Assembly: GCF_011764445.1 (NCBI RefSeq)
Contig: NZ_BLPG01000001.1
Coordinates: 1,364,001 to 1,428,000, forward strand
Source of the DNA: Phytohabitans rumicis
Lineage (GTDB): Bacteria > Actinomycetota > Actinomycetes > Mycobacteriales > Micromonosporaceae
Direction: 5' to 3'
Length of the DNA stretch: 64,000 nt
The first letter of the stretch is position 1, and every line of letters starts with the position of its first letter. The notes under the pieces were generated by a model. That model saw only the letters and a list, made by a program, of their open reading frames with translations. It was not told where the DNA came from and ran no database searches. Shown here piece by piece: positions 1-64,000 of the stretch. Position numbers and translations under genes: made by a program.

Positions 1-898
1 AAGGGCAGCTCCGGTGGGAGCTGCGGCTCGCTGGAACGACACCGCGACCGCATTCGCAGCGTGAGCCTCAATGAAGGGCAGCTCCGGTGGGAGCTGCGGC
101 CACTCCGCGACCTCATCCTGCCCGACCCCGAAAGGCCTCAATGAAGGGCAGCTCCGGTGGGAGCTGCGGCGTCGGCGAGGGTTTTCCCGAAGACTTCGTC
201 GGCGGTGCCTCAATGAAGGGCAGCTCCGGTGGGAGCTGCGGCGACGGCCACGTCTACGGCGACTGGACCCGCGAGCAGGCCGCCTCAATGAAGGGCAGCT
301 CCGGTGGGAGCTGCGGCGCAGTGGGTCGTCCGTCGAGAGCGACGATGGCGTCCGCGCCTCAATGAAGGGCAGCTCCGGTGGGAGCTGCGGCTGCGCAGCA
401 CGTAGGCGGCCTTGCCCGTGAAGGCGGCGCCTCAATGAAGGGCAGCTCCGGTGGGAGCTGCGGCTGGCCGAGGATCATCGCCGTCGACGCCCCGCGTGTG
501 CCTCAATGAAGGGCAGCTCCGGTGGGAGCTGCGGCTCGATGCGGTGCGGGCGGATGGTCGCGACGACCACGCCTCAATGAAGGGCAGCTCCGGTGGGAGC
601 TGCGGCCTTAACGGCGTCCTGTGGTTCACCCGATGAGCCGCCGCGCGCCTCAATGAAGGGCAGCTCCGGTGGGAGCTGCGGCGTGCACGGCGGCAGCGTC
701 GAGGGGCGCTTGCCGGGCGGCCTCAATGAAGGGCAGCTCCGGTGGGAGCTGCGGCCGCCCGGGTCCACGTCGGAGAACATGGCGGACACCGCCTCAATGA
801 AGGGCAGCTCCGGTGGGAGCTGCGGCCCGGGGCCGGAACCCCCGGCGCGTAGCGCCGCTGCTGCCTCAATGAAGGGCAGCTCCGGTGGGAGCTGCGGC
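1..898 (-). CRISPR. CRISPR array 1 (type I-G), window-truncated
   Basis: Twelve full 36-bp repeats plus a 27-bp partial one at the window edge are separated by 12 unique spacers of 34-40 bp. Full repeats start at 65, 135, 207, 282, 356, 429, 500, 571, 647, 720, 791 and 863. Read on the plus strand each begins GCCTCAATGAAGGG and contains inverted arms GCAGCTCC and GGAGCTGC around GGTG. The repeats look identical, with no decayed end in view. The leader is on the right (see 899-1011), so the array is transcribed leftwards, in the same direction as the cas operon. It continues beyond the window, so its spacer number is a minimum. Confidence 0.98.
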
Positions 899-1011
899 AG
901 GGTCAAGATCCTAGCCGTCTTGAGCAGGGTCCCAGCCGGTCTGCTGCGAAGGGTCTGTTTCCCATGATCGGATAGCGCCATCACGACTGCCAGTGCGGCG
1001 TCCTGCAGGGC
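899..1011 (-). promoter_or_regulatory. Leader of CRISPR array 1
   Basis: The sequence abutting the last repeat at 898 is, when reverse-complemented, clearly homologous to the sequence abutting the first repeat of array 2. About 73 bp (899-971) align at roughly 80 percent identity with one single-base gap, including CCGATCATGG, CCCTTCGCA and CTGCTCAAG. Weaker similarity continues to about 1011. Conservation at the array boundary against unrelated outer DNA identifies it as the leader, where new spacers are added and the pre-crRNA promoter should lie (inferred from known CRISPR biology). The exact promoter was not assigned. Confidence 0.85.
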
Positions 1012-1083
1012 GCGCTGGCTGGACAAACACCCGCGCGACAGGTGCACGCTTGGATGCGGGATGACGGAGGCTTCGCCGATGGT

Positions 1084-1386
1084 CTAGAGGATTGCTGGCC
1101 CGTGGTCGGTGATGGTGCGGCTGCGGCCGATTACGTCGAGCGTTCGGCTTTGGTTGTCGCGCAGAGTACCCAGGTTGCAGAACAGGATCGAATCCGTGCC
1201 CTGGTCGATCAGGTCGATGAGCTGGGTACGAAGCCGCAGGAGCTTGGCTGGGCAGGTGTCCACGATGAAGACGCTGTACTGGACGCGGTCGCCGTACGAT
1301 TCGAGCTTCTTGGCTACGTTCGTTCTCCGGACGTCGTCCGAGATGTCGTAGGCGATGAGGTAGCGCCGTACGTCGTCCAGGCTCAT
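1084..1386 (-). CDS. cas2: Cas2, adaptation endoribonuclease-fold protein
   Basis: A 100-residue protein beginning MSLDDVRRYLIAYDISDDVRR has the Cas2 ferredoxin-fold N-terminus, where the first strand ends in a conserved Asp (YDISDD), followed by VAKKLESYGDRVQYSVFIVD. Cas2 dimers bridge two Cas1 dimers in the spacer-integration complex. The start at 1386 overlaps the cas4-cas1 stop in an ATGA, which implies translational coupling. A longer in-frame start at 1473 would add a low-complexity extension inside cas1 and is disfavoured. It is the last gene of the cas operon, and the array 1 leader follows within about 75 bp, so operon transcripts may read through into array 1. Confidence 0.95.
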   Translation of the reverse strand: MSLDDVRRYLIAYDISDDVRRTNVAKKLESYGDRVQYSVFIVDTCPAKLLRLRTQLIDLIDQGTDSILFCNLGTLRDNQSRTLDVIGRSRTITDHGPAIL

Positions 1387-2996
1387 CGGACTTTGATGCC
1401 CTGGTATTGGGGCTGCGTCCCGTCGACCACTCCAAGGACCAGTCGTGCCTGAATCTCCATCGCGCGTCGCCACGTCACGTCGTACCCGAATATGGGGTGT
1501 CGGAAGGTGCCGGTGACCCGGCGTTCGTAGCCGGCGATCAGTGCTTTGCGTGCACGCTCGCCGATACGGGTGCTTCCGAGCACGGTCGAGAAGTCTCGGG
1601 CGCGGACCTCGCCGTTGTTGAAGGCGTTGATGACGACTGAATCGGCGACCGGCGCGCGGAACTCCTCGACCAGGTCCAGCGCCAGTGCTGGCTTGTTGCG
1701 TCCGCTGCTGTGTAGGAAGCCGGCGTGGGGGTCGAGACCGCAGGCGACGACGGCTCGTAGGGCGTCCGCGGTCAGCAGGCCGTAGCAGAGGTTCAGCGCC
1801 GCGTTGATCGGGTCGCGGGCGGGGCGTCTCGTCCGTACGGAGAAGGTCAGCTCTTCGGCCGCTACGACTCTGGGCCTGAGCATGGTGAGGAAGGACTCGA
1901 AGTAGCGTGCCGCGGCATCGCCTTCGATACCGAAGAGGTCCGCCAGTGATGGTGCCTCGAGCGCCTCCCGCTGGAGCTCCCGCAGCCGTGCGACCACAAG
2001 TGGGGTGTCACCATGTCGGCGCAGCAGCGTCGCCTGGTTGGCGACCTTGGCGGACACGAACTGTCGGGCCAGGTCGATGCGCCCGCTGTGGGATGCGAGG
2101 TGTTGAAGCAGTCGCGGCCCGCCGTTGGGCCCCTGGGCCGCCCTGGCCCATCCGGTGACTCGGCCTGTGCTGGTGCACCAGACGACGGACAAGCTGCGCC
2201 ACAACAGTTCCCGGATGAGGCCGCTGGAGAGGTCGACATTGCCGTGCACCACGACGCCCTGCACGCGTTCGATTGGGAAGGTGCCGAGCTTCTCGCCGCT
2301 CTTGCTGACTTCGATCCGTCCGCGGGTGACGTACGCGCGGGAGCCTGGGGTGGTCAGGTGCAGTACCTGCGTGTCCGGGTCGGCTACAACGATCCGGCGG
2401 GTTACCGGTGCGAGCGGGCGTTCGTCGGGAAGGCAGACGGTGATGTGCGAGCAGCGGGAGCAGCGCCGATCGTCTTCGAGCGGGGGCGGCGCTTCCTCCG
2501 CGGCGAGGGTGCGGGCGGTGGCCGCGACTGTCTCCCGCGCGAACGCCTTGTCCTCTTCGGAGAGGGGAACGTCGACCCGGGTGCGGTGATTGATGAAGTA
2601 GATCGCCTGCCCCGTCACCGGGTATCCCATGTCGGCCAGGGCACCGGACAGGAGCGCGACCTGGACCCGCATCGGTTCGGTGACTTCGGGCCGCCGGCGG
2701 ACCGGCGTGGCCTTGTGCTCGACGACCGTCATCGCGGCGCTCTCATCGAGTTCGACGGTGTCGCAGCGTCCGATCACGCCGAGGTCGTGGCTGATCACGT
2801 CGACTGCGCGGTAGCGCTGGGACCGTGACCCGGTCGGGTCGTCGGCCGGCGCGTGGGCCTCGGTGCCGACCGCCACCTGGTGCGTGTCGGTCGTCTCCCC
2901 CATCGCCTCCAGCCAGGCCCGGCGAGGACAGAACGCCTGATGTGCCACCAGGCTGATGGGAATCAGGTCGCGCCCTTCACCTAGGGTCTCGGGCAT
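1383..2996 (-). CDS. cas4-cas1: Cas4-Cas1 fusion protein
   Basis: A 537-residue fusion. Residues 1-195 are a Cas4 RecB-like nuclease with Cys23 (QAFCPRRAW), the VVEHK motif at about 91-95 and a C-terminal cysteine cluster at 180, 183 and 189, the usual four Fe-S ligands. Residues from about 205 on are Cas1, the spacer integrase, with the late signatures LDPHAGFLHSSG and DLVEEFR that supply the catalytic His and acidic residues. Such fusions are typical of type I-G/I-U loci, where Cas4 selects and trims prespacers next to a PAM. The start overlaps the csb3 stop by one base (TGATG), and the end overlaps cas2. No motif appears lost. Confidence 0.96.
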   Translation of the reverse strand: MPETLGEGRDLIPISLVAHQAFCPRRAWLEAMGETTDTHQVAVGTEAHAPADDPTGSRSQRYRAVDVISHDLGVIGRCDTVELDESAAMTVVEHKATPVRRRPEVTEPMRVQVALLSGALADMGYPVTGQAIYFINHRTRVDVPLSEEDKAFARETVAATARTLAAEEAPPPLEDDRRCSRCSHITVCLPDERPLAPVTRRIVVADPDTQVLHLTTPGSRAYVTRGRIEVSKSGEKLGTFPIERVQGVVVHGNVDLSSGLIRELLWRSLSVVWCTSTGRVTGWARAAQGPNGGPRLLQHLASHSGRIDLARQFVSAKVANQATLLRRHGDTPLVVARLRELQREALEAPSLADLFGIEGDAAARYFESFLTMLRPRVVAAEELTFSVRTRRPARDPINAALNLCYGLLTADALRAVVACGLDPHAGFLHSSGRNKPALALDLVEEFRAPVADSVVINAFNNGEVRARDFSTVLGSTRIGERARKALIAGYERRVTGTFRHPIFGYDVTWRRAMEIQARLVLGVVDGTQPQYQGIKVR

Positions 2997-4045
2997 CAGC
3001 GGCGACCGGTCTTGACGATTTCGCCGAGCGCGGCGCGGCGTTCGGGTGCGCTGTCACTGCCGAACCGCTCCACTGTGAACCGCACTACCGCGCCGACGCC
3101 CCGAATCGCCAACCACTGGCAGGCGGTCGGGTCAATGGGTCCAACCTCTTCCGAAGGCAGGCCGGTCGCAGCGAACTCGCGGAGCTGTCTACTCGCGACG
3201 ATGGAGCGCAGCCGAGCCGTACGCCAGCGCCCATACCAGATAGGCACGTAGCAATGTCCGGCCGTGCCCTGTCCAATATGGCCGGTCGTGATGGCAAAGC
3301 CCTCGCGGCCGCCACGTACACGGATGCGAATCCGCTGCGCGATGGGGAACTGCGAGATGCCCCACAGGGCACACCACGCGAGTGCGTTGTCGGTCGGCCC
3401 TGGCGAGGCGAAACCGGTGGGCGTGCGGCTGGTTGCGGCGTCCTTGCCGATCTCGTCGCGGCAGCTGCGGCCGAGCAGTCCGTCGCTGACCGCCGCGGCG
3501 GTCCGGGCGGCGACCGCCGCGGCCAGTGGGCGTATCCGGTTGCCCACAAACTCGGAGCCCTGGTTGCGGGGCTGCATCTCCAGTCGGCTGGCGCCGTCGT
3601 CCTGGAACCGCTCGCCCTTACGGTTGAGGCTCCAATAGCTCGGTTCGCCGAGCGCGGCGAGCAGCCGCAGGTCGAGCAGCGCCCGCGACCGGGTCAGCCG
3701 GTCGAGCACGTCGCGTCGGCGGTCCTGGAGCGAGCTCCAGCCTTCGCTGCTGGGGATGACGCTGAGTCGAGGGCTCATCAGCGCTCGCGGCTCGCCGTCG
3801 CTGACTGCCCGGCTCGGCCAACTGTCCGGGGTGGCGCGCTGGGCCGCGTGTGCGCGTACGATTTCGCCGATCGTCTCCGGCGTGGCCCGCGGCGCCGTGA
3901 GCACCGGTCGGGACTCCATGCCGCCGGTCCAGAACAGCCGGACGTCGTCGAGTCCACTGTCTTCGACGATCGCCGCGAGGCCGTACAGCGCCATGTGCGA
4001 AAGCATCGTCTTCGGTTCGGCGGTCGCCAGTACGAAGTTGGTCAT
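2996..4045 (-). CDS. csb3: Csb3 / Cas8-like large-subunit candidate, type I-G (I-U)
   Basis: The 349-residue protein begins MTNFVLATAEPKTMLSHMALYGL and sits between cas3 and cas4-cas1, the slot of the effector large subunit. Length and N-terminus fit the Csb3 family (called Cas8u2 in some schemes) rather than Csx17, which is about twice as long. Its role as PAM-recognising subunit of the effector is inferred from that position. The start at 4045 forms an ATGA overlap with the cas3 stop. The frame stays open to 4711, but that upstream part is Arg/Pro-rich antisense of cas3 and is not believable coding. Family assignment rests on context and length more than on a diagnostic motif. Confidence 0.8.
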   Translation of the reverse strand: MTNFVLATAEPKTMLSHMALYGLAAIVEDSGLDDVRLFWTGGMESRPVLTAPRATPETIGEIVRAHAAQRATPDSWPSRAVSDGEPRALMSPRLSVIPSSEGWSSLQDRRRDVLDRLTRSRALLDLRLLAALGEPSYWSLNRKGERFQDDGASRLEMQPRNQGSEFVGNRIRPLAAAVAARTAAAVSDGLLGRSCRDEIGKDAATSRTPTGFASPGPTDNALAWCALWGISQFPIAQRIRIRVRGGREGFAITTGHIGQGTAGHCYVPIWYGRWRTARLRSIVASRQLREFAATGLPSEEVGPIDPTACQWLAIRGVGAVVRFTVERFGSDSAPERRAALGEIVKTGRR

Positions 4046-6780
4046 GATCCCTCCGCGGAGACTTGGCCGTCGGCGGCGCGCAGCAACGCCTCCAGGTAGG
4101 CGCAGCCCCACACACCCCAACGGGCGTGTGTACGTTCGATCAGTTCGTCCCACAGACCCTCGTCGAAGAGCGCGGTGGTGACGTCGTCGGCGCCGTCGAC
4201 CAACTGCTCGCCCGTGTGCGGGAAGCCGTGCCGGCCGTGCCCGTGGCTCGTGCCGATCAGCCGAGCCGCCAGATCCCGACAATTTTGGTCCAGTGTGGAC
4301 AGTTCGGGCCAGGCGCGTACGACGGAGAGCTGCTCGTGCCGCCAGCGGGTCGGCAGGCCGGAGGCCGTGCGGAGCCGCCGGATCATCCGTGCGTCCCGCA
4401 CCCCGCTCTTCGCCAGTGGCTCCCCGAGGGCAGGGTCGGCATGCAACGAACGCTGAAACCGTTCGTCCACTTTGCCGTCGTCGTGGTGAAGTCCGGCGAG
4501 GCGGAACGTCTCTACCAGTTCCGCGCCGAGGCCAAGCCGGGTGGCGACCAGCTTGGCCCGTTCCGCTACGGCTTCGGCATGCCGCCGAAGCGTGACACGC
4601 CTGCGGTACGGGGTCCACGTCTGCCGAAGTTCCGCGTCCGCGAACGCCTGGCGAAGGTCGACCACTATCAGCCGGAGCAGGTCCCGCTCGTCGTCGTCCT
4701 GATCGCGCCAAACCAACCTCGCCTCGGCTCCGGCCGGCTCGTTCTCCGGTCGGTCGAGCAGGTCAGCCGCTGCAAGCACCATCGGCCGCGGCGTCAGCTC
4801 CTCTTGGTGTTCACGGAGCAGCCGGGCGATCGCGACCGGGTCGGGGTCATCCGCGTTGTCGGTCGCGGCGGCCACGGCGCCGAGGAGCCGGCGATGCCCG
4901 GCGGTCTCGCCCTCGATCCGGAGCACGACCTCACCCGGACCCGGTCTGTCGAGCGCGTCCAGCACGTCGTCGACCCGCTCGTTGCCGTCCGGCGTGAAGA
5001 CCTTGGCACGGAACAGCTCCGCGGTGTCGTCCACGACCACCTGGTCGCCCGGCCGCAGCCGTTCGTCGCCCAAGGGGCACGGTGACTCGCCGGGCCGGAG
5101 CAGCAGCGCGCCCGGATCCGGCTTCAGGCGCGCCCGGATCGTCGCCGCATGGCGGATCGAGACCGGGAACACCTCGTATCCGCGGGGCGGCAGTGCCTCG
5201 ATCAGCCGTACGGCGTCGCCCGGATCCTCCGGCAGCGCGTGCCGTACGACGAGGCCGAACTCGTGGTCCTCCTCGTCGAGGTCGTCGGAGAGCCACAGGT
5301 CGAGGTCCTCCTGCGGGGCGGCCAGGTCGTCGCTGGTGCGGGCCAGATGCCATGCCTCGGCCAGCTCCAGTCGCTGGAACAGCTCGCGGCTCGGTGTCGG
5401 GACCGGCGGCCGGTCCTCGCACAGCGCCCACGGCGCCAGGCCGTGCGGATCGGACTGCCGCTCCGCCAGCCACGCATGGGCCGCCGCCAGGTCTTCACGA
5501 CGGTACGGCCCGAGCCGGTCCCCGGCGGGAAGGTCGGCCGCCGGCACCACCACGGAGATGGCCGTTGTACGCCGCCCGAGCCGGTTGACACGGCCGGCCC
5601 GCTGGGCGATGGCCCCACCGGGTGCCAGCTCCGTCACCATGGCGGCCAGGTCGAGGTCGACGCCGACCTCAAGGCTCTGGGTGGCCACCAGCACGTCGAC
5701 CGTGGCGTCGCCGGCGATGCTGAGCAGACCCGACCGTGGCGGCTTCAGACGGATCACGTCGTGTGGGCGCACCCGCCCGCAGACCAGTTCGATCTTCATG
5801 CCACGCGCGCGCAACTCGGCGGCGACGTCGGCGGCGACAGCGACCGTGTTGACGAAGCACCCGACCGTCGGGCCGTATGCCTCACGCAGCCGTACCGCCT
5901 CGTCCGCCAGCGCTGTGACGCCTGCCTTCCGGGCCGGGCCGCCGGGTGGGAGCGGCCAGGACGCGAGCGGCAGCAGGGTAACCGGCTTCGGCGTGGTCAG
6001 CCGTTGTCGCAACGGTTCGTCCACCTCCAGGTCGTCCGGTTCGACACCGACCGCTACACCGGCGTCAGCGGTGGGCGTGGCGGTGGTCTCGACGACCTGA
6101 AGGACTGGGACGTCGAGTGGCTCCTCCGCGACCGCGGCCAGCTCGGCGACGCGGCGCGCCGTGGTGACCAACTGCCGAGAGAGGTGTGCCTCGTCGACGA
6201 CGGCGACCGTGTCATACGCGAGCAGGCCCGCCTCACGGGGCCGCGCCTGTGCCCGCGACCCGTAGCCAGACAGCAGCAGGCGCGAGCCCCACATGTCGGG
6301 CGTCGCGCAGAGCACAGCGCAACCGACCGGGTCATCCAGCCACTCCCGCGACGGGGGCGCCCCGCCACGCAGCAATGGCGTCCACAGCAGCGGGTCGACC
6401 GGCCTCCGGCTCTGCCGGCGCAGCAAGCTGAGCGCCTCGGCCATCCGGGTGAGTACGCCGTCACCATCGCGGGCATCCGTCAGGCGTTCCGCGACAGACT
6501 TCGCGTGCTCGTGCTGGTCGTCGACGAGGGCGCGGCGGTCGACGACGAGCGCCAGCCGGCGCGGGACCCGGACCGGGTGACCGGACGCCATCAGCGCCAC
6601 CGCGAACACATGTACGTCGATGACGCTGGTCTTGCCCGCTCCGGTGGGCGCGACGAGCTGGTCCGGCCACCGTCCGGTGTGGAGGAGGTGGTCAAGAAGC
6701 CGCTCCTGCCACCGGAACGGCGTATGTCCATCATGGACCTCACCGAAGAAGGCGCCGAAGTCGGTGCGGTCGAGGCTCAT
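4042..6780 (-). CDS. cas3: Cas3 helicase-nuclease, type I-G (helicase first, HD last)
   Basis: The 912-residue protein starts with a superfamily 2 helicase: Walker A APTGAGKT at 44-51, DEAH at 196-199, ATQSLEVGVDLD and the arginine motif QRAGRVNRLGR near 395. The HD nuclease is C-terminal, with HHDDGK at 765-770, RHE near 814, SHGHGRH around 845-851 and a final Asp in LLRAAD near 904. Helicase-then-HD order is characteristic of type I-G/I-U and opposite to most Cas3 proteins. It unwinds and shreds the DNA strand displaced by the effector. The start overlaps the csb2 stop (ATGA) and the end overlaps csb3, so expression is coupled. All key motifs appear intact. Confidence 0.97.
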   Translation of the reverse strand: MSLDRTDFGAFFGEVHDGHTPFRWQERLLDHLLHTGRWPDQLVAPTGAGKTSVIDVHVFAVALMASGHPVRVPRRLALVVDRRALVDDQHEHAKSVAERLTDARDGDGVLTRMAEALSLLRRQSRRPVDPLLWTPLLRGGAPPSREWLDDPVGCAVLCATPDMWGSRLLLSGYGSRAQARPREAGLLAYDTVAVVDEAHLSRQLVTTARRVAELAAVAEEPLDVPVLQVVETTATPTADAGVAVGVEPDDLEVDEPLRQRLTTPKPVTLLPLASWPLPPGGPARKAGVTALADEAVRLREAYGPTVGCFVNTVAVAADVAAELRARGMKIELVCGRVRPHDVIRLKPPRSGLLSIAGDATVDVLVATQSLEVGVDLDLAAMVTELAPGGAIAQRAGRVNRLGRRTTAISVVVPAADLPAGDRLGPYRREDLAAAHAWLAERQSDPHGLAPWALCEDRPPVPTPSRELFQRLELAEAWHLARTSDDLAAPQEDLDLWLSDDLDEEDHEFGLVVRHALPEDPGDAVRLIEALPPRGYEVFPVSIRHAATIRARLKPDPGALLLRPGESPCPLGDERLRPGDQVVVDDTAELFRAKVFTPDGNERVDDVLDALDRPGPGEVVLRIEGETAGHRRLLGAVAAATDNADDPDPVAIARLLREHQEELTPRPMVLAAADLLDRPENEPAGAEARLVWRDQDDDERDLLRLIVVDLRQAFADAELRQTWTPYRRRVTLRRHAEAVAERAKLVATRLGLGAELVETFRLAGLHHDDGKVDERFQRSLHADPALGEPLAKSGVRDARMIRRLRTASGLPTRWRHEQLSVVRAWPELSTLDQNCRDLAARLIGTSHGHGRHGFPHTGEQLVDGADDVTTALFDEGLWDELIERTHARWGVWGCAYLEALLRAADGQVSAEGS

Positions 6781-8297
6781 CGGACCATCCTCCGCGCGAT
6801 GTCGGCGGGCAGGTCCACGGGCACGAGCAGGCCGCCGCCGAGGTGCCGGCTCTGCCCGATGGCGGCGATCGTCCGGGGACCGGTTAGGTCGCCAAGGCCC
6901 AGGATGGCCCGGTACGGCTGGATCAGCGTGTCTGGGTGCACTCGGTGCACGTAGCGGCCGACGTCGCCGTCCATCACCCGTACCGCGGACTGGACCCGAA
7001 CCCCGCGGCCGGCGGCAGCTTCGGCCAAGGCTCGATATCGTGCGTCACCCCGACCCAGTGCCGAGATCTCCTGCCGCCAGACCAACGCGACCGACAACGC
7101 CGCGGCGTCGGCCAGAGACCAGCGGCCGCCGCGCGGCGGCCGGGTGTCGGGCACGGCGACTGGATCGGTCTGCCACCAACGCTCAGTCCCCGCGGCCGGC
7201 TCCGGCCAGAACCGGTCGGCCGGGACCTCCACCGGCACACCGACAGAGAACGGGCCGGAAGCGACCCGGACGACCCGCAGCCGTGGCGCCGCGATCCGGA
7301 TCAGGGCGAGGTCGACGTCGCTCGCCTCCCGCGGTAACAGCAACAGCACCGCCGCCGCACCGCCGACGGCCGGAGCACCGGGTCCAAGGAACTGGATCGC
7401 GCACCGGTTGGCGGGGCGTGGCACCCCTGCTTCGTAGACGCCGGTCAGGATCGCGGGCGCACCGTCACCGACCAGCGCGATGAGCGTGCGATGCACGGCG
7501 ACCGCGCACCGCACCCGCGACTCCGGCGGGATCGGCCGCTCCAGCGGAAAAAGCAGCGCGGACGCCCATGGAGTCGGCGAAGGTGGCGGCTGGGGCTGGG
7601 AATACCGGCCGATAGTCAGGCTTGCCGTCGCCACCGGGGGCGGCTCGGTCCGCTCGCTCGACCGGTGCGCGTCGGCCTTCAGCGGCGGCGGCGAAGAGGC
7701 CGCCCGGTGCGCCGCCTCCAGCGCATCGACCCGGCCGGTGACGGCCACCGCGAGGTCCAGGCCGTCGCCGGTGAATAGGTCGGCCTCCCGGTCGAGGCGG
7801 TGGGTCGGCTCGGCATCGACCACCGAGAGCAGCACCGGCGACTCGCTGGTCCCGAGATACGGCACTTCGGGACACAACTCGGCCAGCGCGGCAGCGACCG
7901 GCTCGGGCGGGCTCTGCTCCCACGTCCAGGCGAACCGTCCGGTCACCGCGACACCACGAACCGCCGGCTTGCCGATCAGCTTGTCCGAGAGTGGGTTGCG
8001 GCCCTCTTTGACGACCAAACCCTCTTTCCGGTATGCCGTCGCGGCACCGCCGTTGCGCAGAGTCTGCGGCACGGCGATGCCGTCCGGCGGGTTCGCCTCC
8101 AGCCAGCGCAACGCGTCGCGGTCGGCGTCACATGGCCGCAGCCCATCGGCCTCGGCGACCGCCCGGACGCCCTGCGCCGCCGCGCAGAGCAGGGCGGCGT
8201 GCAGCCGGGCCGGTGACGGCAGCGGGTCGGGCTGGCCGTCGCCTATGTGTCCCTTGTAGACACCAAGAAGGGGCTCGGCGACGATCGCGAAGCTCAC
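6777..8297 (-). CDS. csb2: Csb2 (GSU0054 family), Cas5-Cas6 fusion
   Basis: The 506-residue protein starts at a GTG overlapping the csb1 stop (GTGA). The N-terminus, VSFAIVAEPLLGVYKGHIGDG followed by PLPSPARLHAAL, matches Csb2, in which a Cas5-like part caps the crRNA 5' handle. The C-terminal half ends in a glycine-rich segment, GQSRHLGGGLLVPVD, as in Cas6-like RAMP domains. Csb2 is therefore expected to process pre-crRNA at the repeat hairpin and stay in the effector. The frame remains open to 8522, but the added residues overlap csb1 and lack conservation, so the GTG at 8297 is preferred. Confidence 0.9.
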   Translation of the reverse strand: MSFAIVAEPLLGVYKGHIGDGQPDPLPSPARLHAALLCAAAQGVRAVAEADGLRPCDADRDALRWLEANPPDGIAVPQTLRNGGAATAYRKEGLVVKEGRNPLSDKLIGKPAVRGVAVTGRFAWTWEQSPPEPVAAALAELCPEVPYLGTSESPVLLSVVDAEPTHRLDREADLFTGDGLDLAVAVTGRVDALEAAHRAASSPPPLKADAHRSSERTEPPPVATASLTIGRYSQPQPPPSPTPWASALLFPLERPIPPESRVRCAVAVHRTLIALVGDGAPAILTGVYEAGVPRPANRCAIQFLGPGAPAVGGAAAVLLLLPREASDVDLALIRIAAPRLRVVRVASGPFSVGVPVEVPADRFWPEPAAGTERWWQTDPVAVPDTRPPRGGRWSLADAAALSVALVWRQEISALGRGDARYRALAEAAAGRGVRVQSAVRVMDGDVGRYVHRVHPDTLIQPYRAILGLGDLTGPRTIAAIGQSRHLGGGLLVPVDLPADIARRMVR

Positions 8298-9598
8298 TTC
8301 TCTTCCGCATCCGTGTCGACCGCGCCGGAGACAATGTCCGGGTTGCCGGTGACCCGCAATGCCAGGCCCGACCACGTGACGTCGGCGACCTTCTCGGCGT
8401 GCGCGAGCGCCTCGCTCAGCAGCAGGTCGGCCGCGTCGATGGAGAGCGGCTCGACGTCGAGGAACTCGCCGCCCCGCTGGTCGAGCCGGACCATCGGCAC
8501 CTCCGCCTCGACCAGGTCGCAATTGGCCCGCAAGTAGAGCTCGGCGTCAGACCGGGCGAGCGCGTTGAGCGCCAGCGCGGCCAGCAACGCCCGGCACGCC
8601 GCGTCGCCCTCGACACCGGCCCCGAACCGCATCTGGCGCAGCGTGGCGAAGGACAGTACGTGCGTACGGATGATGGTGTCGCAGGCGACGCCGGCCAACT
8701 GGTCCAACGTCGGCGGGATTCCACCTAGACCGAGCGCGGACGCCGACTTCGCGTCGCCGGGCTTGATCCCGTTCGCCACCTTGACGATACCGTCATAGTT
8801 GCCTGGACTCAGCTCCGCCCGCTGCCGTTCGGCCGTCTCGGCCATCACCTTCTTGCCAAGGTTGATCTGCATACCAACCGGGTCGACCCGCGCGCCGCCG
8901 CGCATCCCAGGCTTGGGCTCGGTCAGCACACCCGTCCCGTCACGGCTCGCCGAGACGAAGCCGACGATCTCCCCGACCAGCGCGCTACGCCAGCGACCCT
9001 GCCGGCTGCGCCGGCTCGAGTCCCAGCCCCCGAAGACCAGCGTCACCGGGCTCGTCTCCAGCAACGCCCGCGCGTTGGCCGGGGTCGCGTCCCGGACGGC
9101 GCGGTACGCCGCCGTCTGCGTGGTCGGCTGCCCGTCGATCATGCCGGCGCGGATGTGCCCGTCGAACACGCGGTGTGGCAGCGTGAGGTCGTAGTAGCGT
9201 TCGACCATGCCGTCACGCTCGTACGTGACCTGCACGTGCGGCACACGGGACAGCAACGGGTGCCCGTCCTCGACGGCCTGAGCCAATGCCTGCTCAGCCC
9301 GGTTGAGCTGTGACTGCTTGGAGTCGATGACGACCGCGTAGCGGCTCTCGTCACCGAGGTAACGCTGCTCGTACGCGTACACGCCACCCTTCTTGCCTCG
9401 CTCGGCGAACTTGGCCGGAGCGACCGACGTATGCCGCCCACCGGCCGGCTCCAGCGACGTCGTCGACGCAAGGCAACTGGACCCGCCCGGCGACCCAGCG
9501 GCAAGCAGGACAGCAAGATCCAACGAACGCATAAGCCAACTCTCCATTTCGGACAACGCGGGTTCGGGCATCGGGGTCAGCCGAAACCGCCGCCCCAC
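8294..9598 (-). CDS. csb1: Csb1 (Cas7 backbone subunit, GSU0053 family)
   Basis: The 434-residue protein carries the Csb1 landmarks in order: VVIDSKQSQLNRAEQAL, LTLPHRVFDGHIRAG, VTLVFGGWDSSRRS and SALVGEIVGFVS. Csb1 is the Cas7 RAMP that polymerises along the crRNA spacer. It is the first gene of the cas operon, so the promoter should lie in the 153-bp gap upstream. Two starts are possible: GTG at 9598, used here, or ATG at 9571 (MPEPALSEMESW). Neither has a convincing Shine-Dalgarno sequence, and the shorter one would lose nothing recognisable. The end overlaps csb2 by four bases. Confidence 0.93.
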   Translation of the reverse strand: MGRRFRLTPMPEPALSEMESWLMRSLDLAVLLAAGSPGGSSCLASTTSLEPAGGRHTSVAPAKFAERGKKGGVYAYEQRYLGDESRYAVVIDSKQSQLNRAEQALAQAVEDGHPLLSRVPHVQVTYERDGMVERYYDLTLPHRVFDGHIRAGMIDGQPTTQTAAYRAVRDATPANARALLETSPVTLVFGGWDSSRRSRQGRWRSALVGEIVGFVSASRDGTGVLTEPKPGMRGGARVDPVGMQINLGKKVMAETAERQRAELSPGNYDGIVKVANGIKPGDAKSASALGLGGIPPTLDQLAGVACDTIIRTHVLSFATLRQMRFGAGVEGDAACRALLAALALNALARSDAELYLRANCDLVEAEVPMVRLDQRGGEFLDVEPLSIDAADLLLSEALAHAEKVADVTWSGLALRVTGNPDIVSGAVDTDAEEK

Positions 9599-9751
9599 AT
9601 GACCGTCCTATGTAGTTAGATGGGGCGCAAGTAGCCAATGCGGCGCCTTGGACGGAACAATCCCTCGTTCGAGGGACACCGTGGTCCTTGCCGCTTTGAT
9701 TGCTAGGGTGACCGGCAAGGGAGGCACCCTTCGTTGAGGCTCAGATTTCAC
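9599..9751 (-). promoter_or_regulatory. Gap between HerA gene and cas operon with two inverted repeats
   Basis: This 153-bp gap is the only break in more than 13 kb of overlapping minus-strand genes, so it should contain the cas operon promoter. It holds a perfect palindrome TCCCTCGTTCGAGGGA at 9661-9676, a possible operator or terminator, and an inverted pair CCTTGCCG (9686-9693) and CGGCAAGG (9713-9720) that may end the HerA transcript. No -10 or -35 boxes were confidently placed. Confidence 0.5.
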
Positions 9752-12700
9752 CTACGTCGCGTTCGATGTGACAGCCGCGCCTCCTCCCAAAGGTGATGTA
9801 GCTGGGCTGCCGGAAGCGGCGGAAGGCGAGCGGCGGGCGCGGGCGACGACGTCCTCAGGGGATAGTGGGCTCGCGGGGTGGTGGCTGAGGCACAGCGGGG
9901 TCCGCGCCTTGCGGAACGGCTGACCCTCGACCGCCACATAGAACTGCCCGCTCCTCAGGCGAGAGATGTCCGGTACGTCGCCGCCCTTGAAGCGAGCCAT
10001 CTCGCGGGCCGCCTCGATGTGCACCGGCGCGTTGAGAAGCCCGAAGAACTGCGTCGCCGCGTTGCCGGGTAGTTGGCTGTGCAAGCCTTTGGGCGCCTGG
10101 GTGGCGAAGACCAGGCCGAGGCCGTACTTGCGCGCCTGGGACGCGAGCATCAACGTGCTGCGCGTGCAGGCCGTGACCGGGCCGGACGGCGCCAGCGTCT
10201 GCGCCTCGTCCATCACCAGCAGGCCGCCCAGTGGCCGGTCGAGGGCCGGGTTGCGCTTGATCCAAGAGAAGAGGGCCATCTGGAGTTGGTTGACGAAGCC
10301 CTGCCGCTTCTCCTCGCCCGGCAGTCCGACGAAGCTGATGACCGACACGCGGGCGCGCTTGCCCGGTGCCGGCGTCAGCAGCGTGCCCGGGTCGGCCGAC
10401 TCGCCGGTGCCACCGAAGAGCGGGTCGTTGATCCGGGCAGCCTCCAGATTCTCCGCCAGGTCGGCGGCGATCGCCGCAGCGCCGATCAGCTCGCTCACCC
10501 CGTCGGGCAAGTCCCGCAGCAGCTCGATCAGGCCGCTGAGGGTCGCCGCCCCGCCGTGCCGGCCGTGGTACCGCAATGCCTGCCGCAACACCGCCTGGCC
10601 ACGCAGGGACTTGGCCGTGTTGGCGGCCACCTGGGCGCGCGGGGCTAACGCGTCGACTGCGCTGTCGACCGCCTGGGTGAACTCGTCAGGGTCGTCGCGC
10701 ACGCCGCTGAAGTCGGGCAGCGGCTGGAAGGTCAGCGGCCTTCCGCCCTCCCGCCCCGGCGTCCAGACCACGACCTCCGTCGAGTCGAGGTAGTCGGTCG
10801 CCGCCTGCGCGTCGGCGTCGCTCCACGCATGTGGCGCGTCCGGCCAAGCGTCGCCGAGGCGGGCGAGGTCGTTGTTGGGATCGAGGACGATCGCGGAGAC
10901 GCCCAGCAGCGCGCACTCCTCGACCAGCCGTCGGATGAGGACTGTCTTGCCCGATCCCGACCCGGCGAAGATCGCCGTGTGCTTGCGCAGCGCGGCGAGC
11001 TCCACGTGGATGGGGTCGTCCCGGTCGAATTCGATACCCACCTGGATGTACGCCCCAGCCGGTGTGGCCACCGCAACGCTCCCGGTATCAACGCCGGCTG
11101 GTTCCAGAGTCACCTCGACCTGCGTGACAGACGGGTCAGCGTCCGCCGCGGCAGTCGGTTCGGTGTCCACGCCGGCGGTCACGGCATCAACCCAGTCGGC
11201 CCGAAGGGGCGTCTCCACGTCGACCGGCGTCACTCCCGCGCCAGGTTGGACGCTCTCAGCGGCTGGCTCGCGTCCGGCATCAGCCAGCGCGGTCGCCAGC
11301 AGTGCGATCCGCGAGGCCGGGCGCCGATCGGCCAGCCAGGCTTGGAGATCGTCCGGTTCCTCGGCGAGCAACGTCCGTAGCGCGACAAGGCTGCGCAGGT
11401 CGTTCTCGCCGAGCGGCAGCGTCCGCCCGCCGACCGCGACGAACTCCTCCACCGCCTTGCGCCGCTTGGGACTCTCCGACCACTCGTCGTTGCGCAGTAC
11501 GAAAAGCCGCCGCTGGGCGACCCCGTGGGCCAGGCCGGCAGCCACGCAGGCGTTGCGCAGGCGGGCCAGCTCAGCGTTGTAATGCTGCGCGGCAATAGCC
11601 CGGAAAGCCCAATGGGCCTCGTCCCCATTCCGCTCGTCCAGCGTCCGCCGCAGCCGTGCATGCAGCGCGGGCTTGCGGACCGGGATCGTGTCCTGGTCGA
11701 AGTCGGCGTCCGTACCCTCCCTGATCCACGCGTTCAGGGCGGACGCGAGCAGGGACGGCACCTCCGTATCCTCGTTCTCCGGGTCGAGCAACCTGGCCAC
11801 CTGTGCGTGTTCCCGCAGCGCCGCGTACCGCTCGTCCAGCAGCCGTAGCGACGAGCGGTCGGCCTGCGCTGGCACCGGCGCCGCTGTCTCGGCTGCGGCC
11901 GCGAGCGTCGTCATCTCGGTGAGCTCGCCGTTGAGTACGCACGAGCGGATGTGTCGTTCGACGTTGATGAGCAGCTGTCGCGGCGTGAAGTCGGCGGCGT
12001 CGGCGAACGCCTCGGGCCGCACTGGCCAAGTCGGGTACGGCGGCACGAACCCGACCTCGTCGTAGTGCGCAGCGAGTCGGCGCTCGATCAGCGACCTGCC
12101 GACGCCGGCGTCCGGGATCGACTCGAGCGTGGCTGTCTCGCGAAACCGGTCCTGCACGGTGTCAACCGCGTTGCTCTTGATCACCGCCCACGACACGGGC
12201 AGCAGAGCGAGAACGGTCACCGTGCGCCAGGTCATCTCACGCAGCTCCATCAGGCCGCCGGCGACCTGGTCGAGCCGGACCGCCGCGCGCCAGTCCTCTG
12301 TATCGGTCTCGGTGGGCGTAGCAGCGCTGAAGCTTCGTTTTGCCACCTGAGCGATGAGGCCGTCGACCTGGTCTACCGCGATGACCGAGGGCCCGGTGAG
12401 CGCGAGGAGTCGGGACACGTCGGAGACGAGTTCCTGCGCCAACCTGCGGGTCGGCCCGATGCCCCACGCGGTCCGTTCGCCGGCTTCCGCCTCGTCCGCA
12501 GCGAGCAAATACGACATCGCGACGTCCTGCACTCGCTGGTCGGGACCGGCGAGCAGGGCCAGGGCACGGGCGGTGTCCCGGCATCCGATCCCGATCTGGC
12601 GGCTCATGCCGCCCAGGGCCGCGGCGAACGCGTCCAGCCGCTCTGGTGTCATCGGTGCCCGACCAGCGACCGCCATCCGGGTAACCACGGGAAGGTCGAG

Positions 12701-13099
12701 CGCGTCGGTAAGGCGTTGCAGGAACACGTGCAGCTGCGTCGTACCGTCGCCATCGACCGGCTGGTGCAGGCCGTCAACCATCGACACCGAGGCACTGCGC
12801 CAGAACGCGTCGGCGTCGAGCAGGTTGACCAGAAAGAAGTAACCTCCCCGGAGTTGGGTTAACTCACGGACCCGGCTGAGCAGATGGGTCTTCCCGGCAC
12901 CCCGCTGGCCCTTCACCGCGACGCCGATGGGGCTGGCGTCCGGACTACGTTCGGCCGCGGCCAAGCCGTCGAGGACGGTCGTGAGAACGTCCGTATGCAG
13001 GCCATCGACATGGAACCGTGGGGGGTGCCAGACGTCGTTCCTGGTCGGCGCGTAGTTGAACTGGAGGTGCGCGAGCGCCTTCAGCATCGTCTCGGTCAC
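9752..13099 (-). CDS. Dual-ATPase protein: N-terminal AAA, C-terminal HerA/FtsK-type ATPase
   Basis: The 1115-residue protein has two P-loops. The first, GQRGAGKT at 64-71, is followed by IAVDQVDGL near 245, an ORC/KAP-like AAA pattern. The second, GSGSGKT near 713, with a Walker B LLVMDEAQTLAP near 960 and GLVFATQAPKGL near 1000, is typical of HerA/VirB4-type pumping ATPases. The 250-700 middle is helical and unassigned. HerA ATPases commonly pair with nucleases in DNA-end processing and phage defence, and a nuclease gene lies two genes upstream. The GTG start overlaps the preceding stop (GTGA). The gene is last in a four-gene cassette, and 153 bp separate it from csb1. The ATPase calls are firm; the defence role is inferred. 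Confidence 0.85.
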   Translation of the reverse strand: MTETMLKALAHLQFNYAPTRNDVWHPPRFHVDGLHTDVLTTVLDGLAAAERSPDASPIGVAVKGQRGAGKTHLLSRVRELTQLRGGYFFLVNLLDADAFWRSASVSMVDGLHQPVDGDGTTQLHVFLQRLTDALDLPVVTRMAVAGRAPMTPERLDAFAAALGGMSRQIGIGCRDTARALALLAGPDQRVQDVAMSYLLAADEAEAGERTAWGIGPTRRLAQELVSDVSRLLALTGPSVIAVDQVDGLIAQVAKRSFSAATPTETDTEDWRAAVRLDQVAGGLMELREMTWRTVTVLALLPVSWAVIKSNAVDTVQDRFRETATLESIPDAGVGRSLIERRLAAHYDEVGFVPPYPTWPVRPEAFADAADFTPRQLLINVERHIRSCVLNGELTEMTTLAAAAETAAPVPAQADRSSLRLLDERYAALREHAQVARLLDPENEDTEVPSLLASALNAWIREGTDADFDQDTIPVRKPALHARLRRTLDERNGDEAHWAFRAIAAQHYNAELARLRNACVAAGLAHGVAQRRLFVLRNDEWSESPKRRKAVEEFVAVGGRTLPLGENDLRSLVALRTLLAEEPDDLQAWLADRRPASRIALLATALADAGREPAAESVQPGAGVTPVDVETPLRADWVDAVTAGVDTEPTAAADADPSVTQVEVTLEPAGVDTGSVAVATPAGAYIQVGIEFDRDDPIHVELAALRKHTAIFAGSGSGKTVLIRRLVEECALLGVSAIVLDPNNDLARLGDAWPDAPHAWSDADAQAATDYLDSTEVVVWTPGREGGRPLTFQPLPDFSGVRDDPDEFTQAVDSAVDALAPRAQVAANTAKSLRGQAVLRQALRYHGRHGGAATLSGLIELLRDLPDGVSELIGAAAIAADLAENLEAARINDPLFGGTGESADPGTLLTPAPGKRARVSVISFVGLPGEEKRQGFVNQLQMALFSWIKRNPALDRPLGGLLVMDEAQTLAPSGPVTACTRSTLMLASQARKYGLGLVFATQAPKGLHSQLPGNAATQFFGLLNAPVHIEAAREMARFKGGDVPDISRLRSGQFYVAVEGQPFRKARTPLCLSHHPASPLSPEDVVARARRSPSAASGSPATSPLGGGAAVTSNAT

Positions 13100-13761
13100 G
13101 AGACCCCCATCGAGATCGAGTGCTTGGGCTGATCACCGATCACCACCGCCGCGGCCCGAGTACGCGCGTCGAGCGTCTTCTGGTTGGCCTCGGGCAGGAG
13201 GGTCACGCCCCGCCGGCGGTTGAGCCGGCGCAGCGCCGCGTCAACGTCGGCCGGGACGAGGTCGCCGATCACGTCACGCAGGTCGGCGAGGTTCACCAGG
13301 TCACCGGCACGGTGGGCGATCATCCGGTAGGCCGCGCGCACGCGCTCCTCGACATTCTGCTCGGCCGGGGCCCGTTCGCGAGATGGCAAGCCGGTCGCGA
13401 CGGGAGGGTTCGACATGGCGACGAACTCGGCGAGGCTGGACCGCTGGGCCGCGAGGAAGCGACCCAACCGCCGGAGCACCGCGTACAGAGCGCCACCGGC
13501 GGCACCTGAACGAGGTGGCGCCGCCCCGACGTCAAGCTGGGTGGCGCAGTGCGCCCATCCCTTGTCTCCCAACGCCAGTACGAGCCGGCCCGAGGCGCGC
13601 TCTACCTCTATCAACTTCAACCGCTCCAGCTTTTCCCGCGACCCCTTCTTCAACTGGCACCCATGGTCACGAGTCAAACTCACATTGGGAACCGGCCCCG
13701 CCTCGGCCATGAGAATGAAGAGCGCGGCCGCCTCGACCGATGTCAGGTGTTCGTTCGGCAC
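13096..13761 (-). CDS. Unrecognised wHTH-like protein of HerA-nuclease cassette
   Basis: The 221-residue protein is not a family I recognise. Two segments look like small helical DNA-binding folds: residues 5-70 (LTSVEAAALFILMAEAGPVP, then a KLERLKLIEVERASGRLVL wing-like stretch) and residues 135-200 (VNLADLRDVIGDLVPADVDAALRRLNRRRGV). The start is a GTG one base after the nuclease stop, preceded by AAAGGA. An ATG far upstream at 13872 would add residues antisense-like to the nuclease. Its stop overlaps the HerA start in GTGA. It plausibly bridges DNA, nuclease and ATPase, but that is inference from position only. Confidence 0.7.
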   Translation of the reverse strand: MPNEHLTSVEAAALFILMAEAGPVPNVSLTRDHGCQLKKGSREKLERLKLIEVERASGRLVLALGDKGWAHCATQLDVGAAPPRSGAAGGALYAVLRRLGRFLAAQRSSLAEFVAMSNPPVATGLPSRERAPAEQNVEERVRAAYRMIAHRAGDLVNLADLRDVIGDLVPADVDAALRRLNRRRGVTLLPEANQKTLDARTRAAAVVIGDQPKHSISMGVS

Positions 13762-13762
13762 G

Positions 13763-14614
13763 TCAGTTTCCTTTCCCGGCCCGCCTACGGTTGGCGAGAA
13801 ACTGCTGAAGAAGTGCGAGCACGTTCTCGATGTCGTCGAGCACCTGCGTGTTGGTGAAGCGGAGCACGGCATACCCGTTGAGTTGGAGCATCACGTCACG
13901 GTGACGATCTTCGGCGTATTTCCCTGCCGCCCGATGATCATCGCCGTCGATTTCGACGATGCACCGCTCCCTTTTCCACAGCAGGTCGACGCGGACGGGG
14001 TTAACCAACGGGCCCGGCCGGATGGTGTGATTCCAGGCCCGGCCGGCCGCCCACGCCCGATCGGCGAGGACGGCTTCAAGCACCACCTCGGCGCGGCTAG
14101 TGGGATGCGGCTTGCCGACGACGATATGACGCTGTGACCTGCGAGCCGATCGCTCCCGACGCGGCCGCGGATTCTCGTCGATCGGCTCTCGGGGTCGGAC
14201 GCTGGAAACCGCCGGCGCGGATCCCGCGACCACGGTCTCCCGTCCAGGCCGAGCCACAGCAATCTCCGACAACCAGTCGATGGCCGGCAGGGATTCACCG
14301 CAGATCCACACCGCGAGCCGACCACAGTCGACCAGCCATTGCGCCGCCCGCACCAGGGCGAGCGCTTCACTCTCGTCGAGATCGTCGGGTGCCTGCAGGA
14401 GCAACGCACAGGCCGGCCGCCCGAAGCTGGCCGCGAGTACCCGCGCCAGCCCGAGCACGCGTACCTCGGGCGGGTGCCGTCGCGTTCGCGGCCCCCGCCT
14501 GGCCAGAGCACCGATCGCCAGGTCGGCGAGAAAAGGACCGTACTGGGCGGTTTCGGCGGCATGAGCAAAAGCGACCGCCCGGACGGCAGTCACCGCGGCA
14601 CCGGCCGACGTCAC
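13763..14614 (-). CDS. PD-(D/E)XK nuclease, Vsr/DUF559-like C-terminal domain
   Basis: This 283-residue protein starts at a GTG overlapping the preceding small gene (GTGA). The C-terminal third carries a restriction-endonuclease-fold motif set, VRVDLLW (Asp near 208) then IVEIDGDDH (Glu and Asp near 219-223), followed by EDRHRDVMLQLNGYAVLRFTN. This is the pattern of very-short-patch-repair-like DUF559 nucleases. The N-terminal 150 residues are Ala/Leu-rich and unassigned. Translation from an ATG at 14806 gives a poor-quality N-terminus in the frame opposite the small gene and is rejected. Together with the HerA-like ATPase it suggests a DNA-degrading complex. Confidence 0.75.
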   Translation of the reverse strand: MTSAGAAVTAVRAVAFAHAAETAQYGPFLADLAIGALARRGPRTRRHPPEVRVLGLARVLAASFGRPACALLLQAPDDLDESEALALVRAAQWLVDCGRLAVWICGESLPAIDWLSEIAVARPGRETVVAGSAPAVSSVRPREPIDENPRPRRERSARRSQRHIVVGKPHPTSRAEVVLEAVLADRAWAAGRAWNHTIRPGPLVNPVRVDLLWKRERCIVEIDGDDHRAAGKYAEDRHRDVMLQLNGYAVLRFTNTQVLDDIENVLALLQQFLANRRRAGKGN

Positions 14615-15012
14615 GATGCCTTCCACCCCGGCAGCCAAGCCGGGAAAAGTTGACCGGCGGCCACCTCCATCTCGTCCAGAGTGGAGGCGACCGTCGCGTT
14701 CTGGCTCCGGGACCGTGTCACCTGTTGGACGAGGACGGCCGGAGTATTGAGCGGCGCATTCGCTACCGCCAGGTCGAGATCGTTCGGGCGGAAGCACTTT
14801 ATCCATACCACCCGATCAGTCGGAATCTCTGAAAGAGAAAAGGCCACCGGCACACCTAACATGAGATGACGGCGCTCATTTTGGTGGGCCGCCAGTAGGG
14901 CGGCAATCGCCCGGTCGGGGACGAGTCGGCACTGTCCGGCACCACTTGCTGGCCGATCAACGGGGTTATTCCGGGTACACTCGGTCGACGCAGGACAGGA
15001 TCCCGGGATCAA
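14611..15012 (-). CDS. Small unrecognised protein, first gene of HerA-nuclease cassette
   Basis: The open frame encodes 133 residues from an ATG at 15012, or 83 from an ATG at 14862 (MLGVPVAFSLSEIPTDR). The second half, DRVVWIKCFRPNDLDLAVANAP and PAVLVQQVTRS, looks like ordinary folded protein. The first 35 residues are less convincing, so the start is uncertain. The TGA stop overlaps the nuclease GTG, which argues that this frame is truly translated and coupled. I do not recognise the family. Upstream, 15013-15151 separates it from the oppositely directed array 2 leader and should hold its promoter. Confidence 0.55.
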   Translation of the reverse strand: MIPGSCPASTECTRNNPVDRPASGAGQCRLVPDRAIAALLAAHQNERRHLMLGVPVAFSLSEIPTDRVVWIKCFRPNDLDLAVANAPLNTPAVLVQQVTRSRSQNATVASTLDEMEVAAGQLFPAWLPGWKAS

Positions 15013-15151
15013 GAACGCGATCTTGCGACTTGATCGGCTGCCGCCGTTCGATCACCGATCACTCGCCACGATCCTCTAGATCATCGGCGAAGCCTCCGTC
15101 GTCCCGCACTCAAGCGCGCACCTGTCGCGGAGGCGTTTATCCAGCTACCGC

Positions 15152-15265
15152 ACCCTGCGGCACACCACAGTCGCAGTTCCCGGCGACGCCACCCGATCAT
15201 GGAGAACGCACCCTTCGCAACCGACCGGCTTGGGCGCTGCTCAAGGTGGCTAGAATTTCGGCCCT
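15152..15265 (+). promoter_or_regulatory. Leader of CRISPR array 2
   Basis: The 73 bp before the first repeat (15193-15265) match the reverse complement of 899-971 at about 80 percent. Similarity continues weakly to about 15152, including CCCTGCGG and CAGTCGCAGT against the array 1 counterpart. The intact repeats begin here and the decayed ones are at the far end, which independently supports this side as the leader. Transcription is rightward, away from the cas genes. Confidence 0.85.
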
Positions 15266-18200
15266 GTCGCAGCTCCCAGCGGAGCTGCCCTTCATCGAGG
15301 CGTCACGAGTCCCACTCCAGCCACGGGCACGGCCGCAAGGTCGCAGCTCCCAGCGGAGCTGCCCTTCATCGAGGCGTGCGGTGCCCGTGCAGTCGGCCTG
15401 GAACAGCCGTCGCAGCTCCCAGCGGAGCTGCCCTTCATCGAGGCGCGCGCGGCGTGCGGCCAGGCGGCGGCGGGGGCGGCGTCGCAGCTCCCAGCGGAGC
15501 TGCCCTTCATCGAGGCACGGTGTCGGAGGCCGCGTTTTTCATCGCGTCCGCGTCGCAGCTCCCAGCGGAGCTGCCCTTCATCGAGGCCCGACCACGGCCA
15601 CGCCCAGGACGACGAGCACCTTCCCGTCGCAGCTCCCAGCGGAGCTGCCCTTCATCGAGGCGTGACGCCGGTAGAGCCGGCCGAGTTTGCGACCTTCAAC
15701 AGTCGCAGCTCCCAGCGGAGCTGCCCTTCATCGAGGCGGAAGTTCTCGATGCGTTGGCGCCGGCCGGCGTCGTCGCAGCTCCCAGCGGAGCTGCCCTTCA
15801 TCGAGGCGTGGCAGTCACGGTCATATCCCCGATCAGCCCAGGGTCGCAGCTCCCAGCGGAGCTGCCCTTCATCGAGGCGGCGCCGGGTAGCCGGCGGGGG
15901 CGCCGGGGTACTGCGGTCGCAGCTCCCAGCGGAGCTGCCCTTCATCGAGGCCCCGACTCGCCGCCGCGGCCATCGTGTCGTTCGTGGGTCGCAGCTCCCA
16001 GCGGAGCTGCCCTTCATCGAGGCGGGGGTGTCCAAGGGTACCCATACGGGGAAAAACAGACAGTCGCAGCTCCCAGCGGAGCTGCCCTTCATCGAGGCTC
16101 GGTTGGGCGTACGGAGGCGGCATTTCGACGGTCGCAGCTCCCAGCGGAGCTGCCCTTCATCGAGGCACAGCAAGGGATTCCCGCTCATCGTCCACTAAGG
16201 GTCGCAGCTCCCAGCGGAGCTGCCCTTCATCGAGGCTCCTCGGGTTCACGTGATCACTGTCGGCTGATCGACTGGTCGCAGCTCCCAGCGGAGCTGCCCT
16301 TCATCGAGGCGAGGTCGCGCCCTCGTGCGTGCTCGTGCAGATGGGTCGCAGCTCCCAGCGGAGCTGCCCTTCATCGAGGCCTGGCCGCCGGCGACGGTGA
16401 AGATGGTGCGGGTGTCGGCCGGTCGCAGCTCCCAGCGGAGCTGCCCTTCATCGAGGCTGCCCGGGGTGCCCGTCGTGCCCTGGCTGCCCTGTCGCAGCTC
16501 CCAGCGGAGCTGCCCTTCATCGAGGCTTCTATCGGCCCTCGGGAGTGACCCGGGGGCCGATCCGCGTCGCAGCTCCCAGCGGAGCTGCCCTTCATCGAGG
16601 CGTGTCGGAGATCGGCGAGCACCGCGAGATTGCGCACGCTGGTCGCAGCTCCCAGCGGAGCTGCCCTTCATCGAGGCTCCGGCATGTCCGGCAGCAGGAT
16701 GTCGCCGAAGATGTCGAAGGTCGCAGCTCCCAGCGGAGCTGCCCTTCATCGAGGCAACTACGACGGCTCGGACATCACGACCGACTAGTCGCAGCTCCCA
16801 GCGGAGCTGCCCTTCATCGAGGCGTTTCCTTCGTCGGGCGCGGGCAGACGCTCGAACAGCGTCGCAGCTCCCAGCGGAGCTGCCCTTCATCGAGGCGCGA
16901 TCCTCGACCGGATGGAGCGGGAAGCCGAGCAGTCCGGTCGCAGCTCCCAGCGGAGCTGCCCTTCATCGAGGCCCCCGAAACGTCGTCGCGGCTGGCCTGC
17001 CCGGCGGAGCAGGTCGCAGCTCCCAGCGGAGCTGCCCTTCATCGAGGCACACGGATTTCCGGTGACGGATCTCCGTCAATTTCAATGTCGCAGCTCCCAG
17101 CGGAGCTGCCCTTCATCGAGGCCCAGCTCCGCGGTGAGCGCCTCTCGCACCGTCAGGTCGCAGCTCCCAGCGGAGCTGCCCTTCATCGAGGCAGCACGAT
17201 CGTAGACGTCCGGCGAAGACATGAGGTCGCAGCTCCCAGCGGAGCTGCCCTTCATCGAGGCAGCGTTGCGCAGTTCGCCGCGGATCGTCAGGGGCCGAGG
17301 TCGCAGCTCCCAGCGGAGCTGCCCTTCATCGAGGCCCACCTGCGGCCCGGCTGGCCGCGCTGCGACGTGCTGTCGCAGCTCCCAGCGGAGCTGCCCTTCA
17401 TCGAGGCCCGTCCCCGCCCGGGTCGTCCATGTAGGTCGGCATCGCGGTCGCAGCTCCCAGCGGAGCTGCCCTTCATCGAGGCCAGGCCATCAGGGCACCT
17501 CCAGCCGATCCCACGACACGGTCGCAGCTCCCAGCGGAGCTGCCCTTCATCGAGGCGTGGATCGCCCTGACGCTTCCAGCGCCCGTGGTGCAGGTCGCAG
17601 CTCCCAGCGGAGCTGCCCTTCATCGAGGCCGCCTGGCGAAGGTCGACGGCTCTCCTGTGTGGACGGTCGCAGCTCCCAGCGGAGCTGCCCTTCATCGAGG
17701 CACGGCGTCTGCGGCCCCGCAGCGCTTCGGCCCGATGAAGTCGCAGCTCCCAGCGGAGCTGCCCTTCATCGAGGCTAGTTCTCTGACCTCTCCCACCGTT
17801 TGTGGCCGTGTCGCAGCTCCCAGCGGAGCTGCCCTTCATCGAGGCGCGAGCGCGGCGGCCGGCGGCTGGCTGCTGGACCAGGTCGCAGCTCCCAGCGGAG
17901 CTGCCCTTCATCGAGGCGGGAACGAGAGCAGTGCGGGCACTTCCACCGCCGCTGAAGTCACAGCTCCCAGCGGAGCTGCCCTTCATCGAGGCGTATGGCG
18001 TCAGGATTGGGTACAGCACGATCGTAGAGTCGCAGCTCCCAGCGGAGCTGCCCTTCATCGAGGCGGCCGCCACCACGCCCGCCACGCGCGCAGCAGCTCG
18101 GTCGCAGCTCCCAGCGGAGCTGCCCTTCATCGAGGCGCGAGGCCGGAAGGCCGCCGGTGACCGGTTCCAACGTTGCAGCTCCCAGCGGAGCTGCCCTTCA

Positions 18201-18793
18201 TCGAGGCGCCGCGCGCAGCGTGGCCACTGTGGACCCGTGCCGCGTTGCAGCTCCCAGCGGAGCTGCCCTTCATCGAGGCTGGACGAAGACCGGGTCGTTG
18301 GTGATCCGGTATCCGAGTTGCAGCTCCCAGCGGAGCTGCCCTTCATCGAGGCGCGTTGGGGATGCGCACGGGCCGGTATTCGGCCCCCGTCGCAGCTCCC
18401 AGCGGAGCTGCCCTATCGAGGCGCCTTCGCCGTGGTCAGCGCGGTCCCGGTCATCAGGTCGAGTCGCAGCTCCCAGCGGAGCTGCCCATCATCGAGGCTG
18501 TCTGGCGGATCCGCGGCACACCCCAATCGGGGTGGTCGCAGCTCCCAGCAAAGCTGCCCTTCATCGATCGAGGCCGGCCGCAGGCGATCTGCACCGTCAC
18601 GGGCGTCTGTCGCAGCTCCCAGCAGAGCTGCCCTTCATCGAGGCGTCTGCGCGGTCACGTCGTCGTAGAAGCCGGCGCATTCACGTCGCAGCTCCCATCG
18701 GAGTTGCCTTCATCGAGGCGCCGCGACGGTACTCGGAGGAACCTGGAAGACCTGCTGGTCGCAGCTCCCATCGGAGCTGCCCTTCATCGAGGC
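15266..18793 (+). CRISPR. CRISPR array 2 (type I-G), 49 repeats
   Basis: I count 49 repeats of 36 bp and 48 spacers, mostly 33-40 bp. In transcript orientation each repeat starts GTCGCAGCTCCCAGC and ends CCTTCATCGAGGC, with an 8-bp hairpin GCAGCTCC/GGAGCTGC closed by CAGC. It differs from the array 1 repeat at three positions: the second base, one loop base and one base in the 3' handle. Decay appears towards the right end: GTCACAGC at 17957, GTTGCAGC at 18172, 18244 and 18317, a 2-bp deletion at 18389, a 4-bp insertion at 18535, and substitutions or a deletion at 18463, 18609, 18685 and 18758. That is the old, trailer end. Confidence 0.99.
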
Positions 18794-19012
18794 CATGCAC
18801 AACGCCTCGGCCGGCGTTTACGGCGCCCCCAAGGATCACCGCCGAACTACCGACAACGGCAGCAAGCAGGTGAACCATGAACGTGTAGGCCCCATCCGTC
18901 GCCCACGCTCCCAACCCTTCGAGATCATTGAGGATGGCGGGGCCTGCCGCGTCCAACAAGGCTGGCTCCCACCAACCTGGAGTGTGGCAGACCCCGGTAG
19001 ATCCGTCTGCGG

Positions 19013-19225
19013 CTATGCTGTCGACGCGGTAGGGGCGGCGTACGGCTGCCCCGCAACTTGGGCCAGCCCGGTGAAGAACGCCTGATAGAGGTGCATCAGG
19101 CTCTCGGCCAACTCCTCGCATTGGGACGGCTCGATCACGATGGCGTGCTTGTCTGCGTACGCGGCGATCCGCTGCGCTGCGACCGTCACCGCCGCCTTCG
19201 CAGCGTCCGAGTTCACCGGCATCAT
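19013..19225 (-). CDS. Small partner protein of XRE regulator
   Basis: This 70-residue helical, Ala-rich protein begins MMPVNSDAAKAAVTVAAQR, and its ATG overlaps the stop of the XRE gene upstream (ATGA). DUF5753-type regulators are often followed by a short co-transcribed partner such as a DUF397 protein. This one does not show the DUF397 pattern, so no family is assigned. Coupling makes it a believable gene. Confidence 0.6.
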   Translation of the reverse strand: MMPVNSDAAKAAVTVAAQRIAAYADKHAIVIEPSQCEELAESLMHLYQAFFTGLAQVAGQPYAAPTASTA

Positions 19226-20154
19226 GCCGCCACCCCCTGCCCGGCCAGCTCATCGGTCGGCTGGGCGGAACGGGAGCCGGCGAGCTTGGCGGCAGCTTGG
19301 CCGATCATCTCTGCGGATCGGGCCGGGTCCAGAGCGACTTCGGTGAGCTTGTCGAACGCCGCCGCATACCGGTCGGCGGCATCTGCTTCTAGGATCAGGC
19401 GGCCCCCGAGGTGCTCCACCACCGCGACCGGCGGGTACGGCCGGGCCATTCGGCAAAGAAGGAATGCTCCGTTGACGCCGGGATGCCAGCCCACCTGTGT
19501 GGGTAAGACGCGGACGTTTACGTGCGGCCGCTCGACCATGCGGGTCAGGTGCTCGAGTTGCTGCTGCAACACCAGCCGGCCGCCGACCGGCCGCGACAGC
19601 ACCGGCTCCTCCACCACGATCGTCAATCGGGTCGGGGGCTTCTTGTCCTCCAACACTTGCTGCCGGGCGATCACCTGCCGCACCACGTTGTCTGCCCGCA
19701 ACCCGTCCTTCTCCACCGCGCGCACAGCTGTGTCGGCGTACTCGCGGGTCTGTACCAGATCTGGCACCAGGGCGGCGGCGTAGATGCACAGCTCCTCAGC
19801 CCTACACTGCAACCACCACGGGTCGATCACCGTCCCTTCGGCATCGTCAACCGGGTCGTAGGCGCCGTATACCTGTTGCCACTGGCTGATACGCCATGCC
19901 TCCTGCGCCAGGTCCACGAGTTGGGTCCGCTTCGCCTGGTCGTGCACGCCGTACACGTCCAGCAGCGCGGACACGTGCTCGCGCCGGAAGGGCCATTCCG
20001 CCCGCTCATACCGGGCCAGCGTGGAAAACTCGACCCCCAGATACTCGGCGACGTACTTCAACGTCAACCCGCGTTCCTCGCGCAACGCTCGCATTCGCTC
20101 CCCCAGGAACTGGGCGCGCACGGTCTGCACGAACTGTTCTCGCTTCGTCGGCAC
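19222..20154 (-). CDS. XRE-family regulator with DUF5753 domain (first of tandem pair)
   Basis: The 310-residue protein has an N-terminal helix-turn-helix (residues about 15-75, MRALREERGLTLKYVAEYLGVEFSTLARYERAE) and a C-terminal DUF5753 domain with the usual PDLVQTREYADTAVRA, RQQVL, VEEPVLSRPVGG and VRVLPTQVGWHPGVNGAFLL blocks. Such proteins are abundant actinobacterial regulators tied to development and secondary metabolism. The gene lies 18 bp after a paralogue on the same strand and overlaps a 70-residue partner, so the three probably form one operon. Its targets are unknown. Confidence 0.93.
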   Translation of the reverse strand: MPTKREQFVQTVRAQFLGERMRALREERGLTLKYVAEYLGVEFSTLARYERAEWPFRREHVSALLDVYGVHDQAKRTQLVDLAQEAWRISQWQQVYGAYDPVDDAEGTVIDPWWLQCRAEELCIYAAALVPDLVQTREYADTAVRAVEKDGLRADNVVRQVIARQQVLEDKKPPTRLTIVVEEPVLSRPVGGRLVLQQQLEHLTRMVERPHVNVRVLPTQVGWHPGVNGAFLLCRMARPYPPVAVVEHLGGRLILEADAADRYAAAFDKLTEVALDPARSAEMIGQAAAKLAGSRSAQPTDELAGQGVAA

Positions 20155-20172
20155 CTTCGTGCCTCCTTCCTT

Positions 20173-21015
20173 TCACATCAATTCGGTAATCAACGCGGCC
20201 GATTCGGATGCCGGCAGCGCTGCGGCCCAGAGCTTGTCGAAGACGCTCGCGTAAGACTGGGCCGCCTGTCCCTCGTGGACAGCCGCATCGTGGACGTGGC
20301 TCGTGGAGGCCACGGTCCGTGGATACGGCTGGGGTAGCCCGAAAACGGTGAACGAGGCATCCATGCCTGACACATAGGCTGCCCGTGATGGCAGTACCCG
20401 CATCTGCCCGCGGTCGGCCGCCTTGCCCAGATGTGCAAGCTGAAGGCGCGCGGCGTCGCCGTTACCGCCGACCGGGCGATGCAGCACCGATTCGGTGACC
20501 ACCACGCGCAGACCGGCCGGCTCGCCGTCAAAGCGCTCCTGGCGGTCCCGGATCGCGCGCACCCACCAACGCACCTGCTCCTCCACGACAGCCGGGCCGA
20601 AGTCGCGATGAACCACCGCTTCCACGTAACCGGACACCCGTAGTAGATCCGGCACCAACGTCGCGCCGTAGCAGCTGACCCGCTCGGCGATCGACTCCAA
20701 CCACAGGTTGTCCAACATGGACACGTCCAGATCCGGGGCGTAGAAGTCGTCCTCCCACCGCGACAACCGGAACGCGTCGCGAGCCAGCGACAGCAGCCGG
20801 TCCCGCACGCGCTGCTCGTACACGCCATACGCGTCCAGCAGCGCTGTCACCTGCGCATGATGCAGAACCCGCTCACCGTGCTCGAATGCCTTCACATCCG
20901 CGTACTCGAAGCCGACCTGCACTGCCACGTACCGCAACGTCAAGCCTCGGTCGTCGCGCAGGTCCCGCATCTGCTGGCCCAGCCATCGCGAGCGCAGGGA
21001 GGCGACCACCCGCAA
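20173..21015 (-). CDS. XRE-family regulator with DUF5753 domain (second of tandem pair)
   Basis: The 280-residue protein has the same layout as its neighbour: a helix-turn-helix in residues 10-70 (LRDDRGLTLRYVAVQVGFEYADVKAFEHGE) and a DUF5753 region with TLVPDLLRVSGYVEAVVHRD, RQERFDG, VVTESVLHRPVGG and MRVLPSRAAYVSGMDASFTV. It precedes the 19222-20154 gene by 18 bp and ends with a short DUF5753 tail. The pair probably arose by duplication but is well diverged. It is divergent from the XRE-TPR gene at 21260, and the 245 bp between them would serve both directions. Confidence 0.92.
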   Translation of the reverse strand: MRVVASLRSRWLGQQMRDLRDDRGLTLRYVAVQVGFEYADVKAFEHGERVLHHAQVTALLDAYGVYEQRVRDRLLSLARDAFRLSRWEDDFYAPDLDVSMLDNLWLESIAERVSCYGATLVPDLLRVSGYVEAVVHRDFGPAVVEEQVRWWVRAIRDRQERFDGEPAGLRVVVTESVLHRPVGGNGDAARLQLAHLGKAADRGQMRVLPSRAAYVSGMDASFTVFGLPQPYPRTVASTSHVHDAAVHEGQAAQSYASVFDKLWAAALPASESAALITELM

Positions 21016-21205
21016 TCTCCTTTCAGCGCATTTGCGTAGCCGTACAATTTGCTTCTTTCCGCAGGGCGGCAGGCGCTATGTCGGGCGCCAATAGACCTGT
21101 TCGCGGATATGCGTCCGTTGGTACGGCAGCGCTTACGGCGTCTATCTGGGCACCAGCATTGCCGGTACGCTTGCGATAGGACAGACGTGACGGCCTGACA
21201 CCTTT

Positions 21206-21223
21206 CGACAGCAATTGCTGTCG
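21206..21223. promoter_or_regulatory. 18-bp perfect palindrome, probable operator
   Basis: CGACAGCAATTGCTGTCG is a perfect palindrome 36 bp upstream of the GTG of the XRE-TPR gene and inside the divergent intergenic region. Its size and symmetry fit a dimeric HTH repressor site. Autoregulation by the downstream XRE protein or control by the divergent pair are both possible (inference). Confidence 0.6.
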
Positions 21224-21259
21224 GCTGTCGCGGCCATTTGGACTTCGAGGAGATCGACA

Positions 21260-22576
21260 GTGGAGCAGCGGCCGGATCCGCTCAAGCGCCTGTACGGCGC
21301 GGCACTGGATCATTTCTGGCGGCAGAAAGGCGTAACGGCCGCCAGTCTCGCCGCTGCCGCGCGATGCGACTCGTCGTACCTCTATCTGATCAAGTCGGGC
21401 AAGCGGTTGCCCAACCCGTCGATCAACAAGGCGCTCGACGCCGCAGTCGAGGCCGGCGGTTTGCTCGTTACGCTCGGGGAGGTGATCGAGGAGGAGTCGC
21501 GCCGTACAGGGCGCACTCGCCAGGCGGGGGAAGTGGAAGGAAGCATGGAGCGCCGTCTGCTGCTGCAACATGCGCTGGCCGCCCTTGCGGCCGGCACGGC
21601 TGGCACGGCAGCAGCACTTGAAACCATCCGCGATGGCCTCGCACGTTCAGTCTCCACCAGCCCGGGAGCTGAACATGATGTCGACGAATGGGCCGAGGTC
21701 GCCTGGGAGTACGGACGCGCGTACCTGACCACGGCGCCCGACGTGTTGGTCGCCGACATCGCCGCCGATGTCGTTGATGTCCAGCAGCGCCTCCAAGACG
21801 AGGACGACGACGTCCACCGTCAGGAACTCTCCCGCGTCAGTGCCCAGTTGGCCGGCCTGATGGCGATGAGCCTGACCAACCTCGGTCAACTCCGGGCGGC
21901 GCGGCGCTGGTGGCGTACAGCTAGGCAGGCCGCCGACGCGTCCGAAGACCCGCTCACCCGCGTGTGGATCCGCGGCGAGCAGGCCATCCGCGCTCTCTAC
22001 AGCCACCGCTCACCGCAGGCGGCGATCGACTTGGCCGATGAGGCGCTCGCGATCAGCGGCACTTACTACCGGGGCAAGGCACTGGCCGGAAAGGCCCAGG
22101 CCCTGGCCGCGATGGGACGAGCCGATGAGGCCAAGACCGTCATCCGGATGATCGAGCCGGCCTTGGAGCAAATGCCCGCAAGCGTCGTCGACGATCAGGT
22201 GACCGTCTACGGCTGGCCGGAACACTGCCTCCGGCACGCCGAAAGCTACGTCTACAGCCACATCGGCGACAGCGACGAGGCACGCCGTGCTCAACGGCAG
22301 GCGCTAGCGCTGTACCCACCCACAGAACAGCGGGCGCGAGCGCTGGTCCAACTCCATCAAGCCATGTGCCTGATCGCCGACGGCCACCTCGACGACGGCA
22401 GCCTGCACGCCCAGCACACCATCGGAGCACTCCCCACCTCGCAACGCACGGCGTTGGTGATGCAAGTTGGGCACCGGGTCCTCAACACTGTCCCCGCCGG
22501 AGAACGCGATCGGTCGTCGGTGACCGGGCTCTACGAGATGCTTGCGCTTCCATCCGCAAGGTCACCGCATGACTAG
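21260..22576 (+). CDS. XRE-family regulator with C-terminal TPR-like region
   Basis: The 438-residue protein begins at a GTG (VEQRPDPLKRLYGAAL) preceded by GAGGAGA. Residues 5-75 form a helix-turn-helix (GVTAASLAAAARCDSSYLYLIKSGKRLP), followed by a linker (MERRLLLQHALAALAAGTAGTAA) and an extended helical solenoid to the end with TPR-like pairs such as AAIDLADEALAISGTYYRGKALAGKAQALAAMG. Peptide or small-molecule sensing through the solenoid is plausible. The stop overlaps the GNAT gene by 8 bp, so the two are coupled. A start 45 bp upstream would run through the palindrome and is not favoured. Confidence 0.88.
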   Translation: MEQRPDPLKRLYGAALDHFWRQKGVTAASLAAAARCDSSYLYLIKSGKRLPNPSINKALDAAVEAGGLLVTLGEVIEEESRRTGRTRQAGEVEGSMERRLLLQHALAALAAGTAGTAAALETIRDGLARSVSTSPGAEHDVDEWAEVAWEYGRAYLTTAPDVLVADIAADVVDVQQRLQDEDDDVHRQELSRVSAQLAGLMAMSLTNLGQLRAARRWWRTARQAADASEDPLTRVWIRGEQAIRALYSHRSPQAAIDLADEALAISGTYYRGKALAGKAQALAAMGRADEAKTVIRMIEPALEQMPASVVDDQVTVYGWPEHCLRHAESYVYSHIGDSDEARRAQRQALALYPPTEQRARALVQLHQAMCLIADGHLDDGSLHAQHTIGALPTSQRTALVMQVGHRVLNTVPAGERDRSSVTGLYEMLALPSARSPHD

Positions 22577-23111
22577 CCGCCCCAGCGGCATTGAACTGCG
22601 CCACCACAACGTCATCACCGCCGCCCGCCTGATCGGCGAAATCGCGGACGTGTACGCCGACGCCCGAGCCGAACCGCCCTACGACTCCGACCCCAGATGG
22701 CAACGCCCGGCATTCGTATCCCGCTTCAGCCAGCAGGCCAACGACCCCGAGATCGCTCTCGTCGCCGCCTACGCAGACACCGAGATGGTCGGATTCGCCT
22801 ACGGTCGCCCCATCGCCCCGGGACGATGGTTCGAGGGCGACACGGCACCACCGGACGACATCCTCGCCGCGACCAAATTCGCCGTCGTCGAGCTGAACGT
22901 ATGCCAGTCCTGGCGCAGACGAGGCATAGGACGAGCGCTGCTCGACGAACTACTACGGGACCGACCCGAGCAATACGCAATGCTCAGCACCCTACCCGGC
23001 CTCAAAGCTCATCAAATGTACGAACGCATGGGATGGCGCCACGTCGCCACCACGCTGCCCGACAGCGGGCTCCCGCCATGGTGCACACTCATCCTTCCAC
23101 TTAGGAATTGA
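22569..23111 (+). CDS. GNAT-family N-acetyltransferase
   Basis: A 180-residue protein, starting at an ATG overlapping the XRE-TPR stop, has the GNAT fold. AVVELNVCQSWRRRGIGRALLDELL is the acetyl-CoA pyrophosphate-binding motif A, followed by YAMLSTLPGLKAHQMYERMGWR, motif B with the conserved Tyr-Glu-Arg-Met-Gly-Trp. It transfers an acetyl group to an amine of unknown substrate. Coupling to an XRE-TPR regulator resembles regulator-acetyltransferase pairs involved in resistance or self-modification, but nothing in the sequence fixes the target. Confidence 0.9.
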   Translation: MTSRPSGIELRHHNVITAARLIGEIADVYADARAEPPYDSDPRWQRPAFVSRFSQQANDPEIALVAAYADTEMVGFAYGRPIAPGRWFEGDTAPPDDILAATKFAVVELNVCQSWRRRGIGRALLDELLRDRPEQYAMLSTLPGLKAHQMYERMGWRHVATTLPDSGLPPWCTLILPLRN

Positions 23112-23434
23112 TCACTGCGCAGTTCGGAAATCGGTCTTGGTTGTAACCTGCTCGTCCAGGGACTATCCAAGGATCGTCAAGATCGTCGATCCCATCTGTG
23201 CTGGTCATCGAGGCCGCAGTCGACCTGCCGAAACCTGCTTATCGGGCACAAAGGGCGTCCGCTGAGTAGGTGGCTCACCGCTCGATCGTGCATTCGGGTG
23301 GGATGTGCCAAGCCCTCCGTCGATGCCACACCACGGTGCTGCGGCTTCCACCTGCCGCGCGCGGGTATGTCGATCGTGGGTCGCCAGGATGAGTTGCATG
23401 CTGTCTGCGCATGGTTCACAAGTTCGGTTGTGCT
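23112..23434. other. Intergenic region between convergent genes, nothing recognised
   Basis: About 320 bp separate the GNAT stop from the stop of the SEFIR-CHAT gene. Short open frames exist on both strands but lack ribosome sites or protein-like composition. I saw no clear hairpin terminator, repeat or RNA gene. Confidence 0.5.
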
Positions 23435-24816
23435 CTACGTGGTAGGGGTTTCAAGACGCTGTCGGAGGATGCTCAGGTCGCGTTGGGCTTCGGCGTTGCC
23501 GGGATCGGCCTGCGCCAACCGCTGCGCGATGGCCAAGCTGTCCCGGTGGAACCGTTCGGCCTGTTCGGTGTCCCCGACGGCCTGGCTCAGGTCCCCGAGA
23601 TTGTTGTAGGAGATGCTCAGGTCGCGTTGGGCTTGGGCGTTGCCGGGATCGGCCTGCGCCAACCGCTGCGCGATGGCCAGGCTGTCGCGGTAGAACTGTT
23701 CGGCTTGCTCGGTGTCCCCGACGGCCTGGCTCAGGTCCCCGAGCTTGTTGTAGGAGACGCTCAGGTCGCGTTGGGCTTGGGCGTTGCCGGGATCGGCCTG
23801 CGCCAACCGCTGCGCGATGGCCAGATCGTCGCGGTAGAACCGTTCGGCTTGCTCGGTGTCCCCGACGGCCTGGCTCAGGTCCCCGAGCTTGTTGTAGGAG
23901 ACGCTCAGGTCGCGTTGGGCTTCGGCGTTGCCGGGATCGGCCTGCGCCAACCGTTCGCGGATGGCCAGGCTGTCGCGGTGGAACCGTTCGGCCTGCTTGG
24001 TGTCCCCGACGGCCTGGCTCAGGTTCCCGAGCCGTTCGTAGGAGATGCCCAGGTCGCGTTGAGCTTCGGCGTTGCCGGGATCGGCCTGCGCCAACCGTTC
24101 GCGGATGGCCAGGCTGTCCCGGTAGAACCGTTCGGCCTGTTCGGTGTCCCCGACGGCCCGGCTCAGGTCCCCGAGCTTGTTGTAGGCGATGCTCAGGTCG
24201 CGTTGGGCTTCGGCGTTGCCGGGATCGGCCTGCGCCAACCGCTGCGCGATGGCCAGGCTGTCCCGGTGGAACCGTTCGGCCTGCTTGGTGTCCCCGACGG
24301 CCTGGCTCAGGTTCCCGAGCCGTTCGTAGGAGATGCTCAGGTCGCGTTGAGCTTGCGCGTTGCCGGGATCGGCCTGCGCCAACCGTTCGCGGATGGCCAG
24401 GCCGTCGCGGTAGAACCGTTCGGCCTGCTCGGTGTCCCCGACGGCCTGGCTCAGGTCCCCGAGCCGTTCGTAGGAGATGCCCAGGTCGCGTTGAGCTTCG
24501 GCGTTGCCGGGATCGGCCTGCGCAAACCGTTCGCGGATGGCCAGGCTGTCCCGGTAGAACCGTTCGGCCTGCTCAGTGTCCCCGACGGCCTGGCTCAGGA
24601 GCCCGAGCCGTTCGTAGGAGATGCCCAGGTCGCGTTGAGCTTCGGCGTTGCCGGGATCGGCCTGCGCAAACCGTTCGCGGATGGCCAGGCTGTCCCGGTA
24701 GAACCGTTCGGCCTGCTCGGTGTCCCCGACGGCCTGGCTCAGGTCCCCGAGCCGTTCGTAGGAGATGCCCAGGTCGCGTTGGGCTTGGGCGTTGCCGGGA
24801 TCGGCCTGGACGCGTT
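23435..24816 (-). repeat. Nine to ten 144-bp tandem repeats coding TPR units
   Basis: The 3' end of the SEFIR-CHAT gene is made of tandem 144-bp units, nine whole and one truncated. Each encodes a variant of ADPGNAEAQRDLGISYERLG followed by QAVGDTEQAERFYRDSLAI. Variation is limited to a few positions, for example YERLG/YNKLG/YNNLG, FYRD/FHRD and AIRE/AIAQ, and the variants are mixed along the array. This is the mark of recent amplification or gene conversion. Confidence 0.95.
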
Positions 24817-27800
24817 CTTCGACAAGTTGGAGGGCCGACCGGTAGCGAGTAATGGCGGCGTCGATGTTGCCGGTGTTGAGCAGCGCCTGCGCTTCCCGGT
24901 CGACTATGGCCAGATAGTTGGGGTGGCCGGTCGGGACTGTTGGTGCCACCTGTCCGAGCAGCGCGGCCGTCGCCAGCATTCCGATGCCCGAATCGGCGGC
25001 GGCCAGCGCGAGGCTAGTGAGGTCGTCGTATCGACGGTTGGCGGCCAGGTGCCTGCATGCCTCGGTGAGGTCCTCGAACTGCCACCGGCCGCTACGGATC
25101 CGCTCATAGCGCATGGTGAAGGCGCGGTCGTGCCGTTCGGTCAAGCCGTCGCCGTGGTAGGGCTGCAGCGCGTCGGCGACCCAGGCGTGCACCGTGACCT
25201 GCTGTTTCGGGGCTGGTGAGAGCAGGGTGAGGGCGAGCAGGCGTTGCACGTCGGCAGCCACCCGCTGATGTTGCGCCGCGTCGGGTTCCTCGCCGTGGAC
25301 GGCGACCGCCAGGTCGTCGAGGCTGAGCGAGATGGTGGACACGCTTGCCTGCAGCAACACTTCCCGCTGCTGGTCGGTGAGCAGGTCCAGCAGTTCGGTC
25401 AGGACGATGTCCCGGCTGCCGAGCAACACCGCACGGTCCACAGCGTCGGGCACGGTCGGGGCGTTGCGGTCGATGCCTTCAACGGCGGCCAGGTGCCGCA
25501 GCTTCGCGGTGACCTCGCGCAGGCTGCCGCGGCCGTGACGCAGCAACGCGTCCACGAACTCGATCAGCCGCGGGTGCCCGCCTATCGTCGCGATGATCGT
25601 GGCCCGATCCTCGACGTTGAGGTCGCGTAGCTGGGGCATGCGCAGCAACATGCGCCGCAACTCAGCCGGGCTCAACGGCGGCAGATCCACTCCGACCAGG
25701 TCCGGCTCGCCGGGCAGCGGATAGCGGCACGTCACCAGCAGCTTGCCGGTCTGCGCCACCTGAGCCAGCCAAGTGAACGTGTCCGCGAAGCCCGGATCGA
25801 TCCACTCCTCGCCGCCGCTGGTCAGGTTCTGCTCGAAGTCATCGAACAGCAACAGCAGCTTGGTCTGGGCCAGCATCCGCCCGACTAGGCCGAGCTTGGC
25901 GGTGTCGTCGACCTCGACGTCGTTCAACGCCTGGGCGTACTGGGGCGCGTCCGTAGCCTGGAGCGCTTCGGCGACGCCGGAGAACAATTGCGGTGGGCTC
26001 CACACACCGTCGTGCACCACGCTCAGCCAGCCGTCCTCGCGTAGCCGGTGCACGATCCGCCCGGCCACCGCGGTCTTGCCGATCCCGCCGATCCCGGTCA
26101 ACACCACCCCACCCGCAGCACCGTACGCATCCACCGCCTTGCGGGTGCCGCGCAGCACCCCCAACCCGGTCCGCAACGGCGCCCGCCGACCGATCAAATA
26201 GCCGACCGGCAACTCCCGCACGCTGCGCCCGCCCGGGGGCAGGGTCGGTTGGGACAGCGGCTGCGGCGGCAGCGACGAGGTCCGCAAGGGTGGATCACCT
26301 GCGGCGGCGATCAAGGTGGGCACCCCGTACTCCGGGCGCCCCGCAGGCTGGCCGGCCGTGATCGCGGTCAGGCGTCGCTCCTCAACCTCGCGCCGCGCCC
26401 GCGCCAACGCGGCGCCCACGCCGCTGTCCGGGTCGCCGGCCAGCACCTGATAGAACACCCCGGCCAGGTCGGTGGCGTACCGGTCAGACACCGCCGCCTG
26501 CATCGCTACCACCCGGTCCGCGCCCTCCCGCACCAACCGGGCCGCCAACCCGTGCAGCCCAGCACCTGCACCCGAACAGGTCGACAACACGATCAACGGC
26601 AACGGCCGACCCGCCGACTTCAACGCCGCCACCAACTCTTCAGCCGGCACCAGGTGGGCGTTGCCGTCCTCGTCCTCCAACTCCACCGTGCTGGCAGTGC
26701 CGTGCGCCGACAGATGCAACACGTGATACTGGTCCGCCGCCAACGCCGCCCGGACCTGCCCCAGCCCACCAACCTCCAGAATCTTCACCTGCGCATCCCG
26801 GCGCCGCTCCAACGGCGTCAGCGCCTCCAAGATGGCCTGCATCTCCGCCTCAACATCCAACGGCGGACTCGGCGTACTCGTCTGCTCCGGCGCGGCGACC
26901 GCCGCCAACACCTTCAACGGCCCCGCCAGCGAACCGGTAGCAGCCCGATCGATGCCCTCGATCCGGCGGGACACCCGCACCGTCGGGCAAGTCACCAACG
27001 CCCGCCCATCCGGCAACCGCAACAACTCCAACGGCAGCCACAACGCGCCTTCGCCGCACACCACCTCGACGTCCACCACCGTGCCCCACGCCGAATGATC
27101 AATCAGCCGCACCAACTCCCGCCCGGCATCCGGCTCAAACATCGCCTCCCACAGCCTGCGCCCGGCCTCAGCCAACCGAGCCTCTGCTGCCTGCGGATCC
27201 GAGCCGAGTTCATCCCACACCCCGTCCAACCTGGGCGGCACCGGCGCGGTTCGCTCACCCAGCACGGCCCCGGCCAACTCCACCACGGTCGACAGCCCGG
27301 CCGCGGAAACATCGACCCGCACGCTCACCGCCTGCCGCACCCCCACCAACGAGAACCCGCCATCGGCCGCCGCGGTCCGCCGGCCAAGTACCGGAACCGG
27401 ACCCACCGGCGGCGTCTCGTCCAACGGCTGCCCGGTCAACACCCGCAACAACGACTCCGCGCCCGCCACCGTCAACTCGGTCACCGGAAAACGACTCGCC
27501 GCGTACGGCTGCAAGAACAACGGGATCTCGTCCACGCTCCGGCCCGGCAGGACCACCGGCATGACCTTGCGCTCCCACACCGGCCGATCGGCCATCAACC
27601 GATCCCGCAACAAACCAGCCTCGTACTGAACACCGCGACCATCATCAGCGGCAGCCTGGGCACCCGCCCGCCGCCGATACGCGAGCGACGCCACCACCAC
27701 CACAAAATCCGCGCGATCGATCTGATCTTCCATCCACGCCGACCAATCACGCCGTACCGACGCCGCAGGAAGATCCAACCGCGCGTCGATACCGTTCCGC

Positions 27801-27928
27801 CGAAGGAACAGCCAGAACTGGCGCACCAACTCCACATGATCAGCATCGTCCTGCGCATACGAGACAAACACCCGCACCGGAGCAACCACCGACACATCCC
27901 ACCCCACCCCGACCGTGATGTCACCCAT
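23435..27928 (-). CDS. SEFIR-CHAT-NB-ARC-TPR protein, NLR-like
   Basis: The roughly 1497-residue protein has four modules. Residues 1-160 are SEFIR/TIR-like (VRVFVSYAQDDADHVELVRQ, then DFVVVVASLAYRRR). A CHAT caspase-like protease follows, with catalytic His in HLSAHGT (near 406) and Cys in LSTCSGAG (near 449). The NB-ARC/STAND NTPase has GIGGIGKT near 614 and LLLLFDDFE as Walker B. From about 1040 come nine near-identical 48-residue TPR-type repeats plus part of a tenth. In prokaryotic STAND systems the repeats sense a ligand and the NTPase releases an effector; here protease and SEFIR would be the outputs (inference). The ATG at 27928 follows GGCGGGGGTG; a GTG at 27985 has no ribosome site. 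Confidence 0.88.
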   Translation of the reverse strand: MGDITVGVGWDVSVVAPVRVFVSYAQDDADHVELVRQFWLFLRRNGIDARLDLPAASVRRDWSAWMEDQIDRADFVVVVASLAYRRRAGAQAAADDGRGVQYEAGLLRDRLMADRPVWERKVMPVVLPGRSVDEIPLFLQPYAASRFPVTELTVAGAESLLRVLTGQPLDETPPVGPVPVLGRRTAAADGGFSLVGVRQAVSVRVDVSAAGLSTVVELAGAVLGERTAPVPPRLDGVWDELGSDPQAAEARLAEAGRRLWEAMFEPDAGRELVRLIDHSAWGTVVDVEVVCGEGALWLPLELLRLPDGRALVTCPTVRVSRRIEGIDRAATGSLAGPLKVLAAVAAPEQTSTPSPPLDVEAEMQAILEALTPLERRRDAQVKILEVGGLGQVRAALAADQYHVLHLSAHGTASTVELEDEDGNAHLVPAEELVAALKSAGRPLPLIVLSTCSGAGAGLHGLAARLVREGADRVVAMQAAVSDRYATDLAGVFYQVLAGDPDSGVGAALARARREVEERRLTAITAGQPAGRPEYGVPTLIAAAGDPPLRTSSLPPQPLSQPTLPPGGRSVRELPVGYLIGRRAPLRTGLGVLRGTRKAVDAYGAAGGVVLTGIGGIGKTAVAGRIVHRLREDGWLSVVHDGVWSPPQLFSGVAEALQATDAPQYAQALNDVEVDDTAKLGLVGRMLAQTKLLLLFDDFEQNLTSGGEEWIDPGFADTFTWLAQVAQTGKLLVTCRYPLPGEPDLVGVDLPPLSPAELRRMLLRMPQLRDLNVEDRATIIATIGGHPRLIEFVDALLRHGRGSLREVTAKLRHLAAVEGIDRNAPTVPDAVDRAVLLGSRDIVLTELLDLLTDQQREVLLQASVSTISLSLDDLAVAVHGEEPDAAQHQRVAADVQRLLALTLLSPAPKQQVTVHAWVADALQPYHGDGLTERHDRAFTMRYERIRSGRWQFEDLTEACRHLAANRRYDDLTSLALAAADSGIGMLATAALLGQVAPTVPTGHPNYLAIVDREAQALLNTGNIDAAITRYRSALQLVEERVQADPGNAQAQRDLGISYERLGDLSQAVGDTEQAERFYRDSLAIRERFAQADPGNAEAQRDLGISYERLGLLSQAVGDTEQAERFYRDSLAIRERFAQADPGNAEAQRDLGISYERLGDLSQAVGDTEQAERFYRDGLAIRERLAQADPGNAQAQRDLSISYERLGNLSQAVGDTKQAERFHRDSLAIAQRLAQADPGNAEAQRDLSIAYNKLGDLSRAVGDTEQAERFYRDSLAIRERLAQADPGNAEAQRDLGISYERLGNLSQAVGDTKQAERFHRDSLAIRERLAQADPGNAEAQRDLSVSYNKLGDLSQAVGDTEQAERFYRDDLAIAQRLAQADPGNAQAQRDLSVSYNKLGDLSQAVGDTEQAEQFYRDSLAIAQRLAQADPGNAQAQRDLSISYNNLGDLSQAVGDTEQAERFHRDSLAIAQRLAQADPGNAEAQRDLSILRQRLETPTT

Positions 27929-28241
27929 CACCCCCGCCGCTGCGGAAACCCGACACAAATCGGCCACCTTGCAAGGCAAGATCACAAATAGTGAGAACCG
28001 AATGAAGACGGATGATCACTATCCCACCTGCGTAGCCCCGTTTCCGGCGAACGAGATGATGATTAGCGACAGCCACCCCGGTGCCTGGCGCCCGTCAGCC
28101 CTTCGGCAGGGCGGCGATGGAACGCGGACGGAAGCGGTGCCGCCCGTCACAGCGGCCCGTCCGGCACCGCGACGCTTACCGGTCGGACTGCCACGGCCGT
28201 GACACGCCCCGTGTCGCACTAGGGAATGCGATCACGCAGCG

Positions 28242-28270
28242 ACGGGGCCGGGAATCGTTCCCGGCCCCGT
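28242..28270 (-). terminator. 13-bp GC-rich hairpin after wHTH gene
   Basis: A perfect inverted repeat, ACGGGGCCGGGAA and TTCCCGGCCCCGT around TCG, lies 12 bp beyond the stop of the minus-strand gene at 28283. The stem is very stable but lacks a long U tract, as is common for actinobacterial terminators. Confidence 0.8.
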
Positions 28271-28282
28271 GCATCCGTTTCG

Positions 28283-29091
28283 TTACTCCGCAGCGGCAGC
28301 GGCATCGCCCGGGGCCGTCGCCTTGTTGGCGGGGGCGGTGTAGCGCATCGGTGCATCGTTGGTCAGCACGGCTCCACCGTTGACGACCAATTTGGCCAGG
28401 GCGTTGCCCACAGCGCCGGACGAGCGGCTCAGTTCCCTGGCGATGGTGCCCGCGTTGAACTCGTGCCCGGGGTGCGCGTTGAGGAAGTCGCGGACCAGGT
28501 CCGCGAGTTGGCCTTTGCCGAGGGTCGGGGAACCGTCGCCGTTGGTGCCGAGCGCGGTGGACACGGTGCGGCGGGTGTTGACCCCGGTACGGCGCGGCAT
28601 CGGACGCTGGCATGTTGGGCACACCTCACGCACCGCCGCAACGGACAGGTCCACGGCGGACAGATCCGCCTCGCCACGCAGCCACACCTCCACTCCCGTT
28701 TCGTCGCCCTCGACAGGCGGCATACGCACGGCGGCATCGGCAGCTTCCATCGCACCGAGCACCCGACCGACGATGGCGGCACGCAGCCCGGACTCGTCCA
28801 CCACGGTCGCGGCGGACACGCCCTCGGGTGGTCACCGAGTACACCGGCCACCATGACGACCTTCATGTAGTCGGCGCTCGTCGCCGGTGTACCGGAGGTC
28901 GGGGCACCTGACACCGGCACGGCGGACACGGGCGCGGCGGCCGGGGTCACGTCAATGTTCGTAGGCGTGTCGGCCTCCGGGGTTGCGGTGGTGGCCGCCT
29001 CGGCCGGGGTCGGGTCAGCGGTGGTGTCCAGGGCGACGGCGGGCTCGGTCGCGGCGGCGGGCTTGCGGGTGCGGCGGCTGGTCGTGGTCAT
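28283..29091 (-). pseudogene. wHTH protein gene with apparent single-base frameshift
   Basis: Two frames together make one protein of about 268 residues. The first starts at an ATG at 29091 with a good ribosome site (GGGAGGT) and runs MTTTSRRTRKPAAATEP through a Pro/Ala/Thr-rich linker to YMKVVMVAGVLGDHP. There the sense passes to the frame of 28819-28283, which continues EGVSAATVVDESGLRAAIVGRV and ends in a winged-helix-like part (LADLVRDFLNAHPGHEFNAGTIARELSRSSGAVGNALAKLVVNGGAV). One base appears to be missing near 28821-28830. It may be a pseudogene, a sequencing error or recoding. The CPTCQRPM motif is metal-site-like. Confidence 0.65.
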
Positions 29092-29536
29092 GGCGAATTA
29101 CCTCCCGAAGGAAATGGCAGGAAATCCGGTCCGAAAAGTGCGCAGGACGCGCATTGTGATTCCGGTCCCGGTGGCCGCTATTTCGGCCCCACGTCCATGG
29201 ACGCTCTGCACCAGGGGTTTGTCAACGCCGGTTTTCAAGACTCTTTCTCGGTGTCGATTCACGACTCTCAGCGCATCGCGGCCGCGGCTGTGTGGGTATC
29301 GGGCACGACCAAGGGGGCAAACGTTTGGGCCCTGGTCAGAAGGTCACGCGGTGCGCTTGCCACGCGAAGCGTGCGGGCTCAGTTCGGTGGCCACGCCACC
29401 GAACTGAGCAAATCTGGCTGGCCACCACGCGTGATAGGAACTATCAGTCGGCTCCGGTCCGGCAGTCCTCCTCCATGGCACCGACCAGCAGATAGGCCAT
29501 ATTCAAGGGCGCTAGCTGACCCGCATTTTCGTCGCC

Positions 29537-29584
29537 GTTAGAAATCTCGTTAGAACACTCGTTAGGTGGCTCGTTAGAACACGC
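29537..29584. repeat. Four 12-bp direct repeats (iteron-like)
   Basis: Four perfectly spaced 12-bp units, GTTAGAAATCTC, GTTAGAACACTC, GTTAGGTGGCTC and GTTAGAACACGC, share GTTAG at the start and CTC or CGC at the end. Spacing of just over one helical turn would place a bound protein on nearly the same face of the DNA, as in iterons or partition and transfer sites. Confidence 0.85.
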
Positions 29585-29956
29585 GCCCCGAGCGTTCATA
29601 GAGACCGGTGAAGGTGACAGAGCCCTGGGCCTGCGGGACCCTCGCCGGCGCAGCCACCGACCGGCGGCTTGGGCCCGGGCTGGAGGGCGCCTCAACGCGC
29701 TGGGTCCGTCTCGTCCTCGTTTCGTACGGTCAAGAGCCGCGGCCCACGTCAGCCTCGTGTCAGGGCAATACGTTCCGCAAGGAGCCTTGCGGCGATGGCA
29801 CCAGCCCGGGTACGTACGGAGGAACCAGCAGTGATCTCGGTGCCGACCGACGGGGCCGTCCTCCTCACTGGAGATCGAGCATGGCCTGGGCGGACGGGTG
29901 TCAGCGCCGTCGGCGGGTTCGGTCGGCAACCCTGCATGGTGAACGAGTCCCTCATC

Positions 29957-30254
29957 AAGGGAAGTCAAATTCGAGGACCGAATTGGAAAACCCACCGAGG
30001 TTGATCTGCGGCATCGTGTTCAACCCGCCTGTCGAGGCGTTCACCCCTCCACGTACGCAGATGCTCGTGTTCAACCTGACGAACGTCAAGATCTACGCCA
30101 TTCGCTTGATGCCAGATCTACCGAGAGCGCGTACACCCCTGTGACCTGCGTGTTCAACCCCATCTCGATCTTGTTCAACGTTGGCGAAGTGACCATTGCG
30201 GAGCACGAGCGGCCCCGGCGAGTTCCAATCCGGCCCCTCGTTTTGACTTCCCTT
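29957..30254. mobile_element. MITE-like 298-bp element with 32-bp inverted ends
   Basis: The left end (29957-29988, starting AAGGGAAGTCAAATTCGAGG) and the reverse complement of the right end (30223-30254, starting AAGGGAAGTCAAAACGAGG) agree over about 32 bp, both closing with ATTGGAA. The interior has no transposase and carries four copies of a TGTTCAAC word (30016-30024, 30067-30075, 30150-30158 and 30171-30179). No target duplication was obvious. It could be a non-autonomous transposon or a large structured cis site. Confidence 0.55.
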
Positions 30255-30292
30255 AATGTCAGCGCCTTCAAGCGGGATACGGCCAACAGCCC

Positions 30293-31069
30293 ATGCCGCA
30301 GACTCACCCAACGACCACCAGCTCCAGCTTCACGCCGGTTCCGGCGGCCGTACCGGAGGCCCAGGAATCCGTGACACGCAGGGCCTTGCCGGTGCCCGCT
30401 CGTCGTGAAGCAGCACGTGTCATGTACCGCGAGAGCCTTGCCGCAGCCGAACCGCTCACCGATCAGCAACTCGGCGCAGCATTCGGGCTCAGTGACCGGT
30501 GGGGCCGCGATCGGATCGCGGAAGTACGTGCCGAGCTTGCCGAGCAGCGTGCCGAACCTGCCGATCTTGCCAATGGCATCGACGATCACGTCGAACCGGC
30601 GGCGATGCCGCAGCCACAACCTCCTTCGCGGCCAAACTCGGTACCCGCCGCTCCGGCCGAGACCTTGTCACAGCTCACCCGCGTCCGCTGGGCAGTACGG
30701 GCCACGCTGTCTCTTGCCGTCGCGTCCTCCACGGCAGCGAACATCCTGCATGCCCAGGACAACCTGATCAGCCAGGCCATCGCAGCTTGGCCGCCGCTAG
30801 CGCTGCTGGCCGCGATCGAGCTGATCTCCCGCGTGCCAGTGCACCGCAGGTCGCTCGCCGCGCTGCGGATGGTAGCCACCGCCGCTATCGCTGCCATCGC
30901 CGCATGGGTGTCCTACGGCCACATGGTCGAGGTCGTCCGCAGATACGGGGAGATCGGGGCCAGTCCCTTCCTGATCCCATTCACCGTGGACGGGTTGATC
31001 GTCTCGGCGTCGATCTGCCTTGTCGAACTCAGTAGCCGAATCCGCACCGCGACCGGGGCTTCGCAATGA
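30293..31069 (+). CDS. SpdB/DUF2637-like membrane protein of actinobacterial conjugative elements
   Basis: The 258-residue protein has a soluble N-terminal half with a helix-turn-helix-like stretch (LTDQQLGAAFGLSDRWGRDRIAEVRAEL). The C-terminal DUF2637 half has four membrane segments: LSLAVASSTAANILHA, PPLALLAAIELIS, ALRMVATAAIAAIAAWVSY and FLIPFTVDGLIVSASICLVEL. DUF2637 proteins are encoded by Streptomyces-type plasmids and integrative elements and are linked to plasmid spread. It lies about 440 bp before a serine integrase and its stop overlaps a small gene. The start lacks a strong ribosome site. Confidence 0.82.
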   Translation: MPQTHPTTTSSSFTPVPAAVPEAQESVTRRALPVPARREAARVMYRESLAAAEPLTDQQLGAAFGLSDRWGRDRIAEVRAELAEQRAEPADLANGIDDHVEPAAMPQPQPPSRPNSVPAAPAETLSQLTRVRWAVRATLSLAVASSTAANILHAQDNLISQAIAAWPPLALLAAIELISRVPVHRRSLAALRMVATAAIAAIAAWVSYGHMVEVVRRYGEIGASPFLIPFTVDGLIVSASICLVELSSRIRTATGASQ

Positions 31070-31254
31070 CCGAGCCCTCGACGCCGAACGCGCCGATGTC
31101 GTGCACGCCATCCGTCGAGCCGGACCGCAAAGTCCCGTCCACGTTGACGATCAAGTTCGACACCGATGCGCCGGTTCTCACTCCGGGCGCTTCCCGAGCG
31201 CTACTCGGGCTGCTGTTGTCCTCGGACCGCCGGGATCTGGTCAAGGACAGCTGA
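31066..31254 (+). CDS. Small protein coupled to SpdB-like gene
   Basis: A 62-residue frame begins with an ATG overlapping the SpdB stop (ATGA). The product starts MTEPSTPNAPMSC and ends SRALLGLLLSSDRRDLVKDS. It is not a recognised family. The coupling and the position between SpdB and an integrase are the main reasons to accept it. Confidence 0.5.
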   Translation: MTEPSTPNAPMSCTPSVEPDRKVPSTLTIKFDTDAPVLTPGASRALLGLLLSSDRRDLVKDS

Positions 31255-31507
31255 CTGCCGGCCAGGGCGTATCGACTCTGACAGCTTCTCGATCGGAGTC
31301 GCCCGCCCAACGTAGCCGCGCAGAGGTCGCGGCCAGCACAGGCCGACCCGGCGTTCGGTCTTGATCGCTTCACCCCGGTATGTCTGGATCTGATGGACGT
31401 CGCACGGGCCGGCCCGGACACAGGGACGGTGGCCGGCCCGTCGGCGTCCCGATGATCCACACCCGTGTCATGCCGGCGCCTTCACCCGGGAAGGGATCCA
31501 GCACGCG

Positions 31508-33298
31508 ATGACGATCGACGTTCCACGGCTTCAGCGTGACGTAGCCAAGCTGGCCTTCGACCCGCCCAACCTCAGATTCGCCTTCTACGGCCGCGTCTCC
31601 ACCGAAGACAACCAGGATCCCGAAGCATCGAAGAACTGGCAGATCACCCGCGCCAACGCGCTCATCGAGCCGCGCGGCGGGTTGATCGTCGCGCAGTTCT
31701 TCGACATCGGCATGTCCAGGTCGCTGCCGTGGAAACGCCGCCCACGAGCCTCGGCTCTGCTCGACGCGCTGGCCGACCCCAACCGAGGCTTCGACGCCGT
31801 GGTCATCGGCGAGCCGCAACGAGCCTTCTACGGCAACCAGTACGGGCTGACTATGCCCGTCTTCACCCACTACGGCGTCCAACTCTGGGTACCCGAAGTT
31901 GGTGGACCGATCGACCCCGACTCCGAAGCCCATGACCTGATCATGAGCGTGTTCGGCGGGATGTCCAAGGGCGAACGGTCCCGTGTCAAGATCCGCGTCC
32001 GTACCGCGATGGCGGCTCAGGCGAAGATCGAGGGGCGCTTCCTCGGCGGCAGGCCACCCTACGGCTACCGCCTCACCGACGCCGGACCGCACCCCAACCC
32101 GGCCAAGGCCGCCGACGGCAAGCGCCTCCACAAACTCGAACCCGACCCCGCGACCGGTCCCGTCGTCAAGCGGATCTTCGCGCTGTACCTGTCCGGGTTG
32201 GGCATCTTCACCATCGCCGAACGGCTCACCCGCGATGGCATCTCGTCACCATCCGCCGCAGATCCCGGGCGCAACCGCCACCGAACCGGTGAAGGCTGGG
32301 CCAAGAGCGCGATCAAAGCCATCCTCGCCAACCCCCGCTACACGGGCCGGCAGGTATGGAACAAGCAACGCAAGGACGAAGTCCTCCTCGACGTCGACGA
32401 CGTCGCCCTCGGTTACGAGACCCGAATGCGATGGAACGACGCCGACACCTGGGTCTGGTCGGACACTGTCGTCCACGAGCCACTGGTCACCGTCGAGGAC
32501 TTCGAGGCAGCCCGGCGGATCGCCACGCAGCACGGACGCGACCGCAAGACCCGCCAACGCGTACGCGTACGGCGTGCCTACACGCTGCGCGGCCTCCTCC
32601 TGTGCGGTCTGTGCGGCCGGAAGATGCAAGGCCAGTACAGCCACGACGCCGCCTACTACCGCTGCCGCTACCCCGCCGAGTACGCGTTGGCCAACCACGT
32701 CCAGCATCCCCGCAACGTGTACCTGCGCGAACAAGACCTCCTACCGCTGCTCGACGAATGGCTCGCGCAAGCCTTCGCACCACAACGCGTCGCCGACACC
32801 GTCCGCGAACTCCACACGGCGCAACCCCGGCAAGCCGTACAGGTCAAGCCCGTCGAGGACGACACAGCGGCGGTCATCGCGGCCTGCGACGAGAAACTCG
32901 CCCGCTACCGCGCCATCGCAGAGGCCGGCGGCGACCCCGCGACCATCGCCGGATGGATCGCCGAGGTCAACGCCGAGCGCGCCGCGGCCCTCGCCCGCAG
33001 ACCGGCACCCAAAGTCGAAACGACCAAGATCACCCGACTCAGCGAAACAGACATCGAACGGCTAACACGGACGTTCGACCGGGTCCGCGACATGATCAGG
33101 CGGGCAGAAGCCGAAACCAAGGGCGAGGTCTACCGGCAGCTCCGGCTCACACTCACCTACCACCCCGGAAACAACGAAATCCGAGTCGAGGCAAGCCCTG
33201 ACCCGGATTCCTGTGGGGTTTTGGTACGTGTCCGAGGATCGACCCAAACCGATGCCCAACAAGGGCCCCGTCTGGTTCGGACGATCCCCCTAGCCTAA
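31508..33298 (+). CDS. Large serine recombinase (integrase)
   Basis: The 596-residue protein has the resolvase-type catalytic domain at the N-terminus (FAFYGRVSTEDNQD, nucleophile Ser31, and FGGMSKGERSRVKIRVRTAM). A recombinase domain follows (GGRPPYGYRLTD to AILANPRYTGRQVWNKQR), then a zinc ribbon with CGLCGRKMQGQYS and YRCRYP, and a coiled-coil stretch near 430-560. This is the phiC31-type architecture used for unidirectional integration of phages and integrative elements. All expected residues are present. The attP site would normally lie next to the gene, but no attL/attR pair could be identified by eye. It is probably the integrase of the SpdB-containing element. Confidence 0.95.
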   Translation: MTIDVPRLQRDVAKLAFDPPNLRFAFYGRVSTEDNQDPEASKNWQITRANALIEPRGGLIVAQFFDIGMSRSLPWKRRPRASALLDALADPNRGFDAVVIGEPQRAFYGNQYGLTMPVFTHYGVQLWVPEVGGPIDPDSEAHDLIMSVFGGMSKGERSRVKIRVRTAMAAQAKIEGRFLGGRPPYGYRLTDAGPHPNPAKAADGKRLHKLEPDPATGPVVKRIFALYLSGLGIFTIAERLTRDGISSPSAADPGRNRHRTGEGWAKSAIKAILANPRYTGRQVWNKQRKDEVLLDVDDVALGYETRMRWNDADTWVWSDTVVHEPLVTVEDFEAARRIATQHGRDRKTRQRVRVRRAYTLRGLLLCGLCGRKMQGQYSHDAAYYRCRYPAEYALANHVQHPRNVYLREQDLLPLLDEWLAQAFAPQRVADTVRELHTAQPRQAVQVKPVEDDTAAVIAACDEKLARYRAIAEAGGDPATIAGWIAEVNAERAAALARRPAPKVETTKITRLSETDIERLTRTFDRVRDMIRRAEAETKGEVYRQLRLTLTYHPGNNEIRVEASPDPDSCGVLVRVRGSTQTDAQQGPRLVRTIPLA

Positions 33299-33549
33299 TA
33301 GGAACCCTGCCTGGGCAAACGCCATCGCACGATCGCTAGCCCGGGTGACAGCAGGGCCGCCGACATTCTCAGCCCGGACGAACGGGCGAGATGACCCGGC
33401 GGCCCTTGCCTTACGGCACGCCACCCAGGTCATCCCGAACCCCTTCGCCCCGTTCCCGCTTCAGGGTGAGGCAACTCGACCAGTTCGGTTCGGCCCTCGT
33501 CATGCTGTTGCGCGTTCGCGATGAGCATGACGGCGGCGCTGGAGTGAGC

Positions 33550-33813
33550 ATGGACGGTGCGGGTTGGTGCTCCGCTGTCGCGGTGATGGACGGGCGCACG
33601 ATCGTCGTCTCCGGCGGTGCCGACAAGACGGTGCGGGTGTGGGACGCGGCGACCGGCGCCCCGGTCGGTGACCCATACACCGGCCACATCGACGAGGTTT
33701 GGTCGGCGGCGGTGGGACAGATGGACGGGCGGACCATCGTCGTCTCCGGCGGTGCCGACAAGACGTTGGGGGTTGTGGGTGCTCCGTGGGTGCTCGGATG
33801 CAAGCGACCCTAG
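33550..33813 (+). pseudogene. WD40-repeat protein fragment
   Basis: The 87-codon frame encodes one and a half WD40 blades: AVMDGRTIVVSGGADKTVRVWDAATGAPVGDPYTGH, then a second that stops after GGADKTLG and shifts to unrelated residues. Actinobacterial WD40 proteins of this type have many such blades, often behind a kinase or STAND ATPase, so this is a scrap left by recombination. Confidence 0.75.
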
Positions 33814-34193
33814 ACGGATTCCACCGCTGGGTTCTGGATTTCGACCACGAGCGACCGCCGACCAGGCGACTACAGCGCGTGACGACCGTGCTGACCTGCT
33901 GGTACGCCGCGACCTCTGCTTGGATTTGCGGGCAAGACTTCGGACGAATATGCCTTACGTTCAGTAGTACGGACAAAGGTGCCTAATGAGGATTAAAAGT
34001 CCTCAGCTCAGCCGCTGGAGCATAGAAGTGCACCGATCTTTTTGGCCCACCTAGCTACATCTATCTACGAACTTCGATGTGCTGTGTGGTCCTATGTGGA
34101 CCCGGGGTGCTCCTGGGGTGCTCGTCTGTGCGGAACCGGGCCAGTCCGCAGCCAACGTTCCGCAATCCGGGGGCGTAGGCGCCAGTCGTCCAG
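33814..34193. other. Gap between two gene fragments, nothing recognised
   Basis: About 380 bp of somewhat lower GC content separate the WD40 and IclR fragments. No gene, hairpin or repeat was convincing. The stretch is probably a junction left by deletions. Confidence 0.4.
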
Positions 34194-34634
34194 GTGGTGT
34201 ACGTCGCCAAGCTGGGCGGCCACCGCCAGGCCAAGGCGCCATCCCGGTTGGGTGGACGGATGCCCCTGCACGCGACGGCGATCGGTAAGGCCCTTCTGGC
34301 ACACGCTCCCGACGAGGTACGAGCCCAGGTGCTCAGCGGGCCGCTGACGAGGCTCGCACCACGTACCATCACCGCGCCGCGCGTCCTGGAACAGCAACTC
34401 GACAAGATCCTCAAGGAGGGCGTGGCATTCGAGTTCGAGGAGTCCGCTGTCGGCATCGTCTGCGTTGGAGCGCCCATTGTGGACGGTAGCGACGCGGTCG
34501 TTGCGGCCGTCAGCGTGACCGGGCCGGCGACCCGATTCCATCCTCGACAGCACGCGGCCTCGGTCCGTGTTGCCGCGGCGGGCATCGCCGCAACCCTGGC
34601 CCGGCGCGCCGCCCTCATGGCGCCGGACGACTGA
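34194..34634 (+). pseudogene. IclR-family regulator, C-terminal domain only
   Basis: The 146-residue frame begins VVYVAKLGGHRQAK and continues with MPLHATAIGKALLAHAP, LTRLAPRTITAP, LEQQLDKILKEGVAFEFEES and GIVCVGAPIVDG, the full order of an IclR effector-binding domain. The N-terminal winged helix needed for DNA binding is absent, and sequence upstream does not restore it in any frame. It is most likely a 5'-deleted pseudogene. Confidence 0.85.
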
Positions 34635-34649
34635 GTCCTGGACGAACGG

Positions 34650-36176
34650 TCAGGCTAGGTGTACCGGCGCCGGGTCATCGGTCTGCTGCTGGCGGGCGGC
34701 GTTGATCGCGGTGACGGTGATGATCAGGGCGACCAGCAGGAACCCGGCGGCCGCGGTGAACGCGACGGTGTAGCCGTGGGTGAGCGCGTCGGCGGCCCGC
34801 TGGACGAGGGACATGTCGCCGGTGGCGATGCCTTGGAAGAATGCGGCGTCGGCGCGCGAGAGCTTGTCGTCGGCGGCGCTGGTGGACACGGTGGCCAGGA
34901 CGGCCAGGCCGACGGCGCCGCCGATCTGCTGTGCGGTGTTGAGGATCGCGGAGGCGATGCCGGTGTCGTTGCGTTCGACGCCGGCGACCGCGCCGAGGGT
35001 CATCGGCAGGAAGCTCGCGCCAAGGCCGAGGGCGGTGACGAACATGGCCGGCATCAAGTGCGTCGCGTAGGACGATGTCGGTTCGAGCAGGCTGAACCAG
35101 ACCATGCCGGCGGCGGCGATAAGGCCGGGGCCGGCCAGCAGCCGGGGCGGGAAACGGCCGACGAGCCGGGAGCCGAGACCGGCCGCCAGGCCCATGCCCA
35201 GGCTGAACGGCAGGTAAGCGAAGCCTGCGCGGACCGGGCTGTAGCCCTTGACCTGCTGCATGTAGAGCGACAGGAAGTAGAACGTGGCGAACATGGCCGC
35301 GCCGATGAACAGCATGGTGGCGTACGAACCGGCCCGGTTACGGTTGCGCAGTAGCCGCAGGGGTAGCAGCGGGCGCCGGGTACGGGTCTGGATCCGCAGG
35401 AACGTCACCAGCAGAATGGCCGCGATGGCGAACATGCCGAGTGTGACCTTGTCGTCCCAGCCGCGGGCGCCGCCCTGGGTGATGGCGTAGACCAGGGCGG
35501 TCAGGCCGCCGGTGCCGGTGATCGCGCCACGCACGTCCAGCTCGCCGTGCACCTTCTCGCCGCTGGCCAGCAGCCGGGTACCGAGAAGCACAGCCAGGCC
35601 GATCGGCACGTTGACGAACATCACCCAGCGCCAGCTCAGATAATCGGTGAGCACCCCACCCAATAGCAGCCCGACCGTCGAGCCGAGCCCGGCCATCGCG
35701 GCGTAGACGCCCATCGCCCGGTTCCGCGGCGGCCCCTCGGCGAACGTGGTGGCGATCAGGGACAGCGCCGTGGGGGCGATGACGGCCGCACCGAGGCCCT
35801 GCAGCACCCGGGCGGAGATGAGCAGTTCGGTGTTCGGGGCCAAGCCGCCGAGCAGCGAGGCGGCGATGAACACCACCAAGCCGAGGCGGAACATCCGCCG
35901 CCGGCCATAGAGGTCGCCCGCCCGGCCGCCCAGCAGCAGCAACCCGCCGAAGGCCAGCACGTAGGAGTTGACGACCCACGACAGGCCCGAGGCCGACACC
36001 TCGAGGTCCTTCTGGATGCTCGGCAGCGCGATGTTCGTGATCGTGCCGTCCAACACCACCATCAGCTGCGCGGCCGCGATGACGGTCAGCGCGAGCGCGG
36101 GATGGGCCGAGGGCCGGATGGTGGGCGCGGGGGCACCTGGCGAGTCCAGGCGCGCAGCTTGCGAGTCTGTCGACAT
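34650..36176 (-). CDS. MFS drug exporter, DHA2 (EmrB/QacA) family
   Basis: The 508-residue membrane protein has about 14 hydrophobic segments and the DHA2 signatures LDGTITNIALPSIQKDLEVS (motif D1), GGRAGDLYGRRRMF (motif A) and GLGAAVIAPTALSLI followed by GSTVGLLLGGVLTDYLSWRW (motif C). It should export a toxic or secondary-metabolite compound in exchange for protons. It is divergent from a TetR regulator at 36339, the normal arrangement in which the regulator represses the pump. The 3' end faces the IclR fragment with only 15 bp between. Confidence 0.93.
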   Translation of the reverse strand: MSTDSQAARLDSPGAPAPTIRPSAHPALALTVIAAAQLMVVLDGTITNIALPSIQKDLEVSASGLSWVVNSYVLAFGGLLLLGGRAGDLYGRRRMFRLGLVVFIAASLLGGLAPNTELLISARVLQGLGAAVIAPTALSLIATTFAEGPPRNRAMGVYAAMAGLGSTVGLLLGGVLTDYLSWRWVMFVNVPIGLAVLLGTRLLASGEKVHGELDVRGAITGTGGLTALVYAITQGGARGWDDKVTLGMFAIAAILLVTFLRIQTRTRRPLLPLRLLRNRNRAGSYATMLFIGAAMFATFYFLSLYMQQVKGYSPVRAGFAYLPFSLGMGLAAGLGSRLVGRFPPRLLAGPGLIAAAGMVWFSLLEPTSSYATHLMPAMFVTALGLGASFLPMTLGAVAGVERNDTGIASAILNTAQQIGGAVGLAVLATVSTSAADDKLSRADAAFFQGIATGDMSLVQRAADALTHGYTVAFTAAAGFLLVALIITVTAINAARQQQTDDPAPVHLA

Positions 36177-36338
36177 CCGATCTCCAAATTTTCGACAGGG
36201 CCGGGGGTCTCCGACAATATCTCAACAACTGTCTACTTTTTTGGAAGGGTCGGTGTCGGTGGTCACCAGCGCCCCTCACCAGGGGTTACCGGGGATCGAC
36301 TCGGTACGATCGGACTGCCGACGTACGGAGGTGCAGAC

Positions 36339-36947
36339 ATGACCCGGGCCGCTACGCCGGCGCCGGTCGCCGACGGCGAACCGCCGCCGCAAGGCGAGCG
36401 CAAGGGCGAACGCACCCGCCGGCGCATCTTGGAAACCGCCCGACGGCTGTTCGCCGAGTTCGGCTACGAGCGCGCCACCATTCGCGCCATCGCCGCCGCG
36501 GCCGAGGTCGACAAGTCGTCGATCCTGCAGTATTTCGGCAGCAAGCAGGAACTCTTCCGCGCGGCCGTGCACTGGCACATCCCCATCGAGGAAATGACCA
36601 CCGACGACCCCGTCCAGACCGTGCACAACCTCATGCACGGCATGCTGACCAGCTGGGCCGCCGACCCCAACAGCCCCATGGCGGTGCTCCTGCGCGCCAG
36701 CATGACCAGCGAAGAGGCCGCCGAGCTCCTACGGCACCACATCACCGCCGAGATCGTCGACCCGGTCGCCGCCACCCTCGACGATCCCGACGCCCACCTG
36801 CGCGCCGCCCTGTCCGGCGCCATGATGATGGGCATTGCCGCCCAGCGCTACCTGCTGAAGATGCCGTACGTCGCCGACGTGGACCTCGACGACATCCTTC
36901 GCCTGGCCGGACCCGCAATCCGGGCCGTCATCGTCCCGGCAGCCTGA
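36339..36947 (+). CDS. TetR-family regulator divergent from MFS exporter
   Basis: The 202-residue protein starts at an ATG preceded by GGAGGT. The N-terminal HTH reads RRRILETARRLFAEFGYERATIRAIAAAAEVDKSSILQYFGSK, a textbook TetR motif. The C-terminal part (LMHGMLTSWAADPNSPMAVLLRASMTSEEAAELLRHH) matches the TetR_C group with a Met-rich helix and is the probable ligand pocket. It presumably represses the divergent exporter and itself. No clean palindrome was found in the 162-bp gap. Frames open further upstream to 36102 but have no better start. Confidence 0.92.
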   Translation: MTRAATPAPVADGEPPPQGERKGERTRRRILETARRLFAEFGYERATIRAIAAAAEVDKSSILQYFGSKQELFRAAVHWHIPIEEMTTDDPVQTVHNLMHGMLTSWAADPNSPMAVLLRASMTSEEAAELLRHHITAEIVDPVAATLDDPDAHLRAALSGAMMMGIAAQRYLLKMPYVADVDLDDILRLAGPAIRAVIVPAA

Positions 36948-36999
36948 CCGGAGCGGCCAGGACGTCAGACATGTCACGCCGCTCGGCAGCAGCGCCGCG

Positions 37000-37479
37000 C
37001 TACTGAGATTCCTGCCGTGTCGGGTCGGCCGCGGGAGCCTCGGGGTCGCCGAAGATGGCCGGCACGTGTTCGGTCAGGATGATGCTGAAGGCGGTGTCCT
37101 CGAACTGTCGCTGGTCGTCGGCGGGCAGGTGTGCGACGACACGCTGGAGGTTGTCGGTCACTTCGGCGAAGAACGCCTCGGTGATCTCTTTGCCGCGCGG
37201 GGTGAGGGCGACCATCACCGCACGCCGGTCGTGCCGGGTCGTCTCGCGGCGCAGCAGCCCGCGTCGTTCGATGCGGTCGACCAGGCCGGTGAGTCCGGGC
37301 CGCTCCAGGCCGAGCATGTGGGTGAGCTCGGTCATGCCACGCGGCTGGTCCTTGATGACGCACATCAGCTGGGCCTGCGCCGGGCTGAGGTCGTGCCGGC
37401 CGCATACCTGCGCGTAGAGGCGCTGCACCAGGAACGACAGTCGTACGAGCGCCGCGGAGATGCCCCGGTTGTCCGCCAC
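37000..37479 (-). CDS. MarR-family regulator
   Basis: The protein of 159 residues (from the GTG at 37479, preceded by GAGGGGA) has the MarR winged helix: LSPAQAQLMCVIKDQPRGMTELTHMLGLERPGLTGLVDRIERRGLLRRETTRHDRRAVMVALTPRGK, including the Asp-Arg-Arg wing. An alternative GTG at 37524 would begin right against the operator at 37525-37565 and is disfavoured. It is divergent from an SDR gene, and the inverted repeat between them is its probable site. Confidence 0.9.
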   Translation of the reverse strand: MADNRGISAALVRLSFLVQRLYAQVCGRHDLSPAQAQLMCVIKDQPRGMTELTHMLGLERPGLTGLVDRIERRGLLRRETTRHDRRAVMVALTPRGKEITEAFFAEVTDNLQRVVAHLPADDQRQFEDTAFSIILTEHVPAIFGDPEAPAADPTRQESQ

Positions 37480-37524
37480 GGTTCCATCCCCTCGTCGGTG
37501 TGATCTGACGATCTTACCTTGCAC

Positions 37525-37565
37525 AACTTCGCGCCGCGAAGTAAATTAATTCGCGGCACGAAGTT
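37525..37565. promoter_or_regulatory. Large inverted-repeat operator between marR-type gene and SDR gene
   Basis: AACTTCGCGCCGCGAA (37525-37540) and TTCGCGGCACGAAGTT (37550-37565) are inverted copies with one mismatch around the AT-rich centre GTAAATTAA. Each arm is itself partly palindromic (CTTCGCG/CGCGAAG). The AT-rich centre in GC-rich DNA is probably a -10 region. A MarR dimer bound here would shut off both divergent promoters. Confidence 0.85.
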
Positions 37566-37591
37566 TCGATGGGCATCTGCAAGGGAGCACC

Positions 37592-38335
37592 ATGACCACT
37601 CTCAACGGCACCGAGCTCAAGGCACACGACACGCTGGTGGTGGGCGGCACCGGCAACGTCGGCTACTTCCTGGTGGACGGCTTCCTACGGGCCGGCGCCC
37701 GCGTCCTCGTCCCGTCGCGGTCCCAGGCGAACCTGGACCGGTTGCGATCACGCCTCGGTCCCGCGGCGGCGCAGCGCCTCGTGCCGGTCCTCGGCGACAT
37801 CGGCACCGCCGACGGCGCCGCCCGGATCCAGGCACGGGTGGGGGAGCTGACCGGCGAGCTGTACGCGGTCGCGGCCGCCCCGGCGAGCTGGCACCAGACC
37901 GCCTCGATGCTCCAGGCCGGCTTCGCGGACTTCAAGCACGTGATCGAGACCAGGCTGTACCCGCACTACCTCGCGGCCGAGGCGCTCCTGCCACTGATCG
38001 CCACCGCCGGCTCCTACACGACGATCAACGGCCCGGCCGGCTTCATCAGCCCACCACCACCCGGCATCGGCGCGATCGCGGTCGCCGCAGCAGCGCAGAA
38101 CAAGCTCATCGAGGCCATCGCGGCCGAGACCGCCGGACGACCCCGGGTCAACGACGTCGTGATGAAAGCCTTCCTCGGCCCGCGCGGCACCCGCCCCGGC
38201 TCCCCGCTGACCGGCGAGCAGGTCGGCGACTACCTCGCCGCGCTCGCCGCGAACGGGACGGGCGTGCACAACCGCACCCTCCAACTGCACGATCCCCGCC
38301 AGGTCGACCAAGCCCTGTCCGGGACCTTCGCCTAA
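37592..38335 (+). CDS. Short-chain dehydrogenase/reductase-like protein
   Basis: The 247-residue protein has a Rossmann start (DTLVVGGTGNVGYFLVDGFLRAGARVLVPSR), the acidic loop GDIGTADGAARI and, later, SYTTINGPAGF with a Ser near the usual catalytic place. The normal YxxxK motif is not evident; AAQNKLIEAIAAE occupies its position and keeps a Lys. It may be an NAD(P)-binding atypical SDR. It follows the MarR operator and starts 27 bp after it, so it is the likely regulated gene. The substrate is unknown. Confidence 0.85.
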   Translation: MTTLNGTELKAHDTLVVGGTGNVGYFLVDGFLRAGARVLVPSRSQANLDRLRSRLGPAAAQRLVPVLGDIGTADGAARIQARVGELTGELYAVAAAPASWHQTASMLQAGFADFKHVIETRLYPHYLAAEALLPLIATAGSYTTINGPAGFISPPPPGIGAIAVAAAAQNKLIEAIAAETAGRPRVNDVVMKAFLGPRGTRPGSPLTGEQVGDYLAALAANGTGVHNRTLQLHDPRQVDQALSGTFA

Positions 38336-38385
38336 GCAGCAGCCAGCCGGCATCGAACCTACGTCACCAGCGAAAGGCTCCGATC

Positions 38386-38805
38386 ATGAGCAGCAGCCAG
38401 CAGACCGCCGTCCACACCCAGCGCGGTACGGCGTCAGAGCTCGTCCGGATCGGCGCGGCGACCGCCGCGGCAGTGGTCGTCAATCTCCTCATCCTGTGGG
38501 CGGGATCCGCCGCCGGGGCATCCCTGGAGATCGACGCACCCTACGACCTCAACGCGGCAGCGGTAGCACTGTCCACCGCCATGCCGATGCTCGCCGCAAG
38601 CGCCCTCGTCGTACTCCTGGCACGCCGCTACCCGGCCGCGCGCCGCTGGTTCGCGTGGGCAGGAGCCGCCTTCGCCCTTCTCACCGCGGCGATGCCCTTC
38701 ACCGTCGCCGAAGACACCGCCACCGCCGTCACCCTCGCGCTGATGCACCTCGTGGCCGGCACCGCATGGCTCACCGCGATCATGCCACGACCCACCACCC
38801 GCTGA
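38386..38805 (+). CDS. DUF6069-like four-helix membrane protein
   Basis: The 139-residue protein starts MSSSQQTAVHTQRGTASELVRIG and has four hydrophobic segments (AAAVVVNLLILWAGSAAG, STAMPMLAASALVVLLA, WFAWAGAAFALLTAAMPF and LALMHLVAGTAWLTAIM), with an external stretch of mixed polarity after the first. The pattern fits the DUF6069 family. It follows the SDR gene by 50 bp and probably belongs to the same MarR-controlled transcript. Confidence 0.72.
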   Translation: MSSSQQTAVHTQRGTASELVRIGAATAAAVVVNLLILWAGSAAGASLEIDAPYDLNAAAVALSTAMPMLAASALVVLLARRYPAARRWFAWAGAAFALLTAAMPFTVAEDTATAVTLALMHLVAGTAWLTAIMPRPTTR

Positions 38806-39263
38806 GCGGACCCGCCCTCAGTTTCGCGGCCGCCCGCGCGGCCCGGCCGCAGCGCCGGCAGGACGACGCGGGTTCACGGACCGGACCGACGAACAATGGC
38901 GCAGCCGTGCCGTCCGGGGCGGGGATGGCGACAGCTCATGCGGTCGCTGCGGTGCTGCCGCCGTGGTAAGCGACACCCGGTGGCCGGAGTGGGCGGCGAC
39001 TCGGACCCGCCCCGCTACGAGCGTTGGCAGCCGGCCAGTATCAGGTACACCACTACCCGAGCCGGCGGCAGCCGGACCCGCTGCTGGACCCGGCGGGTCG
39101 CGGCGAGGAACCCTATCGACCATCTCGAACGGTATGAGTTGGGTCAACTCGCCCAGATGACCCGGCGCGAACACCCGCGGCTACTGTCACCGTACGGATT
39201 ATGGCAATCTGATCGGCCAAGCGGAGTTCCTGGTTCTTGGGGTTGTCTTGGAGTGACAAATCC
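38806..39263. other. 460-bp gap, nothing convincing
   Basis: Open frames on both strands are Arg/Pro-rich without ribosome sites. The gap lies between the MarR operon and a truncated channel gene and is probably recombined debris. No hairpin, repeat or RNA gene was seen. Confidence 0.45.
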
Positions 39264-39590
39264 CTATACCGGAACTCCGCTTCCTACGCAGAACAGGCCG
39301 AGCCCGGCGGCGTCGAAGACGAGCACCGTGAAGGCCAGCCGCTGCACGACGGGGTGGACGAAGAACGTCACCACCACGGCGATCAGCGGGATGATCAGGT
39401 AGTTGGCGTTCGTGAACGCGGCCGGCGGCGTGTCGCCGATGATCAGGTCACGCAGGATGCCGCCGCCGAGCGCCGTCAGCATGGCCAGGACCACGATTCC
39501 GACGACGTCGAAACCCTTGTGGATGGCCATCAGGGCGCCCGACGTGGCGAACACGTAGAGGCCGGCAACTTCGAGAAGGTTGATGCCGTG
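39264..39590 (-). pseudogene. TRIC-type (UPF0126) channel gene, truncated at both ends
   Basis: The readable part, LLEVAGLYVFATSGALMAIHKGFDVVGIVVLAMLTALGGGILRDLIIGDTPPAAFTNANYLIIPLIAVVVT, is the first half of a trimeric intracellular cation channel family protein, including the GGG-LRD signature. Families of this type are near 200 residues with two such repeats. Here the second repeat is gone after FDAAGLGLFCVG, and no normal ATG or GTG precedes the start (a GTG exists inside the first helix at 39554). Confidence 0.8.
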
Positions 39591-39627
39591 TCCGCTGACA
39601 TTCCCATGGTGTTACCGGCTCACGCCG

Positions 39628-41901
39628 TTACTCGGTGCGTAAGCCGTCCGGGCGGGTCAGGCGCCAGAGCGGGGGGAGGCTGAGCAGCGTGACCAGGGCC
39701 ATCACCGCGGCGGCCAGCGCCACCGAGAGCCCGACCACCGGCCAGCTGACCGAGATCGGCACGGTCACCAGGCGCAGCAGGACCGCGCCGAGCGCCAGTC
39801 CGAAGCCGACCGCCAGGGCCAGCCCCAGCACCACCGGCACGACCGTCTGCCACACCACCGACCACATCAGCGTGCCGCGCCGGGTGCCCATCGCGACCAG
39901 GATCGCCAGCAGCCGGCGCCGCTCCCGCAGGTGCTCCAGCAGGCCGACGAGCAGGCTCGCGCCGACCAGCAGCAGCGTGACCACGGCGCCGATGTAGAGC
40001 GCGCGCCGCACGTTGACGAACCGGTTGGCCTCGTCGACGCGGCTCAGGCGATCGACGAAGGCCCTTTGGTCGACGGTCGCGGCCGCGTTCCGTACCCGTT
40101 CGAGCGCGTCGCGGTCGCCAGGGTCGGTGCGCAGCCACGCCCATGCCTCCAGCGGGCCGAACCGCGACATGTCGACCGCACCCGGGGTGACGAACAGGCC
40201 CATGCCGCGGTCGAAGCCACCAGGGTCCCGGCGGCTGGACACCTCGCGGGCACTGGCCGGCACCGTCCACGCCAACTGCTTGTCGGTGCCGAGCAGGAGC
40301 CGGTCACCCGGGGCGGCGACGTAGAACTCACCGTGGGCGCCAGCGCCGGGCTTGGCCACGAACACGTCGCCGTCCGCGCAGCGTTCCAGCACGAGAGCCT
40401 CGGCCAGCCCGGCGCAGTCGGCCACGAAGAGGAAGGTGAACCGGTCCGGCTGATCGGCCAGGGCGCCGGTCGTCCCGAGGATGCTGTTCACCGCGGCGAT
40501 GCCGGGCACGGCGCGCAGCCGCTGCGGGAGCTCCCGCCCGTCGACACTTCCACTTCGCACGATGATGTCCGCCCGCGAGGTGTCGGCGCCGGTCTCGGTG
40601 CGGAAGTCGCCCTCCACGCCCGCGAAGAGCATCTGGAGCCCGATCGTGCCGGCGACGGCCACCGCGACTCCGTTGACCATCCGGGCGGAGGTGGCGCTGT
40701 CCTGCTGGAGCCGGCGGATGGCCAGCTGCCAGGGCACCGCCCCGCCCCGGATGCGGCGTACGACCAGGTCGATGACCCAGGGCAGCAACGCCACCGCGCC
40801 GAACAGCAGCAGGATCGCGCCGGCCGCGATCTGGTACCGGTTGTCGACGGTGCTGGAGCGGACGTCGCCGAAGAGCGGGTAGAGCACGGCGAGGCCGAGC
40901 AGCGGCAGGATCAGCCGCCACCACAACCGGCGGCGGGTGGCGCCGGCGCGGCGGGTCACGCCGAGCGGCTCGATCACCACACCCCGCATCGCCACCATGG
41001 TGACCACCACCGCCAGCGCCGGCACCGCCAGCGCCACCGCGAGGGCGAGCAGCGGGCTGGGCCGCAGGTCGCCCGCGTTCAGGCTGATGTCCCAGAGGGT
41101 GAACAGCGGCACCACGTGCCGGCCGAGAAGGAAGAAGGCCGCGCCCGCCACGAGGGACAGCAGCGCGGTGGCGAGCGCCTCGCCGGCGGCGACGCGGCGC
41201 GTCATCCGCTGGTCGGCGCCGACCAGCCGCAGGGCGGCCAGGCGCCGGTCGCGTCGCTCGCCGCCGAACCGCACGGCCGCGCCGATGAGCACCGCGATGG
41301 GCAGCAGCAGTACGACCGAGATGACCACGATGAGCAGCGCGAGGACCGGGCTGAACTCGGCGGTGCTGACGTCGCCGAACGCGGTGATGCGTTGGTCGTG
41401 GTCGGGCTGTAGCTGGTCGGTGCCGAGGTAGTACGCCAGCTCCCGCGGACCGGCCAGACCGGCGGGGCCGATGGTGCCGATGACCCGGGCGCCGCCCAGC
41501 CGAGGCGCGAACAGGTGGCCGTCCTTCGACGCCAGCAGGTCACGCAGCGCGGGAGAGACGACCACCTCACCGGGTTGGGGCAGCCGGGTGACGCCGGGTG
41601 GAAGCGGCGCCCGCGGCCCCTCCGGACGCAGCAGCATCGCGTACACCGCCTGGTCACGGAACGCCGCGTCGAACAGCGCCGCCGCCAGCAGCGTGTTGTC
41701 CGCGGCGGGGACATTGGCGATGGACGCCGTACGGCGGGCATCGAGGCGGTCCTGGCGGGCATCGAGCGCGCCGGGCACGGCGGCCGCGATCAGCAGCGCG
41801 GCCACCCCGATGCCCATGGCGACCGCCGCCAGCAGGGCGCGGGTCCATCCGTCGCGTCCGCCGGCGATCGCCATCCGCGTGCCCAGCAGAAGATCACCCA
41901 T
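39628..41901 (-). CDS. FtsX-like ABC transporter permease
   Basis: This 757-residue membrane protein has a first membrane helix with a large external part (residues 30-200), a three-helix FtsX block near 205-330 (LIVVISVVLLLPIAVLIGAAVRFG and following), a second helix cluster near 340-400, another external domain and a C-terminal FtsX block (IGAVVTLLLVGASLLVGLLEHLRERRRLLAILVAMGTRRG). This is the MacB-like layout of exporters working with a separate ATPase. Its start overlaps the ATPase gene by 8 bp. Peptide or lipid export is typical of the family; the substrate here is unknown. Confidence 0.92.
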   Translation of the reverse strand: MGDLLLGTRMAIAGGRDGWTRALLAAVAMGIGVAALLIAAAVPGALDARQDRLDARRTASIANVPAADNTLLAAALFDAAFRDQAVYAMLLRPEGPRAPLPPGVTRLPQPGEVVVSPALRDLLASKDGHLFAPRLGGARVIGTIGPAGLAGPRELAYYLGTDQLQPDHDQRITAFGDVSTAEFSPVLALLIVVISVVLLLPIAVLIGAAVRFGGERRDRRLAALRLVGADQRMTRRVAAGEALATALLSLVAGAAFFLLGRHVVPLFTLWDISLNAGDLRPSPLLALAVALAVPALAVVVTMVAMRGVVIEPLGVTRRAGATRRRLWWRLILPLLGLAVLYPLFGDVRSSTVDNRYQIAAGAILLLFGAVALLPWVIDLVVRRIRGGAVPWQLAIRRLQQDSATSARMVNGVAVAVAGTIGLQMLFAGVEGDFRTETGADTSRADIIVRSGSVDGRELPQRLRAVPGIAAVNSILGTTGALADQPDRFTFLFVADCAGLAEALVLERCADGDVFVAKPGAGAHGEFYVAAPGDRLLLGTDKQLAWTVPASAREVSSRRDPGGFDRGMGLFVTPGAVDMSRFGPLEAWAWLRTDPGDRDALERVRNAAATVDQRAFVDRLSRVDEANRFVNVRRALYIGAVVTLLLVGASLLVGLLEHLRERRRLLAILVAMGTRRGTLMWSVVWQTVVPVVLGLALAVGFGLALGAVLLRLVTVPISVSWPVVGLSVALAAAVMALVTLLSLPPLWRLTRPDGLRTE

Positions 41902-42577
41902 GACGGGTGCCCGTCAGGTCACGGACGCGGCCGTCACGGACCACGACCTCCCGGTCCGAGTACGCCGCGACGCGTGCCTCGTGCGTCACCAGCACCACCG
42001 CGGCGTGCGACTCCCGGGCGGCCTGGGTCAGCAGGCGCATCACCCGCTCGCCGTTGAGCGAGTCAAGCGCGCCGGTCGGCTCGTCCGCGAAGATCACCCG
42101 TGGGTTGCTGACCAGCGCCCGCGCCACCGCCACCCGCTGGCCCTGACCGCCGGAGACCTCGCCGGGCCGCTTGCCGGCGACGTCGGTCACCTCCAACCGC
42201 TCCAGCCACTCCGCGGCACGGCGCTCGGCCGCACGGCGGCGTACCCGCTCCATCCGCAGCGGCAGGGCCACGTTTTCCAGGCAGGTCAGCTCCGGTACGA
42301 GCTGGCCGAACTGGAACACGAAGCCGAACTTTCCGCGCCGCAGCGCGCTTCGCTCGCGGTCTGGCATGGCGGTGAGCTCGCGCCCCTCGTAGCGCACCTG
42401 GCCGGAGTCGGGGTGCGTGATGCCGGCCAGGCAGTGCAGCAGCGTCGACTTGCCCGAGCCGGACGGGCCCATCACGGCCACGACCTCGCCGGCGTCGACG
42501 CTGATCGAGGCGCCGTCGAGCGCCGGCGTCGCGCCGAACGCCTTGCGCAGGTCGGCGGCGACCAGCAGCTCAGCCAT
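41894..42577 (-). CDS. ABC transporter ATP-binding protein (MacB/LolD type)
   Basis: The 227-residue ATPase is complete: Walker A GPSGSGKST, Q-loop in FVFQFGQLVPELT, signature VSGGQGQRVAVARAL, Walker B VIFADEPTGAL and the H-loop in VLVTHEARVA. It powers the FtsX-like permease that follows with an 8-bp overlap and is itself overlapped 8 bp by the padR-type gene. The three form a regulator-ATPase-permease operon common in actinobacteria for antimicrobial-peptide or envelope-stress export. Confidence 0.95.
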   Translation of the reverse strand: MAELLVAADLRKAFGATPALDGASISVDAGEVVAVMGPSGSGKSTLLHCLAGITHPDSGQVRYEGRELTAMPDRERSALRRGKFGFVFQFGQLVPELTCLENVALPLRMERVRRRAAERRAAEWLERLEVTDVAGKRPGEVSGGQGQRVAVARALVSNPRVIFADEPTGALDSLNGERVMRLLTQAARESHAAVVLVTHEARVAAYSDREVVVRDGRVRDLTGTRHG

Positions 42578-43100
42578 GGGAGCGCACCTCCCGCGCCAGC
42601 TCGTCCAGCCGGGCCGCGGTCAGCTCCAGCCAGCGCAGGTCGGCCTCCAGGTGGAACAGGGCGTGGTCGCAGATCAGCTGCTCGGCGAGGTCACCCTCGG
42701 CCTTGCGCCGGGTCAGCTCGCGCATCAGCCGCAGGTGCTCGGCGGTCTGGGTGTCGAGCAGGTCGGCGGCGGGCCGGTCGGTGAGCAGCGCCAGCACCAC
42801 CTTGGTGTACAGGACGCTCTGCAGGTAGGGCTCGGGCTTCTCCGGCTGGGACAGCCAGCGGCCGACGTCGGTGACGCCGGCGGAGGTAATCGCGTATCGC
42901 TTGCGTTCCGGCCCTTCGCCCGGCTCGACGCCGTCCACCTCGACGAGGCCGTTCTTCAGCAGCCGGGACAGGGTCGCGTAGACCTGCCCGTAGGGCAGCG
43001 GCCGGGTCCGGCCGAACCGCTCGTCGTAGGCGCGCTTGAGGTCGTATCCATGCCTGGGGCTGGACTCCAGCAGCCCCAGGAAGGCTTGTCCAATCGACAT
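42570..43100 (-). CDS. PadR-family regulator of ABC exporter
   Basis: The 176-residue protein starts MSIGQAFLGLLESSPRHGYDLKRAYDERFG, the classic PadR winged helix, with LPYGQVYATLSRLLKNGLVEVD as recognition helix and wing and KRYAITSAG. The C-terminal part is a helical dimerisation region (VIR-like, about residues 95-176). An in-frame ATG at 43154 would cross the palindromic site, so the ATG at 43100 is chosen. It leads the ABC operon and very likely represses it through the site at 43112-43125. Confidence 0.93.
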   Translation of the reverse strand: MSIGQAFLGLLESSPRHGYDLKRAYDERFGRTRPLPYGQVYATLSRLLKNGLVEVDGVEPGEGPERKRYAITSAGVTDVGRWLSQPEKPEPYLQSVLYTKVVLALLTDRPAADLLDTQTAEHLRLMRELTRRKAEGDLAEQLICDHALFHLEADLRWLELTAARLDELAREVRSHG

Positions 43101-43111
43101 GCGAAGCACTG

Positions 43112-43125
43112 TACACCATGGTGTA
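43112..43125. promoter_or_regulatory. Palindromic PadR-type operator
   Basis: TACACCATGGTGTA is a perfect 14-bp palindrome 11 bp upstream of the padR-type start. A second inverted pair, GTATAC at 43123-43128 and 43136-43141, follows at once. TATAC/GTGTA-type half-sites are typical of PadR operators, so this is the probable autoregulatory site and overlaps the likely promoter. Confidence 0.8.
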
Positions 43126-43297
43126 TACATCACGCGTATACATCTTGATCGCATCGTCTACCAGGGCGTACGCGACGCGTACCACCTGGCCGGAGCTCCG
43201 GCGCCCGACCCTCGCCCGTAGGCACACCCTCCAGAACAGTGCCGAGACAGCAACGCCCACCGACACTTTCGCGCCCGCGCGGCCCCAGCCCCAGAGG

Positions 43298-43708
43298 TCA
43301 ACAGATCCAGCAGGAGAGGGACTTTCCTGTTCGTACCGCGCCGACAGCTAGGGCAGCCACCGCTCTGACAATCTCCTGTGCCAGTTCGCCGTCAATGGTT
43401 TCGCCTTCCTCGTCTCGCAGTTCGACCCACCGGTCGGCGATGCTGAGCAGGTGGTTGTCGGCGGCGGCCAACGCCGTGGTGAGACTCCCGGGCGTGGCCA
43501 GAACAACAGGGGAGCCGTCGTCGTCGCCGGCAACTACGTGCGGGCCGCCGCTGGTAACGAGTTCCTCGATGCTGCGGGCTGCTGCGTCGAGCATCGTCTT
43601 GTCGAGATTAGCGAGCACGCATTGGGTGCCCGGGCCGACGCGCCGCGCGATCGAGAGCCCCACCCCGCCCACACCGATGACGACGGCGGCGTTTGGCGGC
43701 ATGGTCAT
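43298..43708 (-). pseudogene. Chimeric remnant: SDR N-terminus joined to small unknown protein
   Basis: The first 45 residues (AAVVIGVGGVGLSIARRVGPGTQCVLANLDKTMLDAAA) are the Rossmann start of a short-chain dehydrogenase of roughly 270 residues. The rest (HVVAGDDDGSPVVLATPGSL, then HLLSIADRWVELRDEEGETI and VGAVRTGKSLSCWIC) is unrelated and resembles the end of a small actinobacterial hypothetical protein. The frame is intact, but SDR chemistry is impossible without the catalytic half. Deletion between two genes is the simplest explanation. The function of the fusion, if expressed, is unknown. Confidence 0.6.
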
Positions 43709-43715
43709 TCTGCCC

Positions 43716-44495
43716 TCACCCCGCAGTGAACGTCAGGCGACCGCGGTCGATGACTGTGGCTCCGTTGCTGGTGGTGCGGAAGTAGGCGGTGTTGCCGTCG
43801 ACCCAGATGGAAACGGTCAGCTCGTCCCCGGGCAGCACCGACTTGGTGAATCGGCCCTCCATCGCCTTGAACCGGGCCGGATCGGATCCGCAGACCGCGT
43901 GCAGTAGCGCCCGGCCGGTGTACCCGTAGGTGCACATGCCGTGCAGGATCGGTCGGTCGAAGCCGCCGCGGGCGGCGAACACCGGATCGGAATGCAAGGG
44001 ATTCCGGTCGCCGGTGAGGCGGTACAGCAACGCCTGCTCAGGCCGGGTACGGTAGGCAACCCGCAGGTCGGCGGAGCGGGCGGGGGACCGGCCAGTCGGC
44101 GGAGTGGCCGCGATCTCCGCCGAACCCGCCCTCGCCGCGGATGAAGAGGGCGGGGACTGGGCGTTCCAGTCGAGCTGGTCGGAGTTGATCGGAAGGTTGA
44201 CCACGAGCGTGAGGCCGACGACGAAGACCAGCAGGGCGAGCGCCGCCACGGCCAACCATCGCGTATTCGTTCGGAAGGTCCGGTAAACCAGCACCGCTGT
44301 CGCGATCAACGCCGGCAGGAGCGTGGCGACGGCGAGCTTGTCGAGGGAGTCGAGCTCGACCAGCCGGACCTGGGTGTAGACCGTGCCGTCGAAGCCTCGC
44401 AGCGAAAGCTCCAGGACGAGGACCGCGGTGAGGAACCCGGCGAGTAGTCCCGCGAACAGGAGGCTGGCGAAACGTGCGTACGTCGTCATGACCAT
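43716..44495 (-). CDS. Chimeric protein: DUF1772 membrane part fused to MaoC-like hydratase part
   Basis: Residues 1-115 are membrane-embedded and match DUF1772/anthrone-oxygenase-like proteins up to VNLPINSDQLDWNAQSP, where that family normally continues for 30-40 residues. After a Ser/Ala-rich junction, residues 135-259 match a MaoC hot-dog hydratase: RPEQALLYRLTGDRNPLHSDPVFAARGGFDRPILHGMCTYGYTGRALLH, with the catalytic Asp-His pair in DRNPLHSD. The combination is not a family I know and looks like an in-frame deletion fusion. The start overlaps the NmrA-like gene by 10 bp, so it may still be translated. Confidence 0.7.
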   Translation of the reverse strand: MVMTTYARFASLLFAGLLAGFLTAVLVLELSLRGFDGTVYTQVRLVELDSLDKLAVATLLPALIATAVLVYRTFRTNTRWLAVAALALLVFVVGLTLVVNLPINSDQLDWNAQSPPSSSAARAGSAEIAATPPTGRSPARSADLRVAYRTRPEQALLYRLTGDRNPLHSDPVFAARGGFDRPILHGMCTYGYTGRALLHAVCGSDPARFKAMEGRFTKSVLPGDELTVSIWVDGNTAYFRTTSNGATVIDRGRLTFTAG

Positions 44496-45322
44496 GCTCC
44501 CTTGTGGTCGGCGACCCAGGTGGCGAAGGTGCGAGCGGGACGACCGAGGACCTTCTCAACCTCGTCGGTGACTGTCGCGGACCGCTGCATCTCGCGCTGG
44601 TAGCGCGCCATGAGCGCCCGGACGAAACCCTCGTCGAGGCCGTTTCGGATCATTCCTTGGGCGGCCAGCTCGGCCGGGACCTCCTGGAACAGCAGGGGCC
44701 TGCCGAGCACGGAGCCGATGATCGGGACCATCTGGTCGAGCCGCAGCGCCTTTGGGCCGGTGATCGGAATCCTGCGGCCCACAAGGGAGTCATCCAGCAA
44801 TGCCCGGGCGATCACCTCGGCTACGTCACGCTCGTGGATGACAGCTTCGGCGAATCCCGCGTACGGGCCGCGGACGGTGTCGCCGAGGGTGAGCTGGCCG
44901 CGCCACATCCCGAGCGTGTTCATCGCGAACGAGCCGGGGCGCACCGCCACCCACGGCAGACCGCTGCCGGTGACGGTCCGCTCCACCTCGGTGTTGCGGT
45001 CGCCGTTGAATCGGGAGGGCTGGTGGTCGGGGTCGTCGTCCACGTTGATCGCCGACATCACGACCACCTTCTCCACGCCCTGACTGGCAGCCAGTCGCAA
45101 AAGCTCCTCGATGCTGTCCTTGGTGGCGCGGGGATGGACGAACAGTCCGCGAACATCTTTCAGCGCCGTATGGATCGCCTCGGGCGCGACGGCTTCCACT
45201 CCGGCCGGGAGCCCAGCGTTGTGCGGGTCGCGGGTGACGGCCCGGACCTCGGCGCCTTCCGCGAGCAGCGTTTCGATGAGGGGGCGTCCGATGAGGCCGG
45301 TCGCTCCGGTCACAAGGTACAT
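44486..45322 (-). CDS. NmrA-like NAD(P)-binding protein
   Basis: The 278-residue protein opens with YLVTGATGLIGRPLIETLLAEGAEVRAVTRDP, the NAD(P)-binding motif of atypical SDRs. It continues with VEKVVVMSAIN, LPWVAVRPGSFAMNTLGMW, AVIHERDVAEVIARALL and ITGPKALRLDQMVPIIGSVLGRP, as in NmrA/azoreductase-like families. Some act as redox sensors, others as quinone or azo reductases. A weak AAGGA precedes the ATG. The next gene overlaps it by 10 bp. The substrate is unknown. Confidence 0.88.
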   Translation of the reverse strand: MYLVTGATGLIGRPLIETLLAEGAEVRAVTRDPHNAGLPAGVEAVAPEAIHTALKDVRGLFVHPRATKDSIEELLRLAASQGVEKVVVMSAINVDDDPDHQPSRFNGDRNTEVERTVTGSGLPWVAVRPGSFAMNTLGMWRGQLTLGDTVRGPYAGFAEAVIHERDVAEVIARALLDDSLVGRRIPITGPKALRLDQMVPIIGSVLGRPLLFQEVPAELAAQGMIRNGLDEGFVRALMARYQREMQRSATVTDEVEKVLGRPARTFATWVADHKGAWS

Positions 45323-45773
45323 GTTTGTTGTATCCTTCCGCGTTCATATGGATGTCGTGCTGAGTTAGCCGGTGAATGGCTCGGGGCCGAAGCGGCCCAC
45401 GCCGCGAAGACGGCCAGGGCGAGATAGATCAGGTCGGGCACGATCCTGGGCTGTTCGCCACGGCGCAGGCGCATCGTTGCTGGATTGCGTTTCCTATCGG
45501 GACGAGCGAGGCGGCCTGTCGGGCTGAGGCGGATCGGCTCCGGCTGTCTCGGTGGCAGCGAGGGGAGTCACCGGGGCTTGCCGGGTGTTGCGGCAGTGGA
45601 GGGTCTCTGTCGAGGTGGGGTCTGCATTCTAGGTAGTGGTTGAGGGCTGGGCGCCGTGCTCGCGAAGGTGACGCAGGGACACCGTGGCGGCCGGGACCGT
45701 GTAGCTGGTCGTGTACCTGCCGGACATCCCGGCGGATTGGGGATGTCCGGCAGGTGGAGGACTGGCGGCGGTG
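45323..45773. other. 450-bp gap, nothing recognised
   Basis: This stretch lies between the NmrA-like gene and the 3' end of the epimerase gene. Frames present are short, Arg/Gly-rich and without ribosome sites. It may hold the promoter of the NmrA-like operon next to 45330-45360. No clear hairpin or repeat was found. Confidence 0.45.
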
Positions 45774-46688
45774 TCAGTTGCGGGGGGCGTGTGCGCCCTC
45801 GCGGTAGCTGGGCAGCGTGGGTGTCCAGCCCAGTTCGGCCTTGGCCTTGGCGTTCGACACCCGCATAGAGGTGTCGATCATGAGGGTCGCGAAGTACGGC
45901 GCTGCCAGCCGGATGAGCCAGCCGGGCAGGCGTCGGGGCGTTTTGGTCCCCGCCACCTTGGCGTGTTCGGTGATCATCTCGCCCCACGTGACGGGTTCGT
46001 CGTCGACGATGTTGTACGCCTGGCCCGCCACGCCCTTGTCCATGGCGGCCACCGTGGCCGCCGCGGCGTCGGCCAGGTGGATCCACGACATGAACCCGCC
46101 GCCGTCCCGGGGTACCGGCAGCTTGCCGGCTCGTAGCGCGGTGATGAGCGCCTCGGAGCCGGTCAGGCCGTAGAAGGCGCCGTAGCGCAGGGCGATGCCC
46201 TCGATGCCGTCAGCGGTGAGCACCTGCTGCTCGGTCGAGGCCATGGCGGCCACGATCGGCGCCGCCTTGCCCTCGCGCTGCCGACCGAACGGGTCGCGTT
46301 CGGTCAGAACGCGCGTGCCGTGGTCGGTGAACCCGTAGCCAGGCACCATCGACTGGGTCAGGAAGCGGCGCGCACCCACGGCCCGCGCGGCCTGCAGCAG
46401 GTGGGTGGTGCCGGTGGTGCGCAGGCGGTTGGTCATCTCCATGTCGGTGAATCTGGCCGGGGGCTTGGCCAGCGCGGTGAGCTGATGGATCACCACGTCG
46501 GCCGACATCCCGTCCACCGCTCGCAGCAGCGCGTCCCGGTCCAGAACATCGGCGACCACTAGCCGGGCACCGGGCACCCGCGCGGCGGAGTTGCGGCTCA
46601 GGGCGTACACCTCGTGCCGCTGCACACGCAACGCCTTCACGAGCGGGCGGCCGATCGCGCCGGTGGCGCCGGCAAGGAGGATCTTCAT
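45774..46688 (-). CDS. NAD-dependent epimerase/dehydratase-like protein (paralogue of 48107 gene)
   Basis: The 304-residue protein begins MKILLAGATGAIGRPLVKAL, an extended-SDR Rossmann motif. It continues with DVVIHQLTAL, NRLRTTGTTHLLQAARAVGARRFLTQSMV, IEGIALRYGAFYG, FMSWIHLADAAAATVAAMDKGVAGQAYNIVDDEPVT and SNAKAKAELGWTP. The same ordered blocks occur in the plus-strand gene at 48107, so the two are paralogues sharing a TetR regulator. The usual YxxxK pair is not obvious, and the role is unknown. Its ATG overlaps the stop of the membrane-protein gene (ATGA). Confidence 0.87.
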   Translation of the reverse strand: MKILLAGATGAIGRPLVKALRVQRHEVYALSRNSAARVPGARLVVADVLDRDALLRAVDGMSADVVIHQLTALAKPPARFTDMEMTNRLRTTGTTHLLQAARAVGARRFLTQSMVPGYGFTDHGTRVLTERDPFGRQREGKAAPIVAAMASTEQQVLTADGIEGIALRYGAFYGLTGSEALITALRAGKLPVPRDGGGFMSWIHLADAAAATVAAMDKGVAGQAYNIVDDEPVTWGEMITEHAKVAGTKTPRRLPGWLIRLAAPYFATLMIDTSMRVSNAKAKAELGWTPTLPSYREGAHAPRN

Positions 46689-47065
46689 GCTGTGGCCTTC
46701 TTTCGTAGACGCAGGGCGATGGTGGCAAGGGAGATCACGGTGAAGACGGCGAGGATCGGCACGTCGGTGCCGTGACCGCCCAGGTGGCGGTCCAGGAAGT
46801 GGGTCATCGTGTGCAGGCCACTGGCGACCGCGAAACCGGCCAGGGTGACCACCAACGCGTCCGACCAGATCAGCGCGAACAGCAGGGCGGCGCCGATGCC
46901 GACCTGGAAGGCACCGGCGTCGTGCACCAGATGCTCATTGAGGGGGTGGTAGTTGACGTAGTCGACGAAGCCAGCGGGCAGCAGCGCCCAAAGGCCGAAC
47001 ACCGACATGCTGGCCGCGCTCAATAGCACGCCCACCACCACCAGGGGTTCTGGTTTACTTCTCAA
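46685..47065 (-). CDS. Small four-helix membrane protein
   Basis: About 126 residues from a TTG at 47065, which follows GGAGGCCGGA; a TTG at 47101 is also open. Four hydrophobic segments are seen: LVVVGVLLSAASMSVFGLWALL, AFQVGIGAALLFALIW, ALVVTLAGFAVASGLHTMTHF and VPILAVFTVISLATIALRL. A conserved-looking HPLNEHLVHDAGAF loop precedes the second. It resembles small DoxX-like or DUF4345-like integral proteins, but I cannot name the family. It is first in an operon with the epimerase and is probably repressed through the TetR boxes upstream. Confidence 0.7.
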   Translation of the reverse strand: MRSKPEPLVVVGVLLSAASMSVFGLWALLPAGFVDYVNYHPLNEHLVHDAGAFQVGIGAALLFALIWSDALVVTLAGFAVASGLHTMTHFLDRHLGGHGTDVPILAVFTVISLATIALRLRKKATA

Positions 47066-47239
47066 TCCGGCCTCCGTTCGGAGTGCACGACGACGCCGCA
47101 AACATCAGCTCCGCTACGTCGAACCCGCGCGCCAACCAGCCACGGCGACGATGTGGCCGCAGCTGAACCGGATCCGCAACGGCGACCGAGTGGCCATCGG
47201 AAGTGCGGCATTCATCGGCGCTCCTACCGTACCGATCGG

Positions 47240-47253
47240 ACGGCACGTGCCGT
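47240..47253. promoter_or_regulatory. TetR box 1
   Basis: ACGGCACGTGCCGT, a perfect 14-bp palindrome, lies in the divergent gap, about 175 bp upstream of the minus-strand membrane-protein/epimerase operon. The same word recurs at 47298 and 47988. Confidence 0.85.
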
Positions 47254-47297
47254 GCCGTTCTCCTCGTACGGTACGAACACTCACCCGTCCTGTCAAG

Positions 47298-47311
47298 ACG
47301 GCACGTGCCGT
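47298..47311. promoter_or_regulatory. TetR box 2
   Basis: A second perfect ACGGCACGTGCCGT ends 17 bp before the tetR ATG, where bound repressor would block its own transcription or ribosome access. This is the expected place for an autoregulatory site. Confidence 0.87.
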
Positions 47312-47328
47312 TCTAGTAGGATGCTCGC

Positions 47329-47910
47329 ATGGCCGAAAAGCGCACCGACCGAGCCTTGGACCGCACCGAGCTCATCAAGCAGACAACCCTAGAGCTGGCC
47401 CAGGAGCTTGGCTTCACCAAGCTCAGCATCGAAGCTGTCGCCGCCCGCGCGGGAGTCGGCAAGCACACGATCTATCGTCGCTGGCCGTCGAAGGGCGCCC
47501 TGTTCCTCGATGCCCTGCTTCCGGCGGACGCGCAGGCGCTCGATATCCCAAACACCGGGGACATCGAGGCCGACCTGCGCACGCAGACCTATGCCGCCGT
47601 CGACCTGCTGGGTCGGCCACCATTCGGCCCGCTCTACCAGGCGTTGCTGGGTGAGGCCCAGCATGACCCGTCGGTCGCCGCGGCGCTCAACGAGCGCTTC
47701 ATCGGCCCGCAAGCCCAGAGGGTGCGGGCCCGGCTCAAGCTCGCCCAACGACAAGGGCAGGTGGCGCCGGAACTTGATCTCGATCTCGCCTTTGCCATCC
47801 TGTCCGGCCCGCTCTACTTCCAGTTCCTGATAGCGCAGGAAATCGTGACTCACGGTTACATTGATCGCGTGTTCTCGGCACTTTTCGCCGGGATGCGACC
47901 GAGCCCGTAG
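47329..47910 (+). CDS. TetR-family regulator of a two-epimerase regulon
   Basis: The 193-residue protein has the TetR HTH (IKQTTLELAQELGFTKLSIEAVAARAGVGKHTIYRRWPSKGALFLDAL) and a C-terminal domain with ADLRTQTYAAVDLLGRPPFGPLYQALLGEAQHDPSVAAALNERF, typical of the TetR_C group with a helical ligand pocket. The palindrome ACGGCACGTGCCGT occurs just before this gene, in the divergent promoter region and before the epimerase gene at 48107, which predicts a compact three-promoter regulon. The regulator lies between its two target operons. Confidence 0.92.
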   Translation: MAEKRTDRALDRTELIKQTTLELAQELGFTKLSIEAVAARAGVGKHTIYRRWPSKGALFLDALLPADAQALDIPNTGDIEADLRTQTYAAVDLLGRPPFGPLYQALLGEAQHDPSVAAALNERFIGPQAQRVRARLKLAQRQGQVAPELDLDLAFAILSGPLYFQFLIAQEIVTHGYIDRVFSALFAGMRPSP

Positions 47911-47987
47911 GGCGCCAGCGCCGCCCTCTCCAGCCGCGACGCGCCGTCGTCTGAGCGGGACGCCGGTCAGTTCTGTTATCGATCAGC

Positions 47988-48061
47988 ACGGCACGTGCCG
48001 TATTGACAGTGCCAGGCACGCGGATTTACTGTGAATCTCGAACGGCACGACACGTACCGTT
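47988..48061 (+). promoter_or_regulatory. TetR box 3 and a degenerate fourth site
   Basis: A third perfect ACGGCACGTGCCGT is at 47988-48001, 105 bp before the epimerase start. A weaker inverted pair, ACGGCACG and CGTACCGT separated by three bases, follows at 48042-48060. Together they mark the promoter of the 48107 gene as part of the TetR regulon. Confidence 0.8.
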
Positions 48062-48106
48062 CTTGTTGTGGGGATGACCGCAACATCACGCGGAAGGATG
48101 ATGATC

Positions 48107-49039
48107 ATGCGAGTGTTCGTTGCCGGTGGGACTGGGGTTCTTGGCCGTCGGTTGGTGCCGCGACTTGTGGCGCGGGGGCACGAGGTGATCGCGACGACGA
48201 CCAGCGCGGCCAAGCTCGACCTGGTGGTGCAGTTGGGCGCCAAGGGTGTGGTGATGGACGGGCTGGACCGAATGTCGGTGCGCGACGCGGTCGCCGCCGC
48301 ACAGCCGGACGCGATCCTCCACCAGATGACCGCCATCAACCCGGTGCACGCGGGCCAGCCCAGCTTCAAGCACATGGACCGCTGGTTCGCCGGAACCAAC
48401 CGGCTGCGCACCGAGGGCACGGACAACCTGCTGGCCGCGGCGCAGGCGACCGGTGTGACCAACATCGTCGCGCAGAGCTACGCCGCTTGGAACGGCTTGC
48501 GTCAGGGCGGCTGGGTGAAGACCGAGCGGGACATGCTGGACCCGATGAAGGGGACTACGGCGGCGCCTGGAATGGCGGCGATCGGCCATGTGGAAAATGC
48601 CGTCGTCAAGGCCGGCGGCGCGGTCCTTCGCTATGGCTGGTTCTACGGGCCGGACGCCACCGAGGCCCTGGCCGAGCCGGTCCGCAAGCGCCAGTTCCCG
48701 ATCGTCGGCGACGGCGCGGGCCACACATCGTTTGTGCACCTGGACGACGCGGCCAGCGCCACCATCCTGACCGTGGAGCAGCACGCCAAGGGCGTGTTCA
48801 ACATCGTCGACGACGAACCGGCCCCGGCGAACCAATGGCTGCCCTACACGGCCGCATGCGCGGGGGCGAAAAAACCGATGCGGGTTCCAGTCTGGCTGGC
48901 CCGGCCGCTCGCAGGACAGGTAGCGGTAATCCTGATGACCGAGGGCCGCGGCTTCTCCAACGCCAAGGCCAAGCGAGAACTCGGCTGGACGCTGCGCTAC
49001 CCCTCGTGGCGGCAGGGCTTCAAGGAGGAACTGGCGTGA
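48107..49039 (+). CDS. NAD-dependent epimerase/dehydratase-like protein (paralogue of 45774 gene)
   Basis: The 310-residue protein begins MRVFVAGGTGVLGRRLVPRL at an ATG nine bases after GGAAGG; upstream ATGs in the same frame sit on the ribosome site. It shares the block order of the 45774-46688 protein: NRLRTEGTDNLLAAAQATGVTNIVAQSY, AVLRYGWFYGP, HTSFVHLDDAASATILTVEQHAKGVFNIVDDEP and FSNAKAKRELGWT. The presence of two paralogues under one TetR repressor suggests consecutive or redundant steps on a related substrate (inference). Confidence 0.88.
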   Translation: MRVFVAGGTGVLGRRLVPRLVARGHEVIATTTSAAKLDLVVQLGAKGVVMDGLDRMSVRDAVAAAQPDAILHQMTAINPVHAGQPSFKHMDRWFAGTNRLRTEGTDNLLAAAQATGVTNIVAQSYAAWNGLRQGGWVKTERDMLDPMKGTTAAPGMAAIGHVENAVVKAGGAVLRYGWFYGPDATEALAEPVRKRQFPIVGDGAGHTSFVHLDDAASATILTVEQHAKGVFNIVDDEPAPANQWLPYTAACAGAKKPMRVPVWLARPLAGQVAVILMTEGRGFSNAKAKRELGWTLRYPSWRQGFKEELA

Positions 49040-49198
49040 CGCGCCTGCCGTAGCCGCCGCGCGTCGCCCCACAGCTGGACAGTCCTTGCTTGCACGAGAA
49101 TCCACCGTCACAACCGTTCGGATCGCTAAGAACCCTGCCAACCTCGCGCGAACCGGACAACCAAGGCCAGCTCGCGACGTTCTCGACAGCTCGCAGGA

Positions 49199-49747
49199 TC
49201 ACTCGTGAGGTAGCCCGGACACTCGCAAGGCTCCTCCGGATTCGCTGCCGCCTGTTCTTGGAACGTCCTGGTCTAGCACTCGCAGGTTGGTGTGCTTTGC
49301 GGCTTGGCGCTGGAGCTGGTTGTTCTCCTCCCGCAGTTCAGCGTTGGCGAGGGTCAGCAGCTGGATCTGGTTGGCGTAGGTGGTGATGGTGTCCTTTAGT
49401 TCGCGTAGTTGTGCGGCGTGCTCGCGGCGTAGTGCCCGTTCGGTCTGGCGTAGCCGCGTGACCTCTTCACGCAGCTCGTCGGGTTCAGGACGGGTGGTTT
49501 CGGGGGCCGCCAGGATGCTCTTGATGACCGGTGCGGCGGGCGAGCGGTAGTAGGAGGCGCGGGAGATCCCTGCCTCGGTGCAGATGTTGGTGACGGTGAT
49601 GGCCCCGTCGGTGAGTTCGGGCCGGCCCTGCATGAGGCGCTCGAACGCGGCCATGGCGGCGCGGTCGAGGTCGGACAGGTCTCGCTGTTCTCGGGTGAGC
49701 TGGGCGAACGCGGACCTGATGTGTTCGCCGGTCCGATCGGGGCTCAT
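49199..49747 (-). CDS. Accessory protein of a tyrosine-recombinase transposon (TnpC/DUF6262-like)
   Basis: The 182-residue protein has a TetR-like helix-turn-helix (TDGAITVTNICTEAGISRASYYR) followed by a long coiled coil (EPDELREEVTRLRQTERALRREHAAQLRELKDTITTYANQIQLLTLANAELREENNQLQRQA). This layout is that of the third gene of Tn554-like elements, where it orients or assists two tyrosine recombinases. The expected recombinase gene upstream has been replaced by an IS3 copy whose end is at 49836. The coding-like stretch 49748-49835 may be the last bit of that recombinase. Confidence 0.65.
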   Translation of the reverse strand: MSPDRTGEHIRSAFAQLTREQRDLSDLDRAAMAAFERLMQGRPELTDGAITVTNICTEAGISRASYYRSPAAPVIKSILAAPETTRPEPDELREEVTRLRQTERALRREHAAQLRELKDTITTYANQIQLLTLANAELREENNQLQRQAAKHTNLRVLDQDVPRTGGSESGGALRVSGLPHE

Positions 49748-49874
49748 GCCGGCGCCGGGTAGGGCCGTCGCCGTTGATCTCGTCGATCAGCGTGTTCAGG
49801 CTGGTGAGGTGTTCGCTGAGGGCTGTGCGTTGCAGTGAAGTTCCCCCGGTTTTCCGGACGGGGACGTGTGGTGA

Positions 49875-50759
49875 TCACGCTGCTCGTTGAGCGGGCGTGT
49901 GGTGGGTTTGTTCGTACTGTACGGGGCTGAGGTAGCCCAGGGCGGAGTGTCGCCGGGTCGGGTTGTACCAGGCGTTGATCCACTCGAAGATGGCGTTGGC
50001 GAGGTCGTCGCGGGTGCGCCAGGTGTGCCGGTCCAACAGTTCGGTTTGCAGGCTGGCGAAGAACGCTTCGGCCATGGCGTTGTCGTAGCAGTCGCCGATG
50101 CTGCCCATGGAGGCGAGGATCCCGGCGTCGCGGAGCCGTTTGCCGAAGATGTAGGAGGTGTACTGGGCGCCGTGGTCGCTGTGGTGGATCACGGTGCCGT
50201 CGGTGGGTCGGCGGGTCCAGGTGGCCATGTCCAGGGCGTCGCAGACCAATTCGGCTCGCATGTGGTCGCCGATGGCCCAGCCCACCACGCGGCGGGAGTA
50301 CACGTCCAGGACGACGGCGAGGTAAAGCCAGCCCTGCCAGGTCATCTGCTGGGTGATGTCGGCGACCCAGAGCTGGTTGGGTTGCTCGGCGGTGAACTTG
50401 CGTGCGACCAGGTCGTCGGCGGGTGCCGCCTCGGGGTCGCGGACGGTGCAGCCGTGGAGCCGGCGGCGGTGGATGCCTTGCAGGCCAGCGTCTCTCATTA
50501 GCCGCTCGACCCGTTTACGTCCACAGTGGATTTTGTGGCCGAGCCGTAGTTCGGCGTGTACCCGCGGCGAGCCGTAGCTGCCGCGAGAGTCGGCGTGGAT
50601 GTCGATGATCGCATTGGTCAGATAGGCGTCGTCCAGATCGCGGCCGGAGGGGCCGTTGGTGCGCCACTCGTGGAACCCGGAACGGGACACGCCCAGGGTG
50701 CGGCACAGCAGGGTGATCGGGTAGGTGGCCTTCTCCACCTCGATGAACCGGTAGATCAT
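49875..50759 (-). CDS. IS3-family transposase OrfB (DDE integrase domain)
   Basis: The 294-residue protein has the HTH_21 start (YPITLLCRTLGVSRSGFHEWRTNGPS), then the rve integrase core with Asp in VADITQQMTWQGWLYLAVVLDVYSRR, Asp in HHSDHGAQYTS and Glu in CYDNAMAEAFFASLQTE, closing with HSALGYLSPVQYE. All DDE residues are present, so the element could be active. Its ATG overlaps the orfA stop (ATGA). IS3 elements usually make an OrfAB fusion by frameshifting near such overlaps. Confidence 0.95.
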   Translation of the reverse strand: MIYRFIEVEKATYPITLLCRTLGVSRSGFHEWRTNGPSGRDLDDAYLTNAIIDIHADSRGSYGSPRVHAELRLGHKIHCGRKRVERLMRDAGLQGIHRRRLHGCTVRDPEAAPADDLVARKFTAEQPNQLWVADITQQMTWQGWLYLAVVLDVYSRRVVGWAIGDHMRAELVCDALDMATWTRRPTDGTVIHHSDHGAQYTSYIFGKRLRDAGILASMGSIGDCYDNAMAEAFFASLQTELLDRHTWRTRDDLANAIFEWINAWYNPTRRHSALGYLSPVQYEQTHHTPAQRAA

Positions 50760-51046
50760 CGGGGTGGCAGAACGTTCTGTTGGGCGAAGAAGGCCGCGGC
50801 TTTTACCAAGATCTCCTTTTCCATCTCCAGCACCCGAACCTGACGGCGCAGCACACGAAGCTCCTCGCGTTCAGCGCCGGTCAGGCCCTCACGGTGCCCT
50901 TCCTCGACGTCGGCCTGGGACATCCAGTTCCGCAGGCACGACTCGGAGATCCCCAAACTCTTGGCCAGCTCGGCCACCGGCTTCTCACGCCGGCGCGCCA
51001 GTTCCACCGCACGACGGCGGAACTCCGCAGGATGTGGTGCGGGCAT
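50756..51046 (-). CDS. IS3-family transposase OrfA
   Basis: The 96-residue protein (start MPAPHPAEFRRRAVELARR) contains the HTH_Tnp_1 motif (KPVAELAKSLGISESCLRNWMSQADV) and a leucine zipper (LRVLRRQVRVLEMEKEILVKAAAFF), the usual OrfA parts for binding the IS ends and multimerising. The in-frame extension to 51133 would run across the terminal repeat and is disfavoured. Confidence 0.93.
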   Translation of the reverse strand: MPAPHPAEFRRRAVELARRREKPVAELAKSLGISESCLRNWMSQADVEEGHREGLTGAEREELRVLRRQVRVLEMEKEILVKAAAFFAQQNVLPPR

Positions 51047-51114
51047 GTCCGGACTCCTCTCAGTGAGGACAACTGCTGCCCTCACACCTGGGTTGTCCGG
51101 AAACCGGGGGAACT

Positions 51115-51339
51115 TCAGGTTGTGAACCTCCACGCCTCCGCGGCAGCCTCTGTGGCGGTTGCTCGCACGAATGGGACACTCGAAACGCCTGACTTCTGAA
51201 AGGCAACGAGGCGCCTATTGTCTAATGTGAACATCTGTCCGCCGCACTCAACCAACCGAAGCCGCGCCACCGCGCCCTCCGACACGCCCTGACCATCAGG
51301 TGCCACTCTGAGTAACCTGAACTCGCAATCGTCGACCAT
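51115..51339 (-). pseudogene. C-terminal polymorphic-toxin fragment
   Basis: The 74-codon piece (start MVDDCEFRLLRVAPDGQGVS) contains MFTLDNRRLVAFQKSGVSSVPFVRAT and ends EAWRFTT. The TLDNRRL block is typical of C-terminal toxin modules of secreted RHS/WapA-like proteins. There is no secretion or repeat domain attached. The stop codon falls on the end of the IS3 element, so the original end may have been altered. An upstream start at 51408 overlaps the S1-like gene. Confidence 0.5.
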
Positions 51340-51349
51340 CAGATCGGGC

Positions 51350-51625
51350 TCATTCTTCCTTCTCCGCCGATCGGGTCCGCGCCTCCGAGAGATGGCTCTG
51401 CCGAGCACTTAGACGCAGCTGGCCAGCACTCGTATAGCCGGCGCCGACGACCGCGATGGATTCCCCTATGGCGGGCCAGTCGTGCCGTTCGGTTGGAGAG
51501 TCCGCTATTAACGCACGATCCACTACCCCGGTTTCACCGGACGGAATGCGAACCAGCAGTCCGTATGGAACGTGGTCAACCACCGTTCCCTCCACTATCG
51601 CCCACCTTGACAACCTGTCGATCAC
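51350..51625 (-). CDS. Small S1-like domain protein, possible immunity protein
   Basis: The 91-residue product reads AIVEGTVVDHVPYGLLVRIPSGETGVVDRALI, then AIGESIAVVGAGYTSAGQLRLSARQ, which fits a five-strand S1/OB-fold RNA-binding domain. Proteins of this kind often stand alone between toxin modules in actinobacterial toxin clusters and may act as immunity proteins. It lies between two toxin fragments on the same strand, which supports that reading but does not prove it. Confidence 0.6.
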   Translation of the reverse strand: MIDRLSRWAIVEGTVVDHVPYGLLVRIPSGETGVVDRALIADSPTERHDWPAIGESIAVVGAGYTSAGQLRLSARQSHLSEARTRSAEKEE

Positions 51626-51627
51626 CG

Positions 51628-51933
51628 TTACCTACCTGACCAGGGAAAACGTGGGAATCGATTGAACGCCTCGAAGAGTTCTTTCGGAATAATGTACTCC
51701 AAATGATTTTCCGTCAATCCATCATAGACGTCGATTCTACCAGCTTTGACATGTTCGTTGAGCCAGTCATTCGGCACCTTGACGCCAAATCCGACACCGT
51801 GGGTATCTCCATGATTCTGCGCCCATTCTGTCGCCGTCAGCTTGTTTCCAAAATGAGCAGATCCATCAGGGTTGTTTCCAGGACTACCAGGGAAGTGATT
51901 AGGATTGAGCCCTGTGCCTGCCGACAAATGCAT
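51628..51933 (-). pseudogene. Toxin C-terminal fragment, HYD1/ADP-ribosyltransferase-like
   Basis: The 101-codon piece contains NPNHFPGSPGNNPDGSAHFGN, then GVGFGVKVPNDWLNEHVKAGRIDVYDGLTENHLEYIIPKELFEAFNRF. This matches the end of secreted toxin modules with an ADP-ribosyltransferase-like (HYD1) fold, as far as I can judge by eye. The N-terminal part of such a protein is missing. A well-placed AAGGAGG and ATG at 51991 open a different, 30-codon frame that leads into this one, so a frameshift may also be involved. The IS481-like element lies just upstream. Confidence 0.5.
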
Positions 51934-52038
51934 CCGTGCTGTTCAGGGCCGTCTCCGGCGCCGATGCGTCGATCTTGAGTCGCTCCGTCATGTCCTCCTT
52001 GTACATCGCAGTCGGTGACTACGCGATGATGCCCGTTC

Positions 52039-53136
52039 GTGTTGTTGCGACTGGCGTACCTGGGGATCACCAACGCGTTCGCGCTGCTGCGGCTGTTGCC
52101 GGGTAGCGATCGGGACAAGGACGCGGAGATTCTCGCTCTGCGCCACCAGCTCACGGTGCTGCAGCGTCAGCTCGACGGGCAGCGGGTGCGGTTCGACCCG
52201 GCCGACCGGGCATGGCTGGCGGCGTTGCTGCACCGGCTACCGAAACCGAGCCTGCAGGGCCTGCGGTTGCTGGTGCGTCCTGACACGGTGCTGCGCTGGC
52301 ATCGGGATCTCGCCGCCCGCCGGCATGCGGTCGCGTCACGGCCCCCAGGTCGGGGCCGGCCGCCGACCATACGCTCGATCCGGGTGCTGGTGCTCCGTCT
52401 GGTGGCCGAGAACCCGTCGTGGGGGTATCGCCGGGTGCACGGGGAGCTGCTCACGCTCGGGATCACGGTCGCAGCGTCCACGGTGTGGGAGCTCCTCCAC
52501 CAGGCCGGGATCGACCCTGCCCCGAACCGGGCCGCCACGACCTGGACACAGTTCCTCCGTTCGCAGGCAGAAGCGTTGCTGGCGGCCGACTTCATCGAGA
52601 CCGTCACACTCGCCGGCACCCGGATGTACATCCTCGCGGTGATCGAGCACGCCAGCCGCCGCATCCGGATCCTCGGCGCGACCGCGCATCCGACCACCGG
52701 ATGGGTGACCCAGGCCGCCCGCAACCTGGTGATGGACCTTGAGGACGCCGGCTGCCGGGTGAAATACCTGATCCGAGACCGGGACGGCAAGTACCCACAC
52801 CTGTTCGACGAAGTCCTTGCCGACGCTGGTATCGAGGTCGTACTGACCGGTGTGCGCTTACCCCGAATGAACGCGATCATGGAACGCTGGGTACGGACCT
52901 GCCGCCACGAGCTGCTGGACCGGACGTTGATCTGGAACCAGCAGCATCTACTGCACGCGCTGCGCGAGTTCGAGGCGTTCTACAACACACACCGCCCGCA
53001 CCAGGGCCTCGCGAACGCCCGACCACTGGCACCGCTACCCGAACCGGTCACCGATCCGGACCGGCTCGCCCACCTGAACATCCGTCGACGCGACCGCCTC
53101 GGAGGCGTCCTCCTAGAGTACGAGCACGCCGCTTGA
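52039..53136 (+). CDS. Integrase-core transposase (IS481/IS3-like)
   Basis: The 365-residue protein starts at a GTG (LLRLAYLGITNAFALLRLL). It has an N-terminal helical part with EILALRHQLTVLQRQL, an HTH region (VLRLVAENPSWGYRRVHGELLTLGITVAASTVWELLHQAG) and an rve core with Asp in AADFIETVTLAGTRMYILAVIEH, Asp in YLIRDRDGKYPHLFDEV and Glu in PRMNAIMERWVRTCRHELLDR. All three DDE residues are present. Terminal inverted repeats were not identified, so the element boundaries are unknown. It is a lone-transposase type common in actinobacteria. Confidence 0.88.
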   Translation: MLLRLAYLGITNAFALLRLLPGSDRDKDAEILALRHQLTVLQRQLDGQRVRFDPADRAWLAALLHRLPKPSLQGLRLLVRPDTVLRWHRDLAARRHAVASRPPGRGRPPTIRSIRVLVLRLVAENPSWGYRRVHGELLTLGITVAASTVWELLHQAGIDPAPNRAATTWTQFLRSQAEALLAADFIETVTLAGTRMYILAVIEHASRRIRILGATAHPTTGWVTQAARNLVMDLEDAGCRVKYLIRDRDGKYPHLFDEVLADAGIEVVLTGVRLPRMNAIMERWVRTCRHELLDRTLIWNQQHLLHALREFEAFYNTHRPHQGLANARPLAPLPEPVTDPDRLAHLNIRRRDRLGGVLLEYEHAA

Positions 53137-53159
53137 CCTGCACGGATGTGATTGTCGGC

Positions 53160-53318
53160 AGTTACACGGTCCCGGCCACCGCGACGGTGGTACAGCCGGC
53201 CTTCCCGCGCAGCGGCGAACGGGCCGGCCAGTTCGGTCACAAGCCGGTCGAGATGGTTGCGGGAGATCCCGGTGAAGACAGAATGGGACAGGGCCGCACG
53301 GGCCGTTTTGATCGTCAC
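53160..53318 (-). pseudogene. N-terminal fragment of an IS5-type transposase
   Basis: On the minus strand the frame reads HSVFTGISRNHLDRLVTELAGPFAAAREGRLYHRRGG, the helical N-terminus of DDE transposases of the IS5/HTH_Tnp_4 type. It then degenerates and runs into the end of the neighbouring transposase gene. The remaining 200 or more residues are absent, so it is a remnant. Confidence 0.6.
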
Positions 53319-53599
53319 AAATCAGCGACCGTGCGGCCCGCCACCACTTTGATCAAGCCGACACGCCGGGTTACATCAATACTCCACTATTGATCCCCAG
53401 GTCGTTACTGACAAAGGCTCAATCGGCTGAATCTCTCCGGCCAGCGCAAGATTTGCTCAAGTTTCGTCTTACGCATCAGACATTCGTTGACGACGACAGC
53501 ACCGGATGCCAACATCTCTTCGCATCGGCGGTGATCGTTGGCATCCAAGGGGGAGGCCAATTGCTGTCGGAACTGGCGAATCCTGGAAGGGAAAAGACA

Positions 53600-54061
53600 G
53601 TGAGACGAATCCGCAAGAAGGTGTACGCGGCGCTGATGGGAACTGTGCTCGCGATTGGCTTCGTGACGGTGTTTTCATCCCCGGCCTCCGCCCAGGATCT
53701 GTACTGGAAAGTCGGAACGGCCGTATCGCACTCCACGGTGTTTTCCGGGTCAAACAACAACAACATCCAATGTTTCACCGCCGGTGGGTTCTACGCGACA
53801 ATGTGCATCCGGTACGACCGCAGAACCCTCTACGTACGAAGCGACAAGGCCGACGGTTACTTCAAGCTCGGACAGTTCGCCGGAGGCAGCTCCAGTAACA
53901 TCTACCGCTGCCAGAACAACAAGGCGAACTCATCCGGCAACGGCACCTGGGTGAAATGCCAGTGGAACTGGCCGAAGTCCGGGATGTACATCCTGCGGGT
54001 CGGACACGGCCAGGCCGATTGGTACACGCTCAGTTCAACAAGCACATGGTATTTGTATTAG
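53600..54061 (+). CDS. Secreted protein of unknown function
   Basis: The 153-residue precursor starts at a GTG after GGAAGGG. It has a clear signal peptide: RRIRKK, a hydrophobic core YAALMGTVLAIGFVTVF and a signal-peptidase site SSPASA-QD. The mature part is rich in Gly, Ser, Asn, Tyr and Trp with three cysteines (QCFTAG, TMCIRYD and YRCQNN) plus VKCQW, so disulphides are likely. It looks like a small beta-rich extracellular protein. No family was recognised. A terminator follows 11 bp after its stop, so it is a single-gene transcript. Confidence 0.8.
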   Translation: MRRIRKKVYAALMGTVLAIGFVTVFSSPASAQDLYWKVGTAVSHSTVFSGSNNNNIQCFTAGGFYATMCIRYDRRTLYVRSDKADGYFKLGQFAGGSSSNIYRCQNNKANSSGNGTWVKCQWNWPKSGMYILRVGHGQADWYTLSSTSTWYLY

Positions 54062-54071
54062 CGTAGCCCTG

Positions 54072-54113
54072 AATCGGGCTCGGTCCTCACCGTGGTGAGA
54101 CCCGGGCCCGATT
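54072..54113 (+). terminator. Strong hairpin after secreted-protein gene
   Basis: AATCGGGC (54072-54079) pairs with GCCCGATT (54106-54113), and the inner CTCACC pairs with GGTGAG around GT. The whole makes a nearly continuous stem of about 20 bp 11 bp after the stop codon, ending in ATTTC. Confidence 0.82.
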
Positions 54114-54251
54114 TCGTCGGCGCAGCCGGGGACCGGTAGGCGCCACGGGCACGGCAAAGTCGATCTTCTATGGGTTGTGCTGGTCAGCATGCCCAGGTGT
54201 TTGAGGATTCGGCGGTCTTTGCGGGCGTCTGGGCCAGCGGCATCCCGGCCC

Positions 54252-55100
54252 GTGAGTACCGACCCGAGTAGCTCCGGCGCCCGGGCCCGCAAGGAACTGG
54301 GCGCCCGGCTGCGCCAGCTCCGCAAGGCCGCCGGGCTGACCGGACGTGACATCGCGACGGCGACCGGGCAACACGTCACCCGGATCAGCCGCATCGAGAA
54401 CGGCCGCCAGCCACCCACCGAGGCCAACCTGCGCGCCTGGTGCACCGCCTGCGGCGCCGAAGACGAACTCGCCGACCTGCTCGCCACCGCACGAGCGGTC
54501 GAAACCGCATACATGGAATGGGCCCGCGCCGCCCGGGCCGGCATGCGACGCCTCGGCGACCTCCACTCGATCGCCACCTACCAACGCACCTCGACGTTTC
54601 GCATCCACGAACCCGGCGTGCTGCCCGGCATCGTCCAGACCGAGGCGTACCAGCGCAGGATGCTGGCCTGGTGGTACACCTTCCTCGACGCTCCCGACGA
54701 CACCGAAGCGGTGCTGGACATGCGGGCACAGCGCACCGCGACCGCGCTGCACCCCAGCAAACGCATCGTCATCGTCCTCGGCGAGCAGGCACTGCGGACC
54801 CGACGCGGCACACCGGAGGAACACGCCGACCAACTCACCCACCTCATGCAAGTCAGCCGGCTGCCGTTCGTCTCCGTCGGGATCATCCCCGCCGACGCAC
54901 AACGACAGGCGATCGCCAGCATCGGCTTCTGGATCTTCGACGAGTCAGCCGTCGCCCTGGAGACCCCCACCGCCGCGATCAAGGTAACAAGGCCGCAAGA
55001 AGTCGCGCTCTACCTGTCCCTGTTCAGTCAGCTGCAGGCAGAAGCCATCTACGGCCACGACGCCCGACGGCTCATCGCCGAAGTCCTCGCCAGCTTGTAG
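54252..55100 (+). CDS. XRE-family regulator with DUF5753 domain
   Basis: A 282-residue protein from a GTG at 54252 (VSTDPSSSGARARKELGARLRQLRKAAG). Residues 15-75 are the HTH (LTGRDIATATGQHVTRISRIENGRQPPTEANLRAW) and the rest is DUF5753 (GVLPGIVQTEAYQRRMLAW, AVLDMRAQRTA, IVIVLGEQALRTRRGTPEEHADQLTHL and SVGIIPADAQRQ). A longer start at 54177 only adds Arg/Ser-rich residues. It is the third DUF5753 protein in this window. No DUF397-type partner gene follows, which is unusual for this group. Confidence 0.9.
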   Translation: MSTDPSSSGARARKELGARLRQLRKAAGLTGRDIATATGQHVTRISRIENGRQPPTEANLRAWCTACGAEDELADLLATARAVETAYMEWARAARAGMRRLGDLHSIATYQRTSTFRIHEPGVLPGIVQTEAYQRRMLAWWYTFLDAPDDTEAVLDMRAQRTATALHPSKRIVIVLGEQALRTRRGTPEEHADQLTHLMQVSRLPFVSVGIIPADAQRQAIASIGFWIFDESAVALETPTAAIKVTRPQEVALYLSLFSQLQAEAIYGHDARRLIAEVLASL

Positions 55101-55430
55101 CCGCAGAACGAATCTTGCCCCCGAGTGCTGCCAGGTCACCGGATTCCGGCCGGGCCTGAGGACAGGTCGCTGCCGCGGCAAACCTGACGGGTGAGGCGGA
55201 CAGCGCGGCGCGTGGTACCAACTGGGTGCGTCGCGTCTGGCGGCGAGGCGATTGCGCTTGGCTCCCAAGAAGTGGCCGGCCAGTCGGCGCCCAGGTCCGC
55301 GGTCCCGTCGATCGACCAAGGCACCGCAACGGCAGGGGGTATCACCGCGGAATCGACTACCGTTGGGGAATCGATCACCACTGGCGCATAGTGTCGTCCC
55401 GCCGATCCGGCACCGCGTTTCGGGACAGGT
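55101..55430. other. 330-bp gap before IS5-like element
   Basis: The gap lies between the XRE gene and the IS end. Frames are short and lack ribosome sites. No hairpin or repeat stands out. A partner gene for the XRE regulator could have been lost to the IS insertion (inference). Confidence 0.4.
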
Positions 55431-55460
55431 CTGAGAGGGTGGTTCGGGAGCCGATGTCCG

Positions 55461-55913
55461 TTATGACTCTGGCGTCGGCTCGGGCTTGTTTCCGGCGGGC
55501 TGGGTGAGGGTGAACATGCCGGACTCCGGCTCGGTGAGGACGCCACGGGCGACGAGGCGTTTGAGTTTGGCGCGCAGGCTTTCGGTGTTCTTCGCGGCGG
55601 TGCCGGTGCCGAGCGCGACGCAGATGTCCTTGGCGCGTAACGGATTGTCGGTGGCGGCGAACACGGCGAGGATCTGCTGGTAGGCGGGACTTGCCACGGT
55701 GGCATCCGTGCTGGCGTCCGTTGGCGGCGTGCTACTGGTGGTGCCGGTGAGCCGCAGCAGCGTGGTGCGGGTCGTGGCGAGGTCGGCTAACTCGGCGTTG
55801 ACGACTACGAGTTGTTCGGTGAGCTCGGCGATCTGGACGCGCAGCTGCTCGGCCTGGGCGCCGGCGACGGTTTCCCGTGTGGCGATCAGTTCCAGGACCC
55901 GTTCGTGGTTCAT
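55461..55913 (-). CDS. IS passenger protein: coiled coil plus winged helix
   Basis: The 150-residue protein starts MNHERVLELIATRETVAGAQ at an ATG overlapping the transposase stop (ATGA). Residues 15-65 form a coiled coil (AEQLRVQIAELTEQLVVVNAELADLATTRTTLLRL). Residues 85-140 look like a winged helix (AYQQILAVFAATDNPLRAKDICVALGTGTAAKNTESLRAKLKRLVARGVLTEPESGMFTL). It is inside the IS boundaries and coupled to the transposase. It may regulate transposition or bind the ends; no known family was assigned. Confidence 0.7.
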   Translation of the reverse strand: MNHERVLELIATRETVAGAQAEQLRVQIAELTEQLVVVNAELADLATTRTTLLRLTGTTSSTPPTDASTDATVASPAYQQILAVFAATDNPLRAKDICVALGTGTAAKNTESLRAKLKRLVARGVLTEPESGMFTLTQPAGNKPEPTPES

Positions 55914-56788
55914 CCGTTGTGGGGCAACGGTTGGCGCCACGTCGGGGTGGTAGTGCCGGTCAGCCGGCGGACCAGGTTTGCTGTCGATGCCCACCAGGTG
56001 CGTGACTCGCTGGAGGCTGGTCGGGTCTCGTACTCGCGCACCAACCGGCGGTGCAGCATCAGGGTGCCGTGGACCTGTTCGACGATCCACCGCTTGGCCA
56101 CCGGTATGAATCCCGGCTTGGTGTCGGACCGTTTGACCTGTTCGACGTCGATCCCGTTGACCGCGCCGTGGATCTGGACGTCGTCTTTGAACCCGGCGTC
56201 GACCCACGCCTTCGTCACGGTCGGGGTGTGCTCGACGACCCGGTCGACCAGGGCTACGCCGATCTGGTTGTCGGTGGCCGACGCGGCCATGACGACGACG
56301 GCGATGATCAGGCCCAGGGTGTCCACCGCGAGGCCGCGCTTGCGTCCCGGAACCTTCTTCGCGGCGTCTTTTCCGGTGGTGGCCGCCGGGACGTGGTTGG
56401 CCGCGCGGACGGACTGGGTGTCCAGCACAACCGCGGACGGATCCTCGGCCCGGCCGGCCTTCTCCCGCGCCTGACAGCGCAACAGGTCGTGGATCGTCTG
56501 GTCGGTGCCGTCATCGCGCCACAACGCGAAGTAGTAGTACGTCGCTGACTTCGGCGGCAGATCGTGCGGCAGGTACGCCCACTGACACCCGGTCCGGTTC
56601 TGATAGAAAATCGCGTTCACGATCTCCCGCAGCTGGTAACGGCCCTGATGCCCAGACACCGACGGGTGTTTCGCCTTCCACGCCGCCAGGAACGGGCCGA
56701 CGACCGCCCACTGTTCGTCGGTCAGGTCGCTCGGATACGCCTTGCGCTTGCCCACAACCAGCCAACGCGAGCGCCTATCGCCAGACAC
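55910..56788 (-). CDS. IS5-family transposase
   Basis: The product is 292 residues from 56788; a GTG at 56755 (VGKRKAYPSDLTDEQWAVVGPFL) is the more usual family start. It has the DUF4096-type N-terminus and a DDE core: Asp in SAVVLDTQSVRAANHV, the glycine-rich KKVPGRKRGLAVDTLGLIIAVVVMAAS, Asp in AWVDAGFKDD and the C-terminal Glu in WIVEQVHGTLMLHRRLVREYE. The catalytic residues are present in one frame, so it could be active. Confidence 0.92.
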   Translation of the reverse strand: MSGDRRSRWLVVGKRKAYPSDLTDEQWAVVGPFLAAWKAKHPSVSGHQGRYQLREIVNAIFYQNRTGCQWAYLPHDLPPKSATYYYFALWRDDGTDQTIHDLLRCQAREKAGRAEDPSAVVLDTQSVRAANHVPAATTGKDAAKKVPGRKRGLAVDTLGLIIAVVVMAASATDNQIGVALVDRVVEHTPTVTKAWVDAGFKDDVQIHGAVNGIDVEQVKRSDTKPGFIPVAKRWIVEQVHGTLMLHRRLVREYETRPASSESRTWWASTANLVRRLTGTTTPTWRQPLPHNG

Positions 56789-57066
56789 CGGACCAGCCCC
56801 AACATCACTTCATCGAGCGATGACGAACTACGAAAAACTCACAAACCGCCCTCTCAGAACCTCGGCGACACGAACCTCACGACGCCCCCACCGTGCGCAC
56901 TGTCTAGTCCAGGTGAAGTCAAAGTCGTCGTCATGGAGTCCGCCTCGTAGCTCGATCTGGACGCTCGGGGTGGCTGATCGTCCAGGTTTGGTTTGGCGGA
57001 TTCGGTGGATCGTGCTGTTGGTCGACGGCAGGGGACGCTAGCTAGCGGCACATGGGAGGCTTGCCG

Positions 57067-57330
57067 ATGACTGGGCCCAGCTACAACGGGACGCCCGTGC
57101 ACCGGATCCGGACGGGCGACCTGAACCGCGCAATGCGCGACCTGCTGAAGAGGCGCGCCTACGCGGAGAAGCAGATGACCAAGGCGTGGGGCACAGCCGA
57201 TACCAGCGTGATGAGGGAAGCCCGCGAGGGTTGGCGGCCGGTCATTCGTGCCTGTGACGAGGATCTTGCCATCATCTCTCGCGAGCTCGAACGGCGCCGG
57301 AGTCGACGGTCCGAACCAACGGCCGGGTAG
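57067..57330 (+). CDS. Small helical protein upstream of mobilisation genes
   Basis: The 87-residue protein starts MTGPSYNGTPVHRIRTGDLN at an ATG after GGGAGG. It is almost entirely charged helix (LNRAMRDLLKRRAYAEKQMTKAW, then DEDLAIISRELERRRSRR) with no known motif. It precedes the tandem hairpins and MobC-relaxase genes, so it may belong to the mobilisation module. No function can be assigned. Confidence 0.65.
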   Translation: MTGPSYNGTPVHRIRTGDLNRAMRDLLKRRAYAEKQMTKAWGTADTSVMREAREGWRPVIRACDEDLAIISRELERRRSRRSEPTAG

Positions 57331-57857
57331 CGACGGGACGTCGCCGGTGGACGGGACATCACACACACGTAGCGGTCCCGAGAGACAGCGGCAGGGGCGG
57401 AGCAAGTTGTAGCACCGGTTCCCGGATGTGCCGACCGAGCGCGGTCGGCACATCCGGGAACCGGTGAAAACGCTGACCCAGCGGGGTCAGCGCGGCGGAC
57501 CCTAGGGCGTGGCAACGGCTACGAAGAAGGATCGCGCGACGGAGCAACGCAACCCGGTGACGGCCAGGTCCGCCGCGGCCAGTGCTACCTCTGGCCGAGA
57601 CGGCAACGTCCAGGTGGTGATGGAAATGCGGAGCCGTCTGCCCGCTCGTCGCCGCAATCAGGCCGATAGATCGGAGGTACTTCCTTCCGCTTCCTGATTC
57701 CTTCCTCTTCCAGGTCCAGGTACTCGAAAGGGCGCTCCATTCCCTCCTCCTCGGCCGCCGGGACACAGCCGTACGGCGCTACCCGTAGCCCTGCCGACAA
57801 CCCTCGCGACGAACGCTTCCGACGACGGCGACGCGAACCAGGCACGGAGGTACGGGC
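57331..57857. other. Probable cis region of mobilisation module
   Basis: This 527-bp stretch upstream of MobC carries two exceptional hairpins (57413-57492) and then about 360 bp without a convincing gene. A 62-codon GTG frame at 57509-57697 (MATATKKDRATEQRNPV) is possible but unsupported. Position and structure suggest oriT and the promoter of the mob genes (inference). Confidence 0.45.
57413..57492. repeat. Tandem perfect hairpins with AGCG loops
   Basis: The first hairpin has 25-bp perfect arms (57413-57437 and 57442-57466; the left arm starts CACCGGTTCCCGGATGTGCC) and a 4-base loop AGCG. Four A residues later, a second hairpin has 9-bp arms CGCTGACCC (57471-57479) and GGGTCAGCG (57484-57492), again with loop AGCG. 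It could be a double terminator for the preceding gene, a replication or transfer origin, or a relaxase site. Confidence 0.92.
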
Positions 57858-58301
57858 GTGGACCAACCTGGGCACACAGCGAACCCCGTAGTACGCGGTT
57901 CCGACCGGCGCCACCAGTTCCCGGGACGCCACCAGCGGGTCAACCTCCGGCTCGATGCGACGGAGTACCAGGACGTAGCAGCGGCTGCCGCCCGCTCCGG
58001 AGTGACTCCTGCCGGGTTCAGCGCGAACTCTGCGTTGGCCGCCGCCCGCGGCACCGCCGCTCCGGGGAGCCTGGTCTCTGGCACTCGCGTCACCCGCTAC
58101 GAACTGGCCGAGGTGCAGCGGAAACTCTTCGCCGCCCGCACTGCCGTCATCCGCACCGGCACCAACCTGAACCAGGCGACGGCCGCGCTCAACGCAACGG
58201 GCGAGCCGCCGGCATGGCTCGACCGAGCCGTCAAACGGTGCGAGCGCTCGCTGGACCAACTCGACGCCCTCGTGGCCGACATCGACCGGCGGCTGCGCTG
58301 A
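57858..58301 (+). CDS. MobC-like relaxosome accessory protein
   Basis: The 147-residue protein starts at a GTG. It has a ribbon-helix-helix-like stretch (HQRVNLRLDATEYQDVAAAAARSGVTPAGFSANSALAAAR) and a C-terminal helical part (YELAEVQRKLFAARTAVIRTGTNLNQATAALNATGEPPAWLDRAVKRCERSLDQLDALV), the usual MobC arrangement. MobC helps the relaxase open and nick oriT. The stop overlaps the relaxase start (CTGA). The first 30 residues are unlike MobC and may reflect a wrong start. Confidence 0.82.
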   Translation: MDQPGHTANPVVRGSDRRHQFPGRHQRVNLRLDATEYQDVAAAAARSGVTPAGFSANSALAAARGTAAPGSLVSGTRVTRYELAEVQRKLFAARTAVIRTGTNLNQATAALNATGEPPAWLDRAVKRCERSLDQLDALVADIDRRLR

Positions 58302-59728
58302 TTCCCGCCATCCACCCCCGCGGCAAGAACGTCGGCGGCCTACTCCGCTACCTGTTCGGCCCGGGCAAACGAGAAGAACACCGAGACCCACACCTCGTCG
58401 CCGCGTGGTCCGGCCCCACCCAGCTCCAGTCCCTGGAACCGCCGAGGACCCCGTCCGGTCGCCACGACATTCGCGAGCTGGCTCGTCTACTCGAACAGCC
58501 GGTCCGCGCAGGGAGGAACCCCCCGCAGAAGCCCGTCTGGCATGCGTCCATCCGCAACCACATCACCGACCGCACCCTCACCGACGCCCAATGGGCGCAC
58601 ATCGCTGCCGAGATTGTCGCCGCCGTAGGCATCGCGCCGCATGGCGATCCAGACGCCGTACGGTGGATCGCGATCCGCCACGCCGACGACCACATCCACA
58701 TCGTGGCGACGCTGGTCCGCCAGAACGGAGAGACCGTGTGGGCCTGGAACGAACGCCTCAAAGCCCAGGCAGCAGCACGCGACCTCGAAGAGCGCTACGG
58801 GCTGTACCGCGTCGGCCCAGTCGACCACACCAGCCACCGCCGACCCAGTTCAGCCGAGCAAAGCAAAGCCGAACGCCAGCGACGCGCCGAGATCCCTCGG
58901 GATCGACTTCGCCGCGAGGTACGTGCCGCTGCAGCGGCAGCCGTTGACGAGACCGACTTCTTCAGCGGGCTGCGAGCAGCCGGTGTTCTCGTCCGGCTCC
59001 GTCACAGTACGGTCACTCCGGACGAGGTAACCGGCTACGCCGTCGGGCTCCCCGACCACCACACCGCGGCCGGCGACACCGTGTGGTACGGCGGCGGTCG
59101 CCTTGCGCCCGACCTGACCCTCCCCCAGCTTCGCCGCCGCTGGCATCCAGTCCGAGGCACCGCACCACGCACGCGACGGCCGGAAACGCGGGCACGTCAA
59201 CGCGCCAACGCCTTCCGCCGCGCGGCAGCCGCAACTCGAAACGCCGCCGGGCAGTTCGCTCGTAGCGAGGCCAACGACGACACATCCGCCCTGGCCTACT
59301 CCGCAGCCGACGTCCTGACCTCCACGGCGCGCGCCTTCGAGGGCCGCCGCGGCGGGCCTCTGACCGAAGCCGCCGACACGTTCGACCGCGCTGCCCGCGA
59401 AGCATCCCGGCGGCGGCGTGGCTTCTCCCGACCGGCCATTGAGCTCCGCGCGATGTCCCGCCTCATCGCCGTCGTGGGACGGCTTACGGACGACCATGAC
59501 ACCGCAGCTGCGCTACAACTGGTGCTCCAGATGGCCATGCTCGCGGACAACCTCGCGGACCTGCGTGAATCCCAGCAAAGGTTCCATCAAGCCAGGGCAG
59601 CCCGGCTCGCCGCAGATCAATTGCGGACGATCAAGGGACGCCCCACAACCGTAGGTCATCAGCCCGCGACCAGTCCGGCTGCTTACTACTCCACCACGGC
59701 CCGAGCACCACGTGCTCACACTGCCTAA
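58298..59728 (+). CDS. Relaxase/mobilisation nuclease
   Basis: The 476-residue protein begins LIPAIHPRGKNVGGLLRYLFGPGKREEHRDPHLVAAW, the normal start of actinobacterial MOB relaxases. The three-His cluster is present: VWHASIRNH, then WIAIRHADDHIHIVATLV. The tail is long and helical. The first codon appears to be CTG at 58298, overlapping the MobC stop as CTGA; the only ATG (58214) lies in MobC and adds 28 poor residues. The protein nicks DNA at oriT and leads the strand into the recipient. No type IV secretion gene is present, so the element would be mobilisable only. Confidence 0.87.
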   Translation: MIPAIHPRGKNVGGLLRYLFGPGKREEHRDPHLVAAWSGPTQLQSLEPPRTPSGRHDIRELARLLEQPVRAGRNPPQKPVWHASIRNHITDRTLTDAQWAHIAAEIVAAVGIAPHGDPDAVRWIAIRHADDHIHIVATLVRQNGETVWAWNERLKAQAAARDLEERYGLYRVGPVDHTSHRRPSSAEQSKAERQRRAEIPRDRLRREVRAAAAAAVDETDFFSGLRAAGVLVRLRHSTVTPDEVTGYAVGLPDHHTAAGDTVWYGGGRLAPDLTLPQLRRRWHPVRGTAPRTRRPETRARQRANAFRRAAAATRNAAGQFARSEANDDTSALAYSAADVLTSTARAFEGRRGGPLTEAADTFDRAAREASRRRRGFSRPAIELRAMSRLIAVVGRLTDDHDTAAALQLVLQMAMLADNLADLRESQQRFHQARAARLAADQLRTIKGRPTTVGHQPATSPAAYYSTTARAPRAHTA

Positions 59729-59882
59729 CAGGAGTCAAGCGTCGCGTGGTTGCCCTCATCGGTGCAGCCGGCGCGGTCGCTGGATCGGCTGAGCTGGCGT
59801 GAGCCCGCGAGCCGAGCCGTCCAACACCCCGGTGCCCCGGTGTTGTGGGGCTCGCCCGGCGCGGTCTGCCATCATCGCAGCT

Positions 59883-61303
59883 GTGAGGTCGTTCGACGGT
59901 GAGAGCGGCGCGCGGTGGTCGTATGACCCGAGCGCTCAGATTGGCGATAGGGGCGGCTTCGGGCTCGTCTTTGGTGGGACGGGTCCGACCGGTCAGGAGG
60001 TCGCGGTCAAGCGGGTCCCGCTGCGCTGGGATGTCGAGAGCGAGCGGCGACGTCGTGAGCGTGAGGTCGAGATCGATCAGGTTCTCGCCACGACTTCGGC
60101 CAAGCACGTGATGGGTCTGCTCGATGTCGGGCGGGTCGGCGATGACCTGATGCTGGTGATGCCGCGGGCGGATTGATCGCTTGCCGCAGCGCTCGGGGCC
60201 GGTGACCTTGACGATGTGGCCCGTGTCGAGGTGCTGCGCCAGGTGGCGCAGGGACTGGCCGAACTGGCTGAGATACCCGTGCTGCACCGCGATCTTAAGC
60301 CCGCCAACGTGCTCGAATTCGGGGACACGTGGAAGCTCGCAGATTTTGGGATTTCCCGCAATCTCCTGGAGTCGACGGATACGTACACGTTTCGCGGTGC
60401 GGGGACCCTGCCCTACATGGCGCCTGAGCTGTGGACCGGGCAACCCGCAACCGTCAAGACCGATCTGTATGCCTTGGGGTGTTGGCGTTCGAGGTCCTGA
60501 CCGGCGCGCGGCCGTTCTTGGGTGGGGACGAGGTGGCGCTGCGGCGCCAGCACCAGCAGGACCCGCCGCCCCAGCTGCCCGCGGGCGTGCCCGCCGCCGT
60601 CGGTCGGCTTGTCCTGCGCCTGCTGGCCAAGGATCCCGCCGCCCGCCCGCAGGACGCGCGAGCGGTGGTGGAAACCCTCGACGCCGCCATACGACGGCTC
60701 AGCGCGCAGCAGGAGGCGCTGCGGGAGGCAGCTTTCGCGGCACAGCAGCGCCGTTCTCGTGAGGATGCGGTCGGCGCGGCCCTGGCGGCAAAGCAGGCAG
60801 CAACAGAAGAGCAGATCACCCAGGCTCTCGCCGATCTTCACGCGGTGCTGGAGGAGGCGGCCGACCAGGCGAGGGAAGCGCTGCCAGAGGCAGAGCTGAC
60901 CAAACAGGGACTGTCGTGGGAGATGCGCTGGGAGCGGCGCAGGATCGTGGTAGACGTGTGGACACAGTCGACGCCCCGGCTGGAAGTGCCGGGAGACGAT
61001 CCGTTGCTTATCGCCGGTGTCGTGGCTGCGGGCCCGAATGACACCGACCCGTACGCGAACATCGTCTGCGAGACGAAAGACGGCCGGCTGTCCTGGTCGA
61101 TGCTGCGATTCAGGGCGAGCGCGCTCACCAGCCGCTACGAGTACGGCCCGCGGGATCGGCCACACGGATTCGCCTGGCACGTCTTCGCCGCACAACGCCC
61201 CTTCATGGTCCGCCCCATGATGCACGTGTGGCACATGGACAGGGAGCCGCTGACGTCGGAGGCGGTCGTCGACCTCCTTCGCGAGGCGATCAGCAGAACC
61301 TGA
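59883..61303 (+). pseudogene. Serine/threonine protein kinase gene with stop and frameshift
   Basis: The sense runs from a GTG at 59883 (VRSFDGESGARWSYDPSAQIGDRGGFGLVFGGTG, a glycine-rich loop) with AVKRVPL (the ATP Lys) to MPRAD, then an in-frame TGA at 60174. The same frame goes on through VLHRDLKPANVLEF (catalytic Asp), KLADFGISRN and GTLPYMAPELWTG to near 60475. There one base is missing, and the frame shifts to LGVLAFEVLTGARPFLGG and a C-terminal helical region ending ISRT. All kinase subdomains are recognisable across three pieces, so decay is recent. The C-terminal domain after 60700 is unassigned. Confidence 0.85.
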
Positions 61304-61490
61304 TCGGCGCTCTTGCCGCTGTCCAGTGGCTCGGGTACACGAGCGACGAATGGGGCGTCGACGGGCACGCGGAGGGCGGCGAGTTGGTAGGCGCGGTCGG
61401 CGGAGATGCTGTGCCTGCCGGTCTCCACGTCGAAGATGAATGACCGGTCGATTCCTGCGGCGTCTGCCAGGCCCTGTTGGTCACGATGCC
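61300..61490 (-). pseudogene. XRE helix-turn-helix remnant
   Basis: On the minus strand QQGLADAAGIDRSFIFDVETGRHSISADRAYQLAALRVPVDAPFV is a recognisable XRE HTH. The N-terminal helices continue only in another frame, so a frameshift separates them. No clean start is present, and the 3' end overlaps the kinase pseudogene. Most likely it is a degraded regulator. Confidence 0.5.
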
Positions 61491-61836
61491 GGCCTCCGCC
61501 GTCGCGCCCTCGCCTGCGGAGATCTGCCCGGCGGTGCCCCCCTTCGAACCGGGACGATCGAATACCAACCGCGACCATCCCGCGCTTGTTGCTGGTTGTC
61601 GAAACCTTGCATGAGCTGCGCAAACCCAACCAGTCGATGATCGTCACTTGTTACTGATTGCCAACGGTATACCGGGATTTTCGGGGGTTAACGGGGGTCG
61701 TGGCTTTGCCGGCCCGGCCGGCATCGTTCGTCGACGTGCGCCGTCGGCCAGTCACTAGGAGCACTCGCTGTGCGCATGGACTCGTCGCTGCTGCTCATCG
61801 TAGGCTCCCACGGACACGCCGTTGGGGGGTAGTCGC

Positions 61837-63171
61837 ATGGTGGATGCTTTGGCTGACGTCGAGCGGTTGCTGAGCTCGTTCATGATCCGCCCCAGCAAGG
61901 GCGCCGTTCCTCGCGCATCGCTCCGGTTTCGCAGGTTGCTCGACGTTGTCGGCTCCCCTCAGGACAGCCTGACGGCCATTCACGTCGCCGGGACATCTGG
62001 GAAGACGTCGATCTGCTATTACCTGCGGTCATTGTTGTGGCTGGCAGGCTGGACGCCGGGCCTTACGGTGTCGCCACATGTAGTCGCTGTCAACGATCGG
62101 ATCCAGATCGGTGATGGTCCGGTCGAGGCCGACGACATGCTACAAAACCTCGGTATCTTCTTGGGCCAACTGCCCCGCGACGTTCGAAACACCATTACCT
62201 ACCTTGACCTGATGATGGCCTTCGCGTGGTGGATGTTTGCCCGTGCGAAGGTCGATTGCGCCGTCGTCGAGGTGGGTGTGGGCGGTCTCCACGATCGAAC
62301 TAACTTCCTCGCCGCTACGGGCAAAGTGTGTGTCATCGGCGATATCGGCCTTGATCATGTTGGCGTGCTAGGCCACTCGCTCGCCGAGATCGCGGTCCAC
62401 AAGGCAGGTATCATCAAGCGGGGATGTCATGTGGTAGCGCTAGAACAACATCCAGTGGCGATGTCGGTCATCTCCTCGGCGGCTGCAACTCGCGACGCTA
62501 CGGTCGAATACGTGGATGGGGCCGGCAGTGCTCCTGCCGGGCTGCCGGCCTTCCAGCGGCGTAACTGGGCGCTGGCGACTGCTGCATATCGGCACATGGC
62601 GAGCGTTCATAGGCTCCCGAAACTCTCACCAGGTACCCTCGCTTCCGTCGCGCTCGACCAACCGCCAGGGCGGATGGAACGATGGCAATTGGGTGGTCGC
62701 GAGCTGGTGCTGGACGGCGCGCACAATCCTCAAAAGATGGGAGCCTTGCGTAGACACTTGACCAGCAGCTCACGTGCTCGGAGGAACATCGTCGCGAATA
62801 TGGTCCAAAGTACAGGCGGCCGGATCGCTGACACGTGCGCTGAGCTGGCGCAATTCGGCGATCATGTCATCGTTCCAAGCTTCCAGTCGACGCCGGTTCC
62901 GGTTAAGAGGTCAGTGTCCGCAACGGAGTTCGCGAACATCGCGCTGTCCAAAGGCGTGCCATCGGCCGAGCCCGTTGAGGACACCGAGGAGGCGCTGTGC
63001 CGGGCGCTCGACGCATCTGCTCCGGTCGTGGTCACCGGTTCCCTCTATCTGGTTAGCCAGGCCCGAAACGTATTGATGCGGTGGGGGGCGAGCCTTGCAA
63101 CTCGCGACAGGAGCCCTGTGCACTCCGCCGTATCTGGTGACCGCATCCGTTCGACACCCGTGTTGCGATGA
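61837..63171 (+). CDS. FolC/Mur-type ATP-dependent ligase
   Basis: The 444-residue protein starts MVDALADVERLLSSFMIRPSKG. It has the Mur ligase P-loop (IHVAGTSGKTSICYYL), the FolC-like VVEVGVGGLHDRTN, then IGLDHVGVLGHSLAEIAVHKAGIIKRG, and a C-terminal LVLDGAHNPQKMGAL. This is the motif order of folylpolyglutamate synthase, which joins glutamate to a carboxylate through an acyl phosphate. Because the next gene codes for a gamma-glutamyl-hydrolase-like enzyme, a specialised amide ligase is more likely than folate metabolism (inference). An ATG at 61822 is also open. The stop overlaps the next gene (ATGA). Confidence 0.87.
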   Translation: MVDALADVERLLSSFMIRPSKGAVPRASLRFRRLLDVVGSPQDSLTAIHVAGTSGKTSICYYLRSLLWLAGWTPGLTVSPHVVAVNDRIQIGDGPVEADDMLQNLGIFLGQLPRDVRNTITYLDLMMAFAWWMFARAKVDCAVVEVGVGGLHDRTNFLAATGKVCVIGDIGLDHVGVLGHSLAEIAVHKAGIIKRGCHVVALEQHPVAMSVISSAAATRDATVEYVDGAGSAPAGLPAFQRRNWALATAAYRHMASVHRLPKLSPGTLASVALDQPPGRMERWQLGGRELVLDGAHNPQKMGALRRHLTSSSRARRNIVANMVQSTGGRIADTCAELAQFGDHVIVPSFQSTPVPVKRSVSATEFANIALSKGVPSAEPVEDTEEALCRALDASAPVVVTGSLYLVSQARNVLMRWGASLATRDRSPVHSAVSGDRIRSTPVLR

Positions 63172-63794
63172 ACCCAGAACACACATATCCGATCGTTGGC
63201 GTGACCCAACGGGCCTTCCGCCCGACGCAAACCCAGTATGAGCGTCGAGACGGTCTGGACATCCGCTGGCATCATTTTCTCCAGGCGGTCGAGGCGATCT
63301 GTCTGCCGCTGCCAAACGACCCGTCGATCGCGGTACGGCACGCATTACGCTTTGGCGTACAAGCTCTTGTGTTCTCTGGCGGTGAGGCGATTGCTCCATG
63401 CGATGGGCAGTCGCCCGCACGTGACGCCACGGAGGGCGCCCTCCTGGCGTGGGCGCTTCACAACGCCACCCCGATAGTCGGCGTTTGCCGCGGTATGCAG
63501 TTCTTACTCGACTACTTCGGCGGGAAATTGCGACGGGTCGACGGGCATCTTGGTGTCGATCACACGATGTTGATCAACGGAGTTGCGAGGGACGTGCGTT
63601 GCCACCACCGCTGGGGAGCCTATGACGCGCCGTCAGGTTTTGAGGTACTCACGCGGGCAGGCAGTGTCATCGAACAGGTCAGGCATGTGTCGTATCCTAT
63701 CACCGGGATGATGTGGCATCCGGAACGGCGGCCAGTCTTTGACCATCGGGATGTTCTTCTTATGCGCGTCGCACTCGGGCTCGACCGAGGCTGA
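63168..63794 (+). CDS. Class I glutamine amidotransferase-like hydrolase (peptidase C26 type)
   Basis: The 208-residue protein has the GATase triad: nucleophile Cys in IVGVCRGMQFLLDYFGG, and His and Glu in GMMWHPERRPVF. The N-terminus YERRDGLDIRWHHFLQ and LPLPND resemble gamma-glutamyl hydrolases of modified-nucleotide pathways, such as the gamma-glutamyl-CDP-amidate hydrolase of Campylobacter phosphoramidate synthesis; this resemblance is from memory and tentative. Coupling to a FolC-like ligase suggests a gamma-glutamyl intermediate is made and later cleaved. Confidence 0.82.
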   Translation: MNPEHTYPIVGVTQRAFRPTQTQYERRDGLDIRWHHFLQAVEAICLPLPNDPSIAVRHALRFGVQALVFSGGEAIAPCDGQSPARDATEGALLAWALHNATPIVGVCRGMQFLLDYFGGKLRRVDGHLGVDHTMLINGVARDVRCHHRWGAYDAPSGFEVLTRAGSVIEQVRHVSYPITGMMWHPERRPVFDHRDVLLMRVALGLDRG

Positions 63795-63834
63795 TACTTT
63801 GGGTCTACGAATTAGACATACATCGGGGTGGTAC

Positions 63835-64000
63835 ATGAAGTTGTTCTCCCGACCGATCATCCTCGCGGTGGCTGGCGTCGTTACCACGACAGCGCTGGCC
63901 GTGGTCGTCAATGTGTGGACGGACAGTTGGAACTGGATCGCGCTAGTGGCGCTCCTGGGACTGGTGGTAACTGCCACTGTCCTGGCAGTGATGACTGGAA
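63835..64000 (+). CDS. Small membrane protein, cut by window end
   Basis: The frame opens at an ATG after GGGGTGG and gives MKLFSRPIILAVAGVVTTTALAVVVNVWTD, then SWNWIALVALLGLVVTATVLAVM before the window ends at codon 55. Two membrane helices are evident. It is 40 bp after the amidotransferase gene and probably belongs to the same operon. The full length is unknown. Confidence 0.6.
   Translation, partial: MKLFSRPIILAVAGVVTTTALAVVVNVWTDSWNWIALVALLGLVVTATVLAVMTG

Follow-up and report, generated by a model that had tools for sequence, protein, structure and literature searches.

A near-obligate pair of a double winged-helix protein and an AAA-HerA ATPase with exchangeable partners, a candidate actinobacterial defence system recruited into a type I-G CRISPR locus

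The cassette described here lies beside type I-G CRISPR genes in a 64,000-nucleotide stretch of Phytohabitans rumicis DNA (the window), and its core is a near-obligate pair of a double winged-helix (wHTH) protein and an AAA-HerA ATPase, whose partner effectors have been swapped between lineages. We consider it probable that the cassette is a stand-alone, effector-swapping DNA-pump/nuclease defence system that a single recruitment event brought into a type I-G locus, with mostly vertical inheritance there since, and that its target would most likely be an invader, phage or plasmid.

The ATPase (1115 aa; 9752..13099, minus strand) consists of an N-terminal AAA domain of the AAA_16 type, a middle domain and a C-terminal HerA domain. 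The N-terminal part (11825..13099, minus strand) carries the Walker A motif GQRGAGKT at residue 64 and DQVD at residue 243, and the C-terminal part (9830..11092, minus strand) has its Walker A at residues 715-719 and MDEAQ at residue 963. Walker A residues at both sites are invariant in 25/25 relatives, and a pattern scan of 114 full-length ATPases found the HerA site in every one and the N-terminal site in 113. AAA_16 was matched at E values up to 0.01 in 23 of the 25 relatives, the window's own match falling below the family cut-off; the ORC-CDC6-like family PF24389 was matched weakly in two (best E 0.0019), and among solved structures the AAA part had no match with E < 0.05. The middle domain is conserved among relatives and gave no informative match to Pfam and PDB profiles. 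The HerA domain matched PF01935 at 35.9 bits (cut-off 23.2) and the solved HerA chains 4d2i, 9x1l, 8wiv, 8xau, 9c1m and 8ziq; further chains of this list, besides 8xau, presumably also come from defence complexes. Chain 8xau belongs to the DUF4297-HerA anti-phage complex, of which it is the HerA component, according to the available part of PMC11291478. Between the window and three relatives, dN/dS was 0.16-0.34 for the three cassette genes.

The partner of the ATPase is a 221-aa protein (13096..13761, minus strand) whose AlphaFold model (pLDDT 91.0) contains a first wHTH that is MarR/TubR-like and a second that is seen from the model topology only. The pTM was below 0.6 for this model and for that of the nuclease of locus L042 (Phytohabitans suffuscus), and Foldseek searches with the two models found nothing at an E value of 0.001 or lower. 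The pairing was surveyed in 115 loci with good ATPase matches, taken from the best 80 of 553 confirmed relatives, 40 chosen stretches, the window and three plasmid records, minus nine duplicates. In a profile search both proteins were found in all 115 loci, which were gathered by the ATPase, with profiles built from the same loci and a match counted anywhere in the fetched stretch. On gene calls from an in-house script, 105 of the 113 called pairs have wHTH and ATPase genes that overlap, either by 4 bases or by 1. In the reverse comparison, made by eye from listed coordinates, the ATPase adjoins 49 of 50 full-length wHTH matches in 61 genomes. The two genes thus recur as a unit in varied contexts including plasmids, which bears out the initial annotation's proposal of a self-contained system.

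That annotation had listed four genes. The genes are real, and they form a three-gene operon: its first two, a "small protein" and a DUF559 nuclease, are one gene, since in each of the 19 other loci where phmmer matches the small protein the two share a frame, and DNA alignment reveals a one-base length difference within the nuclease gene of the window, which is therefore split. The 5' half (14611..14862, minus strand; likely start near 14862, in an open frame reaching 15012), recognised from phmmer, DNA alignment and a relative's model, encodes part of an alpha/beta domain that has an AAA+-like fold in the L042 protein model, and the P-loop pattern G....GK[ST] was found within the first 200 residues in none of 65 homologues. 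The 3' half (13763..14614, minus strand) encodes the remainder of this N-terminal domain and a C-terminal DUF559/Vsr-like PD-(D/E)XK nuclease; the break lies at a G-run at about 14627 (14620..14635, minus strand). The L042 model has the DUF559/Vsr fold, and the catalytic residues D, E and D are invariant in 52/52 proteins and kept in the window's 3' half. The family nuclease is predicted to be an active REase-fold enzyme. Because the gene is split, that the window copy works is a weaker claim; its system may be impaired by the broken frame, unless the break is an artefact of base calling or is somehow bypassed.

The nuclease is one of several exchangeable partners. A DUF559 nuclease occurs in 71 of the 115 loci, its gene lying upstream at a spacing of -53 to +46 bases in all 64 adjacent called pairs; an AIPR protein occurs in six, and further partners elsewhere. 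In three of its six loci the AIPR gene shares 4 bases with the ATPase gene; in the remaining three it lies downstream at a distance of 2 to 16 bases. AIPR proteins have been linked to restriction systems (available part of PMC3506569). A divergent gene for a WD40 protein is present in 14 loci, 12 of which also have the cluster containing a Trypco1 protein; both labels denote clusters located no more than four genes from the ATPase, and one protein each of the WD40, Trypco1 and AIPR partners was scanned with Pfam (AIPR: PF10592, E 3.8e-42). Neither DUF559 nor AIPR was found in 38/115 loci, and in 19/115 no partner could be recognised over a distance of four genes; a nearby nuclease gene is therefore not a constant feature. 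The exchange of neighbours is visible on the tree of the loci (FastTree, with loci L169 and L171-L174 left out).

Directly downstream of the cassette, and outside it, are the type I-G genes csb1, csb2 and cas3g (4042..9598, minus strand; NCBIfam TIGR02570, TIGR02165 and TIGR02621, all above cut-off), followed by a gene with weak, below-cut-off similarity to the I-G Cas3-extension family, a cas4/cas1 fusion and cas2 (1084..4045, minus strand). On the other side lies CRISPR array 2 (15266..18793, plus strand; 48 matches to the repeat when up to 8 mismatches are allowed), whose leader is probably at the cassette side, as the repeats decay towards the high end. The suggestion that the cassette travels with type I-G CRISPR is correct for one clade and not in general: I-G genes lie within four genes of the cassette in 7/115 copies, and the sampled linked copies fall in a single clade with support 100. 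Among 27 csb2 places in 200 family genomes, counted by eye from listed coordinates, an ATPase gene or remnant lies within 15 kb of 13, so the ATPase lacks the general presence in I-G loci expected of a core component.

Within that clade the linkage is durable. The order nuclease - wHTH - ATPase - csb1 - csb2 - cas3 is conserved in 11 loci from five genus codes, L173 with its broken ATPase and the window with its split nuclease among them, and pairwise identities of the ATPase and cas genes covary (Spearman 0.85-0.90; 45 pairs, 10 loci). Such a pattern would suit a functional accessory of type I-G, the motor and nuclease processing Cas3-generated DNA for adaptation or widening target destruction, but plain vertical descent would also give the covariation, and we judge this role unlikely in view of the single origin of the linkage, the 14 of 27 csb2 places without an ATPase gene within 15 kb (a few on short contigs), and the losses inside the I-G subclade, where L170 lacks an adjoining cassette, L169 has a remnant only and the broken ATPase of L173 stands beside full-length cas genes. 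The ATPase and csb1 are also distinct genes, and in seven loci 62 to about 600 bases lie between them. Clear nuclease-side repeats of the window's type, moreover, are confined to the window, L042, L058 and L061; L041 has a single nuclease-side match, matches occur at both ends in L172 and L173, L045, L171 and L174 have them at the cas side only, and none was within reach near L043.

According to the reading we prefer, a stand-alone system recruited once, the wHTH protein and the AAA domain would recognise or load on invader DNA, and the HerA part, which is expected to assemble into a hexameric ring like that of the DUF4297-HerA defence complex, whose structure is solved, would pump double-stranded DNA to the partner effector, here the DUF559/Vsr-type PD-(D/E)XK nuclease, which would cut it. 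Effectors (DUF559 nuclease, AIPR protein, others) would be traded between lineages. The ancestor of the window copy would have been recruited once beside csb1 and mostly inherited with the type I-G locus since, the linked copies being kept in five genera, with some decayed or lost, and probably providing a second layer of defence at the same locus. A bolder version has a small chance of being right: the wHTH and AAA-HerA proteins would be a general actinobacterial DNA-capture motor with plug-in effectors (Vsr-like nuclease, AIPR, WD40/Trypco1 and other modules), wired in one lineage to type I-G so that Cascade or Cas3 and the motor-nuclease act as a two-stage weapon on the same DNA, and the P-loop-less AAA-like domain of the nuclease would dock on the motor's AAA ring.

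A defence role is plausible by analogy, and the distribution speaks partly against it. The ATPase was found in 126 of 200 genomes of the family (E up to 0.001, about five matches being weak, a few weak HerA matches included), and in 3 of 246 across the phylum, the window's genome among them. The family figure is above the usual prevalence of one defence system, and some clades share common neighbours, such as the genes beside L071 and L073 that we take to be fdhD; both would fit a housekeeping actinobacterial DNA machine for end resection, segregation or conjugation control, for which archaeal HerA-NurA offers a precedent (available part of PMC12977600). We regard this as rather improbable, because the occurrence is patchy, neither core gene being present in 22 of 61 genomes, because copies range from none to at least three per genome (in G042), and because neighbours are exchanged on the tree, copies sit on a Tsukamurella plasmid and a Methylobacterium megaplasmid, and the cassette decays beside cas genes. 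Also against a defence role, searches of 50,697 phage records and an IMG/VR pattern scan gave no match. A remnant of a Tn7/CAST-like element, with a TnsC-like AAA protein and a TnsA-like PD-(D/E)XK nuclease, is highly improbable, as the nuclease is Vsr/DUF559-like and a HerA domain is, to our knowledge, no part of Tn7.

If the preferred reading is true, the cassette represents a common, seemingly unnamed actinobacterial defence family that current catalogues miss (in PADLOC it gives no more than partial HerA matches). With a motor that stays constant while effectors are exchanged, it would be a clean case for testing how HerA machines choose and load foreign DNA, and its single lasting association with type I-G would allow co-location to be tested against cooperation of neighbouring immune systems.

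The composition, called unfamiliar at first, is so in that profile searches matched parts (e.g., PF01935, and mad8 on the HerA part) and no Pfam, PADLOC or NCBIfam model spans the whole, yet a published class has a near-identical parts list. Archaeal HerA-NurA likewise combines a HerA motor with a nuclease, but the cassette nuclease belongs to another family, and Pfam found no NurA in the four open frames. MADS shares the HerA domain, which matches PADLOC mad8 in 25/25 relatives (best E 1.5e-23; window E 5e-17, HerA part only), but the mad8 model, of 314 positions, spans the HerA part only, and no other mad model matched the four open frames P0001-P0004 in PADLOC. DUF4297-HerA and Sir2-HerA (Nezha), as far as the available parts of PMC11291478 and PMC12948488 describe them, also join a HerA motor to an effector, presumably as a ring with a nuclease, whereas the present system has three genes, an extra AAA domain on the HerA protein and a constant wHTH partner; neither DUF4297 nor Sir2 was matched in the four open frames by Pfam or PADLOC. 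The closest published kind, judging from the available part of PMC10853773 (NAR 2024), is the predicted mobile "ORC/CDC6 + REase + HerA/FtsK + wHTH" capture systems, marked by an inactive REase between the AAA core and a C-terminal wHTH. Unlike these, the cassette fuses AAA and HerA in one 1.1-kaa protein, its DUF559/Vsr-like nuclease has its own N-domain, and type I-G CRISPR, its neighbour here, is absent from section 22 of that paper. Profile searches of the conserved middle domain, where the class-marking inactive REase might lie, detected none. Like them, it combines a HerA/FtsK ATPase bearing an AAA domain with a REase-fold nuclease (active and of two families in the published systems, predicted active here, with the window gene split) and a wHTH protein, which in a subset of the published systems has 2-4 wHTH domains, and the two kinds are further alike in mobile contexts, exchange of parts and domains carried in one or several proteins.

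The cassette lies between csb1 (8294-9598) on one side and CRISPR array 2 (about 15.27-18.8 kb) on the other, and its minus-strand open frames encode a small protein (14611-15012), the downstream half of a Vsr/DUF559-like nuclease (13763-14614), a double-wHTH protein (13096-13761) and an AAA-HerA ATPase (9752-13099). The initial annotation counted four genes, but three are indicated instead: when both proteins were searched, the small protein was matched in 19 of 43 other loci, always sharing an open frame with the nuclease, and alignment of the window DNA with three relatives revealed that it differs from them in length by one base at a run of G near 14,627. Unbroken nuclease copies occur in relatives, where the intact protein has about 350 residues, with an N-terminal alpha/beta domain followed by the C-terminal DUF559 nuclease. 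In the window, the downstream half still has the conserved D, E and D residues, and its dN/dS (0.19-0.29 versus the three relatives; 0.25 between two of those relatives) points to the same constraint as in the intact proteins; the frame break is therefore recent, or an assembly error.

Of the 115 distinct loci that were collected with the ATPase, every one has the wHTH gene, 71 have DUF559, six have AIPR, and 38 lack both effectors. Among 113 called pairs of wHTH and ATPase genes, the overlap is 4 bases in 69 and a single base in 36; in each of the 64 adjacent called pairs of nuclease and wHTH genes, the spacing lies between -53 and +46 bases. In the reverse test, in which wHTH and ATPase match lists from 61 genomes of the family were compared by eye, the ATPase adjoins 49 of 50 full-length wHTH matches, the exception being in genome G051. 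At E up to 1e-5, 39 of these 61 genomes have a wHTH match, 38 an ATPase match (that of G051 weak) and 22 neither. The second wHTH half alone (profile positions about 120-216) was also matched in other open frames (G014:C2:12826, G017:C44:160537, G002:C283:26709 and G059:C135:11896), with two such matches near each other in one frame in G017, and may be a separate module.

When partner labels were placed on the rows of a tree of the 115 ATPases, they were clustered far beyond chance (16 changes versus a shuffled mean of 50). DUF559 is spread over most branches and AIPR (PF10592, E 3.8e-42 in the one protein scanned) occurs at two places; five of the six AIPR proteins contain a D...QAK motif, which we take to be nuclease-like. 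In seven rows the partner is a protein of roughly 700 residues in which a P-loop can be seen but which matched no Pfam family. Of the 15 rows of one clade, 14 have a divergent WD40-protein gene, and 12 of these 14 also have a member of the protein cluster that includes a Trypco1 protein; Trypco1 has been named in conflict systems (PMC7159879). The window's own genome has a second wHTH and ATPase pair (G000:C1:9138000-9157000), before which the DUF559 nuclease is replaced by a 700-residue protein that shows a P-loop and likewise matched no Pfam family.

The ATPase was detected in 126 of 200 Micromonosporaceae genomes (about five of them weak matches), in 3 of 246 genomes phylum-wide, the window's own counted, and in 3 of 72,556 plasmid records, with no match in phage records or IMG/VR. 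Named relatives include Streptosporangiaceae, Mycobacteriaceae, Nocardiaceae and Pseudonocardiaceae, and a Methylobacterium megaplasmid carries one. On a Tsukamurella plasmid (6308-15719 of locus L007) the cassette lies together with a helicase gene and a toxin-antitoxin pair of PIN/VapB type between rplN and rpsQ, within a run of ribosomal-protein genes.

The operon downstream of the cassette is type I-G, because it encodes Csb1, Csb2, Cas3g, a Cas4/Cas1 fusion and Cas2; another CRISPR array lies at the window's start. The final repeats of array 2 (18350-18793) are degenerate, which marks this as its old end. Beyond them are two adjoining genes that resemble the Sco1979 regulator family but score under its cut-off (19222-21015), and an open frame of 1516 residues (23435-27985) that contains about ten tandem repeats of 144 bases each and matches TPR families. 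Among the 200 family genomes, csb2 was found at 27 places in 23 genomes, two places being below cut-off. The ATPase gene is within 15 kb at 13 of the 27, a count that takes in a remnant in G081, a broken gene in G060 and, in G023, a copy 10.5 kb away within the same island; of the remaining 14 places, some are on short contigs, where a neighbour could be missed. The seven directly linked ATPases on the tree and that of L044 (the G023 copy) form one 8-row clade with support of 100, and the linked copies share a single variant of the I-G genes. The gene order nuclease - wHTH - ATPase - csb1 - csb2 - cas3 is kept in 11 loci, which span five genus codes. Pairwise identities of ATPase and cas are correlated (0.85-0.90; 45 pairs, 10 loci), as is expected from vertical descent too. 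Locus L170 has the same I-G variant without an adjoining cassette, L169 has it with a cassette remnant, and in the linked locus L173 (G060), where the cas genes are of full length, the ATPase matches fall in several frames and the nuclease as called is shortened. The suggestion that the cassette travels with type I-G thus holds for one clade, but not for csb2 places at large, and the link is lasting but not obligatory. A nuclease-side repeat array as in the window is clear only in L042 (Phytohabitans suffuscus), L058 and L061. In L044, the ATPase gene is followed by one whose product has a Cas10/Cmr2 palm domain (11639-13213), with type I-G genes about 10 kb further; the island that holds this cassette mixes type III and type I-G.

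In the literature searched we did not find an AAA-HerA fusion with a constant wHTH partner, a Vsr-like effector bearing its own N-domain, or the neighbour exchange and I-G clade of a wHTH/AAA-HerA cassette. The composition, initially described as unfamiliar, is only partly so: the parts list is near that of a predicted class ('ORC/CDC6 + REase + HerA/FtsK + wHTH capture' systems, PMC10853773), and we therefore do not call the cassette categorically new. In the account of DUF4297-HerA in PMC11291478, a HerA ring assembling with the nuclease activates both. The cassette parts fit a proposal of this style, in which, we infer at every step, the wHTH protein and AAA domain would serve in recognition or loading, the HerA part in pumping and the DUF559 nuclease in cutting.
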